From Lysobacter sp. cf310 (GTDB lineage: Bacteria; Pseudomonadota; Gammaproteobacteria; Xanthomonadales; Xanthomonadaceae), in the NCBI RefSeq assembly GCF_900114355.1, contig NZ_FOSS01000009.1, forward strand, positions 1 to 35,311: a DNA stretch of 35,311 bases, given 5' to 3'. How positions within the stretch are numbered: the stretch's first letter is position 1; each line of letters starts with the position of its first letter. This document shows, one piece after another, positions 1 to 35,311 of this stretch. The translations under genes were made by a program, and so were the position numbers. The notes beneath the pieces were generated by a model. That model saw only the letters and a program-made list of their open reading frames with translations. It had not been told where the DNA came from and did not search any database.

Positions 1-809
1 TGGTCCAGCAGCTTGCGGAACATCTCGACGCCCGTGACCGTGGTCTTCTGCGTCGGACGGATACCGACGATTTCGATTTCGTCGCCCACCTTGATGATGC
101 CGCGCTCGATACGGCCGGTCACCACGGTGCCGCGGCCCGAAATCGAGAACACGTCTTCCACCGGCATCAGGAACGGCTTGTCGATCGCGCGCTCCGGCTG
201 CGGAATGAACGTGTCCAGCGCGTCCACCAGCTTCAGGATCGACGGCACGCCGATCTCCGACTGGTCGCCTTCCAGCGCCAGACGGGCCGAACCGTGGATG
301 ATCGGGGTGTCGTCGCCCGGGAACTCGTACTTGGTCAGCAGCTCGCGAACTTCCATCTCGACCAGCTCGAGCAGCTCGGCGTCGTCCACCATGTCGGCCT
401 TGTTCAGGAACACGACGATGTACGGCACGCCGACCTGACGCGACAGCAGGATGTGCTCGCGGGTCTGCGGCATCGGGCCGTCAGCGGCCGAGCACACCAG
501 AATCGCGCCGTCCATCTGCGCCGCACCCGTGATCATGTTCTTCACGTAGTCGGCGTGGCCCGGGCAATCCACGTGCGCGTAGTGGCGGTTCGCCGATTCG
601 TACTCGACGTGCGCCGTCGAAATCGTGATGCCGCGCGCCTTCTCTTCCGGCGCCGCGTCGATCGCGTCGTACGCCTTGAACTCGCCGCCGAAACGCTCCG
701 CGCCCACCTTCGTCAGCGCTGCGGTCAGCGTGGTCTTGCCGTGGTCCACGTGGCCGATGGTGCCCACGTTCACGTGCGGCTTGGTGCGCTCGAATTTACC
801 CTTGGCCAT
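1..809 (-). CDS. tuf: Elongation factor Tu, N-terminal part (3' end outside window)
   Basis: GTPase that carries aminoacyl-tRNA to the ribosomal A site. The first 269 codons are present; the rest lies beyond the left edge. Visible GTPase motifs are the P-loop GHVDHGKT (residues 19-26), DCPGH (81-85) and NKAD (136-139), giving near certainty on the family. The reading frame opens with [20 protein letters not shown], the standard EF-Tu N-terminus, so the start at 809 is secure. The gene follows tRNA-Thr by 58 bases and closes a tRNA-Tyr/Gly/Thr-tuf operon, an arrangement known from tufB in enterobacteria. Transcription probably comes from the promoter in front of tRNA-Tyr. Whether a second tuf copy exists cannot be seen here. 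Confidence 0.98.
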
Positions 810-867
810 GACTCGCTTCTCGCTTGGTTTCTTTAGGTGGCTTGCTGCGTTGGACGTACTGCTTGGA

Positions 868-943
868 TGGTGCTCACGAAAGGAATCGAACCTTCGACCT
901 CCTCCTTACCAAGGAGGTGCTCTACCGACTGAGCTACGTGAGC
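868..943 (-). tRNA. tRNA-Thr (anticodon GGT)
   Basis: A full cloverleaf reads on the minus strand. The 7-bp acceptor stem pairs GCTCACG with CGTGAGC, the anticodon loop is CTTGGTAAG with GGT, the T loop is GGTTCGATTCC, the discriminator is A, and CCA is encoded (868-870). It is the last tRNA before tuf and is presumably processed from the shared transcript. Confidence 0.97.
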
Positions 944-990
944 GTGAAACTTTTCTACCGCTGTAATGGTGTCGCCTGGAGCAGAATCAA

Positions 991-1064
<74 letters not shown>

Positions 1065-1094
1065 GCCGGAAACCGCTACAGCGTTGGAACTAAC

Positions 1095-1180
1095 TGGTGG
1101 AGGGAGGTGGATTCGAACCACCGAAGGCGTAAGCCAGCAGATTTACAGTCTGCCCCCGTTGGCCGCTTGGGTATCCCTCC
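1095..1180 (-). tRNA. tRNA-Tyr (anticodon GTA)
   Basis: An 86-base class II tRNA with the long variable arm typical of tRNA-Tyr. The acceptor stem is GGAGGGA/TCCCTCC, the anticodon loop ACTGTAAAT has GTA, the T loop is GGTTCGAATCC, and CCA is encoded (1095-1097). It is the first gene of the tRNA-tuf operon, only about a dozen bases from the -10 element. Confidence 0.97.
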
Positions 1181-1193
1181 AAAAGAGCCCGCA

Positions 1194-1222
1194 ATTCTGG
1201 CGCTCGAAACGGAGGAAGTCAA
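1194..1222 (-). promoter_or_regulatory. Sigma70 promoter of the tRNA-tuf operon
   Basis: On the minus strand a TTGACT -35 box (1217-1222) and a CAGAAT -10 box (1194-1199) are separated by exactly 17 bases. The bases after the -10, TGCGGGC, form a GC-rich discriminator. Such discriminators are typical of stable-RNA promoters under stringent (ppGpp/DksA) control. The predicted transcript starts a few bases before tRNA-Tyr. Confidence 0.8.
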
Positions 1223-1285
1223 CGTGTCCGGACACAAGTTTCGCAGATTTTTTTCCGGAGCGCGCGACTCGGCCCGTTCCGAGCC

Positions 1286-2377
1286 TCAAACGTTGAAACG
1301 GAAGTGCAGCACGTCGCCTTCCTGGACCCGGTATTCCTTGCCTTCCAGGCGCAGGCGGCCGGCGTCGCGGGCACCGGCCTCGCCCTTGTACTTGATGAAA
1401 TCGTCGTAGCCGATGGTCTCGGCGCGGATGAAGCCCTTCTCGAAGTCGGTGTGGATCACCGCCGCGGCCTGCGGGGCGGTCGAGCCGGCCTTGACGGTCC
1501 AGGCCCGGACCTCCTTCACGCCGGCGGTGAAATAGGTCTGCAGGCCCAGCAGGGCGTAGCCGGCGCGGATCAGGCGGTTCAGGCCCGGCTCGGCCAGGCC
1601 CAGGTCGGCCAGGAAGGCGTCGCGGTCGGCGTCCTCGAGCTGGCTGAGCTCCTCCTCGATCGCGGCCGAGATCGGCACCACCTGGGCGCCCTCGCCGGCC
1701 GCGCGGGCGCGCACGGCGTCCAGGTGCGGGTTGTTCTCGAAGCCGTCCTCGAGCACGTTGGCCACGTACATGACCGGCTTGAGGGTCAGCAGGAACAGAT
1801 CGCGGACCTGGGCCACGTCGTCCTCGGACAGGCCCAGCGCGCGCGCGGGCTGGCCGGCGTCGAGGCCGGCGCGGACCCGGCCCAGGACTTCGGCCCGGAG
1901 CTTGGCCTCCTTGTCGCCGGTCTTGGCGCTGCGCTCGGCGCGCTGCAGGGCCTTTTCCACCGATTCCAGGTCGGCCAGGGCCAGCTCGGTATCGATGGTC
2001 TCGATATCGGCGATCGGGTCGACCTTGTTGTTGACGTGGATCACGTCCGGATTCTCGAAGCAGCGCACCACGTGGGTGATCGCGTCGACCTCGCGGATGT
2101 GGGCCAGGAACTTGTTGCCCAGGCCCTGGCCGCTGGCCGCGCCGGCGACCAGGCCGGCGATGTCGACGAACTCGACCGCGGTCGGGATCAGCTTCTGCGG
2201 CTTGACGATCTCGGCCAGCGCGTTCAGGCGCGGATCCGGCACCGGCACCGCGCCCACGTTGGGCTCGATGGTGCAGAACGGGAAGTTGGCCGCGGCGATA
2301 CCGGCCTTGGTCAGGGCGTTGAATAGGGTCGACTTGCCGACGTTAGGCAGGCCGACGATGCCGCATTTGATGCCCAT
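1286..2377 (-). CDS. ychF: Ribosome-associated ATPase/GTPase YchF (OLA1 family)
   Basis: TRAFAC-class P-loop nucleotide hydrolase of the Obg/YchF group. Members prefer ATP and bind ribosomes; they are linked to translation and oxidative-stress control. The G1 motif GLPNVGKST is at residues 9-17, a central helical segment follows, and a TGS-like C-terminal domain ends in FRFNV. The chosen ATG gives 363 residues starting MGIKCG, the same length and N-terminus as the E. coli protein. An in-frame upstream extension to 2452 is rejected because it is low-complexity repeat DNA. It follows pth by 78 bases in the conserved pth-ychF order. Confidence 0.97.
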
Positions 2378-2389
2378 GGCTGGTGGTCC

Positions 2390-2456
2390 GTGATTCGTGA
2401 TTCGGGATTCCGGACTCGCCGCCTGGGCGTGTCCGGAATCCCCAATCGCCAATCGT
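2390..2456 (-). repeat. GATTCG-type repeat and hairpin between pth and ychF
   Basis: Iterated GATTCG/GGGATTC words start the segment. They are followed by a perfect 12-base inverted repeat, GGGATTCCGGAC at 2404-2415 against GTCCGGAATCCC at 2431-2442. The 15-base loop is itself partly self-complementary. Related words recur at 10097-10130 in front of prfA. It may stabilise or separate the pth and ychF segments of the transcript; no U-tract is present, so it is not an obvious terminator. Confidence 0.6.
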
Positions 2457-3037
2457 CAGGCTTTGGAGGTATGCAGGCGCTTCATCGCCTCGTTGACGTC
2501 GCCCTGCACCGCCAGCGGCAGCACGTCGATGGCGTCGTCGATGGAACGCAGGATCGAGGCCTCGTCGTCGCGGCCGGGTCGCCCCAGCACCCACGGGGTG
2601 ACCTTGTCCTTGTGGCCGGGATGGCCGATGCCCACGCGCAGGCGGTGGAACTTGCCGTGCCCGAGCAGCTTGATGGTGTCGCGCAAGCCGTTCTGGCCGC
2701 CGTGGCCGCCGTCGAACTTGAGCCGCGCGGTGCCCGGCGCCAGGTCCAGCTCGTCGTGCGCCAACAGCGCCTCTTCGGGCTCGATCTTCCAGTAGCGCAG
2801 CGCCGCGGTCACGGACTTGCCGGACAGATTCATGAACGTGGCCGGCTTGAGCAGCCAGACCGGACGACCGCCGATCTCGACCTTGGAGGTCTCGCCGAAC
2901 AGCTTGGATTCCAGGCCGAAGCGGCCGCCGAACTTCTCGTTCAGGGCGTCCACAAACCAGAACCCGGCATTGTGCCGGGTCCGGGTGTATTCGGCGCCGG
3001 GGTTGCCCAGGCCGACGATCAGGCGCAGTCCCGCCAT
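2456..3037 (-). CDS. pth: Peptidyl-tRNA hydrolase
   Basis: Cleaves the ester bond of peptidyl-tRNAs released from stalled ribosomes and so recycles tRNA. The protein has 193 residues, the usual bacterial length. Family signatures are VGLGNPG near residue 8, with Asn12 and the catalytic His22 in RHNAGF, FMNLSG with Asn70, and HDELDL with Asp95. The start MAGLRLIVGLGNPG leaves no room for a longer reading. It lies between rplY and ychF on the same strand, the order seen in Pseudomonas and related bacteria. Confidence 0.97.
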   Translation of the reverse strand: MAGLRLIVGLGNPGAEYTRTRHNAGFWFVDALNEKFGGRFGLESKLFGETSKVEIGGRPVWLLKPATFMNLSGKSVTAALRYWKIEPEEALLAHDELDLAPGTARLKFDGGHGGQNGLRDTIKLLGHGKFHRLRVGIGHPGHKDKVTPWVLGRPGRDDEASILRSIDDAIDVLPLAVQGDVNEAMKRLHTSKA

Positions 3038-3063
3038 GGATCAGTACAGTCCGCGAACGCGAA

Positions 3064-3089
3064 CCGGCGCGCCGGTCAGGGCGCGCCGG
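3064..3089 (-). other. Stable hairpin between rplY and pth
   Basis: A perfect 10-bp inverted repeat, CCGGCGCGCC and GGCGCGCCGG, is separated by six bases. It sits in the 59-base rplY-pth gap. There is no run of T on either side, so it looks like an mRNA processing or stability structure rather than a classic terminator. Confidence 0.55.
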
Positions 3090-3096
3090 CAGGCGA

Positions 3097-3753
3097 TCAC
3101 TTCTTGTCTTCGTCCTTCTTGGCGACCTTGGCCGCCGGGACTTCGGCCGGAGCCTCGGCCGGAGCCTCGACTTCTTCCTTGCCGTGCTTGGCGATCACGA
3201 TGGCGACATCGTGTTCCTTGCCCAGCTTCAGCTCGGGGATCTCGACGCCCTTGGGCAGCTTGATCTCGGACAGGTGGACGATATCGCCGACCGACAGCGC
3301 GGACAGGTCGATTTCCAGGAACTCCGGCAGGTCCTTCGGCAGGCAGCTGACTTCGACTTCGTTGAGCTCGTGGGTGACCACGACGTCGGCCGACTTGCCG
3401 GCCGGCGACTTGTCCTCGTTGAGGAAGTGCAGCGGCACGGCGACGCGGATCGCCTGGTTCTCATCCACGCGCTGGAAGTCCAGGTGCATGATGATCTGCT
3501 TGTACGGGTGGCGCTGCATATCGCGCAGCAGCACGCTCTCGGACTTGCCGTCGACGTCCAGGGTCAGGATCGAGGAGTAGAACCACTCGTTCTGGCTGGC
3601 CAGCCAGACCTTCTCGTGATCGAGCTGGACCGGCTGCGGAGCGGCCTTGCCGCCGTAGATGATGGCCGGGATGCTGGCGGCACGACGCAGGCGGCGGCTC
3701 GCACCCTTACCCTCGACGCTGCGGCCAGTGGCCTTGATGATGTGTTCGGACAT
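3097..3753 (-). CDS. rplY: 50S ribosomal protein L25 / Ctc, long form
   Basis: Binds 5S rRNA in the large subunit. The 218-residue length marks the long TL5/Ctc form (an L25 domain plus a C-terminal beta domain), not the 94-residue E. coli form. The N-terminal third carries the L25 signature around RRAASIPAIIYGG and the 5S-binding sheet. The second half has ELNEVEVSCLPKDLPEFLEID, with LSVGDIVHLSEIKLP of the Ctc domain just after it. The last 25 residues are a low-complexity Glu/Ala/Lys tail, probably disordered. It sits directly downstream of prs, as in many gammaproteobacteria, behind a leader with three hairpins. Confidence 0.96.
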   Translation of the reverse strand: MSEHIIKATGRSVEGKGASRRLRRAASIPAIIYGGKAAPQPVQLDHEKVWLASQNEWFYSSILTLDVDGKSESVLLRDMQRHPYKQIIMHLDFQRVDENQAIRVAVPLHFLNEDKSPAGKSADVVVTHELNEVEVSCLPKDLPEFLEIDLSALSVGDIVHLSEIKLPKGVEIPELKLGKEHDVAIVIAKHGKEEVEAPAEAPAEVPAAKVAKKDEDKK

Positions 3754-3781
3754 TTTCGTTTACTCACATTTACTGCGTTGA

Positions 3782-3854
3782 ACCGCCTCGCGGCGGTAAA
3801 GAACGCTCACCCGCGACCAGGTGAGCGGTGTTGCGTTCCCGGCCGAAGCCGGAA
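3782..3854 (-). other. Three consecutive hairpins in the prs-rplY gap
   Basis: Minus-strand RNA could form a UUCG-capped GGC stem (3837-3854), an 8-bp CGCTCACC/GGTGAGCG stem (3804-3827) followed by TTCTTT, and an ACCGCC/GGCGGT stem (3782-3797) close to the rplY start. The middle one could be a weak terminator. The last could affect rplY translation, by analogy with autoregulated ribosomal protein leaders; that is inference. Confidence 0.5.
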
Positions 3855-3866
3855 GCGCGGATTTCA

Positions 3867-4826
3867 TCAGTCCACGTACAGCGAACTCACCGACTCGCCG
3901 AAGGCGATGCGGCGGATGGTTTCGGCCAGCAGCTCGGCCACGCTGAGCTGACGGATGCGGCCGCAGGCCCGGGCCGCGTCGGTGAGCGGGATGGTATCGG
4001 TCACCACCAGCTCGTCCAGCTGCGAACGGGTCACGTTGTCGATCGCCGCGCCCGACAGCACCGGATGGGTGCAGTACGCGACCACCTTGGTCGCGCCCTG
4101 CGCCTTGAGCGCGGCCGCGGCCGCGCACAGGGTGCCGGCGGTGTCGACGATGTCGTCGACCAGCACGCAGGTCTTGCCCGCCACGTCGCCGATGATGTTC
4201 ATCACCGTGGAGACGTTGGCGCGCGGACGGCGCTTGTCGATGATCGCCAGGTCGGCGTCGTCGAGGCGCTTGGCGATCGCGCGGGCGCGGACCACGCCGC
4301 CCACGTCGGGGGACACCACCACCATGTTGTCGGTGCCGTGCGCGCGCCAGATATCGGCCAGCAGCAGCGGCGAGGCGTAGACGTTGTCGACCGGGATGTC
4401 GAAGAAGCCCTGGATCTGATCCGCATGCAGATCGACCGTGAGCACCCGGTCGGCGCCGACCGCGCCGAACATCTTGGCCGCGACCTTGGCCGTGATCGGC
4501 ACGCGCGAGGAGCGCATGCGGCGATCCTGGCGGGCGTAGCCGAAGTACGGCACCACCGCGGTCACGCTGGTCACCGATGCGCGCTTGAGCGCGTCGATCA
4601 GCACCAGCAGTTCCATGAAGTTCTCGGCCGTCGGCGCGTTCGTCGGCTGAATCACGAACACTTCCTGGCGGCGCACGTTCTCTTCGATCTCGACCTGGAC
4701 TTCGCCGTCGGAGAACCGACCGACCAGCGCCTTGCCGAGACGGATGCCGAGCTCTTTGCATACAGCCAAGGCGAGCGGGCGGTTTGCGTTGCCGCTGAAT
4801 ACCAGCAGGCTGCGATCGTTCTGCAC
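3867..4826 (-). CDS. prs: Ribose-phosphate pyrophosphokinase
   Basis: Makes PRPP from ribose 5-phosphate and ATP, the precursor for purines, pyrimidines, histidine, tryptophan and NAD. At 319 residues it matches class I PRPP synthetase (E. coli 315). Visible motifs include the flexible segment [16 protein letters not shown], the ATP-site stretch [23 protein letters not shown], and the PRPP loop [11 protein letters not shown]. The start [19 protein letters not shown] fits the family. Upstream lies tRNA-Gln, and the leader between them has a 9-bp hairpin. Confidence 0.98.
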
Positions 4827-4872
4827 TTTGTCTTCTCCGCTTCGCTCTGACCGTGGCGGGCGACGTCCATGT

Positions 4873-4898
4873 CCGATCCGGAGGTCTGGCCGGATCGG
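4873..4898 (-). other. Hairpin in the prs leader
   Basis: A perfect 9-bp inverted repeat, CCGATCCGG and CCGGATCGG, with an eight-base loop, lies between tRNA-Gln and prs. No T-run follows in the direction of prs. It may protect the prs mRNA 5' end after tRNA-Gln is cut out of an ispE-tRNA-prs transcript (inference). Confidence 0.55.
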
Positions 4899-4921
4899 GC
4901 CTATTCAAAAACCGTTGTTAC

Positions 4922-4998
4922 TGGCAGGGGCGGTAGGATTCGAACCTACGGATGCCAGGATCAAAACCTGGTGCCTTGGGCCTCTTGGCGACGCCCCT
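4922..4998 (-). tRNA. tRNA-Gln (anticodon TTG)
   Basis: A minus-strand cloverleaf with acceptor AGGGGCG/CGCCCCT, anticodon loop TTTTGAT containing TTG, T loop GGTTCGAATCC, discriminator G and encoded CCA (4922-4924). The D loop is slightly long. A tRNA-Gln between ispE and prs is a conserved arrangement in gammaproteobacteria. The first 38 bases of the gene are also the last codons of ispE. Confidence 0.95.
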
Positions 4999-5872
4999 GC
5001 ATAAGGTGTGTTTCGAGTACGGCGTGCAACGGAGACCGCGCGACGCCGGCCGCCGTCCAGGCCCGAAGACCGGAAGGCACTACCGTCAGCGCCGCTTCGG
5101 CGGATTCGCGTGTGGCGAACTCGACGAAACAGCCGCTGCCGGAGCCGGTCAGACGCGGCGTACCGACTCGCGACAAGGCGACGAACGCGGCTTCCACAGC
5201 CGGTTCGCGCAGGCGCAGAACCGGCTCGAACGCATTCCCGAGCGGCATACCCGAAACGAAGTCCGATATTGTCGCGGGCGCAGCATCCCGCGTCAATTCA
5301 GCCGATTGGAATAAGGCCGCGGTGGGCGCATGCACGCCGGGGTCGACCAGCAGATACCAGGCCGGCGCCAGCGCGATCGGCGACAGGGCCTCGCCCACGC
5401 CCTCGGCCCAGGCGTTGTCGCCGCGCACGAACACCGGCACGTCCGCGCCCAGGCTCAGGCCCAGCTCGGCCAGGCGATCCACGCCCAGGCCTGTGCCCCA
5501 GAGCGCATCCAGGGCGAGCAGCACGGTGGCCGCATCGGACGAGCCGCCGCCGAAACCGCCGCCCGCCGGGATGCGCTTTTCGATGACGATATCTGCACCT
5601 TGAGCGACGATAGCCGATTCTTTCAGTAATTTGGCCGCGCGAATGGTCAGATCCTGATCCTCGGGCACGCCCGCGACCGAGGCACCGTGGCGCACGATGC
5701 GGCCGTCGTCGCGCACGCGCAGGCGAATCGAGTCTCCCCAGTCCAGGAGACGGAACACGGTCTGCAACAGGTGGTAGCCATCGGCGCGGCGGCCGGTGAT
5801 GCGCAGGAACAGGTTCAGCTTGGCCGGGGCGGGCCACAGGGACCAGGGGTGTTCGGGAGGAGCGGCGGACAT
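4961..5872 (-). CDS. ispE: 4-(cytidine 5'-diphospho)-2-C-methyl-D-erythritol kinase
   Basis: Phosphorylates CDP-methylerythritol in the MEP route to isoprenoids. It is a GHMP kinase with PAKLNLFL near residue 16 (Lys18), the glycine-rich ATP loop [14 protein letters not shown] at about 102-115, and GADVPVFV for the substrate aspartate. The length is 303 residues, normal to slightly long. The unusual feature is the 3' end: the frame runs into tRNA-Gln and stops at a TGA made of the last two anticodon bases plus the next A. The last 13 residues are therefore dictated by tRNA sequence. lolB ends 27 bases upstream, so the genes are probably cotranscribed. Confidence 0.96.
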
Positions 5873-5899
5873 GGTCGGTGGATCGCGTGGCGGAGCCGC

Positions 5900-6901
5900 T
5901 TACGGGCCTTTCGGGGCGGATGAACCGGTCGGGTGACGCCGCAGCCAATCGCTCAACGCGCGGTTGTAGGCGAGCGCATAAGCGCTGGCCTGGTTCATCA
6001 GTTTCATATGCTCGGCACCCTGGATCATGTCGCTGGTGCCGGCGAGATTGCGCCCGCCACGCACCCCAGGCGCGTCATGCGCAAGCCCTGGCGTGTCGCA
6101 GCTATAGCCGCAGATGCCGATCGCGCCCAGATCGCCGCGTTCGACATTGGCCAACATGTCCGCAGCGGGATCGTTGAGATTGAGTCCCGCCAACTCCTTG
6201 CGCAGTCGTGCCGCCATCGAATTGTCGATCGGCACCCAAGGCGTCTGCACCGCGGCCGTGGGCACTGGCGCAGGCGCGGTCGCCTGCCACTCATCCACGA
6301 TGACTTTGACCTTGGCCTCGCCGCGCACCGCATCCAGCCGCGACGGCAACGCCGGGCCGCCCGCGCCATCGCCCGGGGGCCAACGGTAGTCGATGCCCCA
6401 GCCGCCCTGCTCGATTCGAGCCGGGCGGCCGTCTGCGCCGTAACGCACGCTCGCCGGCCCCTGGCCCACGGCGCGCAGGCCGCGCACCCAGTCGCTCAGG
6501 GCCGCGACCGGAATCTCCCAGCCGGTGGCCTCGCGCAGCAGCGCGGCGGCGTCGGGGCCGCTGCGGGTGCCGCCTTCCAAGCCCTCCAGGCGCGCACCGG
6601 CAGCATCGCCACTGAGGCGCCAGCTCTGCCGGGTGACCGGGGCGCTGAGCGCGACTTCGTAGCGATCGCCGTCCTGCCGCCATTCGATCCGCCCGGAGCC
6701 GCCGTTGCGGCCGTTGCTGAGCGCGATGCGGCCGCTCAGGGACCATCCGGTCTGAGCGCGCAATTCGCTCTCGCGCGCGGCCTGGGCGGCCTCGGCGGCG
6801 GCGGGCGCCAGCGGCGGCGGTGCCGGGCCGCGCACGACCTGCCCCGCGCACGCGCTCAGCAGTGCGGCCAGGGCCGCCACGGTCAGCGCGCGCGCCTTCA
6901 T
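5900..6901 (-). CDS. lolB: Outer-membrane lipoprotein receptor LolB with C-terminal extension
   Basis: LolB accepts lipoproteins from LolA and inserts them into the outer membrane. The N-terminus has a signal peptide with lipobox LSAC and Cys18. A LolB beta-barrel domain spans about residues 45-206 (GWSLSGRIALS, GWEIPVAALSDWVRG, ending VKVIVDEWQ). A typical LolB ends there, near 200 residues. This one continues through a Pro/Ala linker (207-224) into about 109 further residues, including GICGYSCDTPG and a helical end AYALAYNRALSDWLRRHP. I do not recognise the extension. The ATG overlaps the stop of the TPR gene by four bases (ATGA), so the start is well supported. Confidence 0.9.
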   Translation of the reverse strand: MKARALTVAALAALLSACAGQVVRGPAPPPLAPAAAEAAQAARESELRAQTGWSLSGRIALSNGRNGGSGRIEWRQDGDRYEVALSAPVTRQSWRLSGDAAGARLEGLEGGTRSGPDAAALLREATGWEIPVAALSDWVRGLRAVGQGPASVRYGADGRPARIEQGGWGIDYRWPPGDGAGGPALPSRLDAVRGEAKVKVIVDEWQATAPAPVPTAAVQTPWVPIDNSMAARLRKELAGLNLNDPAADMLANVERGDLGAIGICGYSCDTPGLAHDAPGVRGGRNLAGTSDMIQGAEHMKLMNQASAYALAYNRALSDWLRRHPTGSSAPKGP

Positions 6902-8634
6902 GCGCCGGTCTTTTCCAGCGCGCGCTTGAGGGCGCGGTTCTCGGGATCCAGCTTGCGCGCCTGCTCGAAATACTTGCGCGCCTCGTCCTTCTTGCCCACC
7001 GCCCACAGCACCTCGCCCAGGTGCGAGGCGATCTCCGGATCCTTCTGCAGGGTCAGGGCGCGGCGCAGCTCGACCAGGGCTTCCTGATTCCGGCCCAGTC
7101 GATAGAGCACCCAGCCGTAGCTGTCGATGATCGCGGCGTTGTCGGGTTCGGCGGTGCGCGCGCGCTGGATCAGTTCCAGCGCTTCCTGATAGCGCGTGGT
7201 GCGATCGGCCAGGGTGTAGCCCAGCGCGTTGAGCGCGGCCACGCTGTCGGGCTCGGCGACCAGGATGCGGCGGAAATCGGCCTCGGCGCGCGGGATGTCG
7301 TCGCGGCGCTCGTAGCTCAGAGCGCGCGCGTACAGCACTTCCGGCTCGTCCGGGAACGCGGCCAGGCCGCGCGCGAACGCGTCCAGCTCGCCGGCCTCGT
7401 TCTTGTCCTCGGCGCGCAGCGCGGCCTCCAGCAGGTAGGCGTCGCGGCGGGTGTCGTCCTCGGCCGAGGCGTCGGACTGCAGCGCGCGCAGGGCCGCGTA
7501 GGCCTCGTCGGCGCGCTTGAGTTCGTGCAGCACGTTGGCCGCGCGCAGCTTGGCGACCCAGCGCTGCGGGCCGCCGGGCACACCGCGGTACCAGTCCAGG
7601 GCCTCGTCGTTGCGCTCCAGGAATTCGGCGATCTGGCCCAGCAGCAGGCGCCGGCCCGGTTCGGGCTTGGCGGCGTTGCGGCGCAGCTCGTCGTAGAGCT
7701 TGGTCAGCGTGGGCTTGTCCTCGGCGCGCGCCATCAGCGAGGCGCGCAGGGCGTAGGTCTGGTCGTCCTGCGGGCCGCGGCCGAGGATCGCGGCGGCCGC
7801 GGGCAGGTCGCCCAGGGCGTCGTATTCCTGGGCGATCAGGCCGCGCATCTGCGGGTCGGTGTCGGCCTGGGCGGCGATCGACTCCAGCACCTTGCGCGCT
7901 TCGTCCTTGTTGCCGTCCTCGCGCAGCTGGCTGGCGCGCAGCAGGCTCACCCGCGGATTGCCGGGGAAACGCTCGACCACCTCGCCGACGATGCGCTCGG
8001 TCAGCTTGGGCTGGTCCAGGCGCTGGGCGTACAGGCCGAACGCGACCCAGGCCATCAGGTCCTTGGGCATCTGGCTGCCGTCGATCAGCTTTTCCAGCAG
8101 GCGCGCGGCCTGCTGCGGGTCCTTGGAGCCGGTCGAGAGCACGCCCAGCACGCGTCGCCAGCCGGTGTCGTCGGCCAGCATCAGGCGGTCCAGGTCGCGC
8201 AGGGCGGCGCGTTCGTCGCCGCCGCGCAGGGCCAGGATCGCCTGCGAGGCCAGCAGGGGCGCGCCCTCGCCGCCCAGCTCGCGCCACAGCGCCAGCGATT
8301 CGGCGGCCAGCTTGTCTTCCTTGGCCACGATCGCGATGTCGGTCGCGCGCGCGGCCAGTTCCTTGTCCTTGGCGGCGCGGGCGGCGGCGGCGTAGGCGGT
8401 CGCGGCCTCCTTGAGCTTGCCGGCCTGGAGCGCGAACTCGCCGGTCAGCAGCGGCTCCAGGGCCGCGCTGGTGGCGGCCGAAGCGTCGGCGGACACGGCC
8501 GCGGCCGGCTTGGCCGCGGGCGCGGCGGCGACCGGCGCCAGCAACACCGCCAGGACGGCGCCAGCGAGGAGGCTCAACGTGCGCGAGGGCGCACGGCGGC
8601 TTGAGACAGCATGAATCGAACCCATCGAATCCAT
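6898..8634 (-). CDS. Exported tetratricopeptide-repeat protein
   Basis: About 578 residues with an N-terminal signal-type segment (basic SRRAPSRT, then a hydrophobic LLAGAVLAVLLAPVAAA) and a long array of TPR helical repeats. The clearest are near the C-terminus: LNALGYTLADRTTRYQEALELI, IIDSYGWVLYRLGRNQEALVELRRAL, and EVLWAVGKKDEARKYFEQA. TPR arrays mount protein-protein contacts. Its place upstream of lolB and divergent from hemA is the same as that of the PA4667-type TPR protein in Pseudomonas, which hints at a periplasmic or envelope assembly role. The start is 8634 or 8625; longer readings would run into hemA. A specific function is not established. Confidence 0.85.
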   Translation of the reverse strand: MDSMGSIHAVSSRRAPSRTLSLLAGAVLAVLLAPVAAAPAAKPAAAVSADASAATSAALEPLLTGEFALQAGKLKEAATAYAAAARAAKDKELAARATDIAIVAKEDKLAAESLALWRELGGEGAPLLASQAILALRGGDERAALRDLDRLMLADDTGWRRVLGVLSTGSKDPQQAARLLEKLIDGSQMPKDLMAWVAFGLYAQRLDQPKLTERIVGEVVERFPGNPRVSLLRASQLREDGNKDEARKVLESIAAQADTDPQMRGLIAQEYDALGDLPAAAAILGRGPQDDQTYALRASLMARAEDKPTLTKLYDELRRNAAKPEPGRRLLLGQIAEFLERNDEALDWYRGVPGGPQRWVAKLRAANVLHELKRADEAYAALRALQSDASAEDDTRRDAYLLEAALRAEDKNEAGELDAFARGLAAFPDEPEVLYARALSYERRDDIPRAEADFRRILVAEPDSVAALNALGYTLADRTTRYQEALELIQRARTAEPDNAAIIDSYGWVLYRLGRNQEALVELRRALTLQKDPEIASHLGEVLWAVGKKDEARKYFEQARKLDPENRALKRALEKTGA

Positions 8635-8661
8635 CGAATTCGTCGAAACCAACAGGGCCGG

Positions 8662-8667
8662 TAGAAT
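8662..8667 (+). promoter_or_regulatory. Possible -10 box upstream of hemA
   Basis: A TAGAAT hexamer lies in the 139-base divergent region between the TPR gene and hemA. It fits the sigma70 -10 consensus at five of six bases. No convincing -35 is seen at 17 bases, so this is a tentative call; the 5' leader would be about 100 bases. Confidence 0.35.
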
Positions 8668-8773
8668 GGCGGCCTTCAGCAGCCCGCAGCTTATCGCAAG
8701 CACCTGAACGGATGTCCCCCACCTCGCCCCGTCGACCGCCGTCGGCCCCTGTCCCAGGACGCATCGCATTCCG

Positions 8774-10069
8774 ATGAGCTTGTTCGTCCTAGGCATCAAC
8801 CACCAGACCGCGCCGGTCAGCCTGCGCGAGCGCGTCGCGTTCTCGGGCGAGGCCGTGCCCGCGGCGCTGGACGCGCTGCGCGCGCTGCCGCAGGTGAGCG
8901 AGGTGGCCCTGCTGTCGACCTGCAACCGCACCGAGCTGTACGCGGTCGCCGACGACGACGGCCGCGCGCTGGCGGACTGGCTGGCCACGCATCCGGACGA
9001 CATGGGCGATCTGCACGCCTATCTGTATCGCCACCGCGATGCCGAGGCCGTGCGGCATCTGTTCCGGGTCGCGACCGGCCTGGACTCGCTGGTGCTGGGC
9101 GAGCCGCAGATCCTCGGCCAGGTCAAGGACGCCTGGGCCACCGCGCGTAGCGCCGGCAGTCTGGGCAGCCAGCTCGACCGTTTGTTCCAGCAGGCCTTCT
9201 CGACCGCCAAGCGCGCGCGCACGGACACCCGCATCGGCGCCAACCCGGTCTCGGTGGCCTCGGCTGCGGTGCGCCTGGCGCAGGAGTCCTTCGCCCGTCT
9301 GGAGGACTCGACCGTGCTGCTGATCGGCGCCGGCGAGACCATCGAACTGGCCGCGCGCCATCTGGTCCAGGCCAAGGCCAAGCGCCTGCTGATCGCCAAC
9401 CGCACCCTCAGCCACGCCCAGGACCTGGCCACCCGCCACGGCGGCGTGGCCCTGCCCCTGTCGGAACTCGACCGCCACCTCGGCGAAGCCGATATCGTGC
9501 TGTCGGCCACCGCCAGCCGCGAACCGATCCTGCGCCGGCCGCAGGTCGCCGCCGCGCTGGCCACGCGCAAGCATCGGCCGATGCTGCTGCTGGACCTGGC
9601 GGTGCCGCGCGACATCGCGCCCGACGTGGCCGAGCTCAAGGACACCTTCCTGTACACCGTCGACGATCTGGAACGGGCGATCGAAGACAACCGCCGCAGC
9701 CGCCGCGAAGCCGCGACCGAAGCCGAAGCCATCGTCGATCTGCAGGTCGCGCGCTTCGTCGAGACCATGGCCGCGAGCACCCGCACCGCCCCGCTCAAGC
9801 GCCTGCGCGCGCACGGCGAGGCCGCGCGCGCGGAAGTGCTGGCCAAGGCGCGCCAGCAGCTCGAGGCCGGACAGGATCCGGCCGAGGTGCTGAACTTCCT
9901 TGCCCACACCCTGACCAACCGCCTGCTGCACGCGCCCACCATCGCCCTGCGCGAAGCGGCGCTGAGCGGCAACGCCGAACTCGCGCGCGCCGCCGACAAG
10001 CTGTTCCCCGAGCAGCCTGGCGTTGGCGGCGATGCCGCATCGGATGCGGATTCGGACCGCGAAGCCTAG
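8774..10069 (+). CDS. hemA: Glutamyl-tRNA reductase
   Basis: Reduces glutamyl-tRNA to glutamate-1-semialdehyde with NADPH, the first committed step of C5-pathway heme synthesis. The catalytic Cys50 lies in [11 protein letters not shown]. Substrate-site residues follow in [16 protein letters not shown], and the NADPH domain shows [16 protein letters not shown]. The helical dimerisation domain occupies the C-terminal third. The length of 431 residues fits the family. The start [19 protein letters not shown] is standard. prfA follows after 64 bases, the usual hemA-prfA order. Confidence 0.98.
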
Positions 10070-10096
10070 CGACGCCCCTACGCGTCGCCCGCTTTT

Positions 10097-10130
10097 GCCA
10101 ATCCCGAATCCCGTCTCCCGAATCCCGGCT
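10097..10130 (+). repeat. Degenerate AATCCCG repeats before prfA
   Basis: Three spaced copies of AATCCCG/GAATCCCG-type words fill the hemA-prfA gap. They resemble, in reverse complement, the GGATTCG words at 2390-2410 and appear to belong to a dispersed intergenic family. Confidence 0.5.
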
Positions 10131-10133
10131 CTT

Positions 10134-11216
<1,083 letters not shown>

Positions 11217-11233
11217 CGCTGCCGGCTGCCTGC

Positions 11234-11316
11234 GGGAGCGGCGTGAGCCGCGATCGCGGGACGGCCATTAGCGGCGCAGGCTACGGAATATCTCGATCGC
11301 GGCTCACGCCGCTCCC
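11234..11316. repeat. REP-like palindrome, copy 1
   Basis: Two perfect 23-base inverted arms, GGGAGCGGCGTGAGCCGCGATCG at 11234-11256 and its complement at 11294-11316, enclose a 37-base spacer. Related imperfect copies are at 15814-15884 and 21441-21520. All lie between genes. The arms resemble the dispersed REP sequences common in Xanthomonadaceae and Pseudomonas. Confidence 0.85.
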
Positions 11317-11397
11317 ACAGAATGCACCTGGGTGGGCTATCGCCGCACAGGTGGGCCGGCGCCATAATCGGGCCACGCCCCTCCAGTAGTGCCGCCC

Positions 11398-11853
11398 ATG
11401 CCCGTCACCGTCCGCCGCGCCCATCTCGACGATCTCGACGCCCTGGCGCCGCTGTTCGACCGCTATCGGCACTTCTACACCCAGCGCTACGACGAAGCCG
11501 TCTCGCGCGCCTTCATCGCCCAGCGCCTGCAGCGCGACGAGTCGGTGGTGTTCCTGGCCGAATTCGACGGCGCACCGGCCGGTTTCACCCAGCTCTACCC
11601 GACGTTCTCCTCGGTGCGCGCCGCACGCGTCTGGGTGCTCAACGACCTGTTCGTGGAGCACGATGCGCGCCGCCGCGGCGTCGCCCAGGCGCTGCTGAAC
11701 GCCGCCGCCGAATTCGCGCGCGCCGACGGCGCGGTGCGGCTGGAGTTGGAGACCAATCCCGACAACGGGACCGCGCAGGCGCTGTACGACGCCAGCGGCT
11801 GGCACCGCTACGACGGCACCCTGCGCTACCACCTGCCGCTGAGTGCGGCCTGA
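11398..11853 (+). CDS. GNAT-family N-acetyltransferase
   Basis: 151 residues covering a complete GNAT fold. Beta strands and helices run from VTVRRAHLDDLDALAPLFD to a motif A around WVLNDLFVEHDARRRGVAQALL, whose RRRGVAQ loop is the acetyl-CoA pyrophosphate site (Q/RxxGxG/A). The tail with ETNPDNGTAQALYDASGW matches the usual motif B region. The substrate cannot be read from sequence. The ATG at 11398 is preferred over a GTG nine bases upstream. The downstream GT41 gene starts inside its last codons, so the two are translationally linked and might act on the same target proteins (inference). Confidence 0.88.
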   Translation: MPVTVRRAHLDDLDALAPLFDRYRHFYTQRYDEAVSRAFIAQRLQRDESVVFLAEFDGAPAGFTQLYPTFSSVRAARVWVLNDLFVEHDARRRGVAQALLNAAAEFARADGAVRLELETNPDNGTAQALYDASGWHRYDGTLRYHLPLSAA

Positions 11854-13591
11854 TCCGGCCGCCGCCTTGAACGACCCGCGCGTCGAACTGCGCCTGGCCT
11901 TGCAGCGCAACCCCGGCGACGCGATCGCCTGGATCGTGCTGGCCGAACACGAGCTCGACGCCGGCGACGCCAACGCGGGCGCGAACGCCGCGCAGCGCGC
12001 GCTCAAGCTGCGCCCAGGCCATCCCGAAGCGCTGGCGCGCCTGGGACGCGCGCAATGGATGCTGGGACGGCGCGACGAGGCGGTGGCCAGCCTGCGCGAC
12101 GCCGCGCGCAATGCTCCCGATCACCCCGGCATCGCGGTCTGGCTGGGACATGCGCTGGAAGACAGCAGCGAGGCCGAAGCCGCCTCGCAAGCCTACGCAC
12201 GCGCGCACGCGCTCGCCCCCGACGAACCGCAGCTGGCGGCCTATCTGCTGGCCTGGCGGCGTCGGCTCTGCGATTGGCGCGATCTGGACGCGCTGTCGCG
12301 CCAGGTGCGCGACGCGGTCGCGGCCGGACGCGCGGCGGTGGAACCCTTCGCCTTCCTCAGCGAGGATGCCGACGCCGCCGAACAACTGCGCTGCGCACGT
12401 CTGCGCGCGAGCGAGATCGCGCGCGCCGTGCGGCCCCTGCCCGCCATGGCCGCGCGCGCCGACGACGGCGCGCCGGTGCGGGCCGGCTTCCTGTCCAACG
12501 GCTTCGGCGCGCATCCGACCGGCCTGCTCACGGTCGCCCTGTTCGAGGCCCTGCGCGCGCAGCCCGCGCTGCAGACCCATCTGTTCGCGCTCACTGCCGA
12601 CGACGGCGGCCCGGTCCGTCAGCGCCTGCACGCCGCCGCGCACGCGCTGCACGATGTGTCGCAACGCCCGCACGCGCAGGTGGCCGCGGCGATCCGCGAC
12701 GCCGGCATCGAAGTGCTGTTCGACCTGCGCGGCTGGGGCGGCGGCGGCGTGCCGGAAGCGCTGGCGCTGCGGCCGGCGCCGGTGCAGGTGAATTGGCTGG
12801 CCTACCCCGGCACCTCGGGCGCGCCGTGGATCGACTACGTGCTGGCCGACCGCTACGCCCTGCCCGAGTGGATGGCGCCGCATTACAGCGAGGCCGTGGC
12901 CTGGCTGCCGCGCTGCTTCCAGCCCTCCGACACCGCGCGCGCGATCCTGGCGCCGCCGTCGCGCACCGACTGCGGCCTGCCGGAGACCGGCACGGTGTTC
13001 GCCTGCTTCAACAACAGTTACAAGCTCAACCCGCGCAGCATGGCGCGCGCGCTGGCGGTGCTGCGCGCGCTGCCGGGCAGCGTGCTGTGGCTGCTGTCGG
13101 GACCGGGCGAGGCCGACGCGCGCCTGCGCGCCTACGCACAGACCCAGGAGGTCGCGCCGCAGCGGCTGGTGTTCATGCCCAAGCAGCCGCATGCGGAGTA
13201 TCTGGCGCGCCTGCGCCATGCCGATCTGTTTCTGGACACCGAGCCCTACAACGCCCACACCACCGCCTCCGACGCGCTGTGGGCGGGCTGCCCGGTGCTG
13301 ACCCGGCCCGGCGCCACCTTCGCCGCGCGCGTCGCCGGCAGCCTCAACCATCACCTCGGTCTGGACGCGCTGAACGTCGACAGCGACGCGGCCTTCGTCG
13401 AGCGCGCGGTCGCGCTGGGCGGCGATCCGGCGGCGCTGGCCGCGCTGCGCGCGCAGCTCGCGCAGCGGCGCGCCGACAGTGGCTTGTTCGACATGAACGC
13501 CTATGCCGCCGACTTCGCCGCCGCGGTGGTGGCGATGGCGCATCGGCATCGGCGGGGCTTGGCGCCGGCGGCGTTGTCGGTGCGCGGGTAA
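11843..13591 (+). CDS. TPR-containing SPINDLY/OGT-type glycosyltransferase (GT41)
   Basis: 582 residues. Residues about 1-130 form TPR-like helices (AIAWIVLAEHELDAGD, HPEALARLGRAQWMLGRRDEAVASL). Residues about 210-580 match the O-GlcNAc-transferase catalytic region (GT41). Markers are GFGAHPTG, FDLRGWGGGG, PVQVNWLAYPGTSG, FNNSYKLNP with Lys394, and DTEPYNAHTTASDALWAGCPVLT. Family members transfer a sugar from a nucleotide sugar to Ser/Thr of proteins; donor and target here are unknown. The GTG start at 11843 overlaps the GNAT gene by 11 bases; a TTG at 11867 is the alternative. The last 22 or so codons lie in the first copy of a 126-bp tandem repeat that continues downstream. Confidence 0.9.
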   Translation: MRPDPAAALNDPRVELRLALQRNPGDAIAWIVLAEHELDAGDANAGANAAQRALKLRPGHPEALARLGRAQWMLGRRDEAVASLRDAARNAPDHPGIAVWLGHALEDSSEAEAASQAYARAHALAPDEPQLAAYLLAWRRRLCDWRDLDALSRQVRDAVAAGRAAVEPFAFLSEDADAAEQLRCARLRASEIARAVRPLPAMAARADDGAPVRAGFLSNGFGAHPTGLLTVALFEALRAQPALQTHLFALTADDGGPVRQRLHAAAHALHDVSQRPHAQVAAAIRDAGIEVLFDLRGWGGGGVPEALALRPAPVQVNWLAYPGTSGAPWIDYVLADRYALPEWMAPHYSEAVAWLPRCFQPSDTARAILAPPSRTDCGLPETGTVFACFNNSYKLNPRSMARALAVLRALPGSVLWLLSGPGEADARLRAYAQTQEVAPQRLVFMPKQPHAEYLARLRHADLFLDTEPYNAHTTASDALWAGCPVLTRPGATFAARVAGSLNHHLGLDALNVDSDAAFVERAVALGGDPAALAALRAQLAQRRADSGLFDMNAYAADFAAAVVAMAHRHRRGLAPAALSVRG

Positions 13592-13906
13592 GGCGCAAAG
13601 CAAATCCCCCCTAGCCCCCCTTTTTCAAAGGGGGGAACCGTTGCCGCCGCGGTGGTGGCGATGGCGCATCGGCATCGGCAGGGCTTGGCGCCGGCGGCGT
13701 TGTGGGTGCGCGGGTAAGGCGCAAAGCAAATCCCCCCTAGCCCCCCTTTTTCAAAGGGGGGAACCATTGCCGCCGCGGTGGTGGCGATGGCGCATCGGCA
13801 TCGGCATCGGCACCGGCAGGGCTTGGCGCCGGCGGCGTTGTCGGTGCGCGGGTAAGGCGCAAAGCAAATCCCCCCTAGCCCCCCTTTTCCAAAGGGGGTA
13901 ACCGCT
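13517..13906. repeat. Three tandem copies of a 126-bp unit over the GT41 stop
   Basis: Units start at 13517, 13643 and 13769. The first two are 126 bp; the third has a 12-bp expansion of a CATCGG run (138 bp). Each holds the GT41 C-terminal codons with the TAA, then GCAAATCCCCCC and a CCCCCCTTT/AAAGGGGGG hairpin (the third has point changes). The near identity implies recent duplication. The hairpin is followed by GGAACC, not T, so it is not a classic terminator. This 517-base gap (13592-14109) contains no credible gene. Confidence 0.9.
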
Positions 13907-13999
13907 GGCATCGCTCAGCATCTGCGTGCGCCGGCCCTCGCCCTTGCGCGCAGTCTTCCACCCTTGCGCCCCGTCTTCCTACCGCGCCCCGCTGGTCTT

Positions 14000-14038
14000 C
14001 CCCCTTTGCAAAAGGGGGATTGAGGGGGATTTGCTTTT
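14000..14038. repeat. Inverted copy of the CCCCC-hairpin element
   Basis: CCCCCTTTGCAAAAGGGGG followed by ATTGAGGGGGATTTGC is the reverse complement of the GCAAAT-CCCCC-hairpin element found three times at 13596-13895. The tandem block and this inverted copy face each other between the GT41 and moaB genes. A further fragment of the same words (GGGATTTGCTTTTTTT) appears just before moaB. Confidence 0.7.
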
Positions 14039-14109
14039 GCGGCGTCACGTCGCCCACCAAGGGCCATCGGGATTTGCTTTTTTTCAGCCCCCAGCCCAGG
14101 CTGCGCGCC

Positions 14110-14643
14110 ATGACCGCAGAACGCGATTTCATCCCCTTGCGACTGTGCGTGCTGACCGTATCGGACTCGCGCACCCTGGCCGAAGACAGCTCCGGCGACT
14201 ATCTGGTGCAAGCGCTGAGCGAAGCCGGGCACCGCCTGAGCGAACGCCAGTTGCTGCCCGACGACCGCTACCGATTGCGCGCCGCGGTGTCGCAGTGGAT
14301 CGCCGACCGCGAGGTCGACGGCGTGCTGGTCACCGGCGGCACCGGCTTCACCGGCCGCGACTCCACGCCGGAGGCGCTGCTGCCGCTGCTGGACAAGGAA
14401 ATGCCGGGCTTCGGCGAGCTGTTCCGCGCGCTCAGCTTCGAGGAGATCGGCACCTCGACCCTGCAGTCGCGCGCCTTCGCCGGCCTGGCCAACGGCACCT
14501 TCGTGTTCTGCCTGCCCGGCTCGACCTCGGCCTGCCGCACCGCCTGGGACAAGATCATCCGCGCCCAGCTCGACGCCCGCACCCGGCCCTGCAATCTGGC
14601 CACGCTGCGCCCCCGCCTGCTCGAACCCGCTCACAAGGAGTGA
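14110..14643 (+). CDS. moaB: Molybdenum cofactor biosynthesis protein MoaB
   Basis: 177 residues of the MoaB/MogA fold that binds molybdopterin. [19 protein letters not shown] is a MoaB-type opening. The substrate loop [10 protein letters not shown] is at residues 75-84, and LPGST closes the pocket. MogA-type activity is adenylylation of molybdopterin; for MoaB the role is less certain. The ATG at 14110 is chosen because earlier in-frame codons lie in repeat DNA. The XRE gene follows after five bases, so an operon is likely. No other molybdenum cofactor gene is in the window. Confidence 0.93.
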
Positions 14644-14648
14644 TCGCC

Positions 14649-15017
14649 ATGCCGCTAGGTACCACCTTGCGACTGCTCGCCAAGGCCCGCGGCATGAACG
14701 CCGCCGACATCGCCACCGCCATTCCGCGCGCCGGCGTGGCCACCGTCAGCGCCTGGCTGCAGGGCGAGAAGCTGCCCGGCAAGGACCAGCTCGACGCGCT
14801 TGCGCGCACCTTCGGCGTCCCCGCCGGCGCGCTGCTGTCGGAACTGGCCAGCACCTTCGACCCGGCCCGTACCCAGGGCGAACACGATCTGCTGGCCGCT
14901 TACCGCGCGCTCGGCACTACTCAGCAGGGCGCCTTGCTGGAAGTGGCGACCGCGATGGCCGGCACCAAGCGCAGCCGCGCCCCGCGCGCACCGGCCAAGA
15001 AGAAGGCCAAGCGATGA
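14649..15017 (+). CDS. Small XRE-type helix-turn-helix protein
   Basis: 122 residues. The first 60 or so form an XRE/Cro DNA-binding domain: LRLLAKARGMNAADIATAI, with the recognition helix region GVATVSAWLQGEKLPGKDQLDALARTFGV. A short helical part and a basic tail (KRSRAPRAPAKKKAKR) follow. It is placed between moaB and ppk2, and its TGA overlaps the ppk2 ATG by four bases, so it is translationally coupled to the kinase. It may regulate that operon; the target is unknown. Confidence 0.82.
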   Translation: MPLGTTLRLLAKARGMNAADIATAIPRAGVATVSAWLQGEKLPGKDQLDALARTFGVPAGALLSELASTFDPARTQGEHDLLAAYRALGTTQQGALLEVATAMAGTKRSRAPRAPAKKKAKR

Positions 15018-15790
15018 GCAAGCTCAAGCGCAAGGACTACGAGGCCCAGCTCGAAGCGCTGCAACTGGAACTGGCGGACGTCGCGCGCTGGGTCCAGCAC
15101 AGCGGCCGGCGCGTGGTCATCCTATTCGAAGGCCGCGACACCGCCGGCAAGGGCGGCGCGATCAACGCCATCACCGAACACCTCAACCCGCGCCAATGCC
15201 ACGTCGTCGCCCTGCCCAAGCCCAGCGACCGCGAGAGCACGCAGTGGTATTTCCAGCGCTACGTTCCGCACCTGCCCGGCGCCGGCGAGATCGTGCTGTT
15301 CGATCGCAGCTGGTACAACCGCGCCGGCGTCGAGCAGGTCATGGGCTTCGCCCAGCCGGCCCAGGTCGCCGCCTTCCTCAAGCAGGCGCCTGCGTTCGAG
15401 AAGCTGCTCACCGACGACGGCATCGTGCTGTTCAAGTACTGGCTGTGCTGCGACCAGGCCGAGCAGGAAGAACGCTTCGCCGAACGCCTGGCCGACCCGC
15501 TCAAGCGCTGGAAGCTGTCGCCGATCGACGTCGAGGCGCGCAAGCATTACGACGACTACACCCGCGCGCGCGAGGCCATGCTCGCGGCCACCCACAGCAA
15601 GCATGCGCCCTGGACCCTGGTCGATTTCAACGACCAACGCCAGGGCCGGCTGACCCTGATCCGCGACCTGCTGTCGCGCGCGCCCGAGCACAAGCTGCCG
15701 GACAGCACACTGGAGTTCCCGCCGCTGCCGGGCAAGCCGAAGAAGGAACGTTACGGCGCGCTCAAGCCGATCGCGAACAAGAAGAAGTGA
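15014..15790 (+). CDS. ppk2: Polyphosphate kinase 2
   Basis: 258 residues of the PPK2 family, which uses polyphosphate to phosphorylate nucleoside diphosphates (class I) in the cytoplasm. Walker A is GRDTAGKGG at residues 40-48. The Walker B/lid region is DRSWYNR at 97-103. LFKYWLCCDQAEQEERFAERLADPLKRWKLS follows the family pattern. The single-domain length and close match to class I sequences favour GDP or ADP phosphorylation. It starts inside the stop codon of the XRE gene. A REP-like palindrome follows its stop at 24 bases. Confidence 0.95.
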   Translation: MSKLKRKDYEAQLEALQLELADVARWVQHSGRRVVILFEGRDTAGKGGAINAITEHLNPRQCHVVALPKPSDRESTQWYFQRYVPHLPGAGEIVLFDRSWYNRAGVEQVMGFAQPAQVAAFLKQAPAFEKLLTDDGIVLFKYWLCCDQAEQEERFAERLADPLKRWKLSPIDVEARKHYDDYTRAREAMLAATHSKHAPWTLVDFNDQRQGRLTLIRDLLSRAPEHKLPDSTLEFPPLPGKPKKERYGALKPIANKKK

Positions 15791-15813
15791 GGGCGCACGG
15801 TCGTTCGGAATGA

Positions 15814-15884
15814 CGATCGCGGCTCACCCCGCTCCCACAGCAAGCTCGAGGCGGCGTCCGTGGCAGCGGCGTAAGCCGCGATCG
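15814..15884. repeat. REP-like palindrome, copy 2
   Basis: Arms CGATCGCGGCTCACCCCGCT at 15814-15833 (continuing CCCACA) and TGGCAGCGGCGTAAGCCGCG (from 15861, continuing ATCG) are imperfect inverted repeats with the same core as 11234-11316. It lies between the convergent ppk2 and 15923-16666 genes and may serve both as a transcript end structure. Confidence 0.75.
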
Positions 15885-15922
15885 CTTCACCGAAGCGCCC
15901 GCCCTCGCGTTCGCAGCAGCGC

Positions 15923-16666
15923 CTAGCCCGCCTGCGAACGCCGATACGGATGGAACAGCTGCAGCAGCCACGGCTTCTGCGCCAGCACCAGGCTCACGCC
16001 GACGCGTTCGCGCGCGCTCAGGGCGGCATCGCGCGCGAGCAGCGCGTCGAACTCGCGCGCGACCTCGCCCAGGCGCTGCTTGAGTTGGCGGATGCCGGCG
16101 ATGCTGAGGCTGCCGCTGAGCAGCAGCAGCACGTCCTGCTCGCCGTCGAAGGGATCGGCGAAGAAATCGCCGAGCAGGTTCAAGCGGAAATAGCGCTCCA
16201 TCGGGCCATCGGCGCGCCAGCGGAAGTTGCGCGACGTCAGCGGGCGGCCGCGGTTGCCCGGCATCAGTTCGATGATGCCCAGCCGATCCAGGCGCACCAG
16301 CAGACGCGTCCATTGCGCGTCGTCGAACAGGAAGTGTTCCTGCACGTCCGACTGCTTCCAGCGGTTCAAGGTCAGGAACAGCGCCAGCAGCAGCGCCGGC
16401 TCGTCGACCAGGGCCTGCTCCTGCGCCTCGCTGAGCTCGGCCATGACCTTGCGCCCGCGCGCGGCCTCGGCGCTGAGGTCGGCCAGGCCGACGTCGAGCA
16501 CGTCGCAGATCTGCTCCAGCCGCTCCAGGCTCATCGCGCGCTTGGAGAACATGCGCTTGACCGCGGCCTCGCTGAGCTTCAGGCGGCTTGCGAGGTCGCG
16601 GTAGGTGAGGTCCTGCGCGCGCAGGAAGCGCTTGAGGGCGTCGACGAGTTCTAGGGACAGGGCCAT
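15923..16666 (-). CDS. XRE-family transcriptional regulator with uncharacterised C-terminal domain
   Basis: 247 residues. An HTH domain covers about 5-65 (LVDALKRFLRAQDLTYRDLASRLKLSEAAVKRMFSKRAMSLERLEQICDVL). The remaining 180 residues are helix-rich and include LLALFLTLNRWKQSDVQEHF and a stretch FADPFDGEQDVLLLLSGSLS. I do not recognise the second half; it could bind a ligand or dimerise. The gene is divergent from an exported protein at 16778, so the 111-base gap may hold a shared control region. The start at 16666 gives the expected MALSLELVDALKR. The role is unknown. Confidence 0.8.
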   Translation of the reverse strand: MALSLELVDALKRFLRAQDLTYRDLASRLKLSEAAVKRMFSKRAMSLERLEQICDVLDVGLADLSAEAARGRKVMAELSEAQEQALVDEPALLLALFLTLNRWKQSDVQEHFLFDDAQWTRLLVRLDRLGIIELMPGNRGRPLTSRNFRWRADGPMERYFRLNLLGDFFADPFDGEQDVLLLLSGSLSIAGIRQLKQRLGEVAREFDALLARDAALSARERVGVSLVLAQKPWLLQLFHPYRRSQAG

Positions 16667-16777
16667 GGGTATAAAAATACGCTACCCGGTGGCGCTGCGG
16701 GAGCCACCTCGCCGATACCCGTTGAAATCGGCGCGGGCGCGATCCAGCGTGGCCCCAGGTCCAGACGAGCAAACGCG

Positions 16778-17233
16778 ATGCGCAGGTCCGCTCCACACCG
16801 GTTCGCACTCCGCAGGTGTTTCCCTCTCGTCTGGGCCGTTTCGGCCGCGATCGGTCTGCTGGCAGGGATGCCGGCTTTTGCGGCCGCGCAGTCCGACGGC
16901 GCGAGCCGCCAGTCCGAAGCCAGCCTGGCCGCGTCGGTGGAAGTGCCGGCCGCGGTATCGCTGGCCTTGTCGGAAGGCGCCAAGTTCGCGGTCTCCGGCA
17001 TCGGCGCCAGCGCCCAGGGCGTGGCGATCACGGTTTCGGCCGTGGGCGTCGGCGCCTCCTTCGTGGTCTATGTGTCGGCCGAGGCGGCCAAGGAACTGGG
17101 CCTGCACGTCGGTCAGGCCGTGCAGGTCAGCGTGCTCGCCACCGGCTGGCTGATCAGCGCGGCCGGCCGGACCTTGTGCTTCGTGCCGAACGAACGCACG
17201 CGCCCCCTGCTGCACAGCCGCCGCATCGGCTGA
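16778..17233 (+). CDS. Exported protein of unknown function
   Basis: 151 residues. A basic N-terminus and hydrophobic stretch ending GMPAFAAAQ form a signal peptide of about 35 residues. The mature part is rich in Ala, Val, Ser and Gly, with repeated short beta-prone segments (VEVPAAVSLALSEGAKFAVSGIG, VAITVSAVGVGASFVVYVS). No known domain is recognised. It lies 14 bases before the DUF2145 gene on the same strand, so they probably form an operon. Confidence 0.7.
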   Translation: MRRSAPHRFALRRCFPLVWAVSAAIGLLAGMPAFAAAQSDGASRQSEASLAASVEVPAAVSLALSEGAKFAVSGIGASAQGVAITVSAVGVGASFVVYVSAEAAKELGLHVGQAVQVSVLATGWLISAAGRTLCFVPNERTRPLLHSRRIG

Positions 17234-17247
17234 GCGAGGTCTCGCGC

Positions 17248-18093
17248 GTGCGCACCGGATTCCTGTCGGCCTGGCGCGGTTACGCCCTGGCCATGGCGCT
17301 GACGCTGGCGATCGTCGCCACACCGCGCGCCGAGGCCGGCACACGCTGCGATGCGCAGACGGTGTCGGCGGACAAGGTCGCCGCGGCCGCGGCCACCGCC
17401 TTGCGCGTGGCCGAGGCCTTGGACGAACGCGATGCGCCGGTGGCCCTGATCGCGCGCGTCGGCACCGACCTGTCGGCGCAAGGGCTGGTCTACAGCCATG
17501 TCGGCTTCGTCGTGCGCGATCACCCGAACGGGCGCTGGACCGCGGTCCATCTGCTCAACGAATGCGGCAGCGACCGCTCGCACCTCTACGCCCAAGGCCT
17601 GGTCAATTTCTTCAGCGACGACCTGGTCAACCAGGACGCGCGCATCGTCTGGCTGCAAGCCGCGCAGGCGCAGCGCCTGGCCGCGCACCTGCGCGCGCTG
17701 CCGCGGCGCAGCCTGCATCAGCCGCATTACAGCCTGATCGCGCGTCCCGGCAGCGGCGAGTATCAGAATTCCACCGCCTGGGTGCTGGAACTGCTGGCCG
17801 CGAACGCGCCGGACGGCATCGCCATCGACGATCGCCGCGCGGCCTATGCCTGGGCGCAACGCGACGGCTTCCGGCCCGATCGCATCCACATCCCCTATTC
17901 CAAGCGCGTGCTCGGCGGTCTGTTCTCGGCCAACGCAGCCTTCACCGATCACCCGGTCGGCACGCGATTGTCAGGCGAGTATCCGGTGGTGACGGTGCGC
18001 TCGATCTTCGACTATCTGCAGCGGCGCGGATATGCGAGCGAGCAGCGCGAGTGGCGGAATGGGCGGTTGATGCTCGCGCCTGGGCCGGCCTGA
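17248..18093 (+). CDS. DUF2145 family exported protein
   Basis: 281 residues from a GTG start that gives a complete signal peptide (LSAWRGYALAMALTLAIVATPRAEA). Starting instead at the ATG at 17293 would lose the basic n-region. The mature protein begins GTRCDAQTVSADKV and contains LVYSHVGFVVRDHP, HLLNECGSDRSHLYAQGLVNFFSDDL, HQPHYSLIARPGSGEYQNSTAW and PYSKRVLGG. These match my memory of DUF2145. A His/Cys/Asn arrangement of this type would fit an NlpC/P60-like hydrolase, but that is inference. The preceding exported gene is probably cotranscribed. Confidence 0.8.
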   Translation: MRTGFLSAWRGYALAMALTLAIVATPRAEAGTRCDAQTVSADKVAAAAATALRVAEALDERDAPVALIARVGTDLSAQGLVYSHVGFVVRDHPNGRWTAVHLLNECGSDRSHLYAQGLVNFFSDDLVNQDARIVWLQAAQAQRLAAHLRALPRRSLHQPHYSLIARPGSGEYQNSTAWVLELLAANAPDGIAIDDRRAAYAWAQRDGFRPDRIHIPYSKRVLGGLFSANAAFTDHPVGTRLSGEYPVVTVRSIFDYLQRRGYASEQREWRNGRLMLAPGPA

Positions 18094-18112
18094 GTCGGCA
18101 AGCAGGCGAACA

Positions 18113-18192
18113 GCGCGACTGGAACCGCGTGAGTCGCGCGCTACTGCCGTCATTTCCGCGAAGGCGGGGCCGGCGTTCGTGGGAATGACGGC
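18113..18192. repeat. Two inverted repeats between convergent genes
   Basis: GCGCGACT (18113-18120) pairs with AGTCGCGC (18132-18139). GCCGTCATTTCC (18146-18157) pairs with GGGAATGACGGC (18181-18192), with one mismatch. The second contains the TCATTCCCGCGAAGGCGGG-type words dispersed in many proteobacterial genomes. Both lie between the ends of the DUF2145 and acyP genes and could end or stabilise transcripts from both sides. Confidence 0.6.
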
Positions 18193-18238
18193 CGGCGGGA
18201 ATCGGGGCATCGAAGAGACGCGGAAACGAGCAAGGCGC

Positions 18239-18508
18239 TCAGCCGCAAACGAAGCCCTCGCCCGCCTCGGCCCCATCCGCATCCTCGCGCGCCAACGCAT
18301 CCACGCGTGCATTGACCGGCCCGCGTCGCAACCAGATTTCGAACCGCGCCAGCGCCGCCGCGTCGCCGACCGCAAGTACTTCGACGCGGCCGTCGGCGAG
18401 GTTGCGCGCATAGCCGCGCAGGTCCAGCGCCAGCGCCTGCTCGCGCGCGCTGGCGCGGAACCACACGCCCTGGACCTTGCCGCTGACGTAGTAGCGCGCC
18501 GCGCTCAC
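18239..18508 (-). CDS. acyP: Acylphosphatase
   Basis: Hydrolyses acyl phosphates in the cytoplasm. 89 residues, the normal size. The catalytic Arg18 lies in GKVQGVWFRAS and Asn36 in LRGYARNLADGRVEV, the two family catalytic positions. The GTG start overlaps the upstream TGA by four bases (GTGA) and gives the usual N-terminus VSAARYYVSGKVQGV. It is the last gene of the yihY-tlpA-acyP set. Confidence 0.95.
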   Translation of the reverse strand: MSAARYYVSGKVQGVWFRASAREQALALDLRGYARNLADGRVEVLAVGDAAALARFEIWLRRGPVNARVDALAREDADGAEAGEGFVCG

Positions 18509-19125
18509 GACTGGCCCGGCTTGGCCTCTGTCGGTGCGGCGGGGCCGCCGGCCTTGGCGATCGCGCCTTCGATCATGGCCGCGGTCACCGGGCCGAGGAA
18601 CTTGTCGGCGATCTTGCCGTCCGGCCCGATCAGATAGGTCATTGGCAGGCCACGCGGTGTATCGAAGGCCTTGGGCGGGTCGTAGGTGTCGACGATCGCG
18701 ATCGGATAGACCACCGGGTGCGTCTTCAGGAAGGCGCGCATGTCGGCCGGCTCGATTTCCTCGTAGGCCAGGCCGATCACCTCGATGTGTTCGCGCATCG
18801 CGTCCATCGCCGACAGCTCGGGCATTTCCTTGAGGCAGGGCGCGCACCAGGTCGCCCAGAAATTCACCACCACCCACTTGCCGCGGTGCGCGGCCAGCTC
18901 GAACTCGCCGTTGTCCAGCGTCGCCAGTTTCAGTTCCGGCACCTCCGACGCGGCGGCCGGCGCCTCCACGGGCTTGGGTGCGGCGGGCGCGTCGGCGGGC
19001 TTGGGCGCGGGCGTCTCGACCTTGGCCTCGGGGGCCGGCGCCGGCTTGTTGCAGCCCGCGAGCGCGACGGCCAGCAGCGACAGCGCGAGAATCGGGGCGA
19101 GGCGGCGTAGCGTCATCGGGTTCAT
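18505..19125 (-). CDS. TlpA-like thioredoxin-fold lipoprotein
   Basis: 206 residues. A lipoprotein signal peptide ends in LAGC with Cys25. A Pro/Ala linker (about 28-60) follows, then a thioredoxin fold with WCAPC, the active-site cysteines being Cys94 and Cys97. The downstream segment LPMTYLIGPDGKI is the cis-Pro region. It likely acts in periplasmic disulfide reduction or exchange (TlpA/ResA class), tethered to a membrane. Its ATG overlaps the yihY stop by four bases; its stop overlaps the acyP start by four bases, so the three genes are translationally coupled. The partner protein cannot be told. Confidence 0.92.
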   Translation of the reverse strand: MNPMTLRRLAPILALSLLAVALAGCNKPAPAPEAKVETPAPKPADAPAAPKPVEAPAAASEVPELKLATLDNGEFELAAHRGKWVVVNFWATWCAPCLKEMPELSAMDAMREHIEVIGLAYEEIEPADMRAFLKTHPVVYPIAIVDTYDPPKAFDTPRGLPMTYLIGPDGKIADKFLGPVTAAMIEGAIAKAGGPAAPTEAKPGQS

Positions 19126-20387
19126 TCCTGGTCGGCGTGGATGGTGGACACGGGGCGTTTGAGCAAATCGCGCAGCGGCACGCGCAGTTCGTCCATCGCC
19201 GCGACCGCGGAGCGGCCCAGCGAGTCGTCGCGGCAAGGCAGCATGGCCTCGGCGATCGGAATGCGCAGCCCGCAGGCTTCGTAGAGTTCGGCCAGCGACA
19301 GCTCGTCGAGGTCGCGCGACAGCAGCCATTCGCCGGTTTCGGCGCGCGCGACCACGCTGATCGAATTCAGTTGCGACAGCATCTGCTGGACCAGGGTATC
19401 GGTGAGCATGGGCTCGAGCTGCTGGATCTCGTCGCTGTGCAGGCCGCGCCCGTCGGCGCGGGCCTCGTTGAAGCGCGCCAGCAGGCGCAGCAGGCCGTAC
19501 ATCTCGAAGCCCAGCGGCAGGCGCATGCCGATCGGCTGGTAACGGAACGCCGAGATCGAGGACGCCAGCGAGGCGCCCAGCAGCACCGCGATCCAGCTCA
19601 GGTAGATCCACAGCAGGAAGATCGGCACCGCCGCGAACGCGCCGTAGATCTTGGAATAGGAGCCGAAGCTGCCCAGGTACAGGCCGATGCCCCACTTGAC
19701 CAGTTCGAACAGAGTGGCCGCCAGCAGCGCGCCGGCGAAAGCGTGGCGCCAGTGGATCGTGCGGTGCGGCACCACCCGGTAGATCGCCGCGAACGCCAGC
19801 CACTCGATCGCCACCGGCGCCAGCTGCAGCATCACCCGCTCCAGCAGGCGTCCGGGCTGGGTCGCGAACACGTCCATCGAGAAGAACTTGGCCGACACCG
19901 CCAGGCTGGCCGCGGCCATCAGCGCGCCCAGGGTCAGCACGGTCCAGTACACCAGGAAGCGCCCGACCTGCGGCCGCGCCGCCTTGACCCGCCAGATCCG
20001 GTTGAAGGTGGATTCCACCCCGTTGAGGGTGATCAGCAGCGACACCACCAGCGCGATCACGCCGGCCGCGGTGAGCTGGCCGATGTTGGCCGAGAACTGC
20101 TTCAGGCTGGCCTCGACCGAGCGCGCGGCCGAGGGCACGAAGTTGGAGAAGATGTAGTCGCTGAGGCGGTCGCTCCACTCGCCGAACACCGGGAACGCCG
20201 ACAACACCCCGAACACCACCATCGACAGCGGCACCAGAGCGAACACGGTGGTGTAGGACAGCGCGCCGGCGGCCTGGAACAGGTTGTCGTCGAGAAAGCG
20301 CCGGGCCAGGAAACGGAAGAAGGTGCCGACGCGCGCGCGGTCGCGCATGCGGTCGCCCCAGCGATTGATCGTATTCAGCGGCTCCAT
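19122..20387 (-). CDS. YihY/RbnA-family inner-membrane protein
   Basis: 421 residues. About six transmembrane segments occupy the first 300 (SYTTVFALVPLSMVVFGVL, LTAAGVIALVVSLLITL, TVLTLGALMAAASLAVS, AVPIFLLWIYLSWIAVLLGAS). QAAGALSYTTVFALVPL is the YihY signature. A soluble part of about 120 residues follows. The family was once called ribonuclease BN, but that activity belongs to another gene; the function of YihY proteins remains open. The start at 20387 gives MEPLNTINRWGDRM. It diverges from wrbA with 98 bases between. Confidence 0.9.
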   Translation of the reverse strand: MEPLNTINRWGDRMRDRARVGTFFRFLARRFLDDNLFQAAGALSYTTVFALVPLSMVVFGVLSAFPVFGEWSDRLSDYIFSNFVPSAARSVEASLKQFSANIGQLTAAGVIALVVSLLITLNGVESTFNRIWRVKAARPQVGRFLVYWTVLTLGALMAAASLAVSAKFFSMDVFATQPGRLLERVMLQLAPVAIEWLAFAAIYRVVPHRTIHWRHAFAGALLAATLFELVKWGIGLYLGSFGSYSKIYGAFAAVPIFLLWIYLSWIAVLLGASLASSISAFRYQPIGMRLPLGFEMYGLLRLLARFNEARADGRGLHSDEIQQLEPMLTDTLVQQMLSQLNSISVVARAETGEWLLSRDLDELSLAELYEACGLRIPIAEAMLPCRDDSLGRSAVAAMDELRVPLRDLLKRPVSTIHADQE

Positions 20388-20401
20388 CGAGCGGAGGGTA
20401 A

Positions 20402-21417
<1,016 letters not shown>

Positions 21418-21440
21418 GCGGCGCCGACCTCGCTTTCTGC

Positions 21441-21520
21441 GGGAGCGGCGTGGCCGCGATCGAGTACCTGCGCGGCTTCGGCATCGCCTCGGCCGTTGAT
21501 CGCGGCTCACGCCGCGCCCA
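21441..21520. repeat. REP-like palindrome, copy 3
   Basis: GGGAGCGGCGTGGCCGCGAT (21441-21460) and GATCGCGGCTCACGCCGCGC (21498-21517) are imperfect arms of the same family as 11234-11316. It follows the DUF2069 gene and precedes the asparaginase promoter. Confidence 0.75.
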
Positions 21521-21541
21521 CAGAAGCGCGGTGCGCGGGCC

Positions 21542-21547
21542 TATAAT
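21542..21547 (+). promoter_or_regulatory. Perfect TATAAT -10 box before the asparaginase-like gene
   Basis: A consensus TATAAT lies 32 bases before the ATG. Seventeen bases upstream the sequence is CACAGA, a poor -35, and the last base of the REP element is nearby. Initiation near 21554 would give a short leader. Confidence 0.5.
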
Positions 21548-21579
21548 TGCGCCGTCCCCAGCAATGCGACCCACTTTCG

Positions 21580-22065
21580 ATGGACCAGCTCTGCATCGTC
21601 ACCACCGGCGGCACGATCGACAAGATCTACTTCGACGACAAGTCCGACTACCAGATCGGCGAACCGCAGATCGGCGGCATCCTGCGCGAGCTGGGCGTGA
21701 CCTTCCAGTTCAACGTGATTCCGATCATCCGCAAGGATTCGCTGCACATCACCCAGGAGGATCGCGAGCTGATCCGCGCCGCGATCGCCGCGCAGCCGGC
21801 CCGGCACGTGCTGATCACCCACGGCACCGACACCATGGTCGAGACCGCCAAGGTGCTGGCCACGCTCACCGACAAGACCATCGTGCTGACCGGCGCGCTG
21901 AGCCCGGCGCGCTTTCGCGGTTCGGACGCCGAGTTCAACGTCGGCTGCGCGGTCGGCGCGGTGCAGTCGCTGCCGCCGGGCGTGTACATCGCCATGAACG
22001 GCCTGATCTGGGACCCGAACAAGGTGCGCAAGAACGTCGCGGCCAATCGCTTCGAAGCGATCTGA
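21580..22065 (+). CDS. Short asparaginase-domain protein
   Basis: 161 residues that cover only the N-terminal Rossmann-type half of L-asparaginase. TTGGTIDKIYFDDKS (Thr at about 8-9) carries the nucleophile loop and THGTDTMVETAKVL the second catalytic threonine. The C-terminal domain of ordinary 330-residue asparaginases is missing, and the stop is not followed by any remnant. Short proteins of this kind are, to my knowledge, widespread in Xanthomonadaceae, so this is more likely a distinct family than a broken gene. Activity towards asparagine is not shown. A strong terminator follows. Confidence 0.85.
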   Translation: MDQLCIVTTGGTIDKIYFDDKSDYQIGEPQIGGILRELGVTFQFNVIPIIRKDSLHITQEDRELIRAAIAAQPARHVLITHGTDTMVETAKVLATLTDKTIVLTGALSPARFRGSDAEFNVGCAVGAVQSLPPGVYIAMNGLIWDPNKVRKNVAANRFEAI

Positions 22066-22088
22066 ACGTCTCGACCTTGCGCCCACGA

Positions 22089-22110
22089 CCCCCGGCCTGC
22101 CGGGGGTTTT
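22089..22110 (+). terminator. Rho-independent terminator of the asparaginase-like gene
   Basis: A 7-bp stem CCCCCGG/CCGGGGG with a CCTG loop is followed by TTTT (22107-22110). Confidence 0.85.
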
Positions 22111-22128
22111 CGTTTATGCGCCGGGCAT

Positions 22129-22156
22129 AAAGAAAGCCCCGGCGCGAGGCCGGGGC
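22129..22156 (-). terminator. Terminator of the M28 peptidase gene
   Basis: Minus-strand GCCCCGG/CCGGGGC hairpin (22136-22156) followed by TTTCTTT. It closes the protease block and stands back to back with the plus-strand terminator at 22089. Confidence 0.85.
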
Positions 22157-22198
22157 TCGAGTCGTTGCCGACCGACGCGTCGCGCCGGCGCCAGGCGA

Positions 22199-24088
22199 TC
22201 AGAAGGTGATGCTCCAGCTGTCGATGCGGCCGGTGTCCTGACTGGCGTTGTCGTTCACGCGCAGGTTCCAGGTGCCGTTCAAGGCTTCCGTGCTCAGGTT
22301 CTTGATGAAGGTGCCGGTCACGTTGTCGGCGCTGCCGCCGCTGCGGTTGTGGATGTTGTAGAGGGTGCCGTCCGGCGCGACCAGATCGACTTTGAGATCG
22401 CCCTTGTAGGTGTGCAGGATGTTGACCGTGATCGAGGCGTTGCTGGGCGCGTTGCCGGTACGGCCGGAGACCGCGATCGGGCTGTTGACGGTGGCGTTGT
22501 CGGCGATCGGATAGTCCGTGCCGTTGCTGTAGGTCTGGGCGCCGGTGCCGCCGACGGTGACCGAGGCGGTCTTGGTGTTGCTGGCGCCGTCGTCGTCGGT
22601 GACCGTCAGCGTGACCGTGTAGGTGCCCGCGGTCGCGTAGGTGCGGCTGGGGTTGGTCGCGGTGGAGGTGGCGCCGTCGCCGAAGTTCCAGCTGCGCGAT
22701 GCGATGGAGCCGTCGCTGTCGCTGGAGCTGTCGGTGAAGGTCGCGGTCAGGCCCGAGACCGAGGCGCTGAAGTTCGCCACCGGCGCATTGTTGCCGGGAC
22801 CGCCGCTGGCGGTCTTGGCCGCTTCGCCCAGGAACGCCAGGCCGAGCTTCGCGAACGGCACGCTGTTGGTCGCCGAATTGCCCATGTTGGCCAGGGTATC
22901 GCCCGAGGTGTGCAGGTTCGGGAACAGACGACCCTCGTGGTACATCGCCGACGGATAGCCGGCCGCGGTCCAGGAGGCATGGTCGGAGCAGCCGTAGCCG
23001 CAGGCTTCGGTGACCAGGTTGAGGCCGCTACCGCTCATGTAGGCGGTGAACAGGTCGCGCAGGAACTGGACCATGTTGGCGTTCGAGTAGTCGGTGATCA
23101 CCTTGACGTGCGGATCGGAACTGGTGCGGTAGTTGGTCATGTCCAACTGCAGGGCCGCGACCACGTTCACGCCCTGGGTCTGGTACGAAGTCGCGATCGC
23201 CTTGGAACCGCGCAGGCCCACTTCCTCGGCCGCATAGCCCATGAATTTGACCGTGCGCTTGGGCCTGTAGCCGCTGGCCATGGCGATGCGCAGCACTTCG
23301 GTCAGGGTGGCGATGCCGGAGGCGTCGTCGTCGGCGCCGGGCGCGTTCATGGCGTTGCCGCTGCCGGAGTTGGAGATCGAGTCCAGATGCGCGCCCAGCA
23401 CCACGACCTCGTTGGGCAGATCGGTGCCCTGGATGGTCAGGATCACCGAGGGCTGGGTCGAGCAATTGGTGCAGCCGGTGTAGAGCTCGGCACTGACGTC
23501 GCTGCGGCCGTTGGCCAGACCCAGCCAGGTGTTGCGGATCCACTCGGCCGAGGTACGGCCGGTGGTCGAGGCGTAGTAGCGGTTCGGATACTGGGTGGAC
23601 AGATGGCTGATGGTCGAGCGGATGTTGGCCTCGCCGACCTGACCCAGCCAGGGCGTGACCGTGGCCTGGTTGTCGATGGTGTAGGCGGCCAGGAACTTGC
23701 CGGCCATCGCCTGCGCGCTGCGGTCGTCGCGCACGAAGGCTTCGGCCTCGGCGCGGGTGGAGAAGGCGAAGTAGCCGCCGCAGCGGCGTTCCTTCTCGTG
23801 CACATGGCGGGTGATGTCGGCGAGCTGATGGGTCTTCACTTCCGAGATCACCAGCGGCGCGCCGGTGACGCCGACGCGGGCGCTGGACTGGCGGGCCAGG
23901 GTTTTGACGCCGGCGTCGTAGGTCTCGCGCGAGGTGACCACGAAGACCGGTGCGAACGGGTCGTCGCTGGCGTCGGCGGGACGCGCGTGATCGTGCTCGT
24001 GGGTCGTGGTCTGCGCGTACGCGGGGACCGCGGTCAGAGCGAGGGCCAACGCGAGCAGCGTCGGCAGCGGGGCATGGACGGGATTCAT
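22199..24088 (-). CDS. Secreted M28 aminopeptidase with PKD and P domains
   Basis: 629 residues. A signal peptide of about 25 residues (TLLALALALTAVPAYA) is followed by a propeptide-like region (26-130), an M28 zinc aminopeptidase domain, PKD (about 434-514) and a C-terminal P/Homo-B domain (about 518-629). Zinc and catalytic residues of the Vibrio-type leucyl aminopeptidase are visible: His234 (GAHLDS), Asp253 (GADDDASG), Glu288/Glu289 (AEEVGLRGS), Asp316 (LDMTNY) and His370 (SDHASW). It likely trims N-terminal residues from peptides outside the cell. AGGAG seven bases before the ATG supports the start. The P domain is nearly identical to those of the M14 and S1 neighbours. Confidence 0.95.
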   Translation of the reverse strand: MNPVHAPLPTLLALALALTAVPAYAQTTTHEHDHARPADASDDPFAPVFVVTSRETYDAGVKTLARQSSARVGVTGAPLVISEVKTHQLADITRHVHEKERRCGGYFAFSTRAEAEAFVRDDRSAQAMAGKFLAAYTIDNQATVTPWLGQVGEANIRSTISHLSTQYPNRYYASTTGRTSAEWIRNTWLGLANGRSDVSAELYTGCTNCSTQPSVILTIQGTDLPNEVVVLGAHLDSISNSGSGNAMNAPGADDDASGIATLTEVLRIAMASGYRPKRTVKFMGYAAEEVGLRGSKAIATSYQTQGVNVVAALQLDMTNYRTSSDPHVKVITDYSNANMVQFLRDLFTAYMSGSGLNLVTEACGYGCSDHASWTAAGYPSAMYHEGRLFPNLHTSGDTLANMGNSATNSVPFAKLGLAFLGEAAKTASGGPGNNAPVANFSASVSGLTATFTDSSSDSDGSIASRSWNFGDGATSTATNPSRTYATAGTYTVTLTVTDDDGASNTKTASVTVGGTGAQTYSNGTDYPIADNATVNSPIAVSGRTGNAPSNASITVNILHTYKGDLKVDLVAPDGTLYNIHNRSGGSADNVTGTFIKNLSTEALNGTWNLRVNDNASQDTGRIDSWSITF

Positions 24089-24139
24089 GGTGCGACTCCT
24101 GGTGGCTGCGCCCGGTGTGTTTGGGTGTGGGGCGCGACG

Positions 24140-24173
24140 AAAGAACGGCCGGAACCTGGGGGTCGCCCCGGCC
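24140..24173 (-). terminator. Possible weak terminator after the M14 gene
   Basis: A 6-bp stem GGCCGG/CCGGCC (24147-24173) with a 15-base loop is followed in the minus direction by GTTCTTTC. It lies in the 147-base gap between the M14 and M28 genes; the rest of the gap shows only the M28 ribosome binding site. Confidence 0.3.
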
Positions 24174-24235
24174 GCGCGGGCGACGATGCGGCGCCGCCGC
24201 CCCGGCGCCGGCCGGAACGGCGGTCGCGCGCACGG

Positions 24236-26515
24236 TCAGAAGGTGATGCTCCAGCTGTCGATCGTGCCGGTGTCGGCGCTGGCGTTGTCGTTCACGCGCA
24301 GCTTCCAGGTGCCGTTGAGCGGCTCGCTGCTCAGGTCCTTGGTGAAGGTGCCGGTCACGTTGTCGGCGCTGCCGCCGCTGCGGTTGTGCAGGTTGTAGAG
24401 CGTGCCGTCGGGCGCGACCAGGTCGACTTTGAGATCGCCCTTGTAGCTGTGCAGGATGTTGACCGTGATCGAGGCGTTGCCGGGCGCGTTGCCGCTGCGT
24501 CCGCTGACCGTGATCGGACTGTCGACGGTGGCGTTGTCGTTGATCGGATAGTCGGTGCCGTTGCTGTAGGTCTGGGCGCCGCCAGTGCCGACGATGACCG
24601 ACGCGGTCTTGGTGTTGCTGGCGCCATCGTCGTCGGTCACCGTCAGCGTGACCGTGTAGGTGCCGGCCGCGGCGTAGGTCTTGCTGGGATTGGTGGCGGT
24701 GGAGCTGCTGCCGTCGCCGAAGTTCCAGCTGCGCGAGACGATGCTGCCGTCGCCGTCGCTGGAGTTGTCGGTGAAGGCCACGCTCAGGCCGCTGACCGCG
24801 GCGCTGAAGTTCGCTACCGGCGGCGCATTGCCGCCGCTGCCGGAGACCGTGAAGCGCACCGCATTGGGCGTGCCGGGCTTGCCCGACGCGTCGGTGGCCT
24901 GCACGTAGACCGTGTGCACGCCCGGGCTGAGCCCCGTGGTCGGTAGCGCCACCGTCACCGTCTCGGTGCTGGCGTTGTAGCTGCCGTCGCTGGCGTTCAT
25001 CGCCACCGCCACCGCGCCCGCGGCCCAGGGCGGCGCATCCAGATAGGCGCGCGCCGAGGCGATGTTCTGCACCGCCTCGCTGCCGTTGCTCTGGTTGTAG
25101 GCGGCGTCGCTGACGCTGGCGGTGATCGTCACCGGCGTACCGGCCGGCACGCTCACCGCCGAGGCGCTGACCGACTGGGTGTCGGGACCGGACGGATACT
25201 GATACGGCGCATACAGATTGCGCGCGGCGTAGCGCAGCGCGCGCAGGTTGTTGGGCAGGGTCGCGCTCTGGAAGGTCGAGCAGCTCTCGAAGAAGGCCAC
25301 GCCCAGCTCGATCGTATAGCTGGGCACGCCGAGCAGACCGTACATGGTGTCGTCGGTGGTGCCGTCGGTGGCGTAGAGCTCGTTGGACTGCTGCGGCCGA
25401 TAGTTGTTGAAGTAAGCCAGGCGCCGACCCAGGGTCTGCAGCGGCACGCTGTTGGGCGCCGGCGTGGTGGTATCGCCCCAGGACCACAGCACCAGCTGCG
25501 AATAGCTGTGGATGTCGAAGAACAGGCCCTGATAGTCGTCGGGCGCGGCGCTGCCGACGGCATCGCCGCGGCGGTCGGGGAAGATGCCGCCGGTGTAGAC
25601 GCCGCTGGCGTTGCGGGTGCCGGCGACCAGGCGCACCAGGTTCTGGGTTTCCGGTTCGGACGAACTGGCCGGTCCGCGATAGGTCTCGGCGCAGGCGTTG
25701 CCGCTGGAGCCGCCGGCCGCGCTGTTCCAGTGGAAGGGGAAGTTGCGGTTGAGATCGACGCCGTAGGACGAAGCGCTGCAGCTGCCGTTGAGGTTGTCGG
25801 TGTTCTTGCGCCAGGACGCGCCGGCCTCGGCCTTCTTGCGGCCGTCGGGATTGGCCTGCAGGACCAGCTGGAACGCGAAGTTGTCCATCAGCCAGGTCGC
25901 CTCGGCGTCGCTGCCGTAGCCGTTGACCAGCCATTCGGCGAAGCGCGTGAGCAGCTCGGCCGGGGTGTACTCGCGCGCGTGGATGGAGCCGAACACCACC
26001 ATGGTCGGCTTGTTCGGCAAGACCGCGTCGGTGGCGGTGTTGGTCAGCCGCAGCACCTTCATCTCGTAGCCGGTGGCGGCGTTGCGGCTCTTCTGCCAGC
26101 TCGGGCCGATGTTGGCGATGCGCGCCAGGTTCGGCTTGGCCGCGGCCAGGTCGTCCATGGTGGTGTAGGTCTCTTCGACCGTGCGGTAGCAGGCGTAACC
26201 GGGAATCGCGGCCGGCCCCAACAGGGGCGCGTTCGCCATCGCCGCCTGCATGGCCTGCAGGCGTCGGGTCGCGTCGGCATCGACCTCGACCCGCAAGCCG
26301 GCGCGGCGCAGCGCCTCGATGTCTTCGGGCAAGGCCTCGACGCGCACGGTGCGCGCCTCGCGATCGACGATCAGGTGTTGGAAGCGGGAGGCGATGCGCT
26401 GCAGTTGCGCGCGATCGCGGTAATGGGCGGTGACGAACACCGAGGCGTCTTGCTCGGCGGCGGGCGCCGCGGAGGCGAAAGCGAACAGCAACACAGCGGC
26501 GTGGACGAGGCGCAT
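24236..26515 (-). CDS. Secreted M14 zinc carboxypeptidase with Ig-like, PKD and P domains
   Basis: 759 residues. Signal peptide of about 20, then a propeptide-like region, M14 carboxypeptidase (about 110-435), an Ig-like segment (about 445-560), PKD (565-643) and P domain (647-759). The zinc ligands are His179 and Glu182 (HARE) and His336 (FFDIHSYSQ). Substrate residues include Asn256-Arg257 (DLNRNF) and the catalytic base Glu403 (YTIELG). It cleaves single residues from peptide C-termini, complementing the aminopeptidase next door. GGAG precedes the ATG at nine bases. An extra Ig-like module between catalytic and PKD domains sets it apart from its neighbours. Confidence 0.95.
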   Translation of the reverse strand: MRLVHAAVLLFAFASAAPAAEQDASVFVTAHYRDRAQLQRIASRFQHLIVDREARTVRVEALPEDIEALRRAGLRVEVDADATRRLQAMQAAMANAPLLGPAAIPGYACYRTVEETYTTMDDLAAAKPNLARIANIGPSWQKSRNAATGYEMKVLRLTNTATDAVLPNKPTMVVFGSIHAREYTPAELLTRFAEWLVNGYGSDAEATWLMDNFAFQLVLQANPDGRKKAEAGASWRKNTDNLNGSCSASSYGVDLNRNFPFHWNSAAGGSSGNACAETYRGPASSSEPETQNLVRLVAGTRNASGVYTGGIFPDRRGDAVGSAAPDDYQGLFFDIHSYSQLVLWSWGDTTTPAPNSVPLQTLGRRLAYFNNYRPQQSNELYATDGTTDDTMYGLLGVPSYTIELGVAFFESCSTFQSATLPNNLRALRYAARNLYAPYQYPSGPDTQSVSASAVSVPAGTPVTITASVSDAAYNQSNGSEAVQNIASARAYLDAPPWAAGAVAVAMNASDGSYNASTETVTVALPTTGLSPGVHTVYVQATDASGKPGTPNAVRFTVSGSGGNAPPVANFSAAVSGLSVAFTDNSSDGDGSIVSRSWNFGDGSSSTATNPSKTYAAAGTYTVTLTVTDDDGASNTKTASVIVGTGGAQTYSNGTDYPINDNATVDSPITVSGRSGNAPGNASITVNILHSYKGDLKVDLVAPDGTLYNLHNRSGGSADNVTGTFTKDLSSEPLNGTWKLRVNDNASADTGTIDSWSITF

Positions 26516-26689
26516 GGCGTAACTCCGTGACGTGCGGGCCCGGGCCCGCTGCGAACGTGCCGGAACGATCGGCGCGAGCCGATCCGTGGGAAGGGGGACC
26601 TAACGCACGCGCACGCGGACTCCCGCCCCTGCGCTGGCGGCGCGGGAGCGGGAGGACGTGCACGGCCGGGTTTACGCTCCCGTAGCGTG

Positions 26690-26715
26690 TCCTCTCCGGC
26701 CGAAGCCGGAGAGGA
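26690..26715 (-). other. UUCG-capped hairpin after the lysyl endopeptidase gene
   Basis: A perfect 11-bp stem, TCCTCTCCGGC/GCCGGAGAGGA, with a C(TTCG)G loop on the minus strand lies 10 bases after the stop. No T-run follows, so it is probably a 3'-end stabiliser or atypical terminator. The 209-base gap otherwise holds only the M14 upstream region. Confidence 0.55.
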
Positions 26716-26724
26716 CGTGTCGGA

Positions 26725-29137
<2,413 letters not shown>

Positions 29138-29166
29138 AAAAAAAGACCCCGGCCGTAGCCGGGGTC
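29138..29166 (-). terminator. Terminator of the first S8 protease gene
   Basis: A GACCCCGGC/GCCGGGGTC hairpin with a four-base TACG loop (29145-29166) is followed on the minus strand by TTTTTTT. It gives the S8 gene its own transcript end. Confidence 0.9.
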
Positions 29167-29207
29167 GGAGAGAGCATTCGCGGCGTCCTTGCCGGCGAAT
29201 TCGATGC

Positions 29208-31295
29208 TTAGAACGTGACGCTCCAGCTGTTGATGTAGCCGGTGTCGCCGCCGGCGTTGTCGTTGACGCGCAGCTTCCAGGTACCGTTCAGCGCTTCGGT
29301 CGACAGGTTCAGCGTGACCGTCTTGGCGACGTTGTCGGCGCTGCCGCCGGTGCGGTTGTGGATGTTGTAGAGCGAACCGTCCGGAGCCACCAGGTCCACC
29401 TTCAGGTCGCCCTGATAGGTGTGCACGATCGCGACCGTCACCGAAGCGTTGCTCGGGGCGTTGCCGCTGCGGCCGGAGACCGTGATCGGGCTGTCGACCG
29501 TGGCGTTGTCGCTGATGGTGTAGTCGGTGGTGTTGCTGTAGGTCTGGGTACCGCCACCGCCGGTGGTGTAGCTGCCGGTCAGGCTGGCGCCCGAGAACGT
29601 CGAGTAGCCGCGCACCAGCACGTGGTAAGTGCCGGCCTGGGCCGTGGCGATGTTGCAGGTCTCGGCGTTGGTGCTGCCCTCGGACTTGCAGTCGTAGCTG
29701 GCCGTGGTCGGCGCGCTGCCGAACTTCACGAACAGGTCGGCATCGCCGCTACCGCCGGCGGTGACGAACTTCAGACCGCTGGCGCCGGCCGGCACCACCA
29801 GGGTGTAGCGCAGCTCGGTGCCGGCGCTGCCGGACAGACCGGTGACCGGGGTGCCGTTGGTCAGCACGCCGGTCGGCGGCGGGGTGGTGCCGTTGACGGC
29901 GTCGACCGCGGCCTTGGCGTTGAGGATGCCCGGGCCGATGCTCTGCGACGGGGTCGACGGGAACGCGGTGACGTTGGCCTTGATGATCGATTCGATCTCG
30001 GCCGGAGTCTTGGGCGTGGTCGCCACGGCCTGCATCAGCGCCACCACGCCGGCGACGTGCGGGGTCGCCATCGAGGTGCCGTTGTAGGAGGCGTAGGTTT
30101 CCGAACCCGGCGTGGTCGAACCGCTGTTGAGGGTCGACAGGATGTTCGAGCCCGGTGCGGCGATGTCGATCAGCGCGCCGTAGTTGGAGAAGCTCGAACG
30201 CGCGCCGGTGCTGGTGATCGAAGCCACCGCGATCACGTTGTTGCAGTTCGCGGGCGAGGCGTTGGACACGTTGACGTTGTCGTTGCCGGCGGCGATCACC
30301 AGGGTGGTGCCGCGGCTGACCGCGCTGTTGATCGCGTTCTGGGTGGTGGTGCCGCAAGCGCCCGAGCCGCCCAGCGAGAGGTTGATGACCTCGGCCGGAT
30401 TGGCGTTGGCGGGCACGCCGCTGACGGTGCCGCCCGAGGCCCAGATGATGGCGTCGGCGATATCGGAGTCGTAGCCGCCGCAGGTGCCGAGCACGCGCAC
30501 CGGCACGATCTTGGCGCCGTAGGCGACGCCGGCGACGCCCTTGGCGTTGTTGGTCACCGCGGCGATGGTGCCGGCGACGTGGGTGCCGTGCCAGCTCGAA
30601 CCCTGCGCGGCATGGGTGCCGCCGCACTGGTTGGCGCTGACCCAGTCGCCCGGATCGCTGGGATCGCTGTCGCGGCCGTTGCCGTCGTTCGACACGGTGG
30701 TGTCGATGATGAAGTCGTAGCCCGGCAGGATGTTGGCGCTCAGATCGCTATGGCTGGTGATGCCGGTGTCGAGCACCGCCACGACCGAACCGGAGCCGTT
30801 GGTGACGTCCCAAGCCTGGTTGGCCTTGATGCCGTAGGTGCCCGAGTAGCCCCACTGCTCGCTGTAGCGGGTGTCGTTCGGGGTCAGGAAGGCGTGGTTG
30901 AGCTTGTCGACTTCGACGTATTCGACGTTGGCGTCGGCGGCGATCTGACGCATCAGCGACTCGGCTTCGACGTGGTCGAGCGCGCGATCGCTGCGCACGA
31001 CTTCGGCGCCCAGGGCGGTGCGGCGCAGCGAGCGGATGCCCAGGGCCTTGCCGGCGCCGGCGGTGGAGGCGGCCGTGCTCAGCGAACGCTGCAGCGTGCT
31101 GGCGTTGGTGGTCGGGGCGCTACCGTCCTTGAACTTGACGATGAAGCGCTGAACTTTTTCGGAAGACTGCAGGCCGGCGAGATTGACGCGGCCAGCGGCG
31201 AACGCCGGGGCGGCGATCATGCTCGAAGCCAGTACGGCTGCCGTGGCGGCGGCCAGGGCGTGCACGCGAATGCGACGCGAGGACAGCTGAGACAT
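29208..31295 (-). CDS. Secreted S8 subtilisin-like protease (S8-1) with PPC and P domains
   Basis: 695 residues. Signal peptide of about 34, I9 propeptide (FIVKFKDGSAP ... NVEYVEVD, about 48-130), S8 domain with Asp176 (VLDTGI), His236 (HGTHVAGT) and Ser408 (GTSMATPHVAG), a PPC (pre-peptidase C-terminal) domain (about 475-580) and a P domain (583-695). The oxyanion Asn is in AAGNDN. It is a broad-specificity extracellular endopeptidase by family. It differs from the second S8 gene in carrying PPC where that has PKD. GGGGG stands eight bases before the ATG. A perfect CRP/Clp-type palindrome lies about 200 bases upstream. Confidence 0.96.
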   Translation of the reverse strand: MSQLSSRRIRVHALAAATAAVLASSMIAAPAFAAGRVNLAGLQSSEKVQRFIVKFKDGSAPTTNASTLQRSLSTAASTAGAGKALGIRSLRRTALGAEVVRSDRALDHVEAESLMRQIAADANVEYVEVDKLNHAFLTPNDTRYSEQWGYSGTYGIKANQAWDVTNGSGSVVAVLDTGITSHSDLSANILPGYDFIIDTTVSNDGNGRDSDPSDPGDWVSANQCGGTHAAQGSSWHGTHVAGTIAAVTNNAKGVAGVAYGAKIVPVRVLGTCGGYDSDIADAIIWASGGTVSGVPANANPAEVINLSLGGSGACGTTTQNAINSAVSRGTTLVIAAGNDNVNVSNASPANCNNVIAVASITSTGARSSFSNYGALIDIAAPGSNILSTLNSGSTTPGSETYASYNGTSMATPHVAGVVALMQAVATTPKTPAEIESIIKANVTAFPSTPSQSIGPGILNAKAAVDAVNGTTPPPTGVLTNGTPVTGLSGSAGTELRYTLVVPAGASGLKFVTAGGSGDADLFVKFGSAPTTASYDCKSEGSTNAETCNIATAQAGTYHVLVRGYSTFSGASLTGSYTTGGGGTQTYSNTTDYTISDNATVDSPITVSGRSGNAPSNASVTVAIVHTYQGDLKVDLVAPDGSLYNIHNRTGGSADNVAKTVTLNLSTEALNGTWKLRVNDNAGGDTGYINSWSVTF

Positions 31296-31853
31296 CTATG
31301 TAACCCCCGAAGCTGGAATAAGCCGCTAAGCGCGGCAAAAAACCGCAAGAACCTCTCTCCGGCCGGCGGGACTACCGCGGCCTTAGGCTCGAACGGTGGA
31401 TACGGACAGGTGACAAAATGTGTCCGCAAAGTGACGCTAGTCGACCTTTCGTACCCATCGCAACGGGGATATCCACTCAATGTGCACAGGTATTTGTGAC
31501 TATCGTCACAAATTATTGCGGTAACCGCTTTCACGTGAAATCGACACGACAATATGCCGCATCGCAACATACGGTTGCGCGTCTGAGACGGGAAACCCAG
31601 GTTAAGTCGCGGTTTTAGCAGGGAATCTTGGGCGCCAACCGGGCGAATTCAGCCGTTTTGAGGTGCCGGCAGGCACACAGCAGGCGGTGCCTACGGTGGC
31701 GCCGCGCGCCCGTTGCGAAACGGCGCCTGCAAGATCAGCCGGGGCCCCAGCCTGCCACCGCCCCAGGTGCCGAGGCGTGTGGCGCAAGGTGCAGCGGCCG
31801 CGCCGCCAATTCGGCCTCGCGCCCCGCTTTCGCGAGGGCGCCTGGCGGTCGTT
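31296..31853 (-). other. Intergenic control region between S8-1 and the I9 protein
   Basis: No gene is supported; short frames here have poor codon use. A TTGAGT (31475-31480) followed at 17 bases by TGGGTA (31452-31457) is a weak promoter candidate that would put the Clp-type site near -58. A GGCGCCG/CGGCGCC pair (31698-31727) forms a hairpin downstream of the I9 gene that may end its transcript. No remnant of a catalytic domain is visible after the I9 stop. Confidence 0.4.
31492..31513. promoter_or_regulatory. CRP/Clp-type binding site upstream of S8-1
   Basis: ATTTGTGAC-TATC-GTCACAAAT is a perfect 9-base inverted repeat, matching the TGTGA-N6-TCACA core exactly (31495-31510). Clp, the Xanthomonadaceae homologue of CRP, is known as a global activator of secreted lytic enzymes in Lysobacter. 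The centre is about 207 bases before the S8-1 start codon. Confidence 0.75.
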
Positions 31854-32303
31854 TCAGCGGTCCAGACTGCCGCCGATCGGCATGATCGACACGACGCCGT
31901 CGATCTCGATGTACTCCACGTCCGGATCGGCCGCGAAGGTCTGCATCAGTTTCTGCGCCTCGGCCTTGCTCAAGGGGCGGTCGGCGCGGAACACGTCGGC
32001 GGCCACCGACAGGCGCAGCTTGTGTTCCAGCTTGATCGCGCCGCCCCCGCTCTTCAGGCCGCTATTGCCGGCGGTGCTGGCAAACCGCGCCTTGACGCTG
32101 GCTTCCTCGCGCGCGGGCACGCTGCCGTCGCGGTATTTGACGATGAATTGCTGGTACGGGCCGTTGCCCTGCAGCTCGCCCACATGCGCCTTCGGGGCAC
32201 CGCCGTCGCCATTGGAGTTGGCGGACGCCATGCAGGCGCTCATCGCCAAAGCCAGCGCGGCTGCGCTGACGGCGAGCAGGGATCGGCGGAATAGGCTGGG
32301 CAT
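31854..32303 (-). CDS. Free-standing I9 propeptide/inhibitor-like lipoprotein
   Basis: 149 residues. The N-terminus MPSLFRRSLLAVSAAALALAMSAC looks like a lipoprotein signal with lipobox MSAC and Cys24. The remainder matches the propeptides of both flanking S8 proteases: FIVKYRDGSVP, FRADRPLSKAEAQKLM and PDVEYIEIDGVV. The frame stops where an S8 catalytic domain would begin, with no such domain following. In the family, I9 domains act as folding chaperones and as tight inhibitors of their protease. A separate lipidated one could hold or block S8 protease at a membrane; a truncated gene is the other option. The pro-region and signal are intact, which favours a functional gene. Confidence 0.8.
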   Translation of the reverse strand: MPSLFRRSLLAVSAAALALAMSACMASANSNGDGGAPKAHVGELQGNGPYQQFIVKYRDGSVPAREEASVKARFASTAGNSGLKSGGGAIKLEHKLRLSVAADVFRADRPLSKAEAQKLMQTFAADPDVEYIEIDGVVSIMPIGGSLDR

Positions 32304-32473
32304 GGCATCGGCTCCTGGATCATGGCGTTCCCGATTTCGAAACGCACCGGCGGTGCGAATGGGGTTGAAGCTGATTCGTACGCTAGTCGGCCCGCGCTGA
32401 ACGGTGCGGAACCGGCGCCGGCGTAGGTGCGGCCGGCGACGCGCGCAGGCGCGCCGCCGGACCGCGGGACAAT

Positions 32474-32509
32474 GGTGCGTCCGAGCTCGGGGTCGGGCCC
32501 GGACGCACC
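32474..32509. other. Hairpin between S8-2 and the I9 gene
   Basis: GGTGCGTCCG (32474-32483) and CGGACGCACC (32500-32509) form a 10-bp stem with a 16-base loop. No T-run follows, so it may be a processing or stability structure at the end of the S8-2 transcript. Confidence 0.4.
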
Positions 32510-32562
32510 CGCATGCCGGAACCGCCGTTCGCGCGGCGGGCCCGACCTGCTTGCCCGCCGAC

Positions 32563-34668
32563 TCAGAAGGTGACGCTCCAGCTGTTGATGTAACCCAGGT
32601 CCTGCGCCGCGCGGTCGGTGGCACGCAGCCTCCAGGTGCCGTTGAGCGCTTCGCTGCTCAGGTTGATCACGCGATTGGTGATGATCACGTGGTCGCCGCT
32701 GTCGGCGGTATTGGGACGATTGAACAGGTTGTAGACCGTGCCGTCCGGCGCGATCAGATCGACGATCAGATCGCCGCGGAACGGATGCTGCACGTTCACC
32801 GACACCTGGGCGTTGCTGGGCGCGTTGCCGCTACGGCCGGAGACCACGATCGAGCTGCTGGCGCCGCTGACGTTGTTGTCGGGAATGTTGACGTCGGTGG
32901 TGTTGCTGTAGGTCTGGGTGCCGCCGGTGCCGCCGACGGTGACCGTGGAGGTCTTGGTGTTGGTGGCGCCGCCGTTGTCCGTGACCGTCAGGGTGACCGT
33001 GTAGGTGCCGGCCGCCGCATAGGTGCGGCTGGGGTTGGTCGCGGTGGAGGTGCCGCCGTCGCCGAAGTTCCAGCTGCGCGAGGCGATGGAGCCGTCGCTG
33101 TCGGTCGAGGCGTCGGTGAACGTCACCGTCAAACCGCTGGCCGACGAACTGAAGTTCGCCACCGGCGCCGCGTTGACCGGACCGCCGCCGCCCGCGGCCG
33201 CCACCGCCGCCGCCGCATCGATCAGGCCGGGGCCGCAGCCGCCGGGGCAGTTGGCCGCGGAGATCGGACGCGCGGTGTTGGCCAGGATCTGGCGCACCTG
33301 CTCGAAGGTCTTGGGTGTGGCCGAGACCGCCTGGATCAAGGCGACCACGCCGGCCACATGCGGCGAGGCCATCGAGGTGCCCTGCTCGAAGGCATAGCCG
33401 TTGTTCGAGTACGTGGACAGGACGCCCTGCGCATCGTGGCTGCGCGTGCAGTCGCCGGCGCGGGGCACGCGATTCAAGGGCAGGAACTCGTTGGTGGGCG
33501 AGCAGGTCTCGCCGCCCGGCGCGGTGATGTCGATGGTGGCGCCGTAGGTCGAGTACCAGGCGCGGCGGCCGCCCTGGTCGCTGGCGGCGACGCTGATCAC
33601 GTTGTTGCAGCTCGCGGGCGTGGAGCCGGCGACGTCGATGTTGCTGTTGCCGGCGGCGGCGACCACGATCGAGCCGTTCGCGGTCGCGGTGTTGATCGCA
33701 TCCTGGTAGGCGGGCGTGGCCGAACACGGCGCATCGCCGCCCAGCGACATGTTGATGACCTCGGCCGGATTGGCGTTGGCGGGCGCGCCGGCGACGGCGC
33801 CGCCGGAAGCCCAGACGATGGCGTCGGCGATGTCGGAGGTGGCGCCGGAACCTTCGCGGCCGAGCACGCGGATCGGCACGATGCGCGCACCGTAGGCCAC
33901 GCCGGCCACGCCGGAGGCGTTGTTGGTGACCGCGCCGATGGTGCCGGCGACGTGGGTGCCGTGATAGACGCCCGAGGAATCGTTCGGGTTGGCGTCGCGG
34001 CCGTTGCCGTCGTCGGACGCGCCGCAGCCGGCGACGCCGCCGCAATCGGTCGCCGAGAAGCCCGTGGTGGAGGTGACGAAGTCGTAGCCGGTCAGGACAT
34101 TGGCGTTCAGATCGGGGTGCGCGACGATGCCGCTGTCGATCACCGCCACCACCACGCCGTTGCCGTTGGTGCTGTTCCAGGCGGTCGGCGCGTTGATGCC
34201 CACCGCGCTGTTGGCGTAGTGCCATTGCTCGTTGTAGCGAGTGTCGTTGGGCACCAGCAGCGCCTTCATCACGTAGTCGGGCTGTACCCACTCCACGTTC
34301 GGATCGGCGGCCAGCTGTTGGATCACCGCGCGCGCTTCGTCGCTGTTGAGGGCGGTGTCGTTGACCACGACGTCGGCGCCCAGCGCCATCCGGCGCAGAT
34401 GCTTCAGGCCCAGGCGCTTGCCCTTGGAGGCCGCCGGCAGCACGGTGCGCGTCGAAGCGGCGCTCAGCGAGGAAGCGACCGAGGCGGTGCTGGCGGTGGG
34501 TGCGCTGCCGTTCTTGTACTTGACGATGAAGCGGCTGTAGTTCTCGCCGGACTTCAGCCCGGAAACGACCGCGTGGCCGGCGAAGGCCGGCGCGGCGATG
34601 GAGGTCAACGCCAACGCGGTGGCGGCGGTGAGCGCGCGTACGCGCAGCGTGGTGTTCGAGTTCGACAT
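32563..34668 (-). CDS. Secreted S8 subtilisin-like protease (S8-2) with PKD and P domains
   Basis: 701 residues. Signal peptide of about 30 (TAATALALTSIAAPAFA), I9 propeptide (FIVKYKNGSAP ... ADPNVEWVQPD), S8 domain with Asp178 (VIDSGI), His236 (HGTHVAGT) and Ser432 (GTSMASPHVAG), PKD (about 500-580) and P domain (584-701). Compared with S8-1 it has extra cysteine-bearing loops (TDCGGVAGC near 208, ETCSPTNEF near 387, NCPGGCGPG near 473) that may form disulfides. The P domain belongs to a different subtype (RATDRAAQDLGYINSW) than that of the RVNDNA type. GAGGATC about ten bases before the ATG supports the start. Confidence 0.95.
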   Translation of the reverse strand: MSNSNTTLRVRALTAATALALTSIAAPAFAGHAVVSGLKSGENYSRFIVKYKNGSAPTASTASVASSLSAASTRTVLPAASKGKRLGLKHLRRMALGADVVVNDTALNSDEARAVIQQLAADPNVEWVQPDYVMKALLVPNDTRYNEQWHYANSAVGINAPTAWNSTNGNGVVVAVIDSGIVAHPDLNANVLTGYDFVTSTTGFSATDCGGVAGCGASDDGNGRDANPNDSSGVYHGTHVAGTIGAVTNNASGVAGVAYGARIVPIRVLGREGSGATSDIADAIVWASGGAVAGAPANANPAEVINMSLGGDAPCSATPAYQDAINTATANGSIVVAAAGNSNIDVAGSTPASCNNVISVAASDQGGRRAWYSTYGATIDITAPGGETCSPTNEFLPLNRVPRAGDCTRSHDAQGVLSTYSNNGYAFEQGTSMASPHVAGVVALIQAVSATPKTFEQVRQILANTARPISAANCPGGCGPGLIDAAAAVAAAGGGGPVNAAPVANFSSSASGLTVTFTDASTDSDGSIASRSWNFGDGGTSTATNPSRTYAAAGTYTVTLTVTDNGGATNTKTSTVTVGGTGGTQTYSNTTDVNIPDNNVSGASSSIVVSGRSGNAPSNAQVSVNVQHPFRGDLIVDLIAPDGTVYNLFNRPNTADSGDHVIITNRVINLSSEALNGTWRLRATDRAAQDLGYINSWSVTF

Positions 34669-34858
34669 CGTAGAAAGATCCTCGAATGAAGCCCATGGAC
34701 AGGCCGCGGATTGCGGCGATGGCGGTGGGCGGGCACGTGCGCCCACCGGACCGTGAATCGCGGCGCGTGCCGCGATACGGATCGAAACTACGTTTGGACG
34801 CACGCGGAGGGCACGGGAATGCCGCGCATTTAGCGGACCTAAATGCGACTTGAATCAC

Positions 34859-34880
34859 AATTTCATAAATTGAAATTATC
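34859..34880 (-). promoter_or_regulatory. AT-rich palindrome over a putative -10 of S8-2
   Basis: AATTTCA (34859-34865) and TGAAATT (34871-34877) are inverted around TAAAT. A GATAAT hexamer on the minus strand (34875-34880) overlaps it and fits a -10 box. With that -10, the TGTG-N8-CACA site upstream would sit near -42, where class II CRP activation occurs. The palindrome could be a second operator. All placements are inferred. Confidence 0.4.
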
Positions 34881-34904
34881 GCTACACCACAAAGCCACAA
34901 TCAC

Positions 34905-34920
34905 TGTGTTTTCAGGCACA
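34905..34920. promoter_or_regulatory. CRP/Clp-like site upstream of S8-2
   Basis: TGTGTTTTCAGGCACA fits TGTGA-N6-TCACA at eight of ten core bases. It is about 245 bases before the S8-2 start, similar in layout to the perfect site before S8-1. The rest of the 549-base gap 34669-35217 holds the S8-2 leader and the terminator of the next gene. Confidence 0.5.
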
Positions 34921-35130
34921 AATCTGGCGAACTCACGCCCAACGCAGAAGCGGACCGCTCCCCCTACCCTTTCAATATCAAGCAATTAGACAGAATCACC
35001 GCGCCGATGTGTGGTCGAGCCCAAGGCCGAACATGCGTCGATGACGGACTTGCCTGAGTGGAAAAATTCGCCCACCCGGCCGACCCCGCCTGGCCGTGAC
35101 GCTGCCGCCCAGCGCCCGCGCACCGCGCAA

Positions 35131-35156
35131 AGAAAAGCCCCGGCCGAAGCCGGGGC
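35131..35156 (-). terminator. Terminator of the rightmost protease gene
   Basis: GCCCCGGC/GCCGGGGC stem with a TTCG loop (35137-35156) followed on the minus strand by TTTTCT. Its stem is close to those at 22136 and 29145. Confidence 0.9.
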
Positions 35157-35217
35157 TCGAAGATCGCCACACGGTGAGCGGTCGCGGCGCGGACAGCGTC
35201 GCGACCGCCGCTTGCGA

Positions 35218-35311
35218 TCAGAAGGTGATGCTCCAGTTGTCGATGTAGCCCACGTCCTGGCCGGCCCGATCGGCGGCGCGCAGCCGCCAGGTGCCGTTGA
35301 GCGCTTCGGTC
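35218..35311 (-). CDS. C-terminal end of a further P-domain protein (5' end outside window)
   Basis: Thirty codons before a TGA read TEALNGTWRLRAADRAGQD and then VGYIDNWSITF. This is the end of a P/Homo-B domain and is closest to that of S8-2 (RATDRAAQDLGYINSWSVTF). It is therefore probably another secreted S8 peptidase of the same cluster; the catalytic family cannot be seen. It has its own terminator. Confidence 0.85.
   Translation of the reverse strand, partial: TEALNGTWRLRAADRAGQDVGYIDNWSITF

Follow-up and report, generated by a model that had tools for sequence, protein, structure and literature searches.

The array of secreted peptidase genes at the end of the window (the whole 35,311-nucleotide stretch of Lysobacter sp. 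cf310 DNA that was analysed) is best explained, with a probability of about three in four, as one half of an island of secreted peptidase genes, conserved in Lysobacter, in which the C-terminal tails recombine and serve as an accessory module. What is new, as sequence comparison indicates, is movement of the tail cassette among genes of unrelated peptidases.

The minus strand from 22199 to 35311 carries five complete open reading frames lying head to tail and the tail of a sixth gene. Open reading frames and Pfam and PDB matches bear out the first-pass annotation, which had described M28, M14, S1 and two S8 enzymes plus a truncated sixth gene on one strand, and the P domain it had placed at the end of each enzyme is present in 5/5 complete proteins (PF01483, 66–76 bits against a cut-off of 21). 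It had not recorded the domain preceding P, which is PKD in four genes and PPC in one. The first gene (22199..24088, 629 aa) encodes a secreted M28 aminopeptidase-like protein with PKD and P domains (Pfam M28 125, PKD_4 77, P 72 bits), zinc-site motifs and a PKD-P cassette at about 22199–22792; its best NCBIfam match, aminopeptidase LapA at 206 bits, is far below the cut-off of 600. The second (24236..26515, 759 aa; cassette about 24236–24829) encodes a secreted M14 carboxypeptidase-like protein with PKD and P (Pfam M14 174, PKD_4 75, P 76 bits) and the motifs HxRE, HSY and TIELG. The two subtilases carry D/H/S motifs. One (29208..31295, 695 aa; Pfam S8 204, PPC 58, P 73 bits) has a PPC-P cassette at about 29208–29810, and the other (32563..34803, 746 aa as called; Pfam S8 182, PKD_4 77, P 66 bits) has PKD and P in a cassette at about 32563–33174, with Met46 (34668) as its more likely start. 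Membership of the M28, M14 and S8 families is thus seen in both the family profile and the catalytic or metal-binding motifs. Long plus-strand open reading frames opposite the array (e.g., 22349–24946) were rejected as genes without further study.

Pfam assigned the M28, M14 and both S8 proteins, and for the remaining complete gene (26725..28785, 686 aa as called; PKD and P, cassette about 26725–27318) returned only Trypsin_2, below its cut-off. Searches against the PDB matched this protein to 4nsy (E 5e-114) and 1arb (E 3e-103) over residues 217–490. The alignment to the Lys-C entries keeps Asp at mature position 225, which we take to have a role in lysine specificity, and the protein contains TANHCG, SDFTL, GGSSGSP and ADYYGR, presumably the motifs of the catalytic His-Asp-Ser and the specificity Asp of the Lys-C type. 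From its homologous mature domain and motifs, the product is predicted to be an S1 lysyl endopeptidase-like homologue of Lys-C/Achromobacter protease I, and its start is more likely Met11 (28755). The annotation had also pointed to endopeptidases and exopeptidases lying side by side, and this stands: the array is conserved and non-random, with catalytic or metal-site motifs in 5/5 complete window enzymes. The enzymes can fairly be taken to digest protein jointly.

The sixth P-domain gene is represented by its tail only (35219..35311; 93 bases, 30 residues plus stop, P-domain positions 58–86, ending in WSITF). It is truncated, as first annotated, by the end of the contig, which is 35311 bases in all. 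Its tail is identical over 95/95 bases to positions 246–340 of contig C2, the tail of a gene there, and the identity stops just past the stop codon. Three contig ends of this genome fall inside such tails, and C2:1-340 matches the end of contig C4 (148/149) and the end of contig C5 (95/95). The truncation was accordingly attributed to the contig ending within a repeated tail, and a decayed gene was rejected. Contig C4 of this genome carries four more complete S8-P genes and one cut S8-PKD gene, and in the relative G012 both halves of the array lie on one stretch; these two findings make an S8 gene the most likely identity of the cut gene. The array totals about ten secreted peptidases of unrelated kinds.

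The arrangement was compared in the window genome and 11 of 19 same-genus genomes (G001, G005, G007, G008, G009, G012, G014, G015, G016, G018 and G019), leaving out G002, G003, G004, G006, G010, G011, G013 and G017. The order S8..S1-M14-M28 is conserved in 12/12 genomes examined, and an M12 gene is part of the array in 9/12. Clustering of P-domain genes beyond chance, the check that the first-pass annotation had proposed, was found in 10/10 same-genus genomes of 1–3 contigs, where the largest cluster has 7–12 matches and the maximum under random placement is 5 (20,000 placements per genome; genome sizes of G007, G032 and G037 rounded). G037, from another family, has 14 P matches, and the only grouping among them is of two matches that share a reading frame. 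Searching plasmids with the M28 protein yielded partial relatives only, and none of the 74 records covers 80%.

The tail cassette consists of one to three Ig-like/jelly-roll modules ending in a P domain, in the forms PKD-P, PPC-P, PKD-PPC-P or P alone. The heads preceding P are M28, M14, S1, S8, M12, M4 and a calcineurin-like phosphoesterase, the last with a PKD-P tail on another contig, so the tail is not peptidase-specific. Orthologues also differ in architecture (P alone, PKD-P, PKD-PPC-P); those of the M28 gene, for example, have P without PKD in 9/12 genomes.

Some unrelated genes of one genome have tail DNA more alike than that of their own orthologues elsewhere. The M12 and S1 tails are 99.5% identical over 605 bp in G019, from PKD start to stop, 97.9% over 607 bp in G009 and 97.6% over 616 bp in G008, and the P domains of the G009 and G019 orthologues of M12 and S1 are just 89 and 90% identical. 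The S8 and S1 tails of G018 are 96.5% identical over 624 bp, and the M28 gene of G001 matches an M4 gene lying some 1.2 Mb from it at 96.8% over 375 bp. Four genes of L. psychrotolerans (locus L100; the first trypsin-like by motifs read by eye and counted as its own family) share one PKD-PPC-P cassette at 94.3–97.1% identity over 921–928 bp. The shared identity, up to 100% of the DNA, mostly spans the start of the cassette to about the stop codon. Across these tracts, within-genome cross-family DNA is 94–100% identical, while orthologue pairs in the 25 listed strictly concerted quartets are 74–90% identical. Such bounded identity above the level of orthologues suggests that recombination moves tails between unrelated heads. 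The listed pairs show the pattern of concerted evolution (paralogues closer than orthologues over a bounded tract), but most genes do not.

Statistical and phylogenetic comparisons agree with these tracts. The nearest neighbour of a tail is a same-genome tail of another family in 22/127 cases, against a null mean of 2.1 and maximum of 11 (0/5000 shuffles reach 22), under a null that takes no account of genome relatedness. Three named loci of 65 (L088, L089 and L100) were added to this test and to the quartets; without them the result still holds (18/88, null maximum 12). An over-long open reading frame of G015 is included in the M28 head comparisons, those made for the quartets among them. The cassette tree (43 rows; M12, S1 and M14 cassettes with PKD, leaving out S8, M28, M4 and phosphoesterase tails) places M12 and S1 as sisters by genome, with support of 100/99 in G009, 100/99 in G008 and 100/96 in G019, and joins M14 and S1 in the window clade (100/98). 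A single M12 clade, a group picked after the nearest-neighbour result was known, was rejected by the AU test (p-AU 1.6e-56).

The extent of exchange is limited. Most tails track their own family, with 77/122 nearest neighbours belonging to the same family in another genome, and strictly concerted orthologue quartets number 91/1363 (340 with one-sided cases). The scan of 65 named loci, minus L150 and L151, gave 18 with at least two P genes; cross-family tracts of at least 94% occur in L100 only, L132 has one 94.5% tract between genes that are both of unassigned family, L088, L090, L136 and L143 reach 88–93%, and 12 of the 18 have no such tract. These nearest neighbours, together with a mean column identity of 75% over 34 cassettes, would suit purifying selection and shared codon bias acting on a conserved domain, with each gene inherited vertically and no exchange. 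That explanation is scarcely credible given the contrast between cross-family and orthologue identity, the tree and AU test, and the common PKD-PPC-P cassette of the four L100 genes, an architecture absent from the M28, M14 and S1 orthologues of the 12 genomes; the L100 tracts and the tree contradict it unless those sequences are assembly artefacts.

Artefacts of this kind would arise if short reads of repeated tails had been collapsed to a consensus. The tail-bound contig ends of the window genome, with C2:1-340 matching both C4 and C5, are what this would produce, and L100 comes from a draft assembly. As a general account it is very improbable, since the same effect is seen in the one-contig genomes G009 and G001 with distinct heads resolved for each copy. 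Identity at the contig ends of the window genome may still be a collapsed repeat, and collapse could account for part of the near-identity in other draft genomes. The M28, M14 and S1 cassettes of the window genome are only 85–88% alike, so exchange there, apart from the contig ends, is old. Exchange of DNA between genes remains the preferred reading and explains the likeness of tails at least partly, to judge from the sequences. Gene conversion or unequal crossing-over, which can yield the same sequences, would swap tails inside the array and at times with distant P genes.

The first-pass annotation had taken the common tail to point to a shared step of sorting, maturation or anchoring; a signal of that kind, as stated, found no support. 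Among 123 same-genus genes whose P domain is strong and uncut, 83 end in the strict closing motif (S/T/N)WS(I/V)TF and 122 in a looser form, W(S/T)(I/L/V)xF. Such constancy would be expected if the tail were read by one dedicated partner and hence retained on unrelated enzymes; a non-peptidase would bear a generic tag too, and homogenisation would hold the tag matched to its partner. A signal of this type is nevertheless unlikely. M28, S8 and M4 paralogues that lack the tail occur close to the tailed enzymes, and orthologues vary in tail architecture. In a predicted model the P domain finishes with the motif as its final beta strand (residues 196–204; pLDDT block means 90 and 96), and four P-domain proteins of actinobacteria, which have no outer membrane of the Lysobacter kind, close in similar strands; a free terminal sorting signal was rejected on these two grounds. 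In the window genome, 12/19 S8 genes lie outside the array at sites with no P-domain match. In PEP-CTERM and GlyGly-CTERM systems the last domain is followed by a short hydrophobic helix and a basic cluster at the C-terminus; in the five proteins nothing comes after the P domain, which itself finishes in a strand. Autotransporters end in an outer-membrane beta barrel; here the C-terminus is a P-domain jelly roll, and the Pfam search gave no barrel domain.

The accessory-module reading allows a role before release. The C-terminal extension of Achromobacter protease I is removed on maturation. In L. soli, an Asp-specific M12 enzyme whose gene product has a P domain was purified as a short fragment of that product (PMC12285256). 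By analogy, a role of the tail in maturation is possible, and tails of the other array enzymes may be removed likewise. Each enzyme begins with an N-terminal export signal and pro-region, continues with a catalytic head and ends in the C-terminal cassette. It would leave the cell by the type II system (the window genome has one full GspD above cut-off), with propeptide and tail coming off outside. The tail would probably be an exchangeable accessory module for folding, stability or binding before release, and not an obligatory peptidase secretion tag, because tail-less paralogues and a tailed phosphoesterase exist. The subtilases, the Lys-C-like enzyme and, in relatives, the M12 metallopeptidase would cut within chains, M28 and M14 would trim the ends, and together they would digest prey or environmental protein.

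A further gene (31854..32303, minus strand, 149 aa), absent from the first-pass annotation, encodes a free-standing subtilase-propeptide-like (I9-like) predicted lipoprotein. The product shares 35% identity with the propeptide regions of the two S8 enzymes in the window, has the predicted fold beta-alpha-beta-beta-alpha-beta, and so resembles I9-type inhibitors in S8-propeptide homology and fold. No significant Pfam family was found, I9 included (one TerB match, E 0.093, fell under the cut-off), and NCBIfam gave none; PDB matches are weak (E 0.002–0.013, none at E 0.001), and four of the top five are short chains of protease entries. A homologue lies within the array in 12/12 same-genus genomes; the short homologues printed have a lipobox-like (S/T/G)AC, and A23-C24 is invariant in seven aligned rows. 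A remnant of an S8 gene was rejected, the short frame having its own signal in 12/12 genomes; inspection by eye of the three minus-strand frames of 31296–31853 revealed no S8 catalytic reading. The lipoprotein would probably guard or chaperone the subtilases in the periplasm or at the outer membrane, and its conservation suggests a self-protection gene for subtilase-rich bacteria. A more speculative and rather doubtful extension is that gene conversion keeps one tail version per Lysobacter lineage on several unrelated enzymes because a partner specific to that lineage (a release protease, a receptor at the surface or a matrix) reads it, with the lipoprotein propeptide silencing the subtilases until exit. 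If true, array and guard would form one co-evolving secretion-and-release system.

As an example of modular protein evolution, tail exchange across unrelated folds would be unusually clean, since the heads are not homologous and the exact boundaries of each exchanged tract can be read off. It also supplies natural material, with the same tail on different heads and different tails on the same head, for direct tests of the role of P, PKD and PPC tails in bacterial peptidases. The array includes an enzyme of the Lys-C type, a standard tool of proteomics, and the arrays of relatives include an M12 gene of the same family as the Asp-specific enzyme reported from L. soli.

That Lysobacter peptidase genes cluster has already been published: L. 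enzymogenes M497-1 has >117 peptidase genes, and 80 of these are placed 'within the gene cluster' (Takami et al. 2017, as cited in PMC12285256). An account of tail exchange in Lysobacter peptidases was not found among titles and abstract starts of the open-licence papers searched. The glucan degradation locus of Caldicellulosiruptor serves polysaccharide degradation in a thermophile of another phylum. Like the array, it holds multimodular hydrolases with repeated regions (modular cellulases), and PMC7142884 reports a proposed expansion by gene recombination after duplication and describes repeats that complicated a knockout. The Lysobacter array differs in joining unrelated peptidase folds to a common PKD/PPC/P cassette at the C-terminus, which has matches in distant genes as well. 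Lys-C/Achromobacter protease I is usually treated as a single enzyme. The array S1 protein aligns with it across the whole mature domain and keeps the position-225 Asp, but it belongs to an array, and the extension it carries is the PKD-P cassette found on other members too. The lipoprotein resembles S8 propeptides, such as that of subtilisin, and I9 inhibitors in sequence and predicted fold, but it has its own gene, carries a lipobox and is a constant member of the array. The array tail has the fold of the kexin/furin P domain (PF01483), the M28 tail model matching Kex2 2id4 and furin 1p8j with a Foldseek probability of 1.00; in kexin and furin the domain follows an S8 protease, whereas here it follows seven kinds of head.

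The window is one entire contig (C5, 35311 bases) from a 4.7-Mb genome assembled into 12 contigs, and the nearest named record in a search with its M14 gene was Lysobacter sp. Root916 (97%). From position 22199 upward, the minus strand carries M28-PKD-P, M14-PKD-P, S1-PKD-P (Lys-C/Achromobacter protease I type) and S8-PPC-P genes, a 149-aa gene, an S8-PKD-P gene and, at the contig end, the final 93 bases of another P gene, where P is the kexin/furin-type P domain (PF01483). The intergenic gaps range from 147 to 558 bases, and catalytic or metal-site motifs were found in all five complete enzymes. Plus-strand frames of 671-865 aa opposite these genes (22349-24946, 26875-28890, 29358-31499 and 32404-34689) were taken as shadow frames. 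Elsewhere on the minus strand are a tRNA-Thr, tRNA-Gly and tRNA-Tyr group (868-1180) and a tRNA-Gln (4922-4998). P-domain matches in the genome number 13, of which C5 carries six, C4 four, C2 two and C10 one. The gene behind the C10 match (L017:8177-10576, equal to G000:C10:48176-50575) encodes not a peptidase but a calcineurin-like phosphoesterase ending in PKD-P, and in the P-domain region its DNA shares 88% identity with the window S8-PPC-P gene.

At the C4 terminus, four complete S8-P genes precede an S8-PKD gene that is cut by the contig edge. The cut sixth gene of the window is most likely this S8 gene, as the C4 end (at 5371-7784) and the reversed C5 start (at 7881-8065, beyond the stop codon) align to one continuous stretch of the related genome G012. 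The full array most likely comprises about ten P-tailed peptidases, namely seven S8, S1, M14 and M28. Repetition of the tail is the probable reason for the contig breaks: bases 1-340 of C2 match the C4 end (148 of 149 bases) and the C5 end (95 of 95), the latter match stopping just past the stop codon. The C2 tail, apparently identical to the array S8 tail although a collapsed repeat could inflate this identity, lies upstream of an M4-P gene, and the head of its gene is beyond the contig. M12 is a guess for this head, based on G015, where the P gene adjoining the M4-P gene is an M12.

The first-pass annotation had treated the clustering of P-tailed genes as system-like, and clustering beyond chance was borne out in related genomes. 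The largest P cluster held 7-12 matches in all ten same-genus genomes of 1-3 contigs, whereas random placement (20,000 per genome) never gave a cluster of more than five. In G032, of the same family, six of 10 P matches formed one cluster; among the 14 matches of G037, from another family, the sole near pair lay within one reading frame. The order S8..(M12)-S1-(S1)-M14-M28 was observed on a single strand in 12/12 genomes (the present one and 11 compared), with M12 within the array in nine, two S1 genes in nine, and a 7.8-kb gap between M14 and M28 in G014. The same order was seen in named genomes, with families assigned by blastp against labelled heads. L. enzymogenes ATCC 29487 (L090) has tailed M12, S1, S1, M14 and M28 genes and a short tail-less S1-like frame, and L136, L140 and L143 are further mixed P arrays by the same assignment. 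M14 relatives without a P tail occurred in 27 of 63 scanned loci, by title mainly from Dokdonella, Tahibacter and other Lysobacterales, which indicates that head and tail are separable.

Comparison by blastn of unrelated genes within the same genome revealed shared tracts that begin at the tail cassette and mostly finish at the stop codon or a few codons beyond. Such tracts join M12 and S1 in G019 (99.5% over 605 bases), G009 (97.9% over 607) and G008 (97.6% over 616), S8 and S1 in G018 (96.5% over 624), and M28 and M4 genes about 1.2 Mb apart in G001 (96.8% over 375). The S1/S8 tract of G014 (89.1% over 879) extends well beyond the stop. One PKD-PPC-P cassette is common to four genes of L. 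psychrotolerans ZS60 (L100), one trypsin-like, the others Lys-C-type S1, M14 and M28 (94.3-97.1% over 921-928 bases), whereas the S1, M14 and M28 orthologues of the 12 genomes carry PKD-P or P. The M28 gene has a PKD in the window lineage (G000, G012 and G015) and none in the other nine genomes; in this lineage the M28 and M14 cassettes are 88.5% identical over 589 bases. Among 18 named loci with at least two P genes, tracts of at least 94% between different families were found only in L100. L132 has one 94.5% tract between two genes without family assignment, L088, L090, L136 and L143 have tracts of 88-93%, and 12 of the 18 have none (an L096 frame overlap and an L098 M14 copy set aside). The L098 frame (14051-15733), a PKD-P frame not labelled M14, is about 92% identical to the adjoining M14 gene over 1205 bases and looks like a second, broken M14 copy. 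At their S8 ends, the G016 and G001 arrays have partial P matches in short frames of 70 and 96 aa (G016:C1:4515404-4515613; G001:C1:4541808-4541987), possibly orphan tail remnants.

The nearest neighbour of 122 tails was of the same family in another genome for 77, the same family and genome for 15, another family in the same genome for 19, and another family or an unassigned tail in another genome for 11. After inclusion of L088, L089 and L100 and omission of the phosphoesterases, 22 of 127 tails were nearest to a same-genome tail of another family, against a mean of 2.1 and a maximum of 11 in 5000 label shuffles, a null blind to genome kinship. The count was 22/95 with one genome per close group and 18/88 without named loci (null maximum 12 in each), and 12 of 15 cross-family pairs at 93% or above lay within one genome. 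A 43-row tree of M12, S1 and M14 cassettes with PKD placed the M12 and S1 cassettes of one genome together in G009 (100/99), G008 (100/99) and G019 (100/96), and did likewise for the S1 and M14 cassettes in the window lineage (100/98). A single M12 clade, a group picked after the nearest-neighbour result, was rejected (p-AU 1.6e-56). The tree needs eight family changes where two would suffice; shuffled labels need 18.6 on average, so family clustering of tails is still present. Judged from these sequences, tail exchange is recurrent but not the rule, since only 91 of 1363 orthologue quartets were strictly concerted and 340 at least one-sided.

The PKD-P cassette model (mean pLDDT 91) matches Vibrio PKD1 domains in its PKD half (48-50% identity) and Kex2 and furin in the other. 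Its best PDB match by E-value was the carbohydrate-binding fragment 2c26, with a poor whole-length fit (rmsd 13.9). The closing motif forms the last strand (residues 196-204) and belongs to the P-domain fold, as four actinobacterial P proteins end alike (SWALQF in two, SWKLTF and SWTLTL). The common tail had been suggested to point to a shared sorting, maturation or anchoring step. Tailed enzymes have tail-less paralogues close by (M28 in five genomes, S8 in six, M4 in two and partially in a third), and of the 19 S8 genes of the present genome (21 stretches, with two per gene in two cases), the seven in the array are P-tailed, a P tail being expected for the cut one, and the 12 elsewhere have no P match there; both observations argue against an obligatory export tag. 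The tail-less M28 adjoining the tailed M28 in the G009, G018, G001, G016 and G007 arrays offers a natural control for what the tail does. One full GspD scored over the cut-off in the present genome, and we infer that the enzymes cross via a type II system. A P domain is also present in the Asp-specific M12 enzyme of L. soli, yet this enzyme was purified as a short fragment (PMC12285256), which fits tail removal.

The array also includes a free-standing gene for a subtilase-propeptide-like predicted lipoprotein of 149 aa (31854-32303, minus strand), with a signal-like N-terminus and a lipobox-like Cys24. Over about 100 residues the product shares 35% identity with the propeptide region of each complete window S8 enzyme, and it had no significant match in Pfam or NCBIfam. 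A homologue lies within the array in 12/12 genomes, between the S8 genes and M12/S1, with one more S8 gene after it in the window lineage and G014. The model has a beta-alpha-beta-beta-alpha-beta order (mean pLDDT 75; residues 1-34 and 138-149 unreliable). Of its best five PDB matches, none of which reaches E 0.001, four are chains of only 81-112 residues in protease entries; we take these for prodomains. The simplest reading is that the product may act on the subtilases as a guard or as an aid to folding.

In the open-licence literature, no report was found of one-tail exchange between unrelated peptidase folds or of a fixed lipoprotein propeptide in a peptidase array, a silence that is a library limit as much as a sign of novelty. 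A 2008 survey records P domains on bacterial S8 enzymes (PMC2605481), the clustering of L. enzymogenes peptidase genes has been cited (PMC12285256), and recombination has been proposed for the modular hydrolase locus of Caldicellulosiruptor (PMC7142884).
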